From: Phormidium tenue FACHB-1050
GTDB taxonomy: Bacteria; Cyanobacteriota; Cyanobacteriia; Pseudanabaenales; Pseudanabaenaceae
Direction of reading: 5' to 3'
Assembly (NCBI RefSeq): GCF_014696925.1
Contig: NZ_JACJQY010000038.1
Span: 1-57,465, forward strand
Length of the DNA: 57,465 bases
Below are positions 1 through 57,465 of the stretch, in pieces (within the stretch, counting starts at the first letter, position 1; the number at the start of each line of letters is the position of its first letter). The translations under genes were made by a program, and so were the position numbers. Below the pieces are notes generated by a model. The model had not been told where the DNA came from, searched no databases, and worked only from the letters and a program-made list of their open reading frames with translations.

Positions 1-113
1 CATTTGTTGAACCAGGTAATTGATAAAAACGGCAAACCTATACCAGCATTTTTTATAGCCTATGCTTGGTATTTTCTCCCCAACAAATGTGAAACACTAC
101 CGAACCCGGTAGT
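1..113. other. Sequence upstream of the truncated M16 gene, possible insertion-element end
   Basis: I find no continuation of the M16 peptidase here in any frame. A 9-bp hairpin (94-102 with 107-115, loop AACC) lies right at the point where peptidase coding begins. Such a hairpin at a gene break would fit the end of a mobile element, but no transposase is visible. Confidence 0.3.
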
Positions 114-2027
114 GTGCCATTTTTGCAAGTGGTCTATCCGAACTTGCCTAAGGTTAATGAGCCTGATGTCGCGGCGATCGATGTGATGGACAGCATTTTG
201 ACATCGGGTAGAAGCTCTCGACTCTATCAAGCTTTGGTAGAGACAGGCTTGGCTAGTAGTGCCAGTGGTAGTGCTTCATCGATGATTGGCACAGGTTGGT
301 ATTTTATGAGTGCGACTCCGACCGCAGGTAAATCTCTCGAAGAACTCGATCGCCTGTTAATTGCCGAAGTTGAAAAATTGCAAACGCAGCCGATTACGTC
401 CGAAGAACTAGAGCGGGCGAAAACCAGTATGCGAGCAAGCTACATTTTGGGTAATCGGGATGTTAATTCACAGGCTATTCAAATTGGGTATAACCAGACC
501 GTAGCTAAGGATTATCGCTACAGCGATCGCTATTTGAGTGCAGTAGATAAGGTCACGAGTGCGGATGTCAAGCGTGTAGCCAAGCAATATTTACAACGCG
601 ATCGCCGAGTGGTTGGATATTTTGAGCCATCGGTGATTACGGCTGGGGCAGGGACTACGCCTAGCAATGCTCACTCTTCAAATGCATTTCAACCTAGTTC
701 TCCCGTTGATCCTGCTGAAGTAGCTAAGTACTTACCAGAAAGCGCTTTAGTTGCTAAGCCTGCAATTCCCCCTGAGGTCAATCCTGATAAGTTCACCCTA
801 TCCAATGGGTTGAAAGTTCTGTTATTAAGCGATCGCAGTACGCCATCCGTAACTTTAGTGGGTGAAATCAATGCAGGAGCAGGTTTTGACTCAGTTGAGA
901 AAGCTGGTCTAGCAGTCATCACGGCTCAAAATATCACCAATGGAACAGCGACTAAAGATGCCTTAACTCTTGCCTCACAGTTAGAAAATCGTGGAGCCAG
1001 TTTAGGATTTTCGGCTGGTCGCGAAAGTGTGGGTATCTCTGCCATATCACTGTCCAAGGATTTGCCAATTGTGATTGATCAATTAGCTGACTTGCTCCAA
1101 AATGCGACTTTTCCAGCTAAGGAATTTGAACTCAATCTTCAGCGCAATCTCCTCGCCTATAAGTCAGAAATGGATAATCCCAACTCTTTAGTGCGTCGGA
1201 TTTTTCAATCAACGCTCTATCCTAAGGGACATCCATTTCAGGCGATGCGAACTGAAGAAACCCTCAAGTCTTTAACCCGTGAAGACTTAGCTAAGTTCTA
1301 CAAGACCTACTATCGACCTGACAATACGATTCTCACGCTCATGGGTGACTTCGACCCTGCGGTGGTGAAAGCCTTACTCGAAGAAAAATTGGGTAAATGG
1401 CAAGCTACAGGTAAAGCGCCAAATTTCCAATACCCAAAAGTTTCAAATCTTGACCGTACTAATGAAAAGCAAGCAACTCTAGCAGGTAAAACTCAAGCGG
1501 TAACCATCATCGGTCATCCGAGTATTTCCCGCTTCGATCCTCAGTATTACCCTGCGCTCTTGCTGAATCAGGTTGTTGGTGGTGATACCTTAGCCAGTCG
1601 TCTTGGGACCGAAATTCGCGATCGCCTTGGTTTGACCTATGGCATTTACAGCTATTTCCAAGCGGGTAGACCACCACAGGGAGCATTTATGGTGCAGATG
1701 CAAACCAGTGGAAAGGATACAGAAAAGGCGATCGCAGCCACGGTGGCTTTGCTTAGATCTGTGCGCGACAAGGGTATAACTCAAGCTGAGTTTGATGTGG
1801 CAAAGAAAAGTTTGCTCAATGGCTTTAGTACTGAATTTGCTAATCCTGACAGCGTGGCAAGTTCTCTACTCAGTGATGAAATCTATGGCTTCCCAGTTGG
1901 CGATTTCTACAAGTTCCCCCAGCGCATCCAATCAGTAACTCTTGAACAAGTCAATCGTGCGGCTAAGGAATTATTACAACCCGATAATCTCTTGATTGTT
2001 TCGGTAGTTCCTAAAGCTGAAAAATAG
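114..2027 (+). CDS. M16 family zinc peptidase-like protein, 5' part missing
   Basis: The reading frame encodes the later three quarters of a two-lobed M16 (pitrilysin/insulinase-like) peptidase, as in the paired M16 proteins of cyanobacteria. Residues 1-160 match the C-terminal half of the first lobe. Residues 225-370 (from NGLKVLLLSD) and 375-580 form the second lobe, which has no HxxEH motif and is therefore a non-catalytic partner lobe. The first-lobe HxxEH zinc site should lie upstream but is absent: frame 3 meets TGA at 90-92, and nothing M16-like precedes it in any frame. The GTG at 114 is only the first usable start; peptidase-like coding may begin at about 93. The product is either a pseudogene or a gene cut by an insertion or contig edge. 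A 19-bp hairpin follows the stop. The family assignment is firm; the state of the 5' end is not. Confidence 0.8.
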   Translation: MPFLQVVYPNLPKVNEPDVAAIDVMDSILTSGRSSRLYQALVETGLASSASGSASSMIGTGWYFMSATPTAGKSLEELDRLLIAEVEKLQTQPITSEELERAKTSMRASYILGNRDVNSQAIQIGYNQTVAKDYRYSDRYLSAVDKVTSADVKRVAKQYLQRDRRVVGYFEPSVITAGAGTTPSNAHSSNAFQPSSPVDPAEVAKYLPESALVAKPAIPPEVNPDKFTLSNGLKVLLLSDRSTPSVTLVGEINAGAGFDSVEKAGLAVITAQNITNGTATKDALTLASQLENRGASLGFSAGRESVGISAISLSKDLPIVIDQLADLLQNATFPAKEFELNLQRNLLAYKSEMDNPNSLVRRIFQSTLYPKGHPFQAMRTEETLKSLTREDLAKFYKTYYRPDNTILTLMGDFDPAVVKALLEEKLGKWQATGKAPNFQYPKVSNLDRTNEKQATLAGKTQAVTIIGHPSISRFDPQYYPALLLNQVVGGDTLASRLGTEIRDRLGLTYGIYSYFQAGRPPQGAFMVQMQTSGKDTEKAIAATVALLRSVRDKGITQAEFDVAKKSLLNGFSTEFANPDSVASSLLSDEIYGFPVGDFYKFPQRIQSVTLEQVNRAAKELLQPDNLLIVSVVPKAEK

Positions 2028-2029
2028 TA

Positions 2030-2073
2030 ATACCAATGGTCAAAAGGGGCAAGACCCTTTTGACCATTGGTAT
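2030..2073. terminator. 19-bp perfect hairpin after the M16 gene
   Basis: Arms 2030-2048 and 2055-2073 are perfectly complementary around a six-base loop. There is no long T tract, so this is a repeat-type hairpin that may also end transcription. Its outer bases ATACCAA/TTGGTAT are the same as those of the paired-hairpin elements at 16262 and 36708. Confidence 0.6.
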
Positions 2074-2096
2074 CAAATCCATGAATTACTTTCACA

Positions 2097-2948
2097 ATGG
2101 ACAAGCTTTCCCTTTTCCCAACTGAAGACGGATCAGTTACTTTTTGGTCAGACACTTTTCAAGAAACATTTCATAGCTCCCACGGCGCAAAACACGAAGC
2201 CGAAGCTAAATTTGTCATACCCGCCAAAATCGCAGAAAGAGCCAGAACCCAAACTCAACTCAACATCCTCGATGTTTGCTATGGCTTAGGTTACAACAGC
2301 GCGGCAGCGATCTCCTGTGTCTCCTCATTACCAGATCGCAGGGCTAATCTCCACATCATCGCTCTCGAAAACAACCTCGAAGTCCCCCAAAAAGCGATCG
2401 TCGCAGGATTAGTCGATATTTGGCAACCAGCGATCGCGCAAATCTTAAAAACTGCTGCTGAAGCTCAAACTGTAGTTACCGAAAATTTATCTTTACAACT
2501 ACTCATTGGCGATGCCAGACAAACCATCAGCCAAGTCCCCACAAAATGGGCTGATGCAATTTTTCTTGATCCCTTCTCTCCGCCCCATTGCCCCCAACTC
2601 TGGACAGTCGAGTTTATCCAACTTTTAGCCAACTGCCTCAAACCAGATGGCTATCTGGTTACTTACTCCTCATCCGCCGCCGTTCGGGCTGCCATGCTGT
2701 TAGCAGGACTAAAAATAGGGGCGATCGCACCCATCGGACGCAAATCCCCCAGCACGATCGCCGCCTTTGCACCTACCCCACTACCACCAATATCTGACAC
2801 CGAAGCTGCTTTTCTCCATACTCGCGCGGCTATTCCCTATCGCGATCGCACTTTATACAGCACAGCCGCCGAAATAATTTCTAGCCGTAAAGCAGAACAA
2901 AACAACAGCAACCTGCCTCCAAGTTCTAGCCTACGCAAAAAAATTTAG
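2097..2948 (+). CDS. MnmC/MnmD-like tRNA-modifying methyltransferase
   Basis: This 283-residue protein matches the SAM-dependent methyltransferase part of MnmC (PF05430 type), which methylates aminomethyl-uridine at tRNA wobble position 34. The SAM-binding glycine motif is DVCYGLGYNS near residue 60. The acidic residue that should hold the ribose is in IIALENN near 92. The family-specific catalytic loop is FLDPFSPPHCPQLWT at about 156-170. The N-terminal segment with FHSSHGAKHEAE (about 26-37) also fits the family. The oxidase half of enterobacterial MnmC is missing, as is usual in cyanobacteria. The C-terminal 20 residues are polar and poorly conserved. ATG 2097 is chosen because it comes just before the conserved start. 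Whether the cellular substrate is tRNA here is inferred from the family. Confidence 0.8.
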   Translation: MDKLSLFPTEDGSVTFWSDTFQETFHSSHGAKHEAEAKFVIPAKIAERARTQTQLNILDVCYGLGYNSAAAISCVSSLPDRRANLHIIALENNLEVPQKAIVAGLVDIWQPAIAQILKTAAEAQTVVTENLSLQLLIGDARQTISQVPTKWADAIFLDPFSPPHCPQLWTVEFIQLLANCLKPDGYLVTYSSSAAVRAAMLLAGLKIGAIAPIGRKSPSTIAAFAPTPLPPISDTEAAFLHTRAAIPYRDRTLYSTAAEIISSRKAEQNNSNLPPSSSLRKKI

Positions 2949-3069
2949 ATATATCAAACCAAAACCCAAAAAGCGAGTGGCGGCGCTTCGCGCCGCCACT
3001 CGCTTTTTGGGTTTTATGTTCTAAGCAAAACTTGCTTTGCTATACAGAGCTTCAAGCTATATCTAAACT
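2944..3069. repeat. Palindromic element copy, core hairpin 2961-3015
   Basis: The core arms 2961-2986 and 2990-3015 form a perfect 26-bp stem with loop TTC. The middle stem bases (AAAGCGAGT side) are specific to this copy. Weaker outer arms, TTTAGATATA near 2943 and TATATCTAAA near 3059, flank it. It fills the gap between the methyltransferase stop and rplS and could act as a terminator. Confidence 0.8.
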
Positions 3070-3142
3070 TTTTTGCAAAAATTATAGACATTAGATCATT
3101 CATGCTCTAACATAGATGATCGCGACTTTTTTGGCATTCCTC

Positions 3143-3505
3143 ATGAACGCTTCTGAAATCATCCGCTCAATTGAAGCGGAATATATCAAAACGGATCTTC
3201 CCACAATTTATGTGGGTGATACTGTCAAGGTTGGAGTTAGGATTAAAGAGGGCGGCAAAGAACGTACTCAGCCATACGAAGGCGTAATCATTGCAAGACG
3301 TGGTTCTGGCATTAACTCTGTCATTACCGTTCGTCGTGTATTTCAAGGAATTGGAGTTGAGCGAGCCTTCTTGCTACATTCTCCCCAAATTGAAAGCATC
3401 AAAGTGATTCGTCGTGGTAAAGTACGTCGTGCTAAGCTCTACTACTTACGTGACCTCGTTGGTAAAGCAACTCGTCTTAAACAACGATTTGATCGCCCAC
3501 TATAG
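3143..3505 (+). CDS. rplS: 50S ribosomal protein L19
   Basis: The 120-residue product is L19, a protein of the large ribosomal subunit at the interface with the small subunit. The sequence [20 protein letters not shown] is the usual cyanobacterial N terminus, followed by the conserved core [16 protein letters not shown] and the C-terminal RAKLYYLRD. An ATG nine codons upstream (3116) is in frame, but it adds residues that the family lacks, so I start at 3143. The neighbours trnW, secE, nusG and rplK give the standard cyanobacterial order. Confidence 0.96.
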
Positions 3506-3602
3506 AGACATCTATGGTTATACTAAGTATCAAACACTATTTTGTTATAGCAATTGATACAGATATAACTGGTTGCGTATCGAAATCGTGTTTTCATTAC
3601 GT

Positions 3603-3675
3603 GCGTCCTTAGTTCAGTTGGTAGAACGCAGGTCTCCAAAACCTGATGTCGGGGGTTCGAGTCCCTCAGGGCGCG
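3603..3675 (+). tRNA. trnW: tRNA-Trp (anticodon CCA)
   Basis: The acceptor arms GCGTCCT (3603-3609) and AGGGCGC (3668-3674) pair with one G-T. The T loop is GGTTCGAGTCC and the anticodon loop CTCCAAA carries CCA for tryptophan. The discriminator is G 3675. The 3' CCA is not encoded. Its position between rplS and secE is typical of cyanobacteria. Confidence 0.96.
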
Positions 3676-3778
3676 CTTCACCAATTTCACAAGATCGAAA
3701 TTATTTAAGCTTGTTCAAGACTTTACTTAAACATATCGCATTTATCAAGATTGCAAAGGGATCGCAAGAGTTGCCGCT

Positions 3779-4030
3779 ATGACGAAAAACGAACTAAAAG
3801 AGCAACCAAAAGAAGCACCGAAAGCTGGAGCAGATGTACAGTCTGAACCAACTGGAGTTGCCAAACTTTTTGTAGAATCCAAAGCCGAATTCGGTAAGAT
3901 TGTTTGGCCCACCCGCCAACAACTGATTAGCGAATCTGCATCGGTTCTTTTGATGATCGTTGCAGTAGCAACCTTTGTTTATCTAATTGATGCTTTGTTT
4001 AGGGCGATCGCATTGCAGGTGTTTCAATAA
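3779..4030 (+). CDS. secE: Preprotein translocase subunit SecE
   Basis: The 83-residue protein has a polar N-terminal tail followed by the SecE signature around residues 32-46 (ESKAEFGKIVWPTRQQL) and one membrane helix at about 52-72. It clamps SecY in the plasma and thylakoid membrane translocase. Single-helix SecE is the normal cyanobacterial form. Its stop overlaps the start of nusG by one base (TAATG), so the two are translationally linked. Confidence 0.95.
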   Translation: MTKNELKEQPKEAPKAGADVQSEPTGVAKLFVESKAEFGKIVWPTRQQLISESASVLLMIVAVATFVYLIDALFRAIALQVFQ

Positions 4031-4674
4031 TGTTTACCGAGGACATCGACCACTCATCTAGTAGCCACGAAGATGAAGACGTACTGTTTAACTGGTACGC
4101 CGTCCAAATTGCTTCAGGCTGCGAAAAAAAGGTTAAGTCGAGCCTAGAGCAACGCATCAAAACTCTTGATGTCGAAGATAGGATCAAGCAAATTGAAATT
4201 CCGCAGACACCGACCGTCAAACTGAGAAAGGATGGCAGTCGAGCAACCTCTGAGGAAAAGATTTTCCCTGGATACGTTCTGATCCAAATCAAAACTGTCA
4301 GAAATGAGATCGGACAGCTAGAAGTTGATGATGATGCGTGGTTGGCTGTCAAAAGCACCCCCCATGTAATTAACTTCGTTGGTACAGAGCAAAAACGTCA
4401 TTACGGTCGTGGTCGTGGACATGTTAAACCTCGTCCTTTAACCGAAAAAGAAGTCGAAAGAATCTTCCGTGTCACCGTCGAACAAGAGCCAGTTCTCAAA
4501 ATCAATATGGCTCAAGGCGACAAAATCAAAGTGCTTAATGGACCCTTCAAAGACTTTGAAGGTGAAGTGGTGGAAGTTAGCCCAGAACGTAGCAAACTTA
4601 AAGCCCTTCTTTCCATCTTTGGTAGAGACACTCCTGTAGAACTAGAATTCAATCAGGTTCAAAAGCAAAACTAA
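4030..4674 (+). CDS. nusG: Transcription termination/antitermination protein NusG
   Basis: This 214-residue NusG binds RNA polymerase and influences pausing, termination and coupling to ribosomes. The NGN domain starts with NWYAVQIASGCEKKVKSSLE at about residue 17 and contains FPGYVLIQ near 78. A KOW domain follows near 155-205 (AQGDKIKVLNGPFKDFEGEV is its start). An acidic N-terminal extension of about 15 residues precedes the NGN domain. It is translationally coupled to secE and followed after 44 bases by rplK. Confidence 0.96.
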   Translation: MFTEDIDHSSSSHEDEDVLFNWYAVQIASGCEKKVKSSLEQRIKTLDVEDRIKQIEIPQTPTVKLRKDGSRATSEEKIFPGYVLIQIKTVRNEIGQLEVDDDAWLAVKSTPHVINFVGTEQKRHYGRGRGHVKPRPLTEKEVERIFRVTVEQEPVLKINMAQGDKIKVLNGPFKDFEGEVVEVSPERSKLKALLSIFGRDTPVELEFNQVQKQN

Positions 4675-4718
4675 TTCACTCAAACGCAGGTTTGTAGATT
4701 TTTTAACGGCTAAAATCA

Positions 4719-5144
4719 ATGGCTAAGAAAGTTACAGCAATTATCAAGTTAGCACTTAATGCTGGTAAAGCTAGTCCAACTCCACCAGTTGGTCCTGCTC
4801 TAGGTCAGCATGGTGTAAACATCATGATGTTTTGTAAGGAATATAATGCCCGTACTGCTGATCAAGCAGGCATGGTCATTCCTGTCGAAATATCTGTTTA
4901 TGAAGACCGAAGCTTTACCTTCGTTCTCAAAACACCACCAGCATCAGTTTTAATTCAAAAAGCGGCTGGTATTTCCTCTGGTTCGGCAGAGCCTAACCGT
5001 AAAAAAGTTGGTTCGATCACCAAAGATCAACTTCGCCAAATCGCGGAAACCAAAATGCCTGATATCAATGCAAATGATATCGATGCAGCAATGAAGATCA
5101 TTGAAGGCACGGCAAAGAATATGGGCGTTACGATTAGCGCTTAG
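4719..5144 (+). CDS. rplK: 50S ribosomal protein L11
   Basis: The 141-residue L11 binds 23S rRNA at the GTPase-associated centre together with L10 and L12. The conserved N terminus [20 protein letters not shown] and the C-terminal RNA-binding part ([19 protein letters not shown], then [22 protein letters not shown]) are intact and the length is normal. It follows nusG and precedes rplA in the usual order. Confidence 0.97.
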
Positions 5145-5243
5145 TTCTTTAGCTTTGTAAACTTTTGAGATCAATAAGTTTCAATAAAAATTTTAGTTGG
5201 GGGAGGGAATTAAGTTTTCCGATCGCACCCCGTAGGAGTAATC

Positions 5244-5957
5244 ATGGCAAAGAAAATCTCAAAGCGTCTTAAGGAAGCTCTCAGCAAGGTTGAGCCCCGT
5301 CCTTATGCACCAATTGATGCGTTAGAACTAGTTAAGGTAACAGCAACCGCTAAGTTTCCTGAATCTGTAGAAGCACACGTCAGACTAGGTATCGATCCGA
5401 AGTACGCCGATCAACAATTGCGGACAACGGTGACTTTACCTAAGGGAACAGGTCAAACAATTCGCGTGGCAGTTATTGCTCGTGGTGAAAAAGTTGCTGA
5501 AGCAACCGCCGCAGGTGCAGACATCGCTGGTTCTGAGGAACTAATTGATGAAATCAGCAAGGGAAGAATGGATTTTGATTTGCTGATTTCCACACCTGAC
5601 ATGATGCCCCAAGTGGCTAAGCTTGGTAAATTGCTTGGTCCAAGAGGATTGATGCCTTCGCCTAAAGGTGGTACGGTAACTACTGATTTAGGTGGTGCAA
5701 TCAATGAGTTCAAAGCTGGTAAGCTAGAATTCCGTGCTGATCGTACTGGGATTGTGCATATTCAGTTTGGCAAGGCTGCCTTCCCTGCTGAAGACTTGCT
5801 AACTAACCTTAAAGCTTTGCAAGAAACGATTGATCGTAATCGTCCTTCTGGCGCAAAGGGTAGATACTGGAGATCACTCTATGTGTCCGCAACGATGGGA
5901 CCAGCGATCGAAGTTGATGTTGCTGCATTACGCGACCTCAAACTTGCAGAAGCATAA
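5244..5957 (+). CDS. rplA: 50S ribosomal protein L1
   Basis: The 237-residue L1 forms the L1 stalk, which helps release deacylated tRNA. The signature around [20 protein letters not shown] is present near residue 120, as is the C-terminal [17 protein letters not shown]. Start 5244 has AGGAG at 5233-5237. The 99-base rplK-rplA gap is larger than in many bacteria. L1 often represses its own operon, but I could not identify an operator with certainty. Confidence 0.97.
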
Positions 5958-6164
5958 ACAAAGCCTTTTTAAAGTCATTATCCTTGAGATTACTTAGCCC
6001 CAAGCAGTAAGAATATCAAGGAAGTATTAAAAGCTCAGTCTAATTGTTGTAATAAGCCTAGAAAGAAATTTCGACAACTGAATATCTCCATAGACAGCAG
6101 GTGCTGATTGCTTAATTTCCTGCCGAGGTGTTTTAAAAAAGATTCTTGAGAGAATACTTTTTTA

Positions 6165-6196
6165 GCCTCGGTCTGCGAAAAGACGAGGCTTTTTTA
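6165..6196 (+). terminator. Intrinsic attenuator of the rplJ leader
   Basis: A GC-rich stem with one bulged G and a GCGAAA-type loop is followed directly by six T residues. It lies 85 bases before rplJ, so it regulates rplJL rather than ending rplA transcription alone. Confidence 0.75.
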
Positions 6197-6263
6197 ATGA
6201 CTTTTAAAGATACATACAGCCAATTTAATAGCGAGTTAAATCGTTGAAATTGGTTCCAAACAC

Positions 6264-6272
6264 AAGGAGGTG
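6264..6272 (+). promoter_or_regulatory. Strong ribosome binding site of rplJ
   Basis: AAGGAGGTG sits eight bases before ATG 6281. This is a near-perfect anti-16S match, much stronger than at most other genes in the window, and it fixes the rplJ start. Confidence 0.9.
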
Positions 6273-6280
6273 AAAACCAT

Positions 6281-6808
6281 ATGGGTAAGACCCTAGACCA
6301 AAAGAAATTTTTAGTCGGAGAAATGACCAAAGAGTTTGAAGGAACTCAGATGGTCATGGTAATCGACTACTCAACTTTGTCAGTAGCTGAGATTACCAAG
6401 CTCCGCCGCTCACTCCGTCCTACGGGTACGGTGTGCAGAACCACCAAAAATACTTTGCTCAAGCAAGCAATCTCTGATGTACCCGAATGGAAGTCTCTCG
6501 AAGGCTTTTTAACTGGTCCTTCGGCATGTTTATTTGTCAAAGATGACATCGGTGGTGCTGTCAAGGCATACCAAGCTTTCCAAAAGGAATCTAAGAAAAC
6601 CGAACTTCGTGGCGGTGTCTTAGAAGGTCGCGCTTTGACTGCAAAAGACTTGCAAGCGATCGCTGATCTACCTTCTAAAGAAGTACTTATCGCGCAAATT
6701 GCTGGCGCAATCAATGCGGTTACCGCCAAGATCGCGATTGGCATCAAAGAGGTTCCTCAATCTCTGGGCAGAGCTATCAAAGCTGTTTCCGAAAAGGAAG
6801 CTGCTTAG
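6281..6808 (+). CDS. rplJ: 50S ribosomal protein L10
   Basis: The 175-residue L10 anchors L12 dimers on the ribosomal stalk. The N-terminal rRNA-binding domain begins MGKTLDQKKFLVGEMTKEF and contains DYSTLSVAEITKLRRSLRP. The C-terminal helix that binds L12 (KEVLIAQIAGAINAVTAKIA) is present. Expression is probably controlled by the attenuator just upstream. rplL follows after 90 bases that hold short AATTACGAATT repeats. Confidence 0.97.
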   Translation: MGKTLDQKKFLVGEMTKEFEGTQMVMVIDYSTLSVAEITKLRRSLRPTGTVCRTTKNTLLKQAISDVPEWKSLEGFLTGPSACLFVKDDIGGAVKAYQAFQKESKKTELRGGVLEGRALTAKDLQAIADLPSKEVLIAQIAGAINAVTAKIAIGIKEVPQSLGRAIKAVSEKEAA

Positions 6809-6811
6809 AAC

Positions 6812-6868
6812 AATTGGTAATTACGAATTTTCAATTACGAATTACGAATTATCAGTTACGAATTATCA
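6812..6868. repeat. Short tandem-like AATTACGAATT repeats between rplJ and rplL
   Basis: At least four close variants of (A)ATTACGAATT(A) occur in a row. This type of A/T-rich short repeat is common between cyanobacterial genes. It has no coding potential. Confidence 0.7.
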
Positions 6869-6898
6869 ACCTAATCTAATTAATTAAAGAGAAAAACT

Positions 6899-7291
6899 AT
6901 GTCTGCAAAAATCGACAGCATTATTGAAGAACTAAAGTCTTTGAGCCTTCTTGAAGCTTCTGAATTGGTCAAAGCGATCGAAGAAACCTTCGGCGTTTCG
7001 GCTGCTGCTCCTGTTGGTGGCATGATGATGGCTGCTCCTGGTGCTGCTGGCGCTGCTGCTGAAGAAGTTGAAGAAAAGACTGCTTTTGACTTGGTACTTG
7101 ATGAAGTTCCTGCTGACAAGAAGATTGCTGTTCTGAAGATCGTACGCGAAATCACTGGACTAGGGCTAAAAGATGCTAAGGATTTAGTTGAGTCTGCTCC
7201 TAAGACAGTTAAGGAAGCTATGGCTAAGGCTGATGCTGAAGCTGCTAAGAAGCAAATCGAAGAAGCTGGTGGTAAGGTTTCCATCAAGTAG
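6899..7291 (+). CDS. rplL: 50S ribosomal protein L7/L12
   Basis: The 130-residue L12 forms the flexible stalk that recruits translation factors. The N-terminal dimerisation part (about 1-35), an alanine/glycine-rich hinge with [14 protein letters not shown] at about 40-58, and the C-terminal domain from [12 protein letters not shown] to the end, with [16 protein letters not shown], are all intact. AAAGAG lies upstream of the start. Two hairpins follow the stop. Confidence 0.97.
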
Positions 7292-7293
7292 TT

Positions 7294-7320
7294 ATTATTT
7301 AACGCAAAGCGTTAAATAAT
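7294..7320 (+). terminator. Hairpin directly after rplL
   Basis: Arms 7294-7305 and 7309-7320 are a perfect 12-bp stem with loop AAA, three bases after the stop. Together with the element at 7321 it probably ends the ribosomal transcript. Confidence 0.65.
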
Positions 7321-7375
7321 AAAACCCAAAGATTTAGAGGCGGCGCGAAGCGCCGCCTCTAAATCTTTGGGTTTT
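7321..7375. repeat. Palindromic element core hairpin
   Basis: Arms 7321-7346 and 7350-7375 form a perfect 26-bp stem with loop GAA. The copy-specific stem middle is GATTTAGA. The sequence TAGTTGGCTATA after it looks like a decayed outer end of the family. Confidence 0.8.
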
Positions 7376-7418
7376 ATTATTTATAGTTGGCTATATCTAT
7401 AAAAATGGATTTTAGAAC

Positions 7419-7697
7419 ATGAACGATCCTTTATCAGAATTATTTGCGGTGATTATTGATCGCCGAGAGCATCCGCAAGAAAGTTCTTATACTTGTAAAT
7501 TATTTGCAGGTGGCGACAACAAAATTTTAAAAAAAATTGGCGAAGAGTCTGCCGAAGTGGTGATGGCTTGTAAAGATGATGAACCCGATGCGATCGCCTC
7601 TGAAGTCGCGGATTTGTTTTATCACACGTTAGTGGCGATGGCCCACCACCATGTTGATCTGCAATTGGTATACGACAAACTTGCTCAACGACGCTAA
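7419..7697 (+). CDS. hisE: Phosphoribosyl-ATP pyrophosphatase (stand-alone HisE)
   Basis: HisE removes pyrophosphate from phosphoribosyl-ATP, the second step of histidine synthesis. The 92-residue protein has the all-alpha MazG-like core with KKIGEESAEVVMACKDD (about 38-54) and EVADLFYHTLVAMAHH (about 62-77), including the metal-binding glutamate pair and the E-x-x-D motif. Many cyanobacteria have a fused HisI-HisE. Here only HisE is present and no HisI domain can be read upstream, because a palindromic repeat fills that space. A strong hairpin follows directly after the stop. Confidence 0.92.
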   Translation: MNDPLSELFAVIIDRREHPQESSYTCKLFAGGDNKILKKIGEESAEVVMACKDDEPDAIASEVADLFYHTLVAMAHHHVDLQLVYDKLAQRR

Positions 7698-7701
7698 AAG
7701 T

Positions 7702-7742
7702 TAAAAACTTAAGGTTGGGCTTTGCCCAACCTTAAGTTTTTA
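7702..7742 (+). terminator. 19-bp hairpin terminator after hisE
   Basis: Arms 7702-7720 and 7724-7742 are perfectly complementary around loop TTT. The arms begin with A and end with T runs, so the stem can work in either direction. Confidence 0.75.
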
Positions 7743-7803
7743 GTACGCAATACTTAATTAATGCAGTAAGATTACCTATGAATTGATCAAAGGGTAGATA
7801 GCT

Positions 7804-9735
7804 GTGGCATCGAATAGTGTAGAGCGTTCTCAGTCTCTGACAGGCAGTATTTTAAAAGGCACTCTTAAAGCTGTTGGTGGCACATTGCTAGGCATTATCA
7901 TGATTGGTGGTGCAGCAGTGGCAGGCGGGCTAGTGGGATTGGCTCTCAGTTTTCGCGATTTGCCTGATGTGAGAGTCCTCAAAGGTTATGTCCCTGTTGA
8001 AACCACTTATATATATGACATCAACGGGGGACTAATTGCCCGTTTGCATGGTGATGTCAACCGTGAAGTTGTTACCCTTGATCGCATTTCGCCGCACCTC
8101 AAGCGATCGGTTTTGGCTATGGAAGATGCGTACTTCTATACTCACAAGGGTATTGATCCCAGCGGTATTGGACGCGCTATTTTAGCTAACTTTAATGCAG
8201 GTGGAACCGTTGAAGGTGGCTCAACCCTAACGCAGCAATTAGTTAAAAATTTATTTCTATCTAATGAACGTAGCCTGAATCGCAAAGTTGCTGAAGCAGT
8301 TTTAGCAATGCGGGTTGAGCAAGTATTTACCAAAGAGCAGATCCTTGAGATGTATCTTAACCAAGTATTTTGGGGGAAAAATACTAATGGTGCAGAAACA
8401 GCTTCTCAGAATTATTTTGGTAAATCTGCTGCTGACCTAACTTTAGGTGAAGCCGCCATATTAGCGGGTACGATTCAAGCGCCTTCGGTTTTCAATCCCG
8501 TGGATAACTATGCGGAAGCCAAAAAACGCCAAGGTTTGGTGCTTGATCGACTTCTAGAGCTAGGATGGGCTACTCCCGCTGAAGTCAAAGCCGCCAAAGC
8601 GCAAAAAATTACAATTCGCAAGCAAGGTATCTCCTATGAAGCCAGTCGCGTTCCTTATGTGTCCCAAGCGGTCACGGCTGAGCTAGAAGAAAAGTTTGGG
8701 CGTGATGTCGTTCTGCAAGGTGGATTGCGTGTGCAGACGACGATTGACTTAAAGTTACAACGCATTGCTGAAGAGGTGGCTGCTGAAGGACATCGAGATT
8801 TGATAGATCGCGGAGCTTATGCTGATCAATTGTCCTTGGTGGCTGTCGATCCTCGTACAGGATTTGTGAAGGCGCTAGTAGGTGGGGTTGGCGACTTTGA
8901 CAAAAATCAGTTTAACCGCGCTGTATTGGCAAGAAGACAGTTGGGATCATCTTTCAAGCCTTTTGTTTATTATCTTGCTTTTGCTTCAGGTAACTATACC
9001 CCTGACTCAGTGATCGATGATAGCCCTATGACAATTCCTGACGGAGATGAGCCATATATTCCTCGGAATTATGACAATAAGTTCTCAGGATCAATGAGCA
9101 TCCGTCAAGCGATCGCCGTTTCTCGAAATATTCCTGCGCTTAGGTTAGGAATAGAATTTGGCAATGAAAATGTAGTTGCCCTTTGTCGAAAATTGGGGAT
9201 CAATAGTCCAATCCTGCCTGTTGTGTCTTTGCCTCTCGGTGCAGCCGATGTTACGCCAATGGAAGTGGCTGGAGCTTATGCCGTATTTGCTAGTGGTGGT
9301 TATAAATCAAAAACAACGTTAATCGCCCGTGTGACCGATCGCAATGGTAATTTGGTACTGGATAATACGCCGAAGCCTGAGTTAATTCTTGACCCAGTGG
9401 CGGTTTCTTACTTGACCGATGCCTTGCGTAGTGTTGTTACCAATGGCACAGCTACAGAAGCGCAAATGAGTGATGGGAGACCTGTCGCAGGCAAGACAGG
9501 TACGACTTCAGATTTTCGAGATGCTTGGTTTGTGGGCTATACTCCTCAGCTATCGGTTGCGATTTGGATTGGTAACGATGATTATTCACCGATGGCAAAT
9601 GGAGTTACTGGTGGTGTGTTTGTAGTTCCGATTTGGCGCAAGTTTATGGAAAGGGCTTTAGCTGGTCAACCCATCGAGCAGTTTCCTGTTCCAAGCGAAA
9701 TCCAAGAAAAAGAAGGTACTAAAAAGAAAAACTAG
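7804..9735 (+). CDS. Class A penicillin-binding protein (PBP1a-like)
   Basis: This 643-residue bifunctional enzyme polymerises glycan strands and cross-links peptides in peptidoglycan. One N-terminal membrane anchor lies at about 24-50. The GT51 transglycosylase domain contains AMEDAYFYTHKGID (catalytic glutamate near residue 107) and GGSTLTQQLVKN (near 138). The transpeptidase domain has SSFK (the SxxK serine, near residue 382), SRN (SxN, near 441) and KTGTT (near 563). The start codon is GTG 7804, with no ATG nearby that keeps the anchor. The TAG stop is itself the first three bases of a 174-bp inverted-repeat element, so the short polar tail GTKKKN may have been shaped by that insertion. 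Confidence 0.93.
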   Translation: MASNSVERSQSLTGSILKGTLKAVGGTLLGIIMIGGAAVAGGLVGLALSFRDLPDVRVLKGYVPVETTYIYDINGGLIARLHGDVNREVVTLDRISPHLKRSVLAMEDAYFYTHKGIDPSGIGRAILANFNAGGTVEGGSTLTQQLVKNLFLSNERSLNRKVAEAVLAMRVEQVFTKEQILEMYLNQVFWGKNTNGAETASQNYFGKSAADLTLGEAAILAGTIQAPSVFNPVDNYAEAKKRQGLVLDRLLELGWATPAEVKAAKAQKITIRKQGISYEASRVPYVSQAVTAELEEKFGRDVVLQGGLRVQTTIDLKLQRIAEEVAAEGHRDLIDRGAYADQLSLVAVDPRTGFVKALVGGVGDFDKNQFNRAVLARRQLGSSFKPFVYYLAFASGNYTPDSVIDDSPMTIPDGDEPYIPRNYDNKFSGSMSIRQAIAVSRNIPALRLGIEFGNENVVALCRKLGINSPILPVVSLPLGAADVTPMEVAGAYAVFASGGYKSKTTLIARVTDRNGNLVLDNTPKPELILDPVAVSYLTDALRSVVTNGTATEAQMSDGRPVAGKTGTTSDFRDAWFVGYTPQLSVAIWIGNDDYSPMANGVTGGVFVVPIWRKFMERALAGQPIEQFPVPSEIQEKEGTKKKN

Positions 9736-9906
9736 CAAAAAGTATTGCAAAGCAACAGTAATTCTCGTTATAAAAATCGGTTTTTTAAAAGCCCGCCGTT
9801 GGCGGGCTTTTAAAAACCGATTTTGTTATTTCCAGCGCCTTCGGCGCTGGAAATAACAAAATCGGTTTCATAATGAGAATTGCTGGCAAGGCAATACTTT
9901 TTGCTA
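9733..9906. repeat. 174-bp nested palindromic element
   Basis: Imperfect terminal arms (9733-9769 with 9871-9906) share TAGCAAAAAGTATTGC and AATTCTC. Inside are two alternative hairpins that share one arm: 9773-9797 with 9801-9824, and 9813-9839 with 9843-9868. The right arm of the first is also the left arm of the second, so only one can form at a time. No ORF is present. It looks like a non-autonomous mobile repeat, and it provides the stop codon of the upstream gene. Confidence 0.8.
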
Positions 9907-9920
9907 AATCTTAGGAAATT

Positions 9921-10115
9921 ATGTTGCAACAAATTTTATTTATTTTGCGCTTACTTGTTTACTCAGCGATCGCCTCGGCAGTAATTAAATATGTTGCGCC
10001 CACTTGGAGCTTACTGGCGAATAATTTAACAGTAGATGTGATGAATGAGATCGCGATATCTTTAATCACCTTACCCGTTGGTTTATTCGCCTTTGTTTTA
10101 TGGCTTAAGCGCTAA
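9921..10115 (+). CDS. Small two-helix membrane protein of unknown function
   Basis: The 64-residue product has two hydrophobic segments (about 5-26 and 41-61) around a short polar loop, and ends in LKR. It starts 14 bases after the palindromic element and is followed by a 15-bp hairpin at 10138. HIP1 in the coding region and normal codon use suggest a real gene. I recognise no family and infer only that it is membrane-bound. Confidence 0.6.
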   Translation: MLQQILFILRLLVYSAIASAVIKYVAPTWSLLANNLTVDVMNEIAISLITLPVGLFAFVLWLKR

Positions 10116-10137
10116 TGCTATAGCGTTTATCAGTCCA

Positions 10138-10170
10138 GTTTGTTTCCCTGCCTTTGGCAGGGAAACAAAC
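10138..10170 (+). terminator. 15-bp hairpin after the small membrane protein gene
   Basis: Arms 10138-10152 and 10156-10170 pair perfectly with loop TTT. Confidence 0.65.
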
Positions 10171-10175
10171 CTTTG

Positions 10176-10268
10176 TATAGCTGTCGCCAATTGTATGAGG
10201 ACATAAAGCCCAAGAATCAAGTGGCGGCGCTTCGCGCCGCCACTTGATTCTTGGGCTTTGGTTTGTAC
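10176..10268. repeat. Palindromic element copy (TATAGCTGTCGCC end)
   Basis: The left end is TATAGCTGTCGCC. The core arms 10205-10230 and 10234-10259 form a 26-bp stem with loop TTC and copy-specific middle AATCAAGT. The right end is missing: the TAG stop of the minus-strand RsbW-like gene (10272-10274) lies where it should be. Confidence 0.8.
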
Positions 10269-10271
10269 TAC

Positions 10272-10727
10272 CTAAATAAGATTTGCAAAACTCTTAGTCA
10301 TGACAAAGCAATTGCGACCGTCGGTCAAAGTATCGTATCTGATGTCGTCTGCAACTGTATTGGCAATCATCAGACCTCGCCCCCCTGTCGGAATATCATC
10401 GATACTTTCAAAATCTTGAGCCTTTTGGGCTTCTATAGCAGCCCTATCAATTTCAGCCTGTAGATCAAACGGTTCCCCAAAATCCCAAATTCGCATCTCT
10501 AAAAAATGTTCGAGTTTGTGGATTGTAATCTCAATATCGATTGGTGTTTCTTCAGGCAATCCCTCATGGGCATAGGACACTACATTGGTAAACACCTCAA
10601 CCAACACGAGGTTACACTGCATCCAAGTTGGTTTTGGTAATAAATCTTGAAATTGCTGAAACCACTCTTGCAATTGAGCAAGAGCATAAATATCACTGTT
10701 AAACTGAATGTGGTAATGCTCTAACAC
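10272..10727 (-). CDS. RsbW/SpoIIAB-like serine-protein kinase (anti-sigma factor type)
   Basis: The 151-residue protein is a GHKL ATPase of the small anti-sigma kinase class. The N box is LVEVFTNVVSYAHEG (about 42-56), the G1 box MRIWDFGEPFD (about 77-87), and the G2 box TGGRGLMIANTVADDI (about 113-128). Such proteins phosphorylate an anti-anti-sigma partner and bind a sigma factor. The regulated partner is not encoded beside it. A SigF-type factor lies 4.5 kb away on the same strand, but no link can be shown. It is a single gene between a repeat element and yvcK. Confidence 0.85.
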   Translation of the reverse strand: MLEHYHIQFNSDIYALAQLQEWFQQFQDLLPKPTWMQCNLVLVEVFTNVVSYAHEGLPEETPIDIEITIHKLEHFLEMRIWDFGEPFDLQAEIDRAAIEAQKAQDFESIDDIPTGGRGLMIANTVADDIRYDTLTDGRNCFVMTKSFANLI

Positions 10728-10779
10728 TGATAACTTATCTGACTTTCTAAGAATCTAGTATTTTTAGGTTTAAGTTTAA

Positions 10780-12123
10780 TTACTGGCGGTTGTACCAACG
10801 CATTAATACACCCGCAAGTCTTTCTGAGTCATGACATACAGTGCCATTGTCTTTTTCCCGCATGATGTTAGCCACTAAAATAGGGCATCCCATAGCATTA
10901 AGGCTATCACGATCTAGATATGTAAAATGTGAACCAGATGAAGCATAGTGTTGTAGCGATCGCTCTGAAGGTGGATGCTTTTGGGCTAAAACCACATCAA
11001 ACAGTCGCACACCTGCTATCTCATCTAAAACTCGCACATAATCAGATACAGCATAACCGTCAGTTTCACCTACCTGACTCATGATATTACAAAGATAGAT
11101 CGATGGCACATTGCGCTCAATTAATGCTTTTAGTATTTCAGGTACGAGTAGGTTAGGAATAATACTTGTATACAAGCTTCCAGGTCCTATCACAATTAGG
11201 TCTGCTTCATTAATATCCTCAATTGCTTGGGGCAAACCCTGAGGATTATTAGGCTTGCAGCCTATGTGTTTGATTTTTCCTTTGGCTTTAGGAATATTGG
11301 ACTCCCCCTCAACATACCGTCCATCTTCAAATTCAGCCCATAGCACCATGTGATCAAGGGTTGCTGGCAATACGCGCCCCCGTACAGCTAATACCTGTGA
11401 GCTAGCAGCGATCGCTTTTTCGAGATCGCCTGTGACTTCACTCATGGCTGTGAGAAATAAATTGCCAAAGCTATGACCAGTTAAGCCTTCTCCAGTTTGA
11501 AAACGGTATTGAAAAAGTTCGGTGACTAGTTTCTCCTCATCGGCGAGGGCGGCGAGACAGTTACGAATATCCCCAGGAGGTAAGACTCCATACTCACGGC
11601 GCAAACGTCCAGAGGAGCCACCATCATCGGCTACGGTGACGATCGCCGTGATATTAGCGCTATATTGCTTCAGCCCACGCAATAAATTTGATAAGCCTGT
11701 ACCACCACCCACAGTGACAATTTTGGGACCACGGTTGAGCTTGCGATGGGAGACTAGCAATTCTAATAGTTCTTTGTCTTGATTGGGCATCAAAACTTGG
11801 GTGATCGATCCAAGAGCGCGTTTTTGTCCTAGCCACAATAGCCCTAGCCCGAATAACAGGGCGAGAGGTCCACTCATGTTGCGGGGCAAGATCGCGACTA
11901 AGGTGTCGATCGCATTACCAATCAAGCGTGACAAATATAAGATCGGAGTTAGCCTTGCGGAGATGGCTATCCCTAACACGATTAACACAATACCGACGAT
12001 GCTAACTAGTAGCCATCGCTTCACAAATAATCCTGGTAAAAACCACTGAAACCCTCTCAGCCACTTTCTTCTTTTTAGGGCTGGACGATATCGATTTGCT
12101 GGTGGCTTTTTTGAGGGCTTCAT
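10780..12123 (-). CDS. yvcK: YvcK/CofD-like protein with N-terminal membrane helices
   Basis: The CofD-like fold starts with [18 protein letters not shown] (about 134-151), followed by [27 protein letters not shown] (given by its parts VADDGGSSG and PPGDIRNC), GHSFGNLFL and [10 protein letters not shown]. In other bacteria YvcK binds UDP-sugars and is needed for gluconeogenic growth and cell shape. This 447-residue version has an added N-terminal part with two or three hydrophobic helices (about 29-55 and 85-105), so it should be membrane-anchored. Its start directly abuts the stop of yjbQ, in the operon rsmE-yjbQ-yvcK. Confidence 0.88.
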
Positions 12124-12570
12124 TTAGCATCCTGTAATATGTACCAGCACTTCGCGGGTATGACCCAAGTTGCGATGTTCCCAGACAAAGATTCCTTGCC
12201 AAGTGCCGAGGGCAAGTTTACCATTAGCGATCGGGATCGTTTCTGAGGTTTTGGTAAGGGTGCTGCGAATATGCGATGGCATATCATCAACTCCTTCAGA
12301 GATATGGCGATATTGGCTGGCATCTTCAGGAATCAGTTTTGTAAAAAATGTTTCTAAATCTGCCAATACATCAGGATCGGCGTTTTCTTGAATAATTAGG
12401 CTAGCGGATGTATGACGTAAAAACACGTTGCATAAACCCATCTTTATCCCTGATTGAGATAAGATTGCATCCACTTGGCGGGTGATATTGTGCAGCTTTT
12501 TGCCATTGGTACGCAAAGCGATCGTTTGCTGCACCATAGTTTGGACTGTATTTACTGTATTTGTGTTCAT
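12124..12570 (-). CDS. yjbQ: YjbQ family protein (UPF0047)
   Basis: The 148-residue YjbQ family protein has HTSASLIIQENADPDV (about 53-68), the central HISEGVDDMPSHIRS and the C-terminal GTWQGIFVWEHR. The conserved histidines and acidic residues form a metal site in known structures. Some homologues have weak thiamine-phosphate synthase activity, but the true role is unsettled. It overlaps rsmE by four bases (ATGA) and abuts yvcK, so the three are co-transcribed. Confidence 0.9.
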   Translation of the reverse strand: MNTNTVNTVQTMVQQTIALRTNGKKLHNITRQVDAILSQSGIKMGLCNVFLRHTSASLIIQENADPDVLADLETFFTKLIPEDASQYRHISEGVDDMPSHIRSTLTKTSETIPIANGKLALGTWQGIFVWEHRNLGHTREVLVHITGC

Positions 12571-13343
12571 TGAGTATCTAGAAAAGTGCCAACTATGGAT
12601 AATGCTACCACTGGTGCTGTGATGGCGGATAAAACCCGATCGCCTAACGATACAGGGATAAATCCTGCGGCGATTGCCATCTCTTCTTCTCTAGTAGTCC
12701 AACCACCCTCGCAACCTGTGGTAACGATGATCTCAGAATTTTCTTCCCCACTTGAGTTTTGCAGACTAGTTAGTAAATGTGGGGCATTAGGACTAGTTAC
12801 ACAAATGTATTTCCAAGTTGGTAATGCTGAGCTTGTCAGAGTATCTAGCCATGAAGTTAATGTTTGGGGGCTATGAATTTCAGGCACATAATTACGCATT
12901 GATAGTTCAGCGGATTCCTCGGCAATGCGTTGCCAGCGATCGCGTTTTTGGTTGCCAATTTCTGTACCTGATTTGATGATTGTGCGATCGCTAAATAACG
13001 GCACAATTTGACGCACTCCTAGCTCCGTAGTTTGACGAATTACCGACTCGATATTGCTACCTTTAGGCATAGCGATACCAAGAGTAATTTGGGCGGCTAA
13101 CTCAGAATTATTTTCTAATTTGGCAATGACTTCGGCGACATCGGGATCACTGGATAGCTTGGCTAACCACCATCCACCTTGGCGATCGAGGGCAATAAAT
13201 TCGGATTCAGTTTCTAATCGCAATACATTGCATAGGTAATGTCTTTGCTCGGTGGTAAGTGCGATCGGGCTATTTATTTGTAAAGCTGACAAGACTTGGT
13301 GCGCTTGTAAAGTTAATCTTTGCAGTCGGCGTTTTTTGATCAC
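12567..13343 (-). CDS. rsmE: 16S rRNA (uracil-1498-N3)-methyltransferase
   Basis: RsmE methylates U1498 of 16S rRNA in the small subunit. The N-terminal PUA-like part contains RHYLCNVLRLE (about 34-44). The SPOUT knot domain has PKGSNIESVIRQTTELGV (about 93-110), EESAELSMRN, GCEGGWTTREEE (about 210-221) and SLGDRVLSAITAPVVAL. The last motif usually reads R-x-L-R-x-E-T-A. Here the second arginine and the glutamate are replaced (S and I), a divergence to note when activity is assumed. At 258 residues it has the usual length. It is the first gene of the minus-strand operon. Confidence 0.9.
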   Translation of the reverse strand: MIKKRRLQRLTLQAHQVLSALQINSPIALTTEQRHYLCNVLRLETESEFIALDRQGGWWLAKLSSDPDVAEVIAKLENNSELAAQITLGIAMPKGSNIESVIRQTTELGVRQIVPLFSDRTIIKSGTEIGNQKRDRWQRIAEESAELSMRNYVPEIHSPQTLTSWLDTLTSSALPTWKYICVTSPNAPHLLTSLQNSSGEENSEIIVTTGCEGGWTTREEEMAIAAGFIPVSLGDRVLSAITAPVVALSIVGTFLDTQ

Positions 13344-13408
13344 AGCTTAAACGAGTTATTGAAATTACAAGAACTTATAGCAATAAAGGGTTTGCTTAGG
13401 GCATAAAA

Positions 13409-13455
13409 CCCCAAATAAAAGCGGCGGTGCTTCGCACCGCTGCTTTTATTTGGGG
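13409..13455. repeat. Palindromic element core hairpin, variant CCCC form
   Basis: Arms 13409-13430 and 13434-13455 pair with loop TTC and a single G-T mismatch (GCGGCGGTGC against GCACCGCTGC). It lies between the divergent rsmE and hexose-phosphate mutase genes, so it is not needed as a terminator there. Confidence 0.75.
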
Positions 13456-13543
13456 CAAAATGAAAACCTTCATAATGGCGAGTTTGCTTTACTAGAGGAT
13501 AATTCACGATAAACTTTAACCTAAAAGAATTTTTAAAAGGCTT

Positions 13544-15034
13544 ATGCACGGCAAATTCACATTGCATCCCCCCATACGCTTTGGAACTGACGGTTGGAGA
13601 GGCATCATTGCCGATGACTTTACCTTTGATCGCTTAGCCGCAGTTGCCCCGATCGCTGCTCATATTCTCCGTGAGACCTTTGGTGCGTCAGGTAGTAACA
13701 CAATTATTGTGGGATACGATCGCCGCTTCATGTCTGATGCTTTTGCCAAACGTACTGCTGAATCCGTAGCCGCGATCGGTTTTGATGTCTTACTTGCCGA
13801 TGACTTTGCCCCGACACCTGCGTTTAGCTGGGCTGCCTACGATCGCAAAGCTTTGGGAGCTTTGGTAATTACAGCTAGCCATAACCCTGCTAACTATTCG
13901 GGCTTAAAAATCAAAGGTGCATTCGGTGGCTCAGTATCCCCAGATGTGACCGTAAAAGTTGAGGAAATTTTAGAGCGTGGTGATTTTGTCTATGAAAGTC
14001 CTCATCTTGACAAAAGAGTAGGCAAAATCGAAACCTTTGACGCATGGGCAAGTTATTGTGAGGCTTTGCGGGGCAAGGTAAATATTGAAGCGATCAAGAA
14101 TGCGATCGCAGTGGGAAAGTTGACCGTATTCGCAGACGTAATGCATGGAGCCGCCGCAGGTGGTTTAGCAAAAATTTTAGACTTGCCATCTGCAACCCAA
14201 GCCAATTTAATTGAAATCAACAGCGAGACTGATCCGCTCTTTGGTGGTGGAGCGCCTGAGCCTCTCCCTCGCTATATTGCTGAGCTATTCCGTCAAGTTA
14301 AAACCTATCACCACGATCATCCAGAAAAAACTTTAGTGGGATTTGTGTTTGATGGGGATGCCGATCGCATCGCTGCAACTGATAGCGAAGGCAATTTCTT
14401 AAGTTCGCAAATTCTCATTCCCATTCTATTGGAACATCTCGCCAAAAATCGTGGCTTTAAGGGTGAACTGATTAAAACCATTAGTGGTTCTGATTTAATG
14501 CCTAAAGTCGCGGCTCTCTTCGATTTGCCAGTTTATGAAACTCCTGTTGGATACAAGTACATTGCTGAAAGAATGCTTTCGGGAATTCCTTGCCTATTGG
14601 GAGGTGAAGAGTCGGGCGGTATCGGCTATGGCAATCATATTCCTGAACGTGATGCTTTATTGTCGGCTTTATATGTGCTAGAGGCGATCGCTGAATCTGG
14701 AAAAGATTTGAGCATTCTCTACAGTGATCTCCAAAAGCAGACTAATTTTGTTTCTCATTACGATCGCATTGATAAGAAGCTCTCAGGTATGGCGGCGCGT
14801 GAGAAATTAGTATCTACTCTTCAACAATTTTCATTGACTGAAATTGCTGGGCGCAAAGTAATAGATGCTAAGGCTCCCGATGGCTTTAAGTTCCGTTTAG
14901 CAGATGGAAGTTGGCTATTAATTCGTTTTAGTGGTACTGAACCTCTATTGCGTCTCTATTGTGAAGCTTCAACTCCTGAACTTGTGCATAAAACCCTCAA
15001 CTGGATTTCTAACTGGGCTGAACAATTCAACTAA
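13544..15034 (+). CDS. Phosphoglucomutase/phosphomannomutase family protein
   Basis: The 496-residue alpha-D-phosphohexomutase has all four family motifs: the active-site serine loop ITASHNPANYSG (about 112-123), the metal-binding FDGDADR (about 269-275), the sugar-binding GGEESGG (about 357-363) and the phosphate-binding RFSGTEPLLRLY near the C terminus. It converts hexose 1-phosphates and 6-phosphates. Whether glucose, mannose or glucosamine is preferred cannot be read from sequence with confidence. It begins RFGTDGWRG, the usual family start. A clear terminator follows. Confidence 0.92.
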   Translation: MHGKFTLHPPIRFGTDGWRGIIADDFTFDRLAAVAPIAAHILRETFGASGSNTIIVGYDRRFMSDAFAKRTAESVAAIGFDVLLADDFAPTPAFSWAAYDRKALGALVITASHNPANYSGLKIKGAFGGSVSPDVTVKVEEILERGDFVYESPHLDKRVGKIETFDAWASYCEALRGKVNIEAIKNAIAVGKLTVFADVMHGAAAGGLAKILDLPSATQANLIEINSETDPLFGGGAPEPLPRYIAELFRQVKTYHHDHPEKTLVGFVFDGDADRIAATDSEGNFLSSQILIPILLEHLAKNRGFKGELIKTISGSDLMPKVAALFDLPVYETPVGYKYIAERMLSGIPCLLGGEESGGIGYGNHIPERDALLSALYVLEAIAESGKDLSILYSDLQKQTNFVSHYDRIDKKLSGMAAREKLVSTLQQFSLTEIAGRKVIDAKAPDGFKFRLADGSWLLIRFSGTEPLLRLYCEASTPELVHKTLNWISNWAEQFN

Positions 15035-15066
15035 AAAGAAGGGGCGTTTTACGCCCCTTCTTTTTT
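15033..15066 (+). terminator. Intrinsic terminator of the hexose-phosphate mutase gene
   Basis: Arms 15033-15047 and 15051-15065 pair perfectly around TTT and end in six T residues. The stem starts inside the stop codon. Confidence 0.85.
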
Positions 15067-15067
15067 G

Positions 15068-15183
15068 TATAGCTATAGCCACCTGTATCAGGACAAATCA
15101 AAACCCAAATAGTGTGAGGCGGCGCGAAGCGCCGCCTCACACTATTTGGGTTTTATGTCCTAACAAGAATGGCGACAGCTATA
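15068..15183. repeat. Complete palindromic element, 116 bp, abutting the sigF stop
   Basis: Ends TATAGCT (15068) and AGCTATA (15177-15183) are inverted repeats, with GGCGACAGCTATA at the right. Core arms 15100-15125 and 15129-15154 form a perfect 26-bp stem with loop GAA and copy-specific middle ATAGTGTGA. The base after the element is the first of the sigF stop codon. This is the best-preserved full copy, together with the one at 23619. Confidence 0.9.
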
Positions 15184-16020
15184 TTAACAAGCTTCAGCTT
15201 CTAAGGCACAACGCAATGTTGATAGACCTTTTTTGAGTTGGCGCGAAATTGTGACTGCACTTACTCCTAACATTTTAGCAACTTCTCTTTGAGGAAGATC
15301 TTCAATAAAGACAAACTCAACGATTTCTCTAGTGCGTTGCTCTAAGAGAGACAGTGCTTGTTGCAAGCGGAACTTCTCATCCTGTTGTAGTTGCATATTA
15401 CTTCTAGGATCTGCAACCAAATCACCGATAGAGGAAGAATCATCTTCTTCAGAACGGATCGGTGCATCAAGGCTTAGGGGAGCGCGATTTTGACAGGCGA
15501 GTTTTGCTTCTTGCCATTCGCTGAGGGTTATGCCAAGAGCATTAGCTACTTCCTTTGCCGAAGGTTCTCTTTGCAAGGTGTTACGCAATTTTTGCATTAC
15601 TCGTACTGATTGCTGTTGCAAATCCATCCAACGGCGAGGGATGCGTACTGATGAGTTTTTGTCCCGTAGATAATGCTGGATTTCGCCGCGAATGTAGCGC
15701 ACGGCAAAGGAGCTAAAGGCATAGCCGCGATTTAGTTCAAAGCGATCGACTGCACCGATTAGACCCAACGCGCCCACTTGTAGTAAATCATCATATAGTT
15801 CTGAATGCCGATCAGCCCAGAAATGCACTTCTTTTTTGACTAGACCAATATTTAAGCGCACGATGCGATCGCGTAGGTATGCCGATGGTGCTTTGCGATA
15901 TTGCTTGAGTAATTCGAGGGTTGTAGTTTTGTCCGCCGCCGAAAACTCACGTACTTTATGGGTGGTGATGCTGGACTGAGTAGGAATATCAGATAAAAAA
16001 GTGAGTGTTGCGGTGGTCAT
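15184..16020 (-). CDS. sigF: Group 3 RNA polymerase sigma factor, SigF type
   Basis: The 278-residue factor belongs to the SigB/SigF/SigG class. Region 2 contains DDLLQVGALGLIGAVDRFE (about 76-94) and the DNA-melting FSSFAVRYIRGEIQHYLRD (about 103-121). Region 3 is at about 122-190. Region 4 has a helix-turn-helix with LPQREVAKMLGVSAVTISRQL near residue 243, quoted here as PQREVAKMLGVSAVTISR. In cyanobacteria SigF controls motility and pilus genes and stress responses. The stop codon touches a palindromic element. A 460-base spacer separates it from the divergent kinase gene. Confidence 0.92.
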   Translation of the reverse strand: MTTATLTFLSDIPTQSSITTHKVREFSAADKTTTLELLKQYRKAPSAYLRDRIVRLNIGLVKKEVHFWADRHSELYDDLLQVGALGLIGAVDRFELNRGYAFSSFAVRYIRGEIQHYLRDKNSSVRIPRRWMDLQQQSVRVMQKLRNTLQREPSAKEVANALGITLSEWQEAKLACQNRAPLSLDAPIRSEEDDSSSIGDLVADPRSNMQLQQDEKFRLQQALSLLEQRTREIVEFVFIEDLPQREVAKMLGVSAVTISRQLKKGLSTLRCALEAEAC

Positions 16021-16481
16021 AGTTTTTGCCCTGAACTAATCAAGCTGGTTCATTAAGTCATGAAGAACATTTACTTGTTTCAATGTACTTAGATTAGTGG
16101 CTTAAGGAGAGATCGTCACCTTGCAGGCTGTTAGGGATTTTTTGATTTTCCAAATACCTAACACCTAACAGGTTGTTAGGTGTTAGGTTTAGAAAGAGCT
16201 AGAATTATATTGAAGACTTTGATTTTATGCTCATTTAGTTTTATTTACTTGAGATGTTGTTATACCAATTCACGAAAGTGTGACAACACTTTTGTGAATT
16301 AAAAACCAAATCCAGTAAGGGTTTTAGAAACACAAAATGGCGTAGCCATTTTGTGTTTTGGTATTAGACATCTGGGGGCAGAAAGTTGGTCAAATTAGAG
16401 AATATTGATGGATTCATCAAAATTTAACGAATTGCTTAGGCTTCAAATTAACATTAGTTTCCAATTAGTGAGCTTCTAGCT
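16021..16481. other. Spacer between divergent sigF and the first hybrid kinase
   Basis: It holds a perfect palindrome near 16159-16188 (CTAACACCTAACAG with CTGTTAGGTGTTAG-like arms) and a 103-bp paired-hairpin element at 16262-16364. Promoters for both divergent genes must lie here, but I could not assign them with confidence. Confidence 0.6.
16262..16364. repeat. Paired-hairpin element, copy 1
   Basis: Ends ATACCAA and TTGGTAT bracket two hairpins: 16267-16281 with 16286-16300, and 16328-16341 with 16345-16358. The sequence between the hairpins is nearly the same as in the copy at 36708, while the first-hairpin loops differ. No ORF is present. Confidence 0.75.
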
Positions 16482-19400
16482 ATGGACAATTTACGACCTC
16501 AATCTATAACTGCGCCGCAGTTACTGGATTGTGCTGAAGTAACGACTGCGATCAATGTTTTAATTGTGGACGACTCGGAAAGCGATCGCGTTAGTTACTT
16601 GCGTTATTTGCAATCAGACTCAGAGCGCTCTTATCGGATTATCGAGGCAGAAACGTTAGAAGAAGGGCTGGAATTGTGGCGATCGCAGCACCCAGATGTT
16701 GTATTACTGGATATCAATCTGCCCGATGGCGACGGCTTGGAATTTTTAGAAGCTATTGGTAATGAGCAATTAATCAATAAATTGCCTGTGATCATGTTGA
16801 CGGGATCGGGAGATGAGCGAATAGCTGTACGAGCGATGAAATTGGGCGCGGCGGACTATTTGGTAAAAGGGGATGTAACAGCGGTTTCGCTTTTAACCTG
16901 TATCGCTCAGGTGCAAGAAAATAGTTTACTCATCCAGCAACTTTTGCGATCGCAAAAGCAGCAAACGGTAATTGCCTCAATGGCGCTGCATATTCGGAGA
17001 GCGCACACATTTGAGGCTGTCTCCAATACGATTGTCCAAGAAATACGCAGCTTTTTAGTTGCCGATCGGGCGATCATTTACCGATTTAATCCCGATATGA
17101 GTGGAAAAATTGTTGCCGAGGCGGTTATTTCACCTTGGGAGTCATGCTTAAGTGCTCAAATTGAAGATACTTGCTTTCAGGAAAATCTTGGTGGGGAATA
17201 TCAAAGGGGTAAAGTCTTTGCGGCGAATGATATTTATGAAGCTAACCTGACGGAATGCCATATTCAACTCCTTGAAAGATTTCAGGTAAGTGCCAATCTC
17301 GTCGCCCCCATCTTGCTTAATGGTATGAATACCCTGTGGGGCTTGCTGATTGTGCATCAATGTGATGCTCCCCGCCAATGGCAAGAAGAAGATATTCAGT
17401 TATTGCATCAGCTATCCATACATTTAGCGATCTCCTTATATCAAGCCGAACTCTATCAAAATCTGGAAAGCCTGAATTCCTCGCTGGAAGAGAAAGTACA
17501 GGAACGGACTAAAAAACTACAATTGCAATCCCAAGTTTTAGAAGAGATTCATGATGGTGTGGTGACAACCGATCTCAATGGCACAATTCTCAGTTGGAAT
17601 CTTGGCGCAGAGAAACTCTATGGCTATACAGAGGCTGAGGTGTTAGGACGGAATGTAGCCTTTATGTATGAAGATGCTGAAGCTCTAGGAGCAGAGGTGA
17701 TTGTGCCTCTGTTAGATAAGGGTAGCCATGCAACCGAAGTTGTTATCTTTTCTAAATCAGGAAAACGCATCTACATTAGCTTGCGACTTTCTGTGGTCAA
17801 AGATGAACAGGGCAACATTACCCATTTGATTGGTTGTGCTAATGACATTAGCGATCGCAAACGTGCCGAACAAGAACTTCAGCAACTCAATCAAGAGCTA
17901 GAAACCAAAGTCTTAGAACGCACCCAAGAACTAGCACAGGTTAACAGTCTCCAACTAGCTATCCTAGAAAGTGCTAATTACGCAATCATTTCCACCGACT
18001 TAGATGGCATCATTCAGACTTGTAATCATTCCGTTGAAAGGATGCTGGGTTATAGTGCCTCAGAACTGATTGGCATCACACCTGATATACTCCACGATCG
18101 CCAAGAGATAATTGACAAAGCCGCATCTCTCTCTGCTGAACTGGAGCAGGATATTCCTGCTGGGTTTGAAGTGTTTATTGCCAAATCCCGTCGAGGTATT
18201 GTTAGTGAACAAGAATGGACTTATATCCGCAAAGATGGTTCTCGCTTTCCTATATTGTTATCAGTCACGGCTCTTAAGAATGACAACCAACAAATTATAG
18301 GCTTCTTAGGTATTGCGAAAGATATTACTCAGCGAAAACAAGCAGAAGAAGCGCTAAGAGCAAGCGAACGGCGTTTTGTATCTTTGGCAGCAGCAGCTCC
18401 TGTAGGAATTTTCCGTATTGATCAAAACAATAACTGTACCTATGTCAATGAATTTTGGACTCAAATTACAGGACAAGAAGCCGATGTCGCTCTAGGCTAT
18501 GGATGGCTGGAGACCATTCATCCCGATGATCAAGAGCAAATCCATCAGAAATGGACTCAAGTTCTCATTCAACAAGCACCTTATCAAGGTGAGGGAAGAG
18601 CCATCAGACCAGATGGAACAATTAGTTACTACTATTGCCAAGCCTTACCTGAAATTGATGAAGATGGTAATTTTATCGGCTACATTGGCACATTAACCGA
18701 TATTAGCGATCGCAAACAAGCGGAAATCCAGCTAAAGCATATTAACGAGGAACTACTTCGCGCTACCAAGCTCAAGGATGAATTTCTTGCCAACATGAGC
18801 CACGAACTCCGCACCCCACTAAATTCGATCTTAGGGCTGTCTAACGTTCTGGGAGAGCAGGTTTTAGGCTCACTCAATGAAAAGCAATTAAAGGCGATCG
18901 GTACAGTCGAGTCAAGCGGCGAACATCTTCTCTCCCTAATTAATGACATTCTCGATCTATCAAAAATCTCATCAGGGATGATGGAACTAAATGTTGAATC
19001 AGTCTTAGTCAAAAATCTCTGTGATTCTAGTCTGGTCTTTGTCAAACAGCAAGCATTTCAAAAGCAAGTGCAAATTGCTAGCAACATTCCTAAAAATATA
19101 AACAAGATCAATGTCGAAGAGCGTCGCATCAGGCAGGTTTTAATCAATCTGCTCACCAATGCCGTCAAATTCACTCCCAGTGAAGGGCAAGTAAATCTTC
19201 TAGTTGCAGTTGGTAGAGGCGATACATGGCAAGGAGAGGCGACAATTCCCCAGCGCATCAAACTGATGAATTCACCGATGATCGTATTTCAAGTCGTAGA
19301 TACTGGCATTGGTATTGCCGCCAACGATCTACAACGACTCTTTCAGCCCTTCGTGCAAGTTAGCAGCAGTCTCAATCGTCAGTACGAAGGCACTGGTTTA

Positions 19401-19943
19401 GGGCTAGCCCTAGTCAAGCAGATTGTCGAACTACATGGCGGTCAGGTCATGGCTGAGAGTGAAGTCGGCAAAGGTAGCTGTTTCTCAGTTGCCCTACCCT
19501 ATGAAATGTCCCACTCTAGCGCTCCAGAATCCCCAACAGTTTCGACAACTTTACCGCCAGTGGTCATAGATCCTGATAATGCGCCGCTGATTTTACTCGC
19601 CGAAGATAACGAGGCAAATATCCAAACCTTCTCTTCTTATCTGACCGCAATCAACTACCGCATAGTGACTGCCAGAAATGGAGAAGAAGCCGTTGCTATG
19701 GCAAAAGCAGAAATCCCTGACATCATTCTCATGGATATTCAAATGCCAGACATGGATGGATTAGAAGCGATCGCTCTAATTCGTGCTGACGCATCAATTG
19801 CCGCAATTCCGATAATTGCCCTGACGGCTCTTGCGATGGAAGGCGATCGCGAAAGATGTCTAGCGGCGGGAGCCAATGAATATCTGTCTAAACCCATCAA
19901 GTTCCGTCAACTTAATTCCGCAATTCAGCGAATTTTGACATAG
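16482..19943 (+). CDS. Hybrid histidine kinase with DXCF cyanobacteriochrome-type GAF domain (first of three)
   Basis: Domain order in 1153 residues: REC (about 25-145, acceptor D77 in LLDINLP), GAF (about 165-320), coiled linker, three PAS/PAC domains (about 350-465, 485-620, 628-755), HisKA (HELRTPLNS near 775), HATPase (about 880-1010) and a C-terminal REC (from about 1037, MDIQMP). The GAF has C231 in DTCF and C259-H260 in ECH, 28 residues apart, and WGLLIVHQC followed by PRQW. This is the arrangement of DXCF cyanobacteriochromes, where the CH cysteine binds the bilin and the DXCF cysteine adds a second thioether to shift absorption to shorter wavelengths. Light sensing is therefore inferred. 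It appears soluble, with no membrane helices. Two more similar genes follow. Confidence 0.88.
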   Translation: MDNLRPQSITAPQLLDCAEVTTAINVLIVDDSESDRVSYLRYLQSDSERSYRIIEAETLEEGLELWRSQHPDVVLLDINLPDGDGLEFLEAIGNEQLINKLPVIMLTGSGDERIAVRAMKLGAADYLVKGDVTAVSLLTCIAQVQENSLLIQQLLRSQKQQTVIASMALHIRRAHTFEAVSNTIVQEIRSFLVADRAIIYRFNPDMSGKIVAEAVISPWESCLSAQIEDTCFQENLGGEYQRGKVFAANDIYEANLTECHIQLLERFQVSANLVAPILLNGMNTLWGLLIVHQCDAPRQWQEEDIQLLHQLSIHLAISLYQAELYQNLESLNSSLEEKVQERTKKLQLQSQVLEEIHDGVVTTDLNGTILSWNLGAEKLYGYTEAEVLGRNVAFMYEDAEALGAEVIVPLLDKGSHATEVVIFSKSGKRIYISLRLSVVKDEQGNITHLIGCANDISDRKRAEQELQQLNQELETKVLERTQELAQVNSLQLAILESANYAIISTDLDGIIQTCNHSVERMLGYSASELIGITPDILHDRQEIIDKAASLSAELEQDIPAGFEVFIAKSRRGIVSEQEWTYIRKDGSRFPILLSVTALKNDNQQIIGFLGIAKDITQRKQAEEALRASERRFVSLAAAAPVGIFRIDQNNNCTYVNEFWTQITGQEADVALGYGWLETIHPDDQEQIHQKWTQVLIQQAPYQGEGRAIRPDGTISYYYCQALPEIDEDGNFIGYIGTLTDISDRKQAEIQLKHINEELLRATKLKDEFLANMSHELRTPLNSILGLSNVLGEQVLGSLNEKQLKAIGTVESSGEHLLSLINDILDLSKISSGMMELNVESVLVKNLCDSSLVFVKQQAFQKQVQIASNIPKNINKINVEERRIRQVLINLLTNAVKFTPSEGQVNLLVAVGRGDTWQGEATIPQRIKLMNSPMIVFQVVDTGIGIAANDLQRLFQPFVQVSSSLNRQYEGTGLGLALVKQIVELHGGQVMAESEVGKGSCFSVALPYEMSHSSAPESPTVSTTLPPVVIDPDNAPLILLAEDNEANIQTFSSYLTAINYRIVTARNGEEAVAMAKAEIPDIILMDIQMPDMDGLEAIALIRADASIAAIPIIALTALAMEGDRERCLAAGANEYLSKPIKFRQLNSAIQRILT

Positions 19944-19951
19944 ATTTAATC

Positions 19952-20031
19952 GCCCCCTAGCCCCCAATTCTGGGGGAACAAGAAAATAAAATTCTTTCAA
20001 AGTCCCCCCAGAATTGGGGGATTTAGGGGGC
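19952..20031. repeat. CCCCCTAG-type inverted repeat after the first hybrid kinase
   Basis: Two offset G/C-rich arms (from 19952, CCCCCAATTCTGGGGG, and from 20004 to 20031) pair. The sequence belongs to the CCCCCTAGCCCCC...GGGGGATTTAGGGGG family that also occurs, in frame, inside the 5-oxoprolinase gene near 54719. Confidence 0.75.
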
Positions 20032-20174
20032 TAAACAACTAGATCTTTAAACGAAATCCTAAGTATTATTTGATTTTTAAATAGTTTCTTAAGCTTAAAT
20101 TGAGATACAAAAATTTTTTGTGAGATAATTAAAGAAGATGCGTTAATAATTATGAAATAAATACAAGTCATCTT

Positions 20175-23100
20175 ATGGCTGATCAACTCTTGCAATCAAA
20201 TATAACCCTGTTGATAGTCGATGGCTCGGAAAGCGATCGCGTAATTTACTCACGTTATTTGCAATCAGACGTAGAGAAAAACTATCACATTATCGAAGCG
20301 GAAACGTTAGAAGCAGGGCTAGAAATATGCCGATCTCAGCCGCCTGATATTGTACTGCTCGATCTAAACTTGCCATATGGCGATGGCTTGGAATTTCTAG
20401 AAGCTATAAATATTGATCATGCAGGAAAGCGTTTTCCAGTGATTATGTTGACGGGGCAGGGAAATGAAGAAAAGGCGGTAAATGCCATGAAATTAGGGGC
20501 GGCTGACTACTTGGTGAAAGGGGATATCACGGCAAAACTGCTCACTATTACGGTTAATCATGTATTGCGAGAATCTGAGCTAAGTCGTCAACTTTCGCGA
20601 TCGCAACAACAGCAAATATTAACCTCCGAAATCGCACTGCGGATTCGCGAATTTCTAAATTTAGAAGATATCTCAAGAGCCATTGTTAAAGAGGTGCGTC
20701 AATTTATTAAAGCCGATCGCGCTGCTATCTATAAATTCACCCCAGATATGAGTGGCAATATGGTTGCCGAAGATATCGTCGCCCCTTGGCAGTCTTGCTT
20801 AAATGTGCAAGTTAACGATTCTTGCTTTCTCGGAAATCTTGGTGATGCATATTGCGAGGGCAGAATTTTCGTTGCTAATGATATTTATGCGGCTAACTTG
20901 ACAGCCTGTCATCTACAACTGCTCGAAAGATTTCAAGTCCGCGCCAATCTGGTAGTGCCGATCCTGTTGCCAAATGAGAACAAACGCATTTTATGGGGGC
21001 TGCTAATTTTGCATCAATGCTCGTCTCCAAGAATTTGGCTAGAGTCAGATGTTCAGCTAATTCAACAGCTAGCGGTGCAGCTATCGATTTCTATTAAACA
21101 AGCGATCGCCTATCAAAAAGTTGAAAATGAATTAGCAGATCGCAACCGCACCGAGCAAGAACTACTAAAACTCACTCAATCTCTAGAAGTAAAAGTCAGA
21201 GAACGCACCCAAGAACTATGGCAAGTTAATCAACTATTACAAACCGTCCTTGATGCTATCCCATTGTCTGTATTTTGGAAAGATCGCCAATCTATTCTTT
21301 TAGGATGCAATCAACTATTTGCCATAACTAGTGGAAAGAACTCGCCCTTGGAAGCAATTGGTAAAAGCGATTTTGATCTTGCCTGTACCGAAGACGAAGC
21401 TCTTGCTTATCTTGCTGACGATCGACAGGTGATGGAAACTGGCTTAGGGAAACTGAATATTGAAGAGCATATTACCTTGACATCTGGTGAGCAGCAATGG
21501 ATACAGACTAATAAAGTTCCTCTACGAGATGCTTCGGGGAATGTGGTAGGAGTGGTGGGGACGTTTCAGGATATTAGCGATCGCAAACAAGCCGAATTGA
21601 AACTACAGATAATAAGCGATCGCCTAGCTTTGGCACTCAGTTCTGGAGCGATCGGCTATTGGGAATGGGATATTGAGCAGAACTCTCTTGCTTGGGATGC
21701 TCAGATGTATAAACTGTATGGAGGTGCAGAAGCAACTAATTCCCGTATGGCTTACGAGACTTGGGCAAACACAATCCATCCCGACGATCATAAAGCTACT
21801 GAAACTTTACTCCAAGAAGCAGTTTTAGGGCTTACCGATTATGACTGTGAGTTTCGAGTCATTCATCCCGATCACAGTATTCACTTCATCAAAGCCTATG
21901 GAAAGGTTGAAAAGAACGCGCAAGGTAAGGCTCAAAGTATGATTGGGGTTAACTTTGATATTAGCGATCGCAAACAATCAGAAAGTCAGTTAAAACTAGC
22001 TAATCAAGAACTTCTCCGTGCTACCAAGCTCAAGGACGAATTTCTCGCTACCATGAGCCACGAACTACGCACACCGCTAAATTCCATCTTGGGACTATCA
22101 GAATCTCTTAAAGGCGAGATTTTGGGTTCAATAAACGACAATCAATTAAAGGCGCTCTCTATAGTCGAGTCAAGTGGCGAACATCTGCTATCACTGATCA
22201 ATGACATTCTCGACCTATCAAAAATCTCATCAGGCATGATGACCCTAGATATGGCATCAGTCCCAGTCCAAAATCTCTGTGATACCAGTCTGCTCTTCGT
22301 CAAACAGCAAGCATTTAACAAGAGAATCCAAATCCATAGCAATATTCCTGCTCATATAAACAACATCAATATCGATGAACGTCGCATCAAACAAGTATTG
22401 ATTAATCTGCTCACAAATGCCGTCAAATTTACTCCCTGTGAAGGAAAAATCAATCTCTTTGTTGCGATCGGTAGCGGCGATACATGGCAGGGAGAAGCAA
22501 CAATTCCCCAACGACTTCAAGACATGAATTCACCGATAATCCTATTTCAAGTAGTAGATACGGGCATTGGTATCTCTGCTAAGGATTTGCAAATGCTCTT
22601 TCAGCCCTTTGTACAGGTCGATAGCGCCCTTAATCGTCAGTACGAAGGCACTGGTTTAGGGCTAGCCCTAGTTAAGCAAATTGTGGAACTGCATGGCGGT
22701 CAGGTCATGGTTGAGAGCGAAGTTGGAAAAGGTAGTCGCTTTACCGTCGCCCTACCCTATGAAATGTCAGAATCTAATGCGATCGCCCCTGTCCTAACTT
22801 CGACCACTTCATCATCACTGGCAATAGCTCCAGACAATGCACCGCTTATTTTATTAGCAGAAGACAACGAAGCAAATATCCAAACCTTCAGTTGCTATCT
22901 GACAGCCATCAATTACCGCGTCATCATCGCTCGCAATGGTCTAGAAGCGATCGCCCAAGCCAAAGCCAACCTGCCCGATATCATCCTCATGGATATTCAA
23001 ATGCCTATTATGGATGGGCTAGAAGCAACTAAGCAAATCCGTCTCGATCCTAACTTGGTTAACATTCCCATCATTGCGCTCACGGCTCTAGCAATGGAAG

Positions 23101-23210
23101 GCGATCGCGAAAGATGTCTAGCCGCAGGAGCCAATGAATATCTCGCTAAACCCATCAAGCTCCACCAACTTAATTCCGCAATTCAGCAAATTTTATCAAA
23201 ACTTTTGTGA
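20175..23210 (+). CDS. Hybrid histidine kinase with DXCF cyanobacteriochrome-type GAF domain (second)
   Basis: Domain order in 1011 residues: REC (about 10-128, acceptor D63), GAF (about 145-315), two PAS/PAC domains (about 350-470 and 480-605), HisKA (HELRTPLNS near 635), HATPase (about 740-870) and REC (about 890-1008). The GAF has C217 in DSCF and C245-H246 in ACH, again 28 residues apart. The N-terminal REC reads LIVDGSESD, while its neighbours read LIVDDSESD, so one residue of the acidic Mg-binding pocket is lost and phosphorylation may be weak. The kinase and C-terminal REC parts are close to those of the flanking kinases, which points to tandem duplication. Confidence 0.88.
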   Translation: MADQLLQSNITLLIVDGSESDRVIYSRYLQSDVEKNYHIIEAETLEAGLEICRSQPPDIVLLDLNLPYGDGLEFLEAINIDHAGKRFPVIMLTGQGNEEKAVNAMKLGAADYLVKGDITAKLLTITVNHVLRESELSRQLSRSQQQQILTSEIALRIREFLNLEDISRAIVKEVRQFIKADRAAIYKFTPDMSGNMVAEDIVAPWQSCLNVQVNDSCFLGNLGDAYCEGRIFVANDIYAANLTACHLQLLERFQVRANLVVPILLPNENKRILWGLLILHQCSSPRIWLESDVQLIQQLAVQLSISIKQAIAYQKVENELADRNRTEQELLKLTQSLEVKVRERTQELWQVNQLLQTVLDAIPLSVFWKDRQSILLGCNQLFAITSGKNSPLEAIGKSDFDLACTEDEALAYLADDRQVMETGLGKLNIEEHITLTSGEQQWIQTNKVPLRDASGNVVGVVGTFQDISDRKQAELKLQIISDRLALALSSGAIGYWEWDIEQNSLAWDAQMYKLYGGAEATNSRMAYETWANTIHPDDHKATETLLQEAVLGLTDYDCEFRVIHPDHSIHFIKAYGKVEKNAQGKAQSMIGVNFDISDRKQSESQLKLANQELLRATKLKDEFLATMSHELRTPLNSILGLSESLKGEILGSINDNQLKALSIVESSGEHLLSLINDILDLSKISSGMMTLDMASVPVQNLCDTSLLFVKQQAFNKRIQIHSNIPAHINNINIDERRIKQVLINLLTNAVKFTPCEGKINLFVAIGSGDTWQGEATIPQRLQDMNSPIILFQVVDTGIGISAKDLQMLFQPFVQVDSALNRQYEGTGLGLALVKQIVELHGGQVMVESEVGKGSRFTVALPYEMSESNAIAPVLTSTTSSSLAIAPDNAPLILLAEDNEANIQTFSCYLTAINYRVIIARNGLEAIAQAKANLPDIILMDIQMPIMDGLEATKQIRLDPNLVNIPIIALTALAMEGDRERCLAAGANEYLAKPIKLHQLNSAIQQILSKLL

Positions 23211-23216
23211 CTTAAA

Positions 23217-23564
23217 ACTGATGTTACGTGTAAGGAGGATTGCCCTCACCCCCCAGCCTCCTCTCCCAGAGCTACAGTGTACACACAAGTCTAGATTTTG
23301 TCTGCACACATCGAGAACGCCCTGCACTCAAGTGCGGGCTAAGAGCTAAAACCCGTTAAAACGGGTTGATTTTGTTCAGTCATTGTCAGTCATCTTTAGA
23401 TGACTTTAGCTTTTAGCCAAGAACTTGAGTTCTTGGTGACTTGTGTGTACACGGTAGTCTCCCAGAGTGGAGAGGGGGAGCAAAATCCAGAAAATTCTTG
23501 TCCCCTAGCCCAAAGGGCGAGGGGCTAGGGGTGAGGGGCTTAGAAACTTCCACGTAACATCAGT
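23217..23564. repeat. Element with ACTGATGTTACGTG ends, carrying a nested insertion
   Basis: ACTGATGTTACGTG at 23217 and CACGTAACATCAGT at 23551-23564 are perfect inverted ends. The same ends flank a different body at 50361-50532. Inside lie CCCTCACCCC and GGGGTGAGGGGC arms of the CTCACCCCTAG repeat family, interrupted by the insertion at 23272. Confidence 0.8.
23272..23457. mobile_element. 186-bp MITE-like insertion with 10-bp target duplication
   Basis: It starts CTACAGTGTACACACAAGT and ends ACTTGTGTGTACACGGTAG, which are inverted with one mismatch. TCTCCCAGAG occurs directly on both sides (23262-23271 and 23458-23467) as a target duplication. The body contains GCCCTGCACTCAAGTGCGGGC and CCAAGAACTTGAGTTCTTGG hairpins (the first stated here by position 23321-23341). 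No ORF is present. Confidence 0.85.
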
Positions 23565-23618
23565 TAAAAAACAAACCTAGCAAAATTTTGAGGCTTAAAA
23601 AATAGCTAAATAGCTAAT

Positions 23619-23735
23619 TATAGCTGTCGCCAAGTGTATAAGAACATAAAACCCAAGAAGAGAATGGCGGCGCTTTGCGCCGCCATTCTCTTCTTGGGTT
23701 TTGCTTTTGTCCTAACACAATCGACGGCAGCTATA
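23619..23735. repeat. Complete palindromic element, 117 bp
   Basis: Left end TATAGCTGTCGCC, right end GGCAGCTATA. Core arms 23648-23673 and 23677-23702 form a 26-bp stem with loop TTT and copy-specific middle GAAGAGAAT. With the copy at 15068 this defines the family's full length. Confidence 0.9.
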
Positions 23736-23747
23736 TAATTAAAACCC

Positions 23748-23800
23748 AAACCCAGAATCCTCTCCCGCCCGCGCATCGGGCGGGAGAGGATTCTGGGTTT
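23748..23800. repeat. 24-bp perfect hairpin, related palindrome
   Basis: Arms 23748-23771 and 23777-23800 share AAACCCA/TGGGTTT ends with the main family, but the centre is CCCGCCCG rather than GGCGGCGC. It lies a few bases after the previous element. Confidence 0.75.
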
Positions 23801-23903
23801 TAAGGTTACTTATGCCTAGTTACTTACTATTTTGTGAATTTGTAAAAAGTGTCGTAGCATAATTATATGATTGATAATAATGGAATAGGCATCGATGTAG
23901 TGA

Positions 23904-26900
23904 ATGACTAATCAACTCTCGCAAACTGTTACCTTGTTGATTGTCGATGATTCGGAAAGCGATCGCGTCACTTATTTGCGTTATCTGCAATTAGACTCAG
24001 AAAATACTTACAACATTATCGAAACAGAAATGTTAGAAGAAGGGCTGGAAATGTGGCGATCGCAGCAGCCTGACATTGTTCTGATCGATCTGAATTTGCC
24101 CGATGGCGATGGCTTAGAATTTCTAGAAGCAATTAATGTAGATAACGCCAGAGATCGAGTTCCTGTGATTATGTTGACAGGACAGGGAAATGAAAAAATG
24201 GCTGTAAATGCCATGAAATTGGGGGCGGCTGACTATTTCGTTAAAGGGGACATTACAGCGAAATCGCTCACTACTACGGTTAAGCAAGTACTTCGCGAAA
24301 CTTTGTTAAGTCAGCAATTACGGCGATCGCAACAACAGCAAATATTAATCTCCGAAATCGCACTGAGGATTCGCGAATCTCTGAACTTAGAAGATATCTC
24401 GAATGCAATTGTTAAAGAGGTGCGTCAATTTATAAATGCCGATCGCGCCACTATTTATAAATTCACCCCTGATATGAGTGGCACAATTGTTGCCGAAGAT
24501 ATTGTCTCCCCTTGGCTGCCCTGCTTAAATATGCAGGTCGAAGATACTTGCTTTCTTGAAAATCTTGGTGGCGCATATCGTGAGGGCATGTTTTTTGTTG
24601 CCAATGATATTTATGCTGCTAATTTGACAGATTGCCATATTAAACTGCTGGAAAGGTTTCAAGTACGCGCCAATCTGGTAGTACCGATCCTCTTACCAAG
24701 TGTAGAACAGCAAACTACTTTATGGGGTTTGCTAATTTTGCATCAATGCTCAGCTCCAAGGATTTGGCAAGAGTCAGATATCCAGCTACTTCAGCAGTTA
24801 TCAGTGCAGTTGGCAATCGGCATTAAACAAGCGATCGCCTATCAACAAGTTCAAACCGAGTTGACAGAACGCAAACGAGTTGAGTTATCACTCTTAGAGC
24901 ACCAAGCAGAGCTAGAAGAACGCAATAATTTGTTAGAGATAACAAGTGCGGACTTGGAATGTAGTGTGGAAGAATTGAGGGTCACTACGGAAGACTTGAT
25001 CGCGCAGCATCGACAACTAGAATACGAACAGATCCGCTACCAAAACTTATTTAACTTTGCGCCTGATGGTTATCTGGTGACAGATATAACAGGTCGAATA
25101 GGAGAAGCAAATCAAGCAATCTTAGATCTGCTTGCCATTAGCCATGAGTCTATTTTAGGGAAACTCTTTTCTAGCTTTATTGACTCTGATCATGTGGAAC
25201 TTTTCTATAACCAATTTACGGCTCTATTATCTCAAAACAAGTTAGAAGTAACTTGGGAACTTATCATTGCTCCTTGTCGGGGCAAACCTTTCCCTGCCGA
25301 AATTGTCGCAACTAAAAATATTAGTTCTGACTCGAATAATGTTCAACTGTTATGGATAGTTCGTGATATCAGCGATCGCAAACGCGCCGAGCAAACGCTA
25401 CAACAACTTAATCAGTCCCTCGAAACAAAAGTCGCAGAACGAACCCAAGAACTAGGGCAAGTTAATCAACTATTACAAACTGTCCTTGACTCTTTCCCAT
25501 TGGCTGTATTTTGGAAAGATCGCAAAGCAATTCTTTTAGGATGTAACCAACTATTTGCCACGATATATGGGGTGAATTCCCCCTCAGAGTTGATTGGTAA
25601 AAGTACTTTTGAGGTTTGCTGTAACCAAGATGAAGCTCTAAATTATATTGTTGACGATCAACTGGTTATGGAATCTGGCATAGCGAAACTAAATATTGAA
25701 GAACCGATTACTATGCCATCTGGCGAACAGCAATGGTTACAGACCAATAAAATCCCTTTGCGAAATGCAGATGGGAATGTAATCGGAGTGATGGGAACTT
25801 TTCAGGATATTAGCGATCGCAAACGAGCAGAAATTGCCTTGCAACGTAGTGAAGACCGTTTTCGGCGAATGTTTGATTCTAGCGTCGTTGGTATGCTCTT
25901 TGCTGATTTTCAAGGACATATTACCGATGCCAATGATCGTTTTTTAGAGATGCTTGGCTATACCAGAGAAGATTTCCAAACTGGGGCGATTGATTGGATG
26001 GCGATGACTCCTCCTGAATACCTAGAGAAAGACTATGCTTGTATGGAAGATTTGATCAAATATCGTCAAATTGATCCTTGGGAAAAGGAATATTATCGCA
26101 AAGATGGTAGTCGTATCCCTATCATCATTGGAGCAGCTTTATTGCATGGTACGGATAATGAAACCATCTGTGTGATTCTAGATATTAGCGATCGCAAAAA
26201 TGCCGAAGCAGTCTTGAGAGCAAGTGATCAACGTTGGCAATTTGCCTTAGAAAGCGTTGGTGATGGCATTTGGGACTGGAATGCTCAAACCAATGAGGTC
26301 TTCTTCTCCCAGCAATGGAAAGCCTTGCTGGGATATGCGGATGATGAAATTGAGAATAGATTTGAGTCATGGGAAAATCTCGTCCACCCTGACGATATTG
26401 CTCAATCCTACGAGGATATCAATAAATGCCTCAATAGGGAAACTCTCTTTTACGAAAACGAGCATCGGCTACGATGTAAAGATGGTAGCTATAAATGGAT
26501 CTTAGCCCGTGGCAGAGTGTTTGAGTGGGATGTCAATGGTCATGCATTGCGAATGATGGGTACACATACCGATCTAAGCGCTCGCAAACAAGCTGAAGCC
26601 CAACTAAAACATATTAACGAGGAACTTCTCCGCGCCACCAAACTCAAGGATGAATTTCTCGCTAATATGAGCCACGAACTCCGTACACCGCTAAATTCTA
26701 TCTTAGGAATATCAGAATCTCTTCAAGAGGAGATTTTAGGCTCACTGAACGAAACACAATTAAAGGCGATCGCTACAGTCGAGTCAAGCGGCGAACATCT
26801 GCTATCCCTGATTAATGATGTTCTCGATCTATCAAAAATCTCAGCAGGGATGATCGAACTAGACATTGAATCAGTGTCAGTCATAAATCTCTGTAGTTCT

Positions 26901-27842
26901 AGTCTAGTCTTCATCAAGCAGCAAGCATTTAACAAGAGAATCCAAATCCATAGCTCTATTCCTCCACTTATAGATAACATCAACATCAATATTGATGAAC
27001 GTCGTATCAAGCAAGTATTGATAAACCTGCTGACAAATGCTGTCAAATTTACTCCAAATGAAGGAAGGATCACTCTGCTCCTAGCCGTCGGTAGCGGTCA
27101 TACATGGCAGGGAGAAGCGACAATTTCCCAACGACTTAGAGATATGAGTTCGCCGATGATTGTATTTCAAATTGTTGATACTGGCATTGGTATTACCCCC
27201 AACGATTTACAACGACTCTTCCAGCCATTTGTACAGATAGATAGCGCCCTCAACCGCCAGTACGAAGGCACGGGCTTAGGACTTGCCCTAGTCAAGCAAA
27301 TTGTCGAACTGCATGGTGGTCAAGTCACGGCGGAGAGTGAAGTTGGCAAAGGTAGTTGCTTCACATTTGCGCTGCCCTATGTTCCGTCTCAGCCTATCGC
27401 TTCCAAATCTAAACCAATTTCCACAGATTTACAAGATTCGCTCCCACGGGACGTACAGCCTGAAAATGCGATCGCGCCACTTATTTTACTCGCCGAAGAT
27501 AATGAAGCAAATATCCAAACCTTCATCTCTTATCTAAACGCCATTAATTACCGTGTCATCGTCGCCAAAAATGGAGAAGAAGCAGTTACCTTAGCGAAAG
27601 AAAATTCCCCAGATATCATTCTCATGGATGTGCAAATGCCAATTATGGATGGGCTGGAAGCAACCAAGCAAATTCGTCGCGATCCTAACTTAATTAATAC
27701 TCCCATCATTGCCCTAACTGCTCTGGCGATGGAAGGCGATCGCGATCGATGTCTGGCAGCAGGAGCTAACGAATATCTCAGTAAACCGATCAAACTCAAG
27801 CAACTTGCAACTGTAATTCAACAACTTTTATCGTCGCTTTAA
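23904..27842 (+). CDS. Hybrid histidine kinase with DXCF cyanobacteriochrome-type GAF domain (third, longest)
   Basis: Domain order in 1312 residues: REC (about 9-126, acceptor D62), GAF (about 143-313), coiled coil with long glutamate-rich stretches (about 325-385), four PAS/PAC domains (about 390-500, 525-640, 645-765, 770-900), HisKA (HELRTPLNS near 925), HATPase (about 1020-1160) and REC (about 1190-1310). The GAF has C216 in DTCF and C244-H245 in DCH, 28 residues apart, and WGLLILHQCSAPRIWQ. It differs from the first two by the coiled coil and extra PAS domains. Photoreception is inferred from the cysteine pair; the output is not encoded as a separate regulator nearby. Confidence 0.88.
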   Translation: MTNQLSQTVTLLIVDDSESDRVTYLRYLQLDSENTYNIIETEMLEEGLEMWRSQQPDIVLIDLNLPDGDGLEFLEAINVDNARDRVPVIMLTGQGNEKMAVNAMKLGAADYFVKGDITAKSLTTTVKQVLRETLLSQQLRRSQQQQILISEIALRIRESLNLEDISNAIVKEVRQFINADRATIYKFTPDMSGTIVAEDIVSPWLPCLNMQVEDTCFLENLGGAYREGMFFVANDIYAANLTDCHIKLLERFQVRANLVVPILLPSVEQQTTLWGLLILHQCSAPRIWQESDIQLLQQLSVQLAIGIKQAIAYQQVQTELTERKRVELSLLEHQAELEERNNLLEITSADLECSVEELRVTTEDLIAQHRQLEYEQIRYQNLFNFAPDGYLVTDITGRIGEANQAILDLLAISHESILGKLFSSFIDSDHVELFYNQFTALLSQNKLEVTWELIIAPCRGKPFPAEIVATKNISSDSNNVQLLWIVRDISDRKRAEQTLQQLNQSLETKVAERTQELGQVNQLLQTVLDSFPLAVFWKDRKAILLGCNQLFATIYGVNSPSELIGKSTFEVCCNQDEALNYIVDDQLVMESGIAKLNIEEPITMPSGEQQWLQTNKIPLRNADGNVIGVMGTFQDISDRKRAEIALQRSEDRFRRMFDSSVVGMLFADFQGHITDANDRFLEMLGYTREDFQTGAIDWMAMTPPEYLEKDYACMEDLIKYRQIDPWEKEYYRKDGSRIPIIIGAALLHGTDNETICVILDISDRKNAEAVLRASDQRWQFALESVGDGIWDWNAQTNEVFFSQQWKALLGYADDEIENRFESWENLVHPDDIAQSYEDINKCLNRETLFYENEHRLRCKDGSYKWILARGRVFEWDVNGHALRMMGTHTDLSARKQAEAQLKHINEELLRATKLKDEFLANMSHELRTPLNSILGISESLQEEILGSLNETQLKAIATVESSGEHLLSLINDVLDLSKISAGMIELDIESVSVINLCSSSLVFIKQQAFNKRIQIHSSIPPLIDNININIDERRIKQVLINLLTNAVKFTPNEGRITLLLAVGSGHTWQGEATISQRLRDMSSPMIVFQIVDTGIGITPNDLQRLFQPFVQIDSALNRQYEGTGLGLALVKQIVELHGGQVTAESEVGKGSCFTFALPYVPSQPIASKSKPISTDLQDSLPRDVQPENAIAPLILLAEDNEANIQTFISYLNAINYRVIVAKNGEEAVTLAKENSPDIILMDVQMPIMDGLEATKQIRRDPNLINTPIIALTALAMEGDRDRCLAAGANEYLSKPIKLKQLATVIQQLLSSL

Positions 27843-27868
27843 CTTTGAATTTTGATTAGAGGAAGCAT

Positions 27869-28015
27869 GTGGATACAGCCACAACCAAATCATCTAAATT
27901 ATCTGAACTAAAGTCAGCAATTATTCGTGAGCCGTTGATCGTTAATGCTGGTGCAACTGTCGGAGAGCTTATTGGACAGGTTACACCCGATCATTTGTCA
28001 TTTCATCAGGGTTAA
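27869..28015 (+). pseudogene. Remnant of a CBS-domain kinase 5' end
   Basis: A GTG-started frame of 48 codons, with AGAGGA just upstream, reads LKSAIIREPLIVNAGATVGEL. This closely matches the start of the CBS-domain kinase 1.2 kb downstream (LQSAIIREPLVVSADATVMEA). The frame ends after a few unrelated residues inside the 3' end of the minus-strand hydrolase. I read it as the abandoned start of a kinase gene, left behind by a duplication or insertion. Confidence 0.65.
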
Positions 28016-28621
28016 TCGGCTAAGTGCAAGCTGGCTCAAAAGCTCAGTGTGAGTGACGACATTAGCATACAGAGGAAAAATATTTTCGCAATAGAATGAC
28101 TGCTCAAATGCAGTTCTTGCGGAGGTGCAATCGGAGAGAATTGTAACCTGATATCCTTGTTCATGCGCGGAACGTCCCGTGGAATCGATACAAACTGAGG
28201 TAACAGTTCCCGCCAAAACGATATTTTTGATCGCATGTTGTTGCAGGATTTCGTTTAGATTGGTATTAACAAAGGCGTTAAAACCACGTTTCCCTGGGAC
28301 ACGCAAAATCCGATGTTTAAATGGATTCAATTCTTCAATAGTTTTCGATCCTTCCGTTCCTTCTTGAAACGCCCCCACCTCTTTAATTGTTTTGAGAATA
28401 CCAATTGGTTCAACTATTTCTTCATAACTAGACGTAAAGAAGATCGGTGTTTCTACAATCAATACTGAAGTGGGTTCCAAACAATCTAAGAGATGAATTG
28501 TATTAGATAATGCATTCGTAACTTTAGAAGACTCTTCAACTATGCCATGCAGAATTCCGTTAGGAGCAAAATAGTCATTTTGAAAACCGATCAGCAGTAA
28601 GGCTGTATTGTGCGTATCCAT
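27998..28621 (-). CDS. Isochorismatase-like cysteine hydrolase
   Basis: The roughly 207-residue protein has the cysteine-hydrolase triad of the isochorismatase superfamily: the aspartate in LLIGFQNDYF near the N terminus, the lysine in VPGKRGFNAF, and the cysteine in VLAGTVTSVCIDSTGRSAHE. Members hydrolyse isochorismate, nicotinamide, N-carbamoyl compounds or related amides. The substrate cannot be told from sequence. I start at the second ATG (28621, MDTHNTALLLIG), because the longer frame begins inside a repeat element. Its 3' end overlaps the remnant of a kinase gene on the other strand, so it may have been inserted between the third kinase and the fourth. Confidence 0.8.
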   Translation of the reverse strand: MDTHNTALLLIGFQNDYFAPNGILHGIVEESSKVTNALSNTIHLLDCLEPTSVLIVETPIFFTSSYEEIVEPIGILKTIKEVGAFQEGTEGSKTIEELNPFKHRILRVPGKRGFNAFVNTNLNEILQQHAIKNIVLAGTVTSVCIDSTGRSAHEQGYQVTILSDCTSARTAFEQSFYCENIFPLYANVVTHTELLSQLALSRLTLMK

Positions 28622-28646
28622 ATATACTTCTAGACAAAAAATGTTG

Positions 28647-28763
28647 TATAGCAATGTAAGTTTTGCTTAGGACATAAAACCCAAAAGATGAGTGGCGGCG
28701 CGAAGCGCCGCCACTCATCTTTTGGGTTTTGATTTGTCCTAGCTATCTCTTGCATTGCTATAT
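28647..28763. repeat. Palindromic element copy with TATAGCAATG ends
   Basis: Outer ends GTATAGCAATG and CATTGCTATATAC. Core arms 28676-28701 and 28705-28730 form a 26-bp stem with loop GAA and copy-specific middle AAGATGAGT. The outer sequence GCTTAGGACAT is shared with several other copies. Confidence 0.85.
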
Positions 28764-29040
28764 ACAGACTTTAAGAAAGGTAGATTATCTTACCCAGTTT
28801 ATGAAGTATATCAATCAGGATTTTATCTGAATTTGTCTAAATCACTATGTTTAGTTCTAAAATAAAAAACTGTATAGGTACTTCGGGGAATTCAACTTTG
28901 ATAAACGGCTCAATGTATTTAATGATGGGTGTTTCAGAGATCAAAGTCCTCCGAGGCTAAAACCATTGAGCTTCAAGCATTTGCCCTAGAACACCTCCCC
29001 AAAACGCTTATTGAGCCAATATATTTATCTGCAAAAATTT
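28764..29040. other. Spacer before the CBS-domain kinase
   Basis: No gene can be supported. A short open stretch of about 30 codons on the minus strand (about 28850-28941) has no start signal or recognisable match. Confidence 0.5.
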
Positions 29041-32000
29041 GTGATTACATCAGCACTTACATTACTAGAGTTGCAATCAGCTATTATTCGTGAACCCTTA
29101 GTGGTGTCTGCCGATGCAACTGTCATGGAGGCGATCGCCTTAATGAGTAGTGGGCGATCGCAATGTGATGCGGAAAATCATAGCGACAATCATCTGCAAC
29201 AATTTCAGCAAGAGGCAAGATCTAGCTGTGTCTTGGTATTAGAAGATGAAAAGTTGATCGGTGTAATAACTGAGCGCGATGTGGTACGCCTCAGCGCTCA
29301 ACAGCAAAACCTCAATCGTCTATTAGTGCGTGAGGTGATGGCACATCCTGTGGTTACATTGCGCGAATCTGACCTTACAGATTTGTTTTTAGCAGTCAAT
29401 CTACTCCAGCAATACCACATTCGCCATTTGCCACTTCTCGATGAGCAAGATCTCCTCGTGGGAATGGTAACTCACGAAAGTTTACGCCAAATTTCTCGCC
29501 CCATTGATCTGATGCGGCTGCGATTGGTGTCGGAGGTGATGACTCCTAATGTAGTGTGTGCTGCCTCTGATAGCTCGATGTTGGCGATCGCGCAAATGAT
29601 GGCAGAGCAGAAAATTAGTTCGGTGATGATTGTTGAGACATGCATTACTGATACCTCCCTACAGATTCCTGTGGGCATAGTGACCGAGCGAGATGTTGTG
29701 CAGTTTCAAGCTCTAGGCTTAAACCTTGATACCTGTATCGCGTATACGGTGATGAGTACGCCGATTTTTGCGGTCAAGCCAGAGGATAACCTGTTGACGG
29801 TGCAGCAAATTATGGAGCAACGGTTGATTCGACGCTTGGCGGTGACAGGTGAATTTGGCGAGCTATTAGGAATCGTTACTCAGACCAGTTTGCTCCAAGC
29901 CTTAAATCCGACCGAAATCTATAATTTAGCCAAGATTTTAGAAGCAAAAGTAGAACAACTAGAATCAGAAAAAGTAACTCTGCTAAAACATCGCAATATT
30001 GAATTAGAACGTCAGGTTCATGAAAGAACCGTATTTTTAACGGAAGCAGAGAAAGCGCTACAAAAAATCAATCAATCATTAGAGTTAACAGTTCAAGAGA
30101 GAACTCAAGAGCTATGGCAAGTCAATAAACTGCAACGAGCAATTCTTGATGGTACGGATTACGCGATTATCTCCACTGACTTAAATGGCATTATTCAGAC
30201 CTTTAATGCTGGTGCGGAAAAAATGTTGGGTTATAGCACAGAAGAAGTTATCGGTAAGATCACGCCCGAAATCTTCTTCGATCATCAAGAACTTATCAAT
30301 AGGGCTTCTGATATTTCAACCGAAGGAGAAAAAAATACTTGGGGGTTTAGTTCATTCTTATCTATGGCGAATCAAGGGCTTCTTAGTGATGAATGGACGC
30401 ATATTCGTAAAGATGGATCGCGCTTTTCTGTAGAGCTATCGGTGACACCCCTTAATGACGATAATGGGAAAACGATTGGCTTTTTAAGTGTCAGAAAAGA
30501 TATTAGCGATCGCAAACAAGCTGAAAAAGCCTTAAAAGAAAGCGAACGTCTTTTCTCAATGTTGGTCTCTACTTCTCCTGTTGCCATTACTCGCTTCGAT
30601 CTTAGCCCATTAGACTGTATCTACGTCAACGAACGTTGGAGCGAAATGACAGGAAGATCCGTCGCATCAGCAATGGGGAGAGGATGGCTCGACGCAGTGC
30701 ATCCCGATGAGCGAGATATGATCAGAGGCTTGACAGAACATGAGTTCTTCTCGCCTTCATCTCGTCAATTTATGTTGACTGGGGAAGGCAGACATCTTCG
30801 CCCAGATGGCACTATTAACTGGTATTTTTCTCAACTTGTCAAAGAATTCAATGATAGCGGGGAAGTCACTGGCTACATCGGAACGTTAACTGATATTAGC
30901 GATCGCAAACAAGCCGAATTGGAACTACAGAAAGTAAGCGATCGCCTAGCCTTGGCACTTAATTCTGGAGCGATCGGCTGTTGGGAATGGGATATTCAAC
31001 AGAACATTCTTGTTTGGGATGATCGGATGTATGAACTGTATGGATACTTAAAAGAAACTAACTCCCATATGCCTTATGAAGTCTGGGCAAACGCAGTACA
31101 TCCCGATGATCTTCACACTACTGAGACTATACTCCAACAAGCCATATTAGGACAATTAGAATTCGATTATGAGTTTCGAGTCATTCATCCCGATCAAAGT
31201 ATTCACTTCATTAAAGCCTATGGAAAGGTTAAACGAGATAGTCAAGGTAATGCTGAAAGTATGATTGGGGTTAACTTTGATGTTAGCGATCGCAAACAAT
31301 CTGAAACAAAATTGCAGCTAGCTAACGAAGAACTGAAGCGTGCAACCAGACTCAAAGACGAATTTCTCGCCAATATGAGCCATGAACTGCGAACACCCCT
31401 CAATTCAATTTTGGGAATGAATGAGGGGCTACAGGAAGGAATATTTGGCCGTATTAATGAGCGCCAAATTCAAGTACTGCAAACCATTGAGATTAGCAGT
31501 ACGCATCTTTTAACATTGATTAATGACATTCTCGATGTTGCCAAAATTGAGTCTGGACAAGTCACGCTAGAGCTAACAGCGACAGATATCAACAGCCTCT
31601 GCAATTCGAGCTTAGCATTTATCAAGCAGCAAGCATTAACCAAGCGAATTCAATTAATACCTAGAATTCCTAAGAATTTGCCAGAAATAATGCTAGATGA
31701 AAGGCGGATTCGACAAGTCTTAATCAATCTACTAAATAATGCCGTTAAATTCACTCTAGAAGGAGGGACTATCACGTTAGAAGTATCGCAAGTTCAACTT
31801 GAAAGTAGTACAACTAATCTAACGCCTCTAAATTACATAAAGATAGCCGTGATTGATACTGGAATAGGCATCTCGGCAGAGAACATCCAGAAACTGTTCC
31901 AACCCTTTATCCAAATCGATAGTGCTCTGAACCGTCAATATACTGGCACGGGATTGGGGTTGGCTTTAGTCAAAAGACTTGTAGAACTTCATGGAGGAAC

Positions 32001-32520
32001 CATAGAACTGACAAGCGAGGTGGGAGTCGGTAGTTGCTTTGCGATTAATCTTCCCATTAATATCGGCGATCCAGCAATCGAAGAACAAACTGAGCATGAC
32101 TTGTCAGGAGAGTCTCAGATCGGTCAAAGCCAAACTGAAGGACTAATTTCACCCTTAATTTTGCTTGCCGAAGATAACGAGGCTAATATTGCTACATTCT
32201 CCAGTTACCTCGAAGCTAAGGGCTACCGCATTTTATTGGCAACTGATGGACAACAGGCGATCAATTTTGCTAAAGCAGAGCAGCCCGATTTGATTTTGAT
32301 GGATATCCAGATGCCAGTTATTGATGGATTAGAGGCAATTAAACAAATTCGTCTCGATCCCAATTTAGTTAATATTCCGATTATCGCCTTAACGGCTTTG
32401 GCAATGGAAGGCGATCGCGATCGATGTCTAGCCGCAGGAGCGAATGACTATCTCTCTAAACCCATCAAGCTCAAACAACTTAATCTCTTAATTCAGCAAG
32501 TTTTAGGCTCCGTGAAATAA
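29041..32520 (+). CDS. Hybrid histidine kinase with four CBS motifs
   Basis: Domain order in 1159 residues: four CBS motifs in two pairs (about 10-290, with GVITERDVVRL, GMVTHESLRQ, GIVTERDVVQF and GIVTQTSLLQA), a coiled linker, three PAS/PAC domains (about 360-495, 500-630, 640-765), HisKA (HELRTPLNS near 787), HATPase and a C-terminal REC (MDIQMP). CBS pairs usually bind adenosine nucleotides, so energy state may be the input. No GAF is present, unlike the three kinases upstream. The open frame begins at TTG 29011, but GTG 29041 aligns with the remnant gene at 27869 and is preferred. The kinase core is a close paralogue of the neighbours. Confidence 0.87.
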   Translation: MITSALTLLELQSAIIREPLVVSADATVMEAIALMSSGRSQCDAENHSDNHLQQFQQEARSSCVLVLEDEKLIGVITERDVVRLSAQQQNLNRLLVREVMAHPVVTLRESDLTDLFLAVNLLQQYHIRHLPLLDEQDLLVGMVTHESLRQISRPIDLMRLRLVSEVMTPNVVCAASDSSMLAIAQMMAEQKISSVMIVETCITDTSLQIPVGIVTERDVVQFQALGLNLDTCIAYTVMSTPIFAVKPEDNLLTVQQIMEQRLIRRLAVTGEFGELLGIVTQTSLLQALNPTEIYNLAKILEAKVEQLESEKVTLLKHRNIELERQVHERTVFLTEAEKALQKINQSLELTVQERTQELWQVNKLQRAILDGTDYAIISTDLNGIIQTFNAGAEKMLGYSTEEVIGKITPEIFFDHQELINRASDISTEGEKNTWGFSSFLSMANQGLLSDEWTHIRKDGSRFSVELSVTPLNDDNGKTIGFLSVRKDISDRKQAEKALKESERLFSMLVSTSPVAITRFDLSPLDCIYVNERWSEMTGRSVASAMGRGWLDAVHPDERDMIRGLTEHEFFSPSSRQFMLTGEGRHLRPDGTINWYFSQLVKEFNDSGEVTGYIGTLTDISDRKQAELELQKVSDRLALALNSGAIGCWEWDIQQNILVWDDRMYELYGYLKETNSHMPYEVWANAVHPDDLHTTETILQQAILGQLEFDYEFRVIHPDQSIHFIKAYGKVKRDSQGNAESMIGVNFDVSDRKQSETKLQLANEELKRATRLKDEFLANMSHELRTPLNSILGMNEGLQEGIFGRINERQIQVLQTIEISSTHLLTLINDILDVAKIESGQVTLELTATDINSLCNSSLAFIKQQALTKRIQLIPRIPKNLPEIMLDERRIRQVLINLLNNAVKFTLEGGTITLEVSQVQLESSTTNLTPLNYIKIAVIDTGIGISAENIQKLFQPFIQIDSALNRQYTGTGLGLALVKRLVELHGGTIELTSEVGVGSCFAINLPINIGDPAIEEQTEHDLSGESQIGQSQTEGLISPLILLAEDNEANIATFSSYLEAKGYRILLATDGQQAINFAKAEQPDLILMDIQMPVIDGLEAIKQIRLDPNLVNIPIIALTALAMEGDRDRCLAAGANDYLSKPIKLKQLNLLIQQVLGSVK

Positions 32521-32526
32521 GCGATT

Positions 32527-32573
32527 CCAAAATAGTGTAAGGCGGCGCGAAGCGCCGCCTTACACTATTTTGG
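32527..32573. repeat. Palindromic element core hairpin after the CBS kinase
   Basis: Arms 32527-32548 and 32552-32573 pair perfectly with loop GAA. The stem middle ATAGTGTAAGG is close to that of the copy at 15068. It starts six bases after the stop codon, between convergent genes. Confidence 0.8.
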
Positions 32574-32594
32574 TTTGTAGCTATAGCTATAAAA

Positions 32595-33791
32595 TTACAC
32601 TTTTGGTAATTGGTACTGAGCGATAATTCGTTTGGCAAATTCAGGGACGTGGGCTTCTAGTTTTTTGGGATAGTTGCGGCGCACGTAGAGGTAATTGCGG
32701 ACAAAGTGGGAATCGATGGAAAAGCGCCCATATTCCAAACCTTTTGGCCCAATTTTATTCACTACAAAGCTAATGATCCAAGCTAGCCAAATTGGTAATG
32801 TTACCGCTTGATCGTATGCCGAAATACCCTGTTGAACAGCTGCACGGCGATCGCCTCCAGAGATCACAGGCTGAGTCTGCAATTGATCCTTGATTAACTC
32901 CAGCATCTCTTTGCCAGTCTCATTTCGTACTACGATCCATTGCCAGCCAAAGGTTGCACCCATATAGCCCACGACAATATCCGCGAGGGCATTGGTGTAG
33001 TCAAAGCAAGTCATGCAGGATGGCGCAAATACATCCTTGAGTTCCTTAGTATTTAAGCCAAAGAAAGGTACTAACTCCGTCGAACCGTCCGAATGCTTGA
33101 AATGTACATTAAAGTCCTGCATGAATTCGTAATGCACTACCGTTTCAGGCGATCGACTGGTGGTGTCCAGAAATTTCTGTAAGCCGTCTCTTGTGACATT
33201 ATCTGTACAGGGTGTCCCCAATACATACAGCTTTTCTAAGCCCAGTTCTTTCTCGACAGTTCGCAGCGCTTGAATTTGGCAGCCGACACCGATCGCCAAT
33301 AATCTTTTAATTCCCGACTGCTCAATCTGTTCTAATACTGAGAGATTGGGTGAAAGAGTCGGTTTATTAACCCGTGCGGCAAGAATTTCCTCACGATTTC
33401 GGGCAATTACAGGCTGTGGTTTAAAGCGATCGTCTTTGCTTGATTGCACACATACCACACCTTCGACTAGCCCTTTTTCGAGCATCTCGATCGCTAAAGT
33501 GGACACAATTCCTGTCCATTGCGCCCCCTCTATGGGTTCAGTTTTGCGGGCGGCGATCATTTCTTGATGCACACCGAAATAAAGTTCTTTTTCGTTATCG
33601 AGATCACGCGATCGACCGTGGGACTGAGTTTCGAGTTCATCGATATGCTGCGTGATAAATGCACAAGCATCTTTGACGTAATGAATGTAATAGGTATCAC
33701 AGAGACCACACTCACTGCATAATTCTTTAGCAGGGCGACGCTGTGTATCCGCAAGAGCTTTGGCTTTGCGATGGGATGGGACAACCGACAT
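32595..33791 (-). CDS. bciB: Ferredoxin-dependent divinyl (proto)chlorophyllide 8-vinyl reductase
   Basis: The 398-residue protein belongs to the F420-hydrogenase beta-subunit-like family that includes cyanobacterial BciB, which reduces the 8-vinyl group of chlorophyll precursors. Fe-S ligands are visible in CSECGLCDTYY (about 24-34) and PSCMTCFDYTNALAD (about 258-272). GVGCQIQALR and GTPCTDNVTRDGLQKFL are the flavin-site motifs. The C-terminal segment SFVVNKIGPKGLEYGRFSID is typical of the cyanobacterial group. The related 7-hydroxymethyl chlorophyll reductase of plants is an alternative, but the bacterial context favours BciB. It is a single gene, convergent with the CBS kinase. Confidence 0.85.
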   Translation of the reverse strand: MSVVPSHRKAKALADTQRRPAKELCSECGLCDTYYIHYVKDACAFITQHIDELETQSHGRSRDLDNEKELYFGVHQEMIAARKTEPIEGAQWTGIVSTLAIEMLEKGLVEGVVCVQSSKDDRFKPQPVIARNREEILAARVNKPTLSPNLSVLEQIEQSGIKRLLAIGVGCQIQALRTVEKELGLEKLYVLGTPCTDNVTRDGLQKFLDTTSRSPETVVHYEFMQDFNVHFKHSDGSTELVPFFGLNTKELKDVFAPSCMTCFDYTNALADIVVGYMGATFGWQWIVVRNETGKEMLELIKDQLQTQPVISGGDRRAAVQQGISAYDQAVTLPIWLAWIISFVVNKIGPKGLEYGRFSIDSHFVRNYLYVRRNYPKKLEAHVPEFAKRIIAQYQLPKV

Positions 33792-33877
33792 TTTGCTATT
33801 TCTGACTATAAAGAGCTAGCTAGATCATAGCTTTTTTGGGTTGTTGAAGATATCTGAGAACGCAAAGCGTTCTTCTT

Positions 33878-33921
33878 AGCTTAGACAGAGGGGGCGCAAA
33901 GCGCCCCCCTCTGTCTAAGCT
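33878..33921. repeat. Hairpin abutting the stop of the minus-strand REC-kinase
   Basis: Arms 33878-33897 and 33901-33921 pair, with one extra C on the right and loop AAA. The next base, 33922, is the last base of the gene's stop codon. A smaller hairpin, AGAACGC/GCGTTCT, lies at about 33858. Confidence 0.75.
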
Positions 33922-35004
33922 TTAAAAAGGAATTGAGATACAAAGATTTGTACCTACATTTTCTTGACTTTGTATGTCGATCTTTCCGCCATAAAACTCA
34001 ACTAAAGTCTTGGCAAGAGACAAACCTAGCCCCATACCTTGCTGCTCATAAAATTGGCGCTCAAATTGGATAAATGCACCAATGTTGGCAATTTGCTGAT
34101 CATTCATGCCCCGTCCATGATCTTGGATCGTAAATACCCATTCACTGTCAGTCATCTGACTGCTGATAACTATCTTGCTACCTTGTGGAGAATATTTGAA
34201 GGCATTATCGATTAACTCTTCACTGATTTTAGTTAAATCTTCTGACGAAACTGCAAGATTAATTGCGGCTAGATTTAGTTCTAGGTCATCTAGGCGATCG
34301 CATGATCTTGCCTTGAGATCGCCCAAATTGCTAATAATCATTTGGCTATCGCAGGGATAGGTCGAATTAAATCGGGTTTGACCTTGCGATCGCATTACCA
34401 TTAATCGGCTATAAAGCAGATAGTTTTGGATCAGGCGATAGAGACGCTTCGCCGACTTATGAACGCCATCCGCATATTCATAAACTTCATAGGGAAGTAG
34501 CTCTTCACTTTGCATCATCATCAATTCTGACAGCCCCATAATCCCTGAGAGCGGAGTTTGCAACTCATGGGGCAGAGATAGGGTAATGCTAGTTCGCAAT
34601 GCTTCCATTTTTTCCTCAATGCGTTGGTCGATTGCCTTTTGCTTACCTAGATGTACAGCGATCGCTTCTAGCAATTCATCCTTTGTACAGGGTTTCTCTA
34701 AATAGTCATCAGCGCCTAACGCCATACCTTTGCGAGTACTGCGTCGATCCATCATCGAGGTCAAAAAAAGAAAAGGGACTGTACTTAATGCTTTGTTTTG
34801 GCGCAATTGTTCGAGGACTTCATAACCGTTGAGGATTGGCATCATTACGTCACAAAGGATTAAGTCAGGATGCTTTTGGCTTGCCAGATTTACGCCTCTT
34901 TCACCATTTTCCGCAGTAATTACTTCAAATCCTTCTAATGAGAGAAGGTCTTCTAAAGATTCTCGAATTAAGTCTTCATCTTCGATGACTAATATACATG
35001 TCAT
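33922..35004 (-). CDS. REC-histidine kinase fusion
   Basis: This 360-residue protein has an N-terminal REC domain (about 1-125, acceptor D52 in LILCDVMMP, signature lysine in LEKP) followed by HisKA with LPHELQTPLSG (near 150) and an HATPase domain with an N box near 265 (ELIDNAFKYSPQG) and GMGLGLSLAK near 330. REC first, kinase second is the layout of sensors that are themselves switched by phosphorylation from another kinase. The four large kinases upstream could supply that, but this is inference. The next gene on the same strand has the same plan. Confidence 0.88.
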   Translation of the reverse strand: MTCILVIEDEDLIRESLEDLLSLEGFEVITAENGERGVNLASQKHPDLILCDVMMPILNGYEVLEQLRQNKALSTVPFLFLTSMMDRRSTRKGMALGADDYLEKPCTKDELLEAIAVHLGKQKAIDQRIEEKMEALRTSITLSLPHELQTPLSGIMGLSELMMMQSEELLPYEVYEYADGVHKSAKRLYRLIQNYLLYSRLMVMRSQGQTRFNSTYPCDSQMIISNLGDLKARSCDRLDDLELNLAAINLAVSSEDLTKISEELIDNAFKYSPQGSKIVISSQMTDSEWVFTIQDHGRGMNDQQIANIGAFIQFERQFYEQQGMGLGLSLAKTLVEFYGGKIDIQSQENVGTNLCISIPF

Positions 35005-35168
35005 GCTTTTGTGCGTTTTTATTCACATATTACCCATTTAGCGTTATAGCTGATCAACTAATTTCCGAGTAAACGAACCATAATAATTTTTATAAAAATT
35101 ATTATGGTTTGGGATTGAGCGCAAAGGGTAGTAAGTTTGCTTAGGAATAAAAATTAATTAACTTGTGC

Positions 35169-35229
35169 AATTAAAACCAAAATTTGTTGTGGCGGGCGAA
35201 GCCCGCCACAACAAATTTTGGTTTTAATT
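35169..35229. repeat. 29-bp perfect hairpin of the palindromic family
   Basis: Arms 35169-35197 and 35201-35229 with loop GAA. Weaker outer arms AGGAATAAAAATTAATTA and TAATTAATTTTCATTCCT extend the inverted symmetry to about 120 bp. The core is GGCGGGC rather than GGCGGCGC. Confidence 0.8.
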
Positions 35230-35302
35230 AATTTTCATTCCTTAGGAAACTTAAACCTCAAAATTAAGGCGTTAATATACCTGACACACTAAAGTTTCAA
35301 GC

Positions 35303-35395
35303 CCTCACCCCTAGCCCCTCTCCCGCAGGAGAGGGGAACAAGAAATTTAATGTTTCTCCCCTTCTCCTGCGGGAGAAGGGGTTGGGGGATGAGGG
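35303..35395. repeat. CTCACCCCTAGCCCCTCTCC inverted repeat
   Basis: Arms around CCCTCTCCCGCAGGAGAGGGG and CCCCTTCTCCTGCGGGAGAAG-type sequence pair across a short A/T-rich centre. The same sequence family was inserted in frame into the 5-oxoprolinase gene at 53244-53349. Confidence 0.75.
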
Positions 35396-35448
35396 GTGCG
35401 TTAAGTATATGAACCAAAAAACAAAACAGCGCCGCAAATCTTGCCACT

Positions 35449-36546
35449 CTATTTTGAATATCTGTCTAGCAAAATTGTAAAAATTGAGCCTTTAGGTTGA
35501 TTATTGGTCACGGAGATCGCTCCTCGATGGGCTTCAATCATCATTTTGCAGAAAGAGAGTCCTAAGCCAATTTGAGAGACCCCCATCACAATGTTGCCAA
35601 CTTCATACTTTTCAAAGATGATTTGTTTTTGTTCGGGGCTGATGCCAATGCCCCAGTCAATGACTTCAATCTTGATCAAATCTTGGCGATCAGGATTTTT
35701 GGGCAAACATTCGACTCTGAGAATAATAGAACTTTGATGGGGGGAAAACTTCAGGGCATTATCTACTAAATTGCCTAATACACGTCGAATTAAAGGGCTG
35801 TCGCCAGATATGTAAGCTGGCTCTGTGGGAAATTCACCCAAGATTTGAATTTGCTTATCATTGGAGATTGCTTCAAAATCCGCAATCACTAACTTTGCTA
35901 CCTCGGTTATATCAAATTTACTGTGATTGAGAATGAGTTTATTCGCTTCGATCCTACCGATGGTCAAAATATCATCCACCAGCAAACGCATTTGCTCAAT
36001 CGTTTGACCAATCTGGACTATTCTCTTTTTAGCGCGATCGGGTAGATCCAATACTTTGAGAGAGTCACACCCCAACAAAATGCCAATTAAAGGATTACGA
36101 AGGTCATGGACTATGGTTTGCATCATTTCTTCGCGTAGCATGATCGTCTCTTGGATGTGATCGTATTGCGACTTGATCCGCAACATCGATCGCACACGGG
36201 CGCGGAGTTCAGTGCTGTTAATTGGCTTACTAATAAAATCATCGGCTCCTGCATCAATGCAACGGGCGAGATCTTCTTTATCCGATAGGGCGGTAACGAT
36301 AATAATCGGAATATGCTGCCAGTGGCGATCATTCTTAAGCCTCTGACAGACCTCGATGCCGTCCATATCTGGCATCATTACATCTAGCAAAACCAGATCA
36401 GGATTAATGCTCTCAAGAGAGGCGATCGCATCTGCTCCATTGTCCCGATGGTGCAGATCATATCCTTCTTTAAACAGCAAAATTTCAATTACATCAAAAT
36501 TAGCTGGCTCATCATCTACAACTAAAATTACTTGTTTATTTCCCAT
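35449..36546 (-). CDS. REC-histidine kinase fusion
   Basis: This 365-residue protein has REC at about 6-122 (acceptor D56 in LVLLDVMMP, FISKP lysine), then HisKA with VHDLRNPLIG (near 148) and HATPase with NLVDNALKFSPHQS (near 265) and GLGLSFCKMM near 333. The dimerisation-box form HDLRNPL is common in cyanobacterial REC-kinases. It is transcribed in the same direction as the neighbouring REC-kinase but separated by 440 bases of repeats, so the two are probably separate units. Confidence 0.88.
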   Translation of the reverse strand: MGNKQVILVVDDEPANFDVIEILLFKEGYDLHHRDNGADAIASLESINPDLVLLDVMMPDMDGIEVCQRLKNDRHWQHIPIIIVTALSDKEDLARCIDAGADDFISKPINSTELRARVRSMLRIKSQYDHIQETIMLREEMMQTIVHDLRNPLIGILLGCDSLKVLDLPDRAKKRIVQIGQTIEQMRLLVDDILTIGRIEANKLILNHSKFDITEVAKLVIADFEAISNDKQIQILGEFPTEPAYISGDSPLIRRVLGNLVDNALKFSPHQSSIILRVECLPKNPDRQDLIKIEVIDWGIGISPEQKQIIFEKYEVGNIVMGVSQIGLGLSFCKMMIEAHRGAISVTNNQPKGSIFTILLDRYSK

Positions 36547-36946
36547 AATGTTTTTATTTGGGTTGGGACAGCGCTAATAACTATCTACAGTACTTTGCGC
36601 TCAAACCCGAATCAAGAAATTTGTGAAAAGATTTGTTTTGTCGCACTTTCCAAAAATTTCTTGTGGTTCGTTTGATCAGAAATAGCTGTAAATTTGTGGA
36701 CTAGGTTATACCAATTTACAAAAGTGTCGTCACACTTTTGTAAATTGAAAACTAAACCCAGCAAAGATTTTAAAAACACAAAATGTCGAAGCCACTTAGT
36801 GTTTTGGTATTAACTGACTATAGCTTCTATTCTGACAGGTTTTCATTTACCATGACTTAAGTACTTGTACAAAATAATTTCCCAAATTTAGTAAGGGTTT
36901 AACCATACTGTATTTGGGTTTGTAATTAATTTCGCGGAAACAGCTC
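36547..36946. other. 400-base spacer between divergent REC-kinase and exopolyphosphatase genes
   Basis: It contains the second copy of the paired-hairpin element (36708-36810). The rest is A/T-rich and should hold both promoters; none could be assigned with confidence. Confidence 0.6.
36708..36810. repeat. Paired-hairpin element, copy 2
   Basis: It has the same ends ATACCAA/TTGGTAT and the same length (103 bp) as the copy at 16262. The first hairpin (AATTTACAAAAGTGT with ACACTTTTGTAAATT) is perfect. The second has decayed on its right side (CCACTTAGTG). Confidence 0.75.
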
Positions 36947-38533
36947 ATGACTTCAGATGTCAAAACCTTAGCGGCGATCGATGTTGGCACAAATTCCATT
37001 CATATGGTGATTGTGCAAATTCAGACTTCGATCCCTAGTTTTAGTGTGATTGAGTCAGAGAAGGCGACCGTGAGACTAGGGGAGCGCTGCGCTCAAACAG
37101 GAAACTTGACCGAAGATGCGATGAAGCGATCGCTAGAAGCTCTTAAGCGATGTCAAGAGATTTGTCGTACTTTTAAGGTTGAAGAAATCGTGGCTGTGGC
37201 GACGAGTGCGACAAGAGAGGCTCCTAATGGTCATGATTTTATCCGCCGCATTTATGAAGAAATAGGCTTGCATGTTGAAGTTATCTCAGGACAGGAGGAA
37301 GCTAGACGCATCTATTTAGGTGTTATTTCGGCGATGGAACTTAAGGATGAGCCACATCTTTTGATTGATATTGGGGGTGGTTCTACGGAGATGATCCTAG
37401 GAGATGGTCGCGATCCGATGCATCTTAGTAGCACTAAGATTGGCGCAGTTAGGTTAACGGATTTGTTTGTTAAAACTGATCCCATTTCTCAAACGGAATA
37501 CGATCGCCTATTGGGTTATATTCTTGGCTCGATTGAGCGTCCTACTGATGATTTGAGATTTTTGCTTAAGGACAAACTTGACGGCAAAACGCTAAAGGCG
37601 ATCGGTACATCTGGCACAATTGAGACGCTGATCTCTTTACATGCCAAGGAAAAGCTAGGGTTAGTTCCTAATCCTCTGCAAGGTTATGAGCTTCCCTTTA
37701 CTGATTTAGAAAATATCGTCTGGCGGTTACGTCGAGCGAATTTAGAAGAACGCACAGTCATGGTTCGGCAAAAGAGAGCCGAGATTATCTTGGCGGGAGC
37801 CATAGTTCTCTTGGAAACCATGCGTCTCTTGGGAGTTCCCAAAATTATGCTCTGTCAACGAGCCTTACGTGAAGGCTTGGTGGTGGATTGGATGATTCGT
37901 CATGGATATATCGAGGATGGTTGGCGCTATCAAAGTACAGTTCGCGATCGCAGTATTCTCAAACTTGCTGATAAATATGGCATTGATACGAAATACGCCA
38001 AACATGTGGCGGAACATGCGCTGAGCTTATTCGATCAAACAAAGGGAATTTTCCATGAGTGGGGTGATGATGAGCGACATCTGCTCTGGGCAGCGGCGAT
38101 GCTGCATAACGCAGGGCATCACGTCAGTCACGATGCTCACCACAAGCATTCCTATTATTTGATTCGTAATGGTGAGTTATTGGGATATACCGAGTCTGAG
38201 ATTGAGGCGATCGCCAATCTCGCTCGTTATCACCGTAAGAGTGAACCCAAGAAAAAACATGACAATTTCCAGCGTTTAGATAATGAGCATTTAAAGCTAT
38301 TTGTACGTCAAGCGAGTACGTTTTTGCGTTTAGCAACAGCCCTCGATCGTCGGCAAATTGGCGCGATCGCCGCGATTCGGGTAGTTTGTAATCCGCGTAC
38401 TCGTGCTTGCTCGTTACAACTCACGCCTAGGCAGTCCCATGATCCCTGTACCCTAGAGCTTTGGAGTCTTGATTATAAGAAACAGCCGTTTGAGACTCAG
38501 TTTAACGTTACGCTATCAGTGTCCTTAGAGTAG
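36947..38533 (+). CDS. ppx: Exopolyphosphatase / Ppx-GppA phosphatase with HD domain
   Basis: The 528-residue protein hydrolyses inorganic polyphosphate, or pppGpp in some members. The N-terminal actin-like ATPase-fold domain has AIDVGTNSIHMVIV (about 10-23) and DIGGGSTEMILG (about 142-153). The C-terminal part is an HD-type domain with HNAGHHVSHDAHHKHSYY near residue 387, then AIANLARYHRK. This long form with an HD domain is common in cyanobacteria. It starts at ATG 36947. The antiporter gene follows after about 60 bases, so co-transcription is possible. Confidence 0.9.
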   Translation: MTSDVKTLAAIDVGTNSIHMVIVQIQTSIPSFSVIESEKATVRLGERCAQTGNLTEDAMKRSLEALKRCQEICRTFKVEEIVAVATSATREAPNGHDFIRRIYEEIGLHVEVISGQEEARRIYLGVISAMELKDEPHLLIDIGGGSTEMILGDGRDPMHLSSTKIGAVRLTDLFVKTDPISQTEYDRLLGYILGSIERPTDDLRFLLKDKLDGKTLKAIGTSGTIETLISLHAKEKLGLVPNPLQGYELPFTDLENIVWRLRRANLEERTVMVRQKRAEIILAGAIVLLETMRLLGVPKIMLCQRALREGLVVDWMIRHGYIEDGWRYQSTVRDRSILKLADKYGIDTKYAKHVAEHALSLFDQTKGIFHEWGDDERHLLWAAAMLHNAGHHVSHDAHHKHSYYLIRNGELLGYTESEIEAIANLARYHRKSEPKKKHDNFQRLDNEHLKLFVRQASTFLRLATALDRRQIGAIAAIRVVCNPRTRACSLQLTPRQSHDPCTLELWSLDYKKQPFETQFNVTLSVSLE

Positions 38534-38594
38534 AAAGGTTTGGCACTTGTGCTAAATCTCTCTAGTGCCGAATCTCTCTATTGAGATTTATATT

Positions 38595-40580
38595 ATGGAA
38601 GGCTCCCTTTCTTTAATCATTATTATTGCGATCGCCGCAGGGATTTTTGCCCGTGTCATAGCGAATTTTTTTCGTGTGCCGAGCATTGTATTTCTGCTGA
38701 TTTTTGGTGTGGCGCTGGGAGGAAATGGCTTAAATTTAGTACAGCCACGCTTATTGGGGGATGGCTTAGAGGCGATCGTTTCGATTTCTGTAGCTCTGAT
38801 TTTGTTTGATGGGGGACTGAATCTCCAACTAAAGGAACTGGGCAAGGTTTCGGCAAGTTTACGCAATTTAATTACAATTGGAACTTTGATTACCCTAATT
38901 GGTGGTGGCATTGCTGCCTATTGGTTGAGTGAGTTTCCTTGGACGATCGCTTTTTTATATGCGGCTTTGGTGGTTGTGACAGGACCGACAGTAATCAATC
39001 CAATTATTGAAGAAGTGGGACTCGATCGCCGCCTTGCCACGATTCTCGAAGGGGAAGGAGTGTTAATTGATGCGATCGGGTCAGTGCTAGCTGTGGTCGT
39101 CCTTGATGTCGCCTTAAACCCAACTTCTAGTGCCTTTGCTGTGGTTAGCGATCTCGGCTTGCGGCTAGGGGTTGGTGGTGTGCTAGGGGCGATCGCAGGG
39201 TGGTTACTGGGTAAATTTTTGCAACGTGCGGCTTTTCTTGCCGAAGATACTAAAAGTGCGGTGGTCGTGGCGGCGGTTTTAGGACTATTCGGCATTGCTC
39301 AAGAAATCCAAAGTGAATCGGGACTAACAGCCGTTGTCTTGATGGGGCTTGTCTTACGGGCTTCCGAAATTCCCAATAGTCGTGACTTGCTTAAATTTAA
39401 GAGTCAACTTGTAGCTCTTATAGTTTCCGTTTTATTTATTTTACTGTCGGCAAATCTTTCCATTCCTAGTATCTTTGCCCTTGGTTGGGGTGGGGTGCAG
39501 ACAGTTCTCTTTCTAATGTTTATTGTCCGTCCGATCAATGTGATTGTCAGTACATGGAATAGCAGCTTCACATGGCGACAAAAGGCTTTCTTGTCATGGT
39601 GTGCGCCGAGAGGGATTGTGGCGGCTTCGGTAGCTTCGCTCTTTTCGATTTTATTAACCGAACGCGGAGTCAATGGTGGTGAATCGATTAAGGCGTTAGT
39701 TTTCCTGACGATCGCGATGACGGTGTTTTTGCAAGGATTATCCGCCAAATTGGTGGCGAAACTTCTAGGACTCAATCAGCCTGATATTTCTGGATTGGTG
39801 GTTGTCGGCAGTAATCCCATTGGAATTTTGGTGGCGAGACTATTTCAAGCGAATGGACAGCGGGTGGCGATCATTGACACTAGTGCGGAACTTTGCAAAC
39901 AAGCTGCTGAGTATGATATTCCCGCTTTTGTGAGCAATGGTTTAGATGCGAAGTCTCTAGCTGAAGCAGGGCTTGACTCAGTAGGAACCTTTGTGGCTCT
40001 GACGATTAATACCGATGTGAATATCGTGATTGCTCAACTTGCGGTCAAAGAGTTTAAACCACCCAGAGTTTTTGCTGTTTATGTCAAAGAGGCTGAGAGC
40101 GATCGCAATGGTGAGCCAGAAGTCCAGCAAGCTTTTAGCGCCCGTGTTCCGATTAAAACTTGGAATCAATACGTTTTACAAAGAGAAGTAAGAGTGGGTG
40201 AATTTTTGCTCACCGAAGAAGAACTACAAGAGCAGTTAAATCGTTTTAATACGATGTTTAATGCAGGAATATTGCTGCCATTGCTGTTTGAGCGCAAAGG
40301 TCAATTACAAATCGTATCCGCAGATATGACATGGGAAAAAGGCGATCGCATTTTATATTTGTTATATACTCCTAAAGCTTTACCCCCTGCTCAATCCGAA
40401 GTTCTACCACCCAAAACGTTAGACATCACACCAATGGTTCTTTCGGATCTAGACATAGCCCAAAAGACTAGTGATTCTAATGGAGCTGGTTCACGCAGCA
40501 ATAAAAATAATGATAGTTCTACTAGTCCCGATTATTTCTTGAAGATGGCAAAGGATATTTTAAATAGGCGATCGCCTTAA
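38595..40580 (+). CDS. Cation:proton antiporter with C-terminal TrkA-N (RCK) domain
   Basis: The 661-residue protein has about 12 membrane helices in residues 1-390, of the Na+/H+ exchanger (CPA) type, with GPTVINPIIEEVGLD (about 130-144) and the LWxxAPRG-like segment SWCAPRGIVAASVAS (near 340). A TrkA-N/RCK nucleotide-binding domain follows (from about 396, VVVGSNPIGILVARLFQANG), then a possible RCK-C part. The tail of about 60 residues is polar. It should regulate sodium, potassium or pH at a cell membrane. The frame is open from GTG 38565, but ATG 38595 puts the first helix right at the N terminus and is preferred. Confidence 0.88.
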   Translation: MEGSLSLIIIIAIAAGIFARVIANFFRVPSIVFLLIFGVALGGNGLNLVQPRLLGDGLEAIVSISVALILFDGGLNLQLKELGKVSASLRNLITIGTLITLIGGGIAAYWLSEFPWTIAFLYAALVVVTGPTVINPIIEEVGLDRRLATILEGEGVLIDAIGSVLAVVVLDVALNPTSSAFAVVSDLGLRLGVGGVLGAIAGWLLGKFLQRAAFLAEDTKSAVVVAAVLGLFGIAQEIQSESGLTAVVLMGLVLRASEIPNSRDLLKFKSQLVALIVSVLFILLSANLSIPSIFALGWGGVQTVLFLMFIVRPINVIVSTWNSSFTWRQKAFLSWCAPRGIVAASVASLFSILLTERGVNGGESIKALVFLTIAMTVFLQGLSAKLVAKLLGLNQPDISGLVVVGSNPIGILVARLFQANGQRVAIIDTSAELCKQAAEYDIPAFVSNGLDAKSLAEAGLDSVGTFVALTINTDVNIVIAQLAVKEFKPPRVFAVYVKEAESDRNGEPEVQQAFSARVPIKTWNQYVLQREVRVGEFLLTEEELQEQLNRFNTMFNAGILLPLLFERKGQLQIVSADMTWEKGDRILYLLYTPKALPPAQSEVLPPKTLDITPMVLSDLDIAQKTSDSNGAGSRSNKNNDSSTSPDYFLKMAKDILNRRSP

Positions 40581-40626
40581 ATGTAAAGCAATTGATTAGC
40601 AATTTTATTGGTTGTTAAAGTACTCC

Positions 40627-40681
40627 AAAACCCAAGAATCGAGTGGCGGCGCGAAGCGCCGCCACTCGATTCTTGGGTTTT
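40627..40681. repeat. Palindromic element copy
   Basis: Core arms 40627-40652 and 40656-40681 form a perfect 26-bp stem with loop GAA and copy-specific middle GAATCGAGT. The right outer part ends with CTATAGCTATA near 40709, which is the family end. It sits between convergent genes and abuts the six-gene accessory operon. Confidence 0.85.
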
Positions 40682-40713
40682 ATGTCCTAATGCAGGTGAC
40701 TATAGCTATATCC

Positions 40714-41157
40714 TTACAATTCATTAGATCGTTGTAGCATCTTCAAAAGTTTTGTGTGGTTTTGCCAAATTGTCACTCTGCTATTTTGATAAACTTTTGC
40801 GATGAAAGGAGCTTGATTCCCTTTGATAAATCTCTTGATGCTGTCTATAGCCTGAATAAAAGTTTGTGCCATTTCTTCACCACTTGCATCTCCAATCGCT
40901 AAAACAAAAACTCTGGCGTTAGAACTAGCGATCGCTATTTGCTCGGAGGGTGTACGTCCCAGATTAGCGTCTTTTGTCAGGACAATCCATCCTCGACGAC
41001 TGACTTCGGGTAGCCATTCGACATCTGGAGAATTGGGGGCAAAATGATCGATATGCGCTTCGGCATTTGCGCCTGCGTTGCGTAGGATTTTGACTAAATT
41101 TTTGCCTAAGGCTCTATCTATAAAAAAGATAGGCTGATCAGTGTTTTTCTTATTCAC
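40714..41157 (-). CDS. PIN-like nuclease, VapC45-type toxin
   Basis: The 147-residue protein resembles the VapC45-type PIN-like family: FFIDRALGKNLVKILRNAG (about 11-29, first acidic residue D14), SPDVEWLPEVSRRGWIVLTKDANL (given by PDVEWLPEV and VLTKDANLGR, about 44-67) and a C-terminal region ending LLKMLQRSNEL. PIN toxins cleave RNA. Its start overlaps the upstream DUF433-type antitoxin gene by four bases, the usual toxin-antitoxin arrangement. It is the last gene of a six-gene minus-strand operon. The toxin role is inferred from the pairing and family resemblance. Confidence 0.75.
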   Translation of the reverse strand: MNKKNTDQPIFFIDRALGKNLVKILRNAGANAEAHIDHFAPNSPDVEWLPEVSRRGWIVLTKDANLGRTPSEQIAIASSNARVFVLAIGDASGEEMAQTFIQAIDSIKRFIKGNQAPFIAKVYQNSRVTIWQNHTKLLKMLQRSNEL

Positions 41158-41846
41158 GCGCTTTGAGGAGGGAGTTCGTAGCGGATTGCTTCTTCGATTT
41201 GGAGTCTTGTGCAGCCGTAGTCTTCAGCAAGTAAATCTATAGAATCTCCTGCTCGATAGCGTTCGGCAACGATGGATGTGGGAATGCCTGTATCAGCGAT
41301 CGCTAACCGCCCAAAGGATACGGTGGGATCAAAAACAAGAAGTTTTGGGCTATCGGATTGATTTGGGCGCAGGTTGGGGAATAGGCGAATGGCAACTTGG
41401 CGATCGTATTCGATGCGTTTGAGAAGTTGGTTGAGGGTTTGGCGCATGGCTAACTGTCCATTTTCGGAGGCGTTAATCAGTTTTCCTACGGATTCGACAA
41501 AGAGGTTTACGCCATCGGTCTGGAAGTCGATGCTTGCGAGGGGATGTGGGGTGGCAAATTCACGTTCGATGTAGTCAAGGGCAGTGCGAACTTTGTCTAG
41601 ACGGATATTATGATCTTGGCGAATCACTCGTAATACATGGGCTTCTACGAGGTTGATAAATGATAGTTGTGAAAACTCGGTGCTGGGACGCTGGATCAGC
41701 GGTGCGGAAAATTGTTGTCCGTCTTTAGTGTTGTAGGTACGCCCATGTAGCCAAGCTTGTAATGTACCCGATGGAATTCGCAGGTAACGAGCGGCATCGG
41801 CTACTGTATAGGCTGGAAGGTTTTGAAGTTTGGCTGCATTGGTCAT
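41154..41846 (-). CDS. DUF433/VapB45-like antitoxin with N-terminal helix-turn-helix
   Basis: The 230-residue protein starts with a MerR-like DNA-binding segment, YTVADAARYLRIPSGTLQAW (about 13-32). It ends with a DUF433-type segment, GIPTSIVAERYRAGDSIDLL then DYGCTRLQIEEAIRYE (about 186-225). This layout matches the long antitoxins that partner VapC45-like PIN proteins. It overlaps the toxin gene by four bases and starts seven bases after the higA-type gene. I infer antitoxin and autorepressor roles. Confidence 0.75.
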   Translation of the reverse strand: MTNAAKLQNLPAYTVADAARYLRIPSGTLQAWLHGRTYNTKDGQQFSAPLIQRPSTEFSQLSFINLVEAHVLRVIRQDHNIRLDKVRTALDYIEREFATPHPLASIDFQTDGVNLFVESVGKLINASENGQLAMRQTLNQLLKRIEYDRQVAIRLFPNLRPNQSDSPKLLVFDPTVSFGRLAIADTGIPTSIVAERYRAGDSIDLLAEDYGCTRLQIEEAIRYELPPQSA

Positions 41847-41853
41847 TTTTGAT

Positions 41854-42168
41854 TTAGCCGATCGCTAAGGTTGTTAATGGTTGAATAGTTTGTAATTCAT
41901 CATTTTCCGTTTGTTGAGTGTGATATAGATCCCAACATTGTTGAAGATTCATCCAGAAGTCTGGTGATGTGGAAAAGAATTTAGCTAGGCGCAGGGCGGT
42001 GCTTGAGGTTATGCCTCGGCGGCGATTGATGATTTCATTTACTCTTTGATAGGGGACGTGAATGGAATTGGCTAGGTCTTGCTGTGTTAATCCCAACGGA
42101 ATGAGAAATTCTTCTAGTAACATTTCCCCTGCGTGGGTTGGTGGGCGATGGGTTAGTATGCGTGTCAT
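41854..42168 (-). CDS. higA: HigA family addiction-module antidote, no HigB beside it
   Basis: The 104-residue protein is a HigA-type antitoxin: THAGEMLLEEFLIPLGLTQQ (about 11-30) followed by the helix-turn-helix DLANSIHVPYQRVNEIINRRRG and SPDFWMNLQQCWDLY. HigA normally follows a small HigB ribonuclease gene. Here the gene upstream is xisI and no HigB-like frame exists on either side. It is therefore an orphan antitoxin, perhaps acting as a repressor of the operon it sits in. The gaps to its neighbours are 11 and 7 bases. Confidence 0.88.
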   Translation of the reverse strand: MTRILTHRPPTHAGEMLLEEFLIPLGLTQQDLANSIHVPYQRVNEIINRRRGITSSTALRLAKFFSTSPDFWMNLQQCWDLYHTQQTENDELQTIQPLTTLAIG

Positions 42169-42179
42169 ATTTAATACTT

Positions 42180-42512
42180 CTATGCCACTCCATAGCCTGT
42201 ATAGGGTCTTTTATAGGGAGGTTGTAAACCTAGCACTATATCTTCTTTGGGAATACCGAACTCTAGTAACTCTTGTCCTACGTCAATATCAGTTGTATTT
42301 TGCTGTAGCCAGATTTTTCCGTCTTTGATATCAAAATGCAGAACAGTATGATAGACCCGCTTCAAGCCTTTCCAGCCAATACGCATCAGTTGATAGCGAT
42401 CGCGATCGGTGTCAAAAATCAACTCACTCTGTACATCGTCTTGAGTTTTAAAATGACTATGCTTTTCCAGAAGATTTTGAATGTATAGACGGTAATTTTC
42501 TAGTTTATCCAT
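42180..42512 (-). CDS. xisI: XisI-like protein (fdxN element excision controlling factor family)
   Basis: The 110-residue protein matches XisI: the N-terminal MDKLENYRLYIQNLLEKHS, the central FDTDRDRYQLMRIGWKGLKRV (about 29-49), DGKIWLQQNTTDIDVGQELL (about 63-82) and the final PYKRPYTGYGVA. In Anabaena XisH and XisI are needed with XisF for excision of the fdxN element in heterocysts, but most cyanobacteria carry many xisHI pairs with no such element, so the general role is unknown. It overlaps xisH by 13 bases. Confidence 0.92.
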   Translation of the reverse strand: MDKLENYRLYIQNLLEKHSHFKTQDDVQSELIFDTDRDRYQLMRIGWKGLKRVYHTVLHFDIKDGKIWLQQNTTDIDVGQELLEFGIPKEDIVLGLQPPYKRPYTGYGVA

Positions 42513-42916
42513 TTGATTATCTCCTCAGCGATGGGTTCATAAACAATCAGCTTTAACTTATAGCGATCAATCGATACTTGGGCAAAGCGGCTTTGAAAGA
42601 ATGTTTCATAGGCATCTAGGGGAATTGCTAAATAAAGTTGGCGATCGGGTTCATTAACTTCTAGCATAATTCTATAGTTTAGAAATTGCCCCAGTGCTGT
42701 GTGAAAGTCGCTAATAGCGGATGTGCTGATGAAGCTTTTAATTTCAACTGCAATTTTTTGTTGATCTCGTTCGGCGGCGATCAAGCGCTCGGCAGCTAGG
42801 TCAATTTTAACTTTAACTTCTTCCCATTCAAGTTCTAGTGGGTCGTCAGTTATTTGCCAATGGTCTTTTTCTAACCCTCGTCTAACTGCATCGTGAAAAA
42901 GATCTTTTGCTGACAT
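42500..42916 (-). CDS. xisH: XisH-like protein with nuclease-like fold
   Basis: The 138-residue XisH has the family start MSAKDLFHDAVRRGLEKDHW and the segment KIDLAAERLIAAERDQQKIAVEIKSF, given here as KIDLAAERL (about 35-43) and KIAVEIKSF (about 53-61). D and E-x-K are spaced as in the PD-(D/E)xK nuclease fold to which XisH is related. The C-terminal FAQVSIDRYKLKLIVYEP is also typical. It starts nine bases after the NACHT gene and overlaps xisI, so all three should be translated from one transcript. Confidence 0.92.
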   Translation of the reverse strand: MSAKDLFHDAVRRGLEKDHWQITDDPLELEWEEVKVKIDLAAERLIAAERDQQKIAVEIKSFISTSAISDFHTALGQFLNYRIMLEVNEPDRQLYLAIPLDAYETFFQSRFAQVSIDRYKLKLIVYEPIAEEIIKWIN

Positions 42917-42925
42917 TTTACTTTT

Positions 42926-45900
42926 TTACTCCTCATCGGCGCTAAATCCATCAAAAAAGGCGATTGTAACTTTCAAGATGACACTATTCTCGGCGTAGTG
43001 TTTAGTAGCTTCACTGAGAGCAGCTTTACCACCATTTAGCCAACGTTCTGGGTTGAGAATTTGTGTCCAGAGAATTTTCCATTTGTCAGGATGGTTTGTT
43101 TTAATCTCTTCAAATGTAGCTTTAACGATATCTTTTGCTTCTGCTTCAGTTGCAGAGGGATAGGTTTTAGCTAATTGATCGAGTAAGTCTTGAATTTCTT
43201 TAGCTGCATCAGCTAGATTTTGTTTTTGCTCAGGGGCAAAATTATTTTCGTTGTAAACTCCGATATTATCGATCAATTTACCGATTTTAGCTCCGCGAAG
43301 ATCGTATTTAGGTGAGTCTTGTTTAGGTTCGTCTGGCATATTTTTAATAGCTTTAGTGAGTTCCTTTAAAGTGTTCTCTAAAGGATTAGCATGATTTTCT
43401 GTTTCCTGCAAAGGTGTATCGTAGATCTTGTAGTTGTAGTATTTGCATCGGGCTTGGATGGCGGTGATGACTGAGAGGGCTTGTTGGCTGGCTTCTGTGG
43501 GGATAAGGGTGAGGAGATGGGGGAGTTGTTGGGTGAGGATGGGTAAGTTGCGATCAGCTTTAATAAAATCTTTGAGAGATTCTGCGGCACTCCAGCTTAC
43601 ATTGGAATCTAGATCCTCAAGGGTAATAATAAGAGGCTTAATAGCTTTATCATTACAAATATTTCCTAATGCATCTGATGCTTTGTAGCGAATATCGGAA
43701 TTTTCTTCCGTGAGAGCATCAATAAGACAGATGACAACTTTGTCATTCTCTATCTTTTCTAATGCCCATTTTGCATTGCAACTTATATCATTATCTTCGT
43801 CTTTAAATGCAGAAAAAAGAGACTCAATAGCTTTATCATTACCGATTTCGACTAAAGCTTTTGCTGAGTTACCTCTAATAAATAAGTTCTTGTTTTTGAG
43901 AGCAGAACTGAGTGCTTTAACAGCTTGATCATTACCAATCTTGACTAATGCTTTTGCTGCGTTACTATGAGTATAGAAGTCCTTATTTGTGAGAGCGGAA
44001 CTGAGTGCTTCAACAGCATCTTCATTGGCAATCTTGACTAATATCCCTACTACTTCTCTACGCGCACACGAATCTTTATCTTTGAGAATATGACTAAGAG
44101 CATTAATAACTCTATCACTACTAATTTTGACTAGTGCCTTGTCGGCTTCCAAACGTACACTAAAATTATCCGTTGTAAGAGCGTGAATGAGCGCTTCAAC
44201 TGCCTTGTCGCTGCAAATCTTCCCTAACTCTGATGCTGCTCTCCTCCGAACACATTCATCTATATCGGTTGTAAGATAATGAATGAGTTCTTCAACTGCT
44301 TTATCACTACTTATCTTACCCAATTCTTCTACCGCTTTCCAACGCATATAGGAATCGACATTTTCTAAATTAGGAAAAATAGCTTCAGTTGCGCTTTCAT
44401 TTTTAATCATAATTAATGCAGTTTCAGAATCCCAGCGCACATTACAATCTTGATCTTTGAGGGCTGTAGTAATAGCGACAACTGCCTGATCACTACCAAT
44501 ATTTTGTAATGCTTTTACGGCATTTCTTCGCACATAAATATCTTCATCTTCGAGAGCATGAACCAGAGTCTCAAATGCTTTATTACCACTAATATTTTCT
44601 AATGCTTTTATAACTTCTCTACGCACATCAACATTTTCATCCTCGAAAGTGCAAATAAGAGTTTCAACTATTCTGTCAATGTTGCTATCAGCTTTACTTA
44701 ATATTTTTACTGCTTTTTTTCGTACATCAGGATTTGTATCTTTGAGGGCATAAATAAGAGGATCGATTACTTGGTTACTATCAATTTTGCCTAATGACTG
44801 TACAGCATTTCTACGCACGCCAAAATCTTCATCATTTAGGGAATGGATAAGAGGCTCAATTACCTTGTCACTACTAATATTACCTAATGATCCTGTAGCA
44901 TTCCAACGCACAACAAAATCTTGATGTTTGGCAGCGTGGCTGAGAGCTTCAATTGCTATGTTAATGTCAATATTAACTAGTGCTTCAGATGCATTCTTAT
45001 GCACATAATAATCTATATCGCTGAGAGCATTACAGAGAGGCTTAATTGCCTTGTCACTAATAGTCTTACCTAGTGCATCTGCTACATTTCTACGCACATA
45101 AACATCTTCATCCTTGAGAGCATTACAGAGAGGCTCAATTGTCTTGTCACTAGCAATCTTACCTAGTGCATCTGCTACATTTCTACGCACATAAACATCT
45201 TCATCCTTAAGAGCATCACTGAGAATCTCAATTGACTTATCGCTGCGAATCTCACCTAGCGCACTTGCTGCTTCGCAACGCATATAAGAATTTGTGTCTT
45301 TGAGAGCATGAACAAGAGAATCTACCACTTTATCGCTACCAATATTAACAAATGCTTCCACTGCTTCCCAGCACATATAAGGTTCTATATATCCGAGATT
45401 AAGAATGACAAGATTGATTGCAACATCAGATCTCGTTTCTCCTAAAAGCTTTATCGCATATAACTTAGGAATTTTCCGTTCTTCTATTTCCCGAATCAAC
45501 AACCCAACAGTTTTCTCCTGAAACCCATACTTCACCGCACCAGCCAACCTCGCCCCCAACCGCAAATCCACATCCAACGCCAGCCGTACCAGACTCACCG
45601 CTTGATCCTCTCTATCCTCGCAATCCAACATCAACGCTAGAGATTCTGTCCAATCTAAATAGTTAAGATAACTTTTCTGAATCTCCTCATTAGTTAAGCT
45701 GTCTAATTGCTTTCGCAAGTATTCAGCCGCATAATATTCTTGAATTAGTTGATGACGAAACTCAATTATCTGATCAGTTTTTATTTGAATAAGATGATAC
45801 TTCAATAAATTTTCTAGCCATTGCTTAGCATAATCACAGGGATTATCAAGCTTCTTATTATCTAAAAGTTTTGCAAGAATATTCTCAGCTTCAAACTTAG

Positions 45901-46891
45901 GGATCTCTAACCGTAATCCATGAGGATCATTTTGGGGCATCATTGCAAATGCTATCTGCGGGAGTAAATCAGGCAACCAACGTTTGTATTTATCATCAAC
46001 TGGAATATCCCCTTGGATTTTATGATCATACGAGTCTGCAAATGCTCTAAATGGAGAGCCTAAACTTGCTGGAAGTCCATCCTCTCGCTGACGAGCAATA
46101 TCACATAGCATTGACAACAGCAAAGGCGTTTCGCCAAGTCTCCTCAACCGATCGCCTAATCGATTTAACATTTGCTCACTTTGCTGAGGCAAACACTTTT
46201 CGATAAACTGACGCATCTCGCGATTGCTTAATGGCAGCATCTCCATTTGCTTAGCAATCCCCAAGTTACGACTCACCCCTAGCACCCTAGTCGTGAAAAT
46301 CATCGGTGTTTTTCGATACTTCTTGCGAAAAGCTTCTACATCATGACTGGGATTCCGATCTTGAAAATAGGAAGGTAACTCGTTTATACCATCTATCAAA
46401 AGCAGTAAACGACCAGCAAACAAAAGATCTATTATCGTTTCTTCATTTAGCCGTCTTTGAATACCAGTTTCCAAAACGTCTTGGATTAAAGCAATTATAG
46501 AGGGGAAACTTTGCCAAGAGCGTAGTTTTACTAGCACAGGAATTAAAGCTTCTGAATTGCTTTGAGCTTCCTGAGCCTTGTTCAATAGCAACTGTTGTAA
46601 AGCTGTTGATTTTCCCGAACCTGCTTTCCCCATCAACAACACATGATCCTGTGCATACTTGTATATTTCAAGTACAGGTATTGGTGGCTCAGCGTTTTGA
46701 TCTTTGTCCGCCTCTTGCTTAGATCCCTTTTTGTTTTCTGGTTGTGGCTGTACAACCTGCATCTTTAGCTCAAAAAAATCAGGTTGAGATTGCTCACAGT
46801 CGTCATCCATCAGCGTATACAAACGCAATGATTCATGACAGGTTGCTACCACTGACTCTAAATAACCATCAAAACAAATCTCCGTACCCAT
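42926..46891 (-). CDS. NACHT-type NTPase with a long HEAT-repeat array
   Basis: The 1321-residue protein has a short N-terminal region (about 1-80), a NACHT NTPase with Walker A GKAGSGKST (about 88-96), Walker B LLLLIDGINELP (about 162-173) and a winged-helix-like part ending FRHQLIQEYYAAEYL (near 385). About 19 regular 31-residue HEAT repeats of the type SDKAVEALIHALKD...VRRxAADALGKI follow (about 520-1110). The C-terminal domain, from ARCKYYNYKIYDTPLQE through YDLRGAKIG to the end, is one I recall from other cyanobacterial NACHT proteins. NACHT proteins with such sensors act in bacterial antiphage defence. No toxic effector domain is fused, so the effector may be a partner. The frame is open from TTG 46927, but ATG 46891 is the likely start. 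Confidence 0.85.
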   Translation of the reverse strand: MGTEICFDGYLESVVATCHESLRLYTLMDDDCEQSQPDFFELKMQVVQPQPENKKGSKQEADKDQNAEPPIPVLEIYKYAQDHVLLMGKAGSGKSTALQQLLLNKAQEAQSNSEALIPVLVKLRSWQSFPSIIALIQDVLETGIQRRLNEETIIDLLFAGRLLLLIDGINELPSYFQDRNPSHDVEAFRKKYRKTPMIFTTRVLGVSRNLGIAKQMEMLPLSNREMRQFIEKCLPQQSEQMLNRLGDRLRRLGETPLLLSMLCDIARQREDGLPASLGSPFRAFADSYDHKIQGDIPVDDKYKRWLPDLLPQIAFAMMPQNDPHGLRLEIPKFEAENILAKLLDNKKLDNPCDYAKQWLENLLKYHLIQIKTDQIIEFRHQLIQEYYAAEYLRKQLDSLTNEEIQKSYLNYLDWTESLALMLDCEDREDQAVSLVRLALDVDLRLGARLAGAVKYGFQEKTVGLLIREIEERKIPKLYAIKLLGETRSDVAINLVILNLGYIEPYMCWEAVEAFVNIGSDKVVDSLVHALKDTNSYMRCEAASALGEIRSDKSIEILSDALKDEDVYVRRNVADALGKIASDKTIEPLCNALKDEDVYVRRNVADALGKTISDKAIKPLCNALSDIDYYVHKNASEALVNIDINIAIEALSHAAKHQDFVVRWNATGSLGNISSDKVIEPLIHSLNDEDFGVRRNAVQSLGKIDSNQVIDPLIYALKDTNPDVRKKAVKILSKADSNIDRIVETLICTFEDENVDVRREVIKALENISGNKAFETLVHALEDEDIYVRRNAVKALQNIGSDQAVVAITTALKDQDCNVRWDSETALIMIKNESATEAIFPNLENVDSYMRWKAVEELGKISSDKAVEELIHYLTTDIDECVRRRAASELGKICSDKAVEALIHALTTDNFSVRLEADKALVKISSDRVINALSHILKDKDSCARREVVGILVKIANEDAVEALSSALTNKDFYTHSNAAKALVKIGNDQAVKALSSALKNKNLFIRGNSAKALVEIGNDKAIESLFSAFKDEDNDISCNAKWALEKIENDKVVICLIDALTEENSDIRYKASDALGNICNDKAIKPLIITLEDLDSNVSWSAAESLKDFIKADRNLPILTQQLPHLLTLIPTEASQQALSVITAIQARCKYYNYKIYDTPLQETENHANPLENTLKELTKAIKNMPDEPKQDSPKYDLRGAKIGKLIDNIGVYNENNFAPEQKQNLADAAKEIQDLLDQLAKTYPSATEAEAKDIVKATFEEIKTNHPDKWKILWTQILNPERWLNGGKAALSEATKHYAENSVILKVTIAFFDGFSADEE
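45075..45260 (-). repeat. Near-identical tandem HEAT units inside the NACHT gene
   Basis: Two neighbouring 93-base units encode the same stretch ALKDEDVYVRRNVADALGK and are nearly identical in DNA, while other units are diverged. This points to a recent unit duplication. Confidence 0.8.
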
Positions 46892-46924
46892 GCCGTAAAT
46901 TAACCCCGTAGGACATAGCGGCGA
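46861..46924. repeat. 64-bp direct repeat, left copy (5' end of the NACHT gene)
   Basis: It matches 47609-47672 in the same orientation with 5 differences in 64 positions. This copy contains the NACHT start codon and the codons around it. Confidence 0.85.
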
Positions 46925-47043
46925 CAATATCTTCGCGTGAGGAATTGCAACAATATTAGCTTAAATTTTCAAGTTAAAATATTCCGACTGAAATAGCGAT
47001 CGCCTCCCAAACACAACCACAAACCACCAAAAGCAAAATACTC
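46925..47043. promoter_or_regulatory. Divergent promoter region of the NACHT operon and the unknown gene
   Basis: This short A/T-rich stretch, with the first bases of the 64-bp repeat just to its left, separates two genes that start away from each other. It must hold both promoters. No clear operator was identified. One HIP1 site is present. Confidence 0.5.
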
Positions 47044-47613
47044 ATGAGTGAATCAATTAAAGCAACCCGCGCCACCGTTGCGATCGGCGCATTAACTGTC
47101 GATGCTTTTATGTTACCCGATGGTAGTTATCGAATGTCTCAGACTCAAGCAGCAGATCTAGTAGGATTAAGCGAACGAAACGCCCGCGAATTTTTGGACT
47201 CTAAGACCTTTGAACGCTTAGCAGGAGAGGGCTATACGCCCGCGATATTTGATATTGATAGCGAACAATCACGCGGTCAAAGTCGCTTTAGAGGCTTACC
47301 GTTAGAGGTCGTGGTTATCTACTGGGTTTATCAGTGCTATCGAGGTAACAAACAAGCCTTTTCGCTATTAATTGCCCTTGCTACTGAATCTCTAGAGCGT
47401 AGATTTGACAATGCTTTTGGTGTGGTTCGGACAGAACAAGAGCGCAACGATACAACTACGATAAAAATCAAAGCTCTTGAACAAGCACTTTCTAGTTTGG
47501 GTGAAGGTTTTGCGATTGATGATGAGATCCGCCGTGAATTAAATGAACTGAAAACATGGCTGAGAGATCATGCCATTGATCCCTATGAGTTGCCGAATAG
47601 CGATCGCAAATAA
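47044..47613 (+). CDS. Uncharacterised protein with possible N-terminal DNA-binding segment
   Basis: I do not recognise the family with certainty. The 189-residue protein has a beta-rich start (VAIGALTVDAFMLPDGSYRM), a helix-turn-helix-like stretch SQTQAADLVGLSERNAREFL (about 32-51), a central YWVYQCYRGNKQAFSLLIAL and ALATESLERRFDNAFGVVRT (about 108-140), and a charged helical C terminus. The plan recalls regulators found near cyanobacterial mobile or plasmid genes. It diverges from the NACHT operon and lies between 64-bp direct repeats, the second of which begins within its last codon. A regulator of the operon is possible but only inferred. Confidence 0.65.
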   Translation: MSESIKATRATVAIGALTVDAFMLPDGSYRMSQTQAADLVGLSERNAREFLDSKTFERLAGEGYTPAIFDIDSEQSRGQSRFRGLPLEVVVIYWVYQCYRGNKQAFSLLIALATESLERRFDNAFGVVRTEQERNDTTTIKIKALEQALSSLGEGFAIDDEIRRELNELKTWLRDHAIDPYELPNSDRK

Positions 47614-47672
47614 CTATCAAAACAAATCTCAGCACCCATGCCGTAAATCAACCCCATAGGACATAGCGGCGA
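47609..47672 (-). pseudogene. Remnant of a second NACHT gene start (right direct repeat)
   Basis: On the minus strand this reads LIYGMGAEICFDSYL, matching LIYGMGTEICFDGYL at the start of the NACHT gene. It has no downstream coding, because it ends in the neighbouring unknown gene. It is either a leftover of a duplicated NACHT gene or one side of an integration or recombination scar. Confidence 0.7.
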
Positions 47673-47924
47673 AATATTTGCTATATCATAACTTTTTTAG
47701 ATTAAAAATCAAACAAGCTTCCTAAACAGCACAGGTTTAAGATCCCCGACTTTTTCTAAGCAAGCAAAGTCAACTTGCAAATTTACAAAAAAAGTCGGGG
47801 ATCTGTGACTTTACAGTTTTCTTTTGCTTACTTGCTTAAGCCAAAAGGCGATCGCGCGTTACTTTACTTTTTAGGGGTAAAATCTAAAGGATTTTCTTGT
47901 ACATTTACCTAAAAAATTTTGCTT
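47614..47924. other. Spacer with the NACHT remnant and a GATCCCCGACTTTTT inverted repeat
   Basis: Apart from the remnant it holds AGATCCCCGACTTTTT (about 47741) and AAAAAGTCGGGGATCT (about 47790-47806), a roughly 66-bp inverted-repeat element. No further gene is visible. Confidence 0.7.
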
Positions 47925-49052
47925 ATGTACGACTGCATTGTTGTGGGAGCAGGTCCATCTGGTGGTTCAGCATCCTATCATTTGGCAAAACGAGGACGAT
48001 CAGTTTTGCTACTCGAAAAAGAGAGCCTGCCTCGCTACAAACCCTGTGGTGGTGGCGTTTCGCCGATGGTACAAGAGTGGTTTGACTTTGACTTTTCGCC
48101 AGCAGTATCTCTGACAGTCCAACAAATTCGCTACACATGGCAAATGGGCGATCCTGAACTTGTCGCCCTTGAAACCAAAGAACCCGTCTGGATGGTGCGT
48201 CGCGATGTTTTTGATCATTACCTTGTGCAGCAAGCCCAAAAACTAGGCGTAGAACTTCGCGATAATACTGGCGTTACAGGTATTGAATGGAAAAGCGATC
48301 GCTGGTTAGTCAAAACCGAAAATGATGTATTTGAAGCCAAATATGTGATCGCCGCTGATGGGGCAAAAGGCTCCATGGCAAAATGGCTAGGATTTAAAGA
48401 GCGCAAGCGTCGCATGGGAGCAGCTCTCGAAGTCGAAGCCCCGCACCCAGCACCCGATGTCAGTGCTGCTCACTTTGATTTTGGCTCTGTTCAAAATGGA
48501 TATATTTGGAACTTCCCAAAGGCTGACGGTTATTCCATCGGAGCAGGGACTTTTATCGGTGGCGAAAAGCAAAATCTCAAGGAGATTGCCGCGAAATATG
48601 CTCAGGAATTTGGAATTAACGTCACTTCCATGAAGCAATTTGGGCATCCCATTTGCCTATGGGATGGTCACCAACCACTGCATACGCAAAATGCCCTACT
48701 CACAGGCGAATCGGCTTGTATTGTTGATCCCTTCACGGCGGAGGGCATCCGTCCTTCGCTCTTAACTGGTATGTTTGCTGGTCAAGCGATCGATGAAGCG
48801 ATCGGTGGTAATGCTGATGCGCTCAAGCAATATACTCTCAAAGTCCAAGAAGAATGGGGAGAAGACATGGTATGGGCGCAACGCATTGCCAATATTTTCT
48901 ATCGCATTCCTAGTTTTGGCTACAAGATGGGAGTGAAGCGTCCTAGTGCTAGTCAACGCATGGGGAAAATTCTCTGTGGTGAGATGCGTTATCGTGATGT
49001 GGCAGGAGCCGCCATTAAGCGCCTAACTAAGGGCTTAATGGGCATGAAGTAA
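47925..49052 (+). CDS. Geranylgeranyl reductase family FAD-dependent oxidoreductase
   Basis: The 375-residue flavoprotein has the Rossmann motif DCIVVGAGPSGGSASYHLAKRG, given here as VVGAGPSGGSASYHLAKRG (about 6-24), then LPRYKPCGGGVSP (about 36-48), VIAADGAKGSMAKWLG (about 142-157) and the second FAD motif GESACIVDPFTAEGIRPSL (about 261-279). The family includes ChlP, which reduces the geranylgeranyl tail of chlorophyll precursors, and archaeal lipid reductases. It is shorter than typical ChlP, so I regard it as a paralogue with unknown isoprenoid substrate. ATG 47925 is preferred over TTG 47919. A terminator hairpin follows. Confidence 0.85.
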   Translation: MYDCIVVGAGPSGGSASYHLAKRGRSVLLLEKESLPRYKPCGGGVSPMVQEWFDFDFSPAVSLTVQQIRYTWQMGDPELVALETKEPVWMVRRDVFDHYLVQQAQKLGVELRDNTGVTGIEWKSDRWLVKTENDVFEAKYVIAADGAKGSMAKWLGFKERKRRMGAALEVEAPHPAPDVSAAHFDFGSVQNGYIWNFPKADGYSIGAGTFIGGEKQNLKEIAAKYAQEFGINVTSMKQFGHPICLWDGHQPLHTQNALLTGESACIVDPFTAEGIRPSLLTGMFAGQAIDEAIGGNADALKQYTLKVQEEWGEDMVWAQRIANIFYRIPSFGYKMGVKRPSASQRMGKILCGEMRYRDVAGAAIKRLTKGLMGMK

Positions 49053-49084
49053 AAGAAGAGGTGGCTCTGCCACCTCTTCTTTTA
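49051..49084 (+). terminator. Intrinsic terminator after the geranylgeranyl reductase family gene
   Basis: Arms 49051-49065 and 49069-49083 pair perfectly around TCT and end in four T residues. The stem starts inside the stop codon. Confidence 0.8.
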
Positions 49085-49086
49085 TA

Positions 49087-49175
49087 GGACTTACGCAAAA
49101 ATGCCCTGAGATCCTGATTCCATCATAGGGGCAATTCATGAATTGCCCCTACATCTAGTTCTTTTGCGTAAGTCT
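49087..49175. repeat. Element with GGACTTACGCA ends
   Basis: AGGACTTACGCAAAA and TTTTGCGTAAGTCTT are inverted at about 49087 and 49175. The centre contains GGGGCAATTCATGAATTGCCCC, a perfect palindrome at about 49128-49149. The same end sequence starts the repeat at 51520. Confidence 0.75.
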
Positions 49176-49204
49176 TATTTAATAGAAAATTTCCCAATAA
49201 AAAT

Positions 49205-50302
49205 ATGACTAAAAAAAATTATCGATTGCTATTTCTATCTACTCCTGTGGGAGCATTGGGATCAGGAATCGGTGGGGGCGTGGAATTGACCTTGCAAAAT
49301 GCGGCGAAAGCTTTAATGGCTAAAGGGCATGAAGTGGAAATCGTCGCGCCTGAAGGTTCCGTTACCAATGTCACTAAACTGACTCAAATAGCAGGAACCA
49401 TCCAAACTTCAGCCCAAACTCAAGTGGGCGCTGATATGGTTGTCCTTCCTCAAAACTCGGTTCTCGAAAATATGTGGAGCTATGCGAGGGAATCACAGGA
49501 TCAGTTTGATTTGTTATTTAACTTTGCCTATGATTGGCTACCTCTGTACCTCACACCATTTTTTCGCCGCCCGATCGCTCATTGGATCAGCATGTCGTCA
49601 CTTTCGCCTGTAATGGATGCGATGGTATCGAAAACTTCCGCGCTTTGCCCTGATGCGATCGCCGTTAATACTCGCGCCTGTGCGGATACTTTTAGTCATG
49701 GCGATCGCCTGATGATTATGGGTAAGGGGATTGATGTAACGCAATATAATTTTGTCACTAAGCCAGATAAACCAAGCCTTGCATGGGTCGGACGTATTTC
49801 TCCCGAAAAGGGTTTAGAGGATGCTGTCGAAGCCGCAGAGGAAAGTGGATTCCCTTTGCATATTTTCGGATTAATTCAAGATCAGAGCTATTGGCTGGAT
49901 ATTCAGGCTTCTTTTCCTAAAGCTGAACTTCATTATGAAGGATTTTTATCTACTGATGGTTTGCAACAAAAACTAGGACAATGTAGTGCTTTATTAATGA
50001 CTCCCCGTTGGGTTGAAGCCTTTGGGAATGCTGCGATTGAGGCGTTTGCCTGTGGTGTGCCTGTAATATCCTATCGTTCTGGAGGACTTACTGAGATCGT
50101 TCGGCATGGCAAAACAGGATTTCTTGTGGAAATGGGAAGTGTGTCTGGTTTGATTGAAGCAATTTCTAAATTAGACCAAATCGATCGCGTTACCTGTCGC
50201 CAACAACTTGAAGCGGAATATTCTTTAGAAGTATGGGGCGATCGCCTAGAAAAATGGTTTGACAAACTGATTTCAAGCTATGGCAAGACGCAAATCATCT
50301 AA
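49205..50302 (+). CDS. Family 4 glycosyltransferase
   Basis: The 365-residue GT-B enzyme has an N-terminal acceptor domain with a glycine-rich GALGSGIGGGVELTLQNAAK (about 17-36). The nucleotide-sugar domain contains WVGRISPEKGLEDAVEAAE (about 193-211), and WVEAFGNAAIEAFACGVPVI with the E-x7-E motif at about 269-288. Members transfer sugars to lipids, other sugars or small molecules. The acceptor is unknown. It follows an inverted-repeat element and precedes an 17-bp hairpin at 50309. Confidence 0.87.
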   Translation: MTKKNYRLLFLSTPVGALGSGIGGGVELTLQNAAKALMAKGHEVEIVAPEGSVTNVTKLTQIAGTIQTSAQTQVGADMVVLPQNSVLENMWSYARESQDQFDLLFNFAYDWLPLYLTPFFRRPIAHWISMSSLSPVMDAMVSKTSALCPDAIAVNTRACADTFSHGDRLMIMGKGIDVTQYNFVTKPDKPSLAWVGRISPEKGLEDAVEAAEESGFPLHIFGLIQDQSYWLDIQASFPKAELHYEGFLSTDGLQQKLGQCSALLMTPRWVEAFGNAAIEAFACGVPVISYRSGGLTEIVRHGKTGFLVEMGSVSGLIEAISKLDQIDRVTCRQQLEAEYSLEVWGDRLEKWFDKLISSYGKTQII

Positions 50303-50308
50303 AAAAAC

Positions 50309-50345
50309 AAAGAGGATGGCGACGCGAAGCGTCGCCATCCTCTTT
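50309..50345 (+). terminator. Hairpin of the palindromic family after the glycosyltransferase
   Basis: Arms 50309-50325 and 50329-50345 pair perfectly with loop GAA. The centre GGCGACGC differs from the usual GGCGGCGC, yet both arms changed together. Confidence 0.75.
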
Positions 50346-50360
50346 GGGATGATTGTTATA

Positions 50361-50532
50361 ATTACTGATGTTACGTGGAACTCAGATAATGAACCTCTTG
50401 CTGCTAGCATAACAGGGCAACCACGGGGGGATTGCCCCTACCTGTAAATTTTAGATCTTGTAGGGGCTGCGCCCCCGTGCCAGCCCTAGACTTACGCCAT
50501 CGCAAGAATTCCTTCCACGTAACATCAGTAAT
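50361..50532. repeat. 172-bp element with ATTACTGATGTTACGTGGAA ends
   Basis: The terminal inverted repeats (50361-50380 and 50513-50532) are perfect over 20 bases. The body holds GGGGATTGCCCCTACC and GTAGGGGCTGCGCCCC repeats. The ends are the same as those of the element at 23217, whose body is different. No ORF is present. Confidence 0.85.
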
Positions 50533-50559
50533 TATTTAGAAAAGTTTAATCAAAGACAT

Positions 50560-51504
50560 ATGCAAACTATCAAGCTCGGCTCCAATGGTCCAACTGTAAC
50601 CGCGCTAGGTGTGGGAACATGGGCATGGGGTGATACCCTGTTTTGGGCTTACGGCAAGGATTTTGGAGCAAAAGATGTAGCGGAAGCATTTCAAGCTTCT
50701 GTTGATGCAGGCATCACGTTTTTTGATACTGCTGAAGTCTATGGATTTGGTGAGTCAGAACGCTTAATTGGTCAGTTTTGTAAGCAAACTTCGCAACCAA
50801 TACAGATCGCCACCAAATATTTTCCATTACCTTGGCGTTGGCAAAGATCAGCGATCGCTGAGGCTCTAACCGCTAGTCTTGAGCGTTTACAAACAGAGCA
50901 AATTAGTCTCTATCAAATTCACTGGCCTTTAGAATTTCTACTCAAGACCAAGGACTTTATGGAAGTTCTTGCGGAGGAAGTGAAAAAAGGACGCATTCAA
51001 TCGGTGGGAGTCAGCAATTATTCTGCGGCTCAAATGGCGCTAGCTCATCAATATCTTGCCGAAAAGGGCATTCCGCTAGCGGTGAATCAAGTTCCTTACT
51101 CTTTATTAACTAGACAAATTGAGCAGAATGGAACTCTCGAAAAGGCGAGACAATTGGGAGTGACGATTCTTGCCTATAGTCCCCTTGCTCAAGGTTTATT
51201 GACTGGGAAATATACACCAGAATCAGTGAAATCTCTTCAAGGTGCTCGACGCATTGATCCTCGCTTTAGTCCTAATGGCTTGCAAAAGCTAGAGCCTTTA
51301 TTCTCAACGCTAAAGGATCTATCTGAAAAATATGATAAAACACTGGCTCAGGTTTCTTTAAATTGGCTTGTTGCTCAAGGAAATATCATCCCAATCCCTG
51401 GGGCGAAAAATGCCAATCAAGCCAAACAAAATGCTGGTGCTTTAGGTTGGTCATTAACACCTGAAGAAGTAGAACTACTCCGCCTCAAAGCGCCAAAAAT
51501 ATAA
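50560..51504 (+). CDS. Aldo/keto reductase
   Basis: The 314-residue NADPH-dependent (beta/alpha)8 barrel has catalytic D and Y in FFDTAEVYGFGESERLIG (about 54-71), K in IATKYFPLP and H in YQIHWPL. The cofactor-binding part is IPIPGAKNANQAKQNAGAL near residue 285. The substrate is probably a small aldehyde or ketone and cannot be told from sequence. It follows the inverted-repeat element and is likely a single transcription unit. Confidence 0.9.
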   Translation: MQTIKLGSNGPTVTALGVGTWAWGDTLFWAYGKDFGAKDVAEAFQASVDAGITFFDTAEVYGFGESERLIGQFCKQTSQPIQIATKYFPLPWRWQRSAIAEALTASLERLQTEQISLYQIHWPLEFLLKTKDFMEVLAEEVKKGRIQSVGVSNYSAAQMALAHQYLAEKGIPLAVNQVPYSLLTRQIEQNGTLEKARQLGVTILAYSPLAQGLLTGKYTPESVKSLQGARRIDPRFSPNGLQKLEPLFSTLKDLSEKYDKTLAQVSLNWLVAQGNIIPIPGAKNANQAKQNAGALGWSLTPEEVELLRLKAPKI

Positions 51505-51519
51505 TCCTTAATTATTTAA

Positions 51520-51690
51520 AGGACTTACGCAGTAGCCCTGCACTCAAGTGCGGGCTAAAAGTTCAAACCCGTTGAAACGGGTTGCTGGAAATATTCTGTA
51601 GTCCACTTCAGTGGACTTGAGCTTTTAGCCAAGAACTTGAGTTCTTGGTTCTCAAGAAGTGCCGCGCTTTGCGTGGTACTTCTTGAGGAT
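51520..51690. repeat. Composite repeat with GCCCTGCACTCAAGTGCGGG hairpin
   Basis: From AGGACTTACGCA it runs through the GCACTCAAGTGC hairpin, AACCCGTTGAAACGGGTT, GTCCACTTCAGTGGAC and CCAAGAACTTGAGTTCTTGG, then AAGAAGTGCC/GGTACTTCTT-type arms up to the SOUL gene stop. Most of the body also occurs inside the 23272-23457 insertion. Confidence 0.75.
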
Positions 51691-51693
51691 TCA

Positions 51694-52293
51694 TTATCGC
51701 TTGCGAATGGGAATTTGGACTTCGCGACGCTTTAACGGAGATGGCGTATAGGGAGAGTCGTAGAGAAATTCTCGTGGTTCACCAATAATTTCATACTCTG
51801 GATGATTAACTAGCCACTGTTTTAACCTTGCAATATGTTCGGGATAACTACCATAGCCATAGGCTCCCTGTATTCCTAAGCTGACAACGAGCATCGGTGG
51901 ATGGTCTTCTACTTGAATATCAGGAGATATTTGCTGTGGCTTGATCTCGTTATTGTTATACAAAAAGGAAACCTTAGCTTTGCCTTGTTGCATGGGCTGA
52001 TCGATAGTAGCGATCGGGTATCGAGCCTCGACAGGAGCAGTCATGGAAATATTGTTACTGCTGATGTGGCGAAATAACGGATTAAAGGAATAACTGGTAG
52101 CATCGTTAAGGTTGCCTTCATAGGTGTATGTACCTGAGCGATAGGCAGGATATTGCTTAACTTCAATGGTGTCGTGGGGAGTAGGCGAGGGAAATCCGAC
52201 TGGTAGAGGAGCAGACATAGCTTTTTTTACGGCAAAGAATGCAATAGGAAGGGCGATCGCACCAACAATGATGAGCAATGTAGAAAGTTTCAT
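51694..52293 (-). CDS. SOUL family heme-binding-like protein
   Basis: The roughly 199-residue protein starts with a membrane anchor or signal segment (about 4-24) followed by a SOUL domain: DTIEVKQYPAYRSGTYTYEG near residue 42, NISMTAPVEARYP (about 84-96), KVSFLYNN and the C-terminal YDSPYTPSP. SOUL/HBP proteins bind heme or tetrapyrroles loosely. I begin at ATG 52293, because the longer open frame to 52389 crosses a repeat and lacks family similarity. Confidence 0.85.
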   Translation of the reverse strand: MKLSTLLIIVGAIALPIAFFAVKKAMSAPLPVGFPSPTPHDTIEVKQYPAYRSGTYTYEGNLNDATSYSFNPLFRHISSNNISMTAPVEARYPIATIDQPMQQGKAKVSFLYNNNEIKPQQISPDIQVEDHPPMLVVSLGIQGAYGYGSYPEHIARLKQWLVNHPEYEIIGEPREFLYDSPYTPSPLKRREVQIPIRKR

Positions 52294-52404
52294 ATTTCTA
52301 TTGTAAGAGGTATTTCTAACTATGTATAAGCATATGGGCTTGGAGACCAAGCCCCTACCTTTATAAAAATGTAGGGATTTGGTCTCCAAATCCTCTTTAA
52401 CTTA

Positions 52405-52465
52405 CGCAAAAAACAAAAGATAAGTGTCAGTGCGAAGCACTGACACTTATCTTTTGTTTTTTGCG
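52405..52465. repeat. 29-bp perfect hairpin with CGCAAAAAACAAAAG ends
   Basis: Arms 52405-52433 and 52437-52465 pair perfectly with loop GAA. The centre is GTCAGTGC/GCACTGAC, again changed on both sides compared with the main family. Confidence 0.8.
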
Positions 52466-52515
52466 ATAAAGCAAAGTGCTATAAATACTGATAAGTCTTG
52501 AATATGTAGATAACA

Positions 52516-55500
52516 ATGATTGAGAGTTCAGCGAAAGTGAGCCAAGACAATAATAAGTGGCAGTTCTGGATTGATCGCGGTGGCACATTTACTGATATTG
52601 TCGCGCAAAATCCTGATGGTGAAATCCTGATTCATAAACTGCTATCCGAGAATCCCGATCGCTATAGCGATGCACCGATACAGGGGATTCGCGATATTCT
52701 CGGTATCCCTCAAACTGAGCCTATTCCCATAGAGCAAATTGCCGCAATTAAAATGGGAACGACGGTGGCAACTAATGCCCTATTAGAACGCAAAGGCGAT
52801 CGCACAGTTTTGTTAATTACTAAAGGGTTTAAGGATGCATTACGCATTGGTTATCAGCATCGCCCCAATATTTTCGCGAGACATATCGTTTTGCCTGAAA
52901 TGCTCTATGAGCAAGTAATCGAAATAGAAGAACGCTATAGCGCCCATGGAGAAGTTCTCATTTCTTTAAATGAGGATTTGGCGATTAGAGAATTACAAAA
53001 AGCCTATGATTTAGGGATTAGGGCTTGTGCGATCGCTTTAATGCATAGCTATCGCTATCCTCAGCATGAGCAAAAATTAGCCGAATTAGCTCAGCAAATC
53101 GGGTTTACGCAGATTTCTATATCCCATAAAATTAGCTCCCTCATCAAATTTGTGAGTCGTGGTGATACTACGGTTGTCGATGCCTATCTATCACCAATTC
53201 TCAAGCGTTATGTGGATCGGGTGAGTTCCCAACTTAATCAGGCTCTTACCCCTAGCGCCTCTCTAGCAGGAGATGGGGATAAGACTGCAAAATCTCAGAC
53301 CCTCACCCCTAGCCCCTCTCCCGCAGGAGAGGGGGATCAGTCTGCAAAATTAATGTTTATGCAGTCCAATGGCGGACTGACGGAAGCCACATCTTTTCAA
53401 GGCAAAAACAGTATTCTATCGGGTCCCGCAGGGGGCATCGTCGGTGCAGTACAGACCTGTTTGCAGGCGGGTTTTGCGAAAATTATTAGCTTCGATATGG
53501 GAGGAACTTCCACAGATGTAGCCCATTATGCAGGGAGTTATGAGCGATCGCTATCTACAGAAGTCGCTGGCATCAGGCTAAGTACGCCCATGATGTCCAT
53601 TCATACGGTGGCGGCTGGTGGTGGCTCCTTACTATTTTTTGATGGAGCTAGATATCGCGTTGGTCCCGAATCCGCAGGAGCTTTTCCCGGCCCCGCCTGT
53701 TATCGCAATGGTGGTAATTTAGCAGTGACCGATTGCAATGTCATGCTCGGCAAATTACAGCCTGAGTTCTTTCCCAAAGTATTTGGCAAAAATGGGGATT
53801 TACCACTCGATCGCACAGTTGTAATTGAGAAGTTTACAGAATTAGCGCAAACCATCAGCCAAGCAACAGGACAAGCTGTTACTCCTGAAGTCGTTGCCCA
53901 AGGTTTTTTGGAAATTGCGGTAGAAAAAATGGCAATGGCGATTAAAAAAATATCAGTACAGCGTGGTTACGATGTTACTGAATATGTCCTCTGTTGCTTT
54001 GGTGGTGCAGGTGGGCAGCACGCCTGCGCGATCGCTGATGTCTTAGATATGACCCAAGTATTCATTCATCCCTACGCAGGTGTTTTATCCGCCTATGGCA
54101 TTGGATTAGCAGATATTCGCACCATCCGCGATCGCACAGTGGAGTCAGAGCTAAATCTAGAATTGCTTACCGAACTAGAAACTATTGCCAAAAAACTAAG
54201 CGAAGATGGCAAGTCTGAGATTTTGCAAGGTAATGTGGATGGTGATTTAAATATCGAAACTAGTTTGCGATTGCGTTACGCTGGTACAGATTCATCGCTA
54301 ACGGTGGCAATTACTGAGCCTCTCAGATTCTATTCACAAGTTACAGTAGACTACTTGCGAACCAATTTTGAGACATTGCATAAAGAGCGCTATGGTTTCA
54401 TTTTTGCGGATAAAGTGTTGATGGTGGAAGCGATCGCTGTAGAAGTCATTATTTCAAGGAAAAAGGAAAAAGGAAAAAGGAAAAAAGCTAATAGCCAACA
54501 GCTAACAGCTAATAGCCAACAGCTAACAGCCAACAGCCAAAAAGTACAAGTCTACATGGCAGGCGCATGGCGAGAAACGCCCATCTTGCGGCGGGAAGAT
54601 CTGCGGGTGGGCGATCGCATTCAAGGCGCAGCGTTGATTATTGATGTGACGGGAACTAATGCGATCGAGCCTAATTGGGAAGCAGAATTGAATGAGGATG
54701 ATTGTTTGATCTTGAGAAGATCCCCCCCAGCCCCCCTTGTAGAGGGGGGAGAAGATGCTCTTCAAGTCCCCCTTTATAAGGGGGATTTAGGGGGATCTCT
54801 ATCTAAAGCCGAAGATAGATCCCCCCCAGCCCCCCTTGTAAAGGGGGGAGAAGATTCTCTTCAAGTCCCCCTTTATAAGGGGGATTTAGGGGGATCTCTA
54901 TCTAAAGCTGAAGATAGATCCCCCCCAGCCCCCCTTGTAAAGGGGGGAGAAGATTCTCTTCAAGTCCCCCTTTATAAGGGGGATTTAGGGGGATCTCTTC
55001 CTGATCCGATTAAATTGGAAATCTTTAATAATCTCTTTCAATCGATCGCTGAACAAATGGGATTTACGCTGCAAAATACTAGTGCTAGCGTCAATATTCG
55101 CGAGAGACTAGATTTCTCCTGTGCCATTTTTGACTGTGATGGTGAACTGGTTGCCAATGCACCGCATATTCCTGTACACCTTGGCTCGATGGGTGAAAGT
55201 GTAAAAGCTCTGATAGGCGATCGCCAAGGTAATATCCATTTTGGGGATGTCTTCGCCACGAATAATCCTTATAACGGTGGCACGCATTTACCTGATATCA
55301 CTGTAATTACGCCTGTATTTATAGAAACTGAGCAGCCAATTTTCTATGTTGCCTCACGGGGACACCATGCCGATATTGGCGGCATCACCCCAGGTTCCAT
55401 GCCTTCTCATAGTACGAGTATCGAAGAAGAAGGAATTCTCTTTAACAATTTTCAGCTTGTTAAAAGTGGCAATTTTTGTGAAGCAGAAACCCTTGCCTTG

Positions 55501-56571
55501 TTAACTTCTAGTCAATATCCAGCGCGTAACTCCGCCCAAAACATTGCAGACTTGCAAGCCCAAATTGCAGCGAATGAATGTGGCGCAAAAGAACTTCAGC
55601 GTATGGTTGCTAGTTATGGTGCATTAACTGTGCAGAACTATATGCGCCATGTGCGAGACAATGCCGAGTTAGCGATTCGGAAAGCGATCGCTAATTTGGT
55701 CAAGGAAACAGGAAAAGGGAAACAGGAAAAAGATGAACGTAAGTTTATTTATCCCATTGATAATGGGAGTCAGATTGTAGTATCGGTGAGTTTAGATGCG
55801 AATGAAAGAACAGCAAGGATTGATTTCACAGGAACTTCGGCGCAATTAGGAAATAACTTTAATGCACCTTTAGCGGTATGCAAAGCCGTAGTTCTCTATG
55901 TATTTCGCACTCTTGTTGATGATGAGATTCCCCTTAATGCGGGTTGCCTTGTCCCGTTAGAAATTATTGTCCCTGAAGGCTCGATGCTCAACCCTGTTTA
56001 TCCTGCGGCAGTGGTGGCGGGAAATGTGGAGACATCTCAAGCGATCGCCAATGCTTTGTATGGCGCATTGGGCGTAATGGCAGCCTCACAGGGAACGATG
56101 AATAACTTCACCTTTGGTAGCGATCGCTATCAGTATTATGAAACGATTTGTGGTGGATCGGGTGCAGGGATGGATTTTGATGGTACGGATGCCATTCAAA
56201 CCCACATGACTAATTCGCGACTCACCGATCCTGAGATTCTAGAATGGCGATTTCCTGTACTTTTGGAAGAGTTTTCGATTCGAGAGCATACTGGCGGCAA
56301 TGGTAAATATAAAGGCGGCAATGGTGTCATTAGGCGGATTAAGTTCCTTGAACCGATGACGGCAGCAATTTTGTCTAGCAGTCGAGTTATTCCTCCATTC
56401 GGTTTAAATGGTGGTGAGTCAGGAACAACTGGGCGAAATTATGTGATTAGAATTGATGGAGAAATTACCGATTTACCTAGCACAGCCACAGTACAAATGG
56501 AAATGGGTGATACTTTTGTGATTGAAACTCCTAGTGGTGGTGGTTATGGCAAAATTCAAAATAGGGCTTAG
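52516..56571 (+). CDS. 5-oxoprolinase / hydantoinase HyuA-HyuB fusion with in-frame repeat insertions
   Basis: The 1351-residue fusion hydrolyses 5-oxoproline or related cyclic amides using ATP. The HyuA part (about 15-730) starts [18 protein letters not shown], with [14 protein letters not shown] near 74, [14 protein letters not shown] near 295 and [14 protein letters not shown]. The HyuB part (about 833-1350) has [35 protein letters not shown] and the C-terminal GGGYG. It is longer than fused oxoprolinases I know. The excess lies in four stretches that are intergenic-type repeats translated in frame: residues about 243-278, 647-676, 735-828 (three 33-residue units) and a short [10 protein letters not shown] piece near 1065. 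Confidence 0.9.
53244..53349 (+). repeat. CTCACCCCTAGCCCC repeats inserted in frame in the oxoprolinase gene
   Basis: Two related 48-base copies (53244-53291 and 53300-53348) encode [16 protein letters not shown] and [16 protein letters not shown]. The same sequence occurs as a non-coding repeat at 35303. Confidence 0.85.
54456..54543 (+). repeat. AAGGAAAAAGGAAAA and TAATAGCCAACAGC repeats inserted in frame in the oxoprolinase gene
   Basis: They encode a lysine-rich run followed by units of TANSQQL. Such short repeats are otherwise seen between cyanobacterial genes. Confidence 0.8.
54719..54999 (+). repeat. Three 99-bp in-frame repeat units at the HyuA-HyuB junction
   Basis: Units begin at 54719, 54818 and 54917, and each encodes 33 residues with [13 protein letters not shown] and [14 protein letters not shown]. 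They are the CCCCCTAGCCCCCCTT/AAGGGGGATTTAGGGGG repeat, here read as protein. Confidence 0.9.
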
Positions 56572-56578
56572 CCAATAT

Positions 56579-57424
56579 ATGCAACGGTTCTTAAAGCAGA
56601 GAAATCGGTTATTCTTGGCAATTACTTTGGCAGTGGCGATCGCTTTCGGTTCTGCTATAACCAAACAATCCCCTGCGATGAGCGCCGAAAAGATCTCATT
56701 TTGGTATCCACCCTTTGGACAGTTTATTATTCCGATTTCTGATCTTGAAACCTTTGCGAAAACTGGGAAACTTACCAAACGTCTTGCTTTTTATCTGGAT
56801 CATCTATCACCAAGTCAACAGGCTGAACTTAGACAAGCGCTTAACACCCGTTACGATATTAGCCATATTATGATTAGTCAGTTCACCTATTCGCCGATTG
56901 GGCTGGTGTTAATGAAGCGAATGGGTAGGATTTTGCAAGGTGATGGCTATCAAAATGGATTGTTAGCATTACGATCTTCGCTCATTCTCTCGGCTGCAAG
57001 CCCTGAAGGACTAACTCCCATTAATGTTTTGCGACGTTTTCCCTTACCAACGATTGAGTTAGATTTAAACTTAGGATTAGAAGCCTATAGAGAACTATCA
57101 CTACTTTGGTGTCGAAAAGCAGTAGCGATCACTGCTCTACAAAAGCAATCAGAGAATGAAATAGCAACTACTAAAACCCCTATACCGACTGATAAAATTG
57201 TTGCCAAAGGCAAATTTTCTTGGCAAACACGCGAATTTACTTTTCAGAACCCTGAGCGGGAAATGGCAATCAATGCTACTTTATATGCTCCTCAAGGAAC
57301 TGAGAAACCTGCGCCTGTAATTGTTATTTCCCATGGACTTGCTTCCAATCGCGATACATTTATCGTAATTGCTCAACGTAGGAAAATTGACAAAAAGGCA
57401 AAAGCTGATAAATTAAAGAAATGA
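56579..57424 (+). pseudogene. DUF1400-type alpha/beta hydrolase, truncated by an insertion
   Basis: The protein has a signal peptide (about 1-34), the DUF1400 part with IPISDLETFAKTGKLTKRLAFYL, and the beginning of the alpha/beta-hydrolase fold PVIVISHGLASNRDTF. The frame then runs into foreign sequence (VIAQRRKIDKKAKADKLKK) at about 57365, before the catalytic nucleophile would be reached. The product is therefore nonfunctional. ATG 56579 is chosen because it lies after the oxoprolinase stop and begins the signal peptide. An earlier ATG at 56546 would overlap that gene. Confidence 0.75.
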
Positions 57425-57465
57425 AGGAACTACCCAACCTAAAAGACCTAACAGACGAGGCAAAA
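57365..57465 (+). mobile_element. Left end of a probable IS66-type element with transposase start
   Basis: The hydrolase breaks at GTAATTGCTCAACG, and IS66-family ends begin GTAA. A new frame starts at ATG 57421 and reads MKELPNLKDLTDEAK, which resembles the N terminus of IS66-type TnpC transposases as I recall them. The element continues beyond the window, so this identification is provisional. Confidence 0.5.

Follow-up and report, generated by a model that had tools for sequence, protein, structure and literature searches.

An imported isochorismatase-like hydrolase gene without its signalling partner, next to a kinase remnant, in Phormidium tenue

The short open frame at 27869-28015 of the window (the whole stretch of 57,465 nucleotides analyzed here) is probably a fossil made of two pieces of one histidine kinase, here called kinase A, and not the start of the complete kinase B further on. 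It is abutted by a block of the Pseudanabaena biceps type that carries an intact hydrolase gene minus the signalling gene with which it is normally paired. Taken by itself, the stump reflects no more than common genome decay, and the adjacent hydrolase is of greater interest. The frame, its pieces, and the surrounding kinases are the following.

27869-28015, plus strand: open frame with a GTG start, 48 amino acids, listed among the open reading frames of the window.
27869-27961, plus strand: stump piece 1, the GTG and first 31 codons of kinase A, of the CBS type, by alignment to G022 L083:11922.
27962-27990, plus strand: stump piece 2, a 29-base PAS-domain segment (GELIGQVTP) that continues the reading frame of piece 1.
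27991-28015: stump piece 3, part of the next block and lying antisense to the first bases of the kinase gene that is the hydrolase's partner.
23904-27842, plus strand: neighbouring hybrid kinase (by Pfam), ending 26 bases before the stump, with the same neighbour in G022.
29018-29040, plus strand: native sequence upstream of kinase B, with homology to G009 beginning at 29018.
29041-32520, plus strand: kinase B, a complete hybrid histidine kinase with CBS, PAS, HisKA, HATPase, and receiver domains (by Pfam) and its own GTG start.

When 26 genomes of the genus were searched with the stump frame, it matched an intact kinase of G022 (E 1e-10). Piece 1 together with the 49 bases upstream of it (27820-27961) differs from the start of this gene at 7 of 142 bases, which bears out the original prediction of an abandoned kinase start in a rearranged locus. 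The G022 gene that has this start encodes a kinase of 908 residues and occupies the same place, next to the same two neighbours. Two further parts of the prediction hold, namely the resemblance to the start of the CBS kinase 1.2 kb away (27895-27961 is repeated at 29058-29124 in kinase B, with 47 of 67 bases identical at a spacing of 1163) and the stump's own ribosome site, AGAGGA followed after five bases by the GTG. The frame had been taken as a kinase start over its whole length, and this stands for the first 31 codons; the bases 27962-27990 are an inner PAS piece and 27991-28015 are antisense, so that in this three-piece patchwork only those 31 codons count as kinase start.

Piece 2 agrees in 26 of 29 bases, in frame, with the PAS domain of a kinase in G019 (C87:1052-1080, GEVIGQVTPE), the E-value of 3e-4 being that for one genome while 26 genomes were searched with a match only 29 bases long. 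The corresponding place in kinase B of the window (30241) shares 20 of 29 bases, and 20 of 29 was also the most that any of six shuffled versions attained in 1.9 Mb of sequence. Piece 2 begins directly where the G022 homology ends and runs exactly up to the hydrolase block. A Pfam scan of the 48 residues gave no family, and the CBS, kinase, ATPase, and receiver domains are absent. Judging from these alignments, the stump is a remnant of a CBS-type hybrid histidine kinase and not a member of that family.

The original prediction further held that the stump and the complete kinase were one gene split by an insertion. This was not borne out, because the start region of kinase B is native: the same type of start is found in G009, G021, G002, and G020, making five genomes with that of the window. 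The candidate reading of the stump as the lost start of kinase B itself was rejected for the same reason. The G022 kinase combines a stump-type start with a kinase B-like body (92.6% identity over 29077-30018 and 93.2% over 31288-32520), and the end of the stump homology and the beginning of the kinase B/G022 likeness coincide on a shared 10-base run at 27952-27961. Since the B-type start is more widespread, a fusion is the best reading of the G022 gene, which looks derived. We infer that kinases A and B were fused through the shared run with removal of what lay between them, which may have been an intact kinase A or an arrangement like that of the window; either fits. Of the relatives lacking the hydrolase that the prediction called for, G022 has the same start on an intact kinase and no hydrolase there, but this start/body fusion looks more like a later product than the state before an insertion. 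A genome with the same stump and a complete second kinase but no hydrolase, the case that would speak against the prediction, was looked for and found in none of the 26 genus genomes.

These genes belong to a tandem hybrid-kinase array at 15184-33791 of the window, flanked by a sigma-factor-like gene on one side and an FrhB-like gene on the other, with kinase-like matches at 16319-19936 and frames at 20175-23210, 23904-27842, and 29041-32520. In eight relatives (G021, G012, G020, G023, G025, G014, G004, and G011), the sigma-factor-like and FrhB-like matches lie about 250 bases apart or less. Comparison of G022 L083:11922-14648 with window 29041-32520 shows shared CBS and kinase-receiver ends and different middles, GAF-like by eye in G022 and made of PAS domains in kinase B, which points to domain swapping inside the array. 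The array kinases have Ks of 0.17-0.24 to G022, compared with 0.49 for the flanking FrhB-like gene, so that array genes seem to have been exchanged between species. A Ks-based dating that placed the import later than the divergence from G022 was rejected, since kinases exchanged in this way, themselves at 0.17-0.24, do not allow the import to be placed relative to that divergence. As in ordinary gene remnants of tandem kinase arrays with miniature elements, the locus combines a truncated paralogue, a tandem array, and elements with inverted ends; unlike in these, two kinase remnants of different origins and on opposite strands abut at 27990/27991.

To the right of this boundary lie the imported block, the features inside it, and the element at its far end.

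27991-28875: imported block of the Pseudanabaena biceps type, with the palindromic element inside and a right edge that extends a few bases into the second element.
27991-28016, minus strand: partner-kinase remnant, the first 26 bases of the gene with the ATG now ATT, by alignment to G014, G004, and G016.
27998-28621, minus strand: isochorismatase-like cysteine hydrolase, 207 amino acids, intact, stop at 27998-28000, start at 28621.
28649-28762: palindromic miniature element (MITE-like) with 26-base perfect arms in a TA-rich site upstream of the hydrolase gene.
28868-29017: second miniature element, which has inverted ends and lies precisely where the imported block meets the kinase B upstream region.

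Positions 27991-28650 and 28761-28875 are 94.8% and 88.8% identical, respectively, to one continuous stretch of G014 (Pseudanabaena biceps PCC 7429). The hydrolase gene has a Ks of 0.166 to this genome, where its product is 95% identical, and of 0.171 to G004 (Pseudanabaena sp. 'Roaring Creek'), compared with 0.175 between G014 and G004. Gene names used here, such as thermonuclease, ferredoxin, miaA, leuD, FrhB, and sigma factor, are our own reading of the sequence. Six control genes are far more diverged between the window genome and G014: Ks is 1.80 for the FrhB-like gene, 1.15 for miaA, 1.79 for the thermonuclease, 0.98 for the ferredoxin, 1.17 for leuD, and 0.66 for a 167-residue protein. 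Three control genes have Ks of 2.02, 1.32, and 2.08 (the last from only 33 codons) to G004, and all six have 0.39-0.83 to G022. With a hydrolase Ks of 0.17 against 0.66-1.80 in the controls, the block was acquired recently from a biceps-like lineage. Among the matches listed between window 37400-57300 and G014, the longer pieces are 66-82% identical and three short stretches (158-335 bases) reach 83-96%. One stretch of 335 bases, at 42181-42515, shares 94-96% identity with G014 and G004, a value well beyond that of most other pieces among the matches listed, and is perhaps another recent exchange.

In G014, G004, and G016, the hydrolase gene is followed by that of a PAS histidine kinase of 463-472 residues, whose start overlaps the hydrolase stop. 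The block carries only the first 26 bases of this partner gene, so that the hydrolase lost its partner either when the block arrived or afterwards. The change of the partner's ATG to ATT removed the old hydrolase stop, and the protein therefore ends in the new residues RLTLMK; the same change created the stop codon of the stump. The frame had been described as ending where the hydrolase gene begins, which reverses the orientation: it ends over the 3' end, as the hydrolase is encoded on the minus strand from 28621 down to its stop, and the two are arranged tail to tail. A search of the window genome for the partner kinase found no close match, the best being 56%, and the best match to its tag region (see below) had an E-value of 0.004, with none at E 1e-4. 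The hydrolase locus of the window is thus a broken member of a pair, with 26 partner bases left and no signalling gene directly downstream.

The palindrome at 28649-28762 was originally given a part in the rearrangement. This role was discarded, because the palindrome interrupts an upstream site of the hydrolase gene, within the block, that is whole in G014 and G004. By its inverted ends, several copies, intact site elsewhere, and TA-rich flanks, it qualifies as a miniature inverted-repeat element. Its relatives were found at nine further places of the window at E 1e-4, as copies or pieces at 2955-3044, 7319-7377, 10198-10274, 13378-13430, 15090-15163, 23641-23714, 40626-40690, 50309-50348, and 52408-52463. 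Lying 27 bases upstream of the hydrolase ATG, it may affect expression of the gene. The second element at the right join probably either came in together with the block or shows where the joining took place. Its query matched 20 of the 26 genus genomes, one of which (G009) matched the kinase-side part only; the element part itself is matched in 19 of 26, in many of them only as short pieces, and the window genome has one full copy and one 38-base piece. When an alignment of this copy and ten others was inspected by eye, no consistent target duplication was seen.

We suggest that kinase A once stood beside kinase B in the tandem array, that an internal loss then joined its codon 31 to the PAS segment, and that a foreign block from a Pseudanabaena biceps-like relative finally came to abut the stump, in what would be the order of events at this locus. 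The left join would have formed by illegitimate recombination and the right one at the miniature element.

Alternatively, G022 could retain an original one-kinase state, in which case the incoming hydrolase, second element, and B-type start replaced the middle of the gene and left the original start behind. The identical start and neighbours in G022 and its lack of a hydrolase there agree with this, as does the coincidence of the stump homology end and the onset of kinase B/G022 likeness on the same 9-10 bases. Yet the kinase B type of start occurs in five genomes, so that the combination in G022 looks derived, the middle of its kinase is also different, and in the three other genus genomes carrying the hydrolase it is not beside a B-type kinase; we regard this course of events as unlikely. 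Much less likely still is that the hydrolase gene left a former position near miaA for its present place in the same genome and lost the kinase. In G016, the hydrolase-kinase pair does lie between a thermonuclease-like gene and miaA, and the same slot of the window genome is without the pair, but by the Ks values given above the gene is far more similar to its G014 and G004 counterparts than vertical descent would allow, and it is present in only four of the 26 genus genomes.

It is highly improbable that the 48-residue frame encodes a working small protein, for instance a decoy for CBS kinases: it is open and has a start and a ribosome-site-like sequence, but it is a three-piece patchwork without a Pfam domain and occurs as a separate short frame in one of 26 genomes. 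An assembly error joining repeats would be equally surprising. The genome is a draft (5.6 Mb in 89 contigs) and there are short repeats in the window, but the joins at 27961/27962 and 27990/27991 lie outside any repeat found and the contig continues for about 28 kb on both sides. Our preferred reading therefore remains the kinase A fossil abutted by the imported block.

The hydrolase belongs to PF00857 (E 9e-35, 120.7 bits against a curated cut-off of 27). Residues D16, K111, and C144, which we take to be the catalytic residues of the isochorismatase-like family, are invariant in 30 aligned sequences and kept at 97-99% in an 80-sequence alignment from which the partial sequence L238 was left out. 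The predicted fold is confident (pLDDT 90.8), and the nearest solved structure is 3kl2, a putative isochorismatase of Streptomyces avermitilis, matched over the full length with a TM-score of 0.90 and 34% identity (phmmer E 1e-35). The fold and the Asp, Lys, and Cys residues are thus common to the window protein and the isochorismatase-like cysteine hydrolases. The NCBIfam equivalogs compared were all below their cut-offs: the biuret hydrolase BiuH (63.9 bits against 370), RutB (43.7 against 378), the nicotinamidase PncA (33.9 against 174), and YcaC (30.9 against 310). The window hydrolase is intact and a predicted enzyme that fits none of these named functions. Its pairwise Ka/Ks is 0.09-0.14, a value that mixes both lineages and hence is no proof of selection after import.

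Relatives were selected by hydrolase sequence alone; 83 were found and 80 kept, representing 79 distinct loci. A signalling gene lies directly downstream in 76 of the 79, in many phyla: there are 64 loci with a histidine kinase (one broken by a stop), eight with a GGDEF-EAL protein, four with a Ser/Thr kinase, two with a PAS-only protein, and one with none. In 66 of the 79 loci, a same-strand gene starting within 200 bases of the hydrolase stop resembles the G014 partner kinase by BLAST. This match extends to the ATPase domain in 53 cases and covers only the N-terminus and PAS domain in the other 13, which by Pfam are four histidine kinases (L182, L197, L216, and L219), the PAS-only protein of L231, and otherwise GGDEF-EAL proteins. 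Hence, the view that the downstream gene is always a kinase was ruled out, eight GGDEF-EAL proteins and one PAS-only protein being among these 13. The PAS-GGDEF-EAL proteins, often with a tag-like N-terminus, follow the hydrolase in L179, L181, L190, L193, L213, L220, L224, and L234. Among the 13 loci without a BLAST match, six have a histidine kinase (L191, L225, L226, L227, L237, and L238), L222 has histidine-kinase pieces with an in-frame stop between them, in L199 a PAS protein is truncated by the contig end, and L196 has no adjacent signalling gene. The Ser/Thr protein kinases follow the hydrolase in L210, L218, L223, and L228, all from Phycisphaerae or Phycisphaerales.

At 15 control loci of other isochorismatase-like genes, with flanks of about 1.5 kb or in some cases shorter, BLAST found no histidine kinase. 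The subfamily described here differs from these controls, which were compared for histidine kinases only, in having signalling genes as neighbours. Sensor kinases are known, as a general kind, to be encoded together with accessory proteins that bind a ligand or act as enzymes; the present case resembles them in that a protein handling a small molecule is encoded beside a signalling protein. It differs in that the partner is a hydrolase and the common feature is a short N-terminal tag, while the output domain varies. In the parts of the open-licence literature that were searched, no description of the hydrolase and signalling-gene pair was found.

Many of the adjacent proteins begin with a stretch like NELHTQIQYRLIEKLSESERRYREL (ELxxQIQYRLIEKL-like) despite their different output domains; the versions in the GGDEF-EAL partners are, for instance, ELQAQLNLKLLERLR or ELISQAQNRLIEHLR. 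A first, overly strict tag pattern matched 32 of 79. An 18-column profile built from 13 adjacent genes matched 43 of 78 adjacent genes at E 0.01, up to 13 of these matches being the profile's own seeds, and none of 1050 other frames of the same loci; the remaining 35 of the 78 had no match at this threshold. In the genus loci, it matched four of 302 frames, all of them partners, in G014, G004, G016, and G053 (the G004 and G014 loci also appear as L161 and L163). A looser pattern, which was chosen post hoc and is descriptive only, is found in 59 of 78 adjacent genes, five of 1050 other frames, and four of 302 genus frames. The adjacent kinases of L221, L225-L227, L229, and L230 have no tag by eye.

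Among 194 cyanobacterial genomes, the hydrolase is present in 15 and the tag region in 13, and the two lie within 350 bases of each other on the same strand in 11 (Fisher p 4e-13); the 44-residue query used here includes the start of the PAS domain, so that related partner kinases are picked up in addition to the tag. The hydrolase is without an adjacent tag kinase in G177, in the more distant G144, and in the window genome, and in G192 the tag of the adjacent kinase has diverged.

The hydrolase nearly always precedes a signalling gene across distant phyla, and the tag predicts the pairing while the output domain changes. In its home setting, the hydrolase is most likely the ligand-handling half of a signalling pair; it would bind or consume a small amide- or urea-like molecule and thereby set the activity of the neighbouring signalling protein, probably through the N-terminal tag of the latter. 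From these sequence comparisons, we tentatively propose, without holding it to be the likelier outcome, that the hydrolase subfamily and the proteins with ELxxQIQYRLIEKL-like tags form one module, in which the hydrolase docks on the tag and gates any output, and of which the window species lost the output half and kept the hydrolase. The proposed module is spread over cyanobacteria, proteobacteria, planctomycetes, verrucomicrobia, and others. If both proteins act together, an enzyme would serve as the input of kinases and c-di-GMP enzymes. In the window species, the hydrolase would have to work alone or with an unrelated partner, which makes this species a natural test of the hydrolase without its signalling partner.

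Finally, the tag-region match in G051 is weak (E 1e-4), and L256 (G095:C39:90500-94500) encodes a tag-bearing histidine kinase with no hydrolase within the 4 kb examined. In G053 and G069, which belong to the same genus as G095, the hydrolase and the tag kinase are both present.
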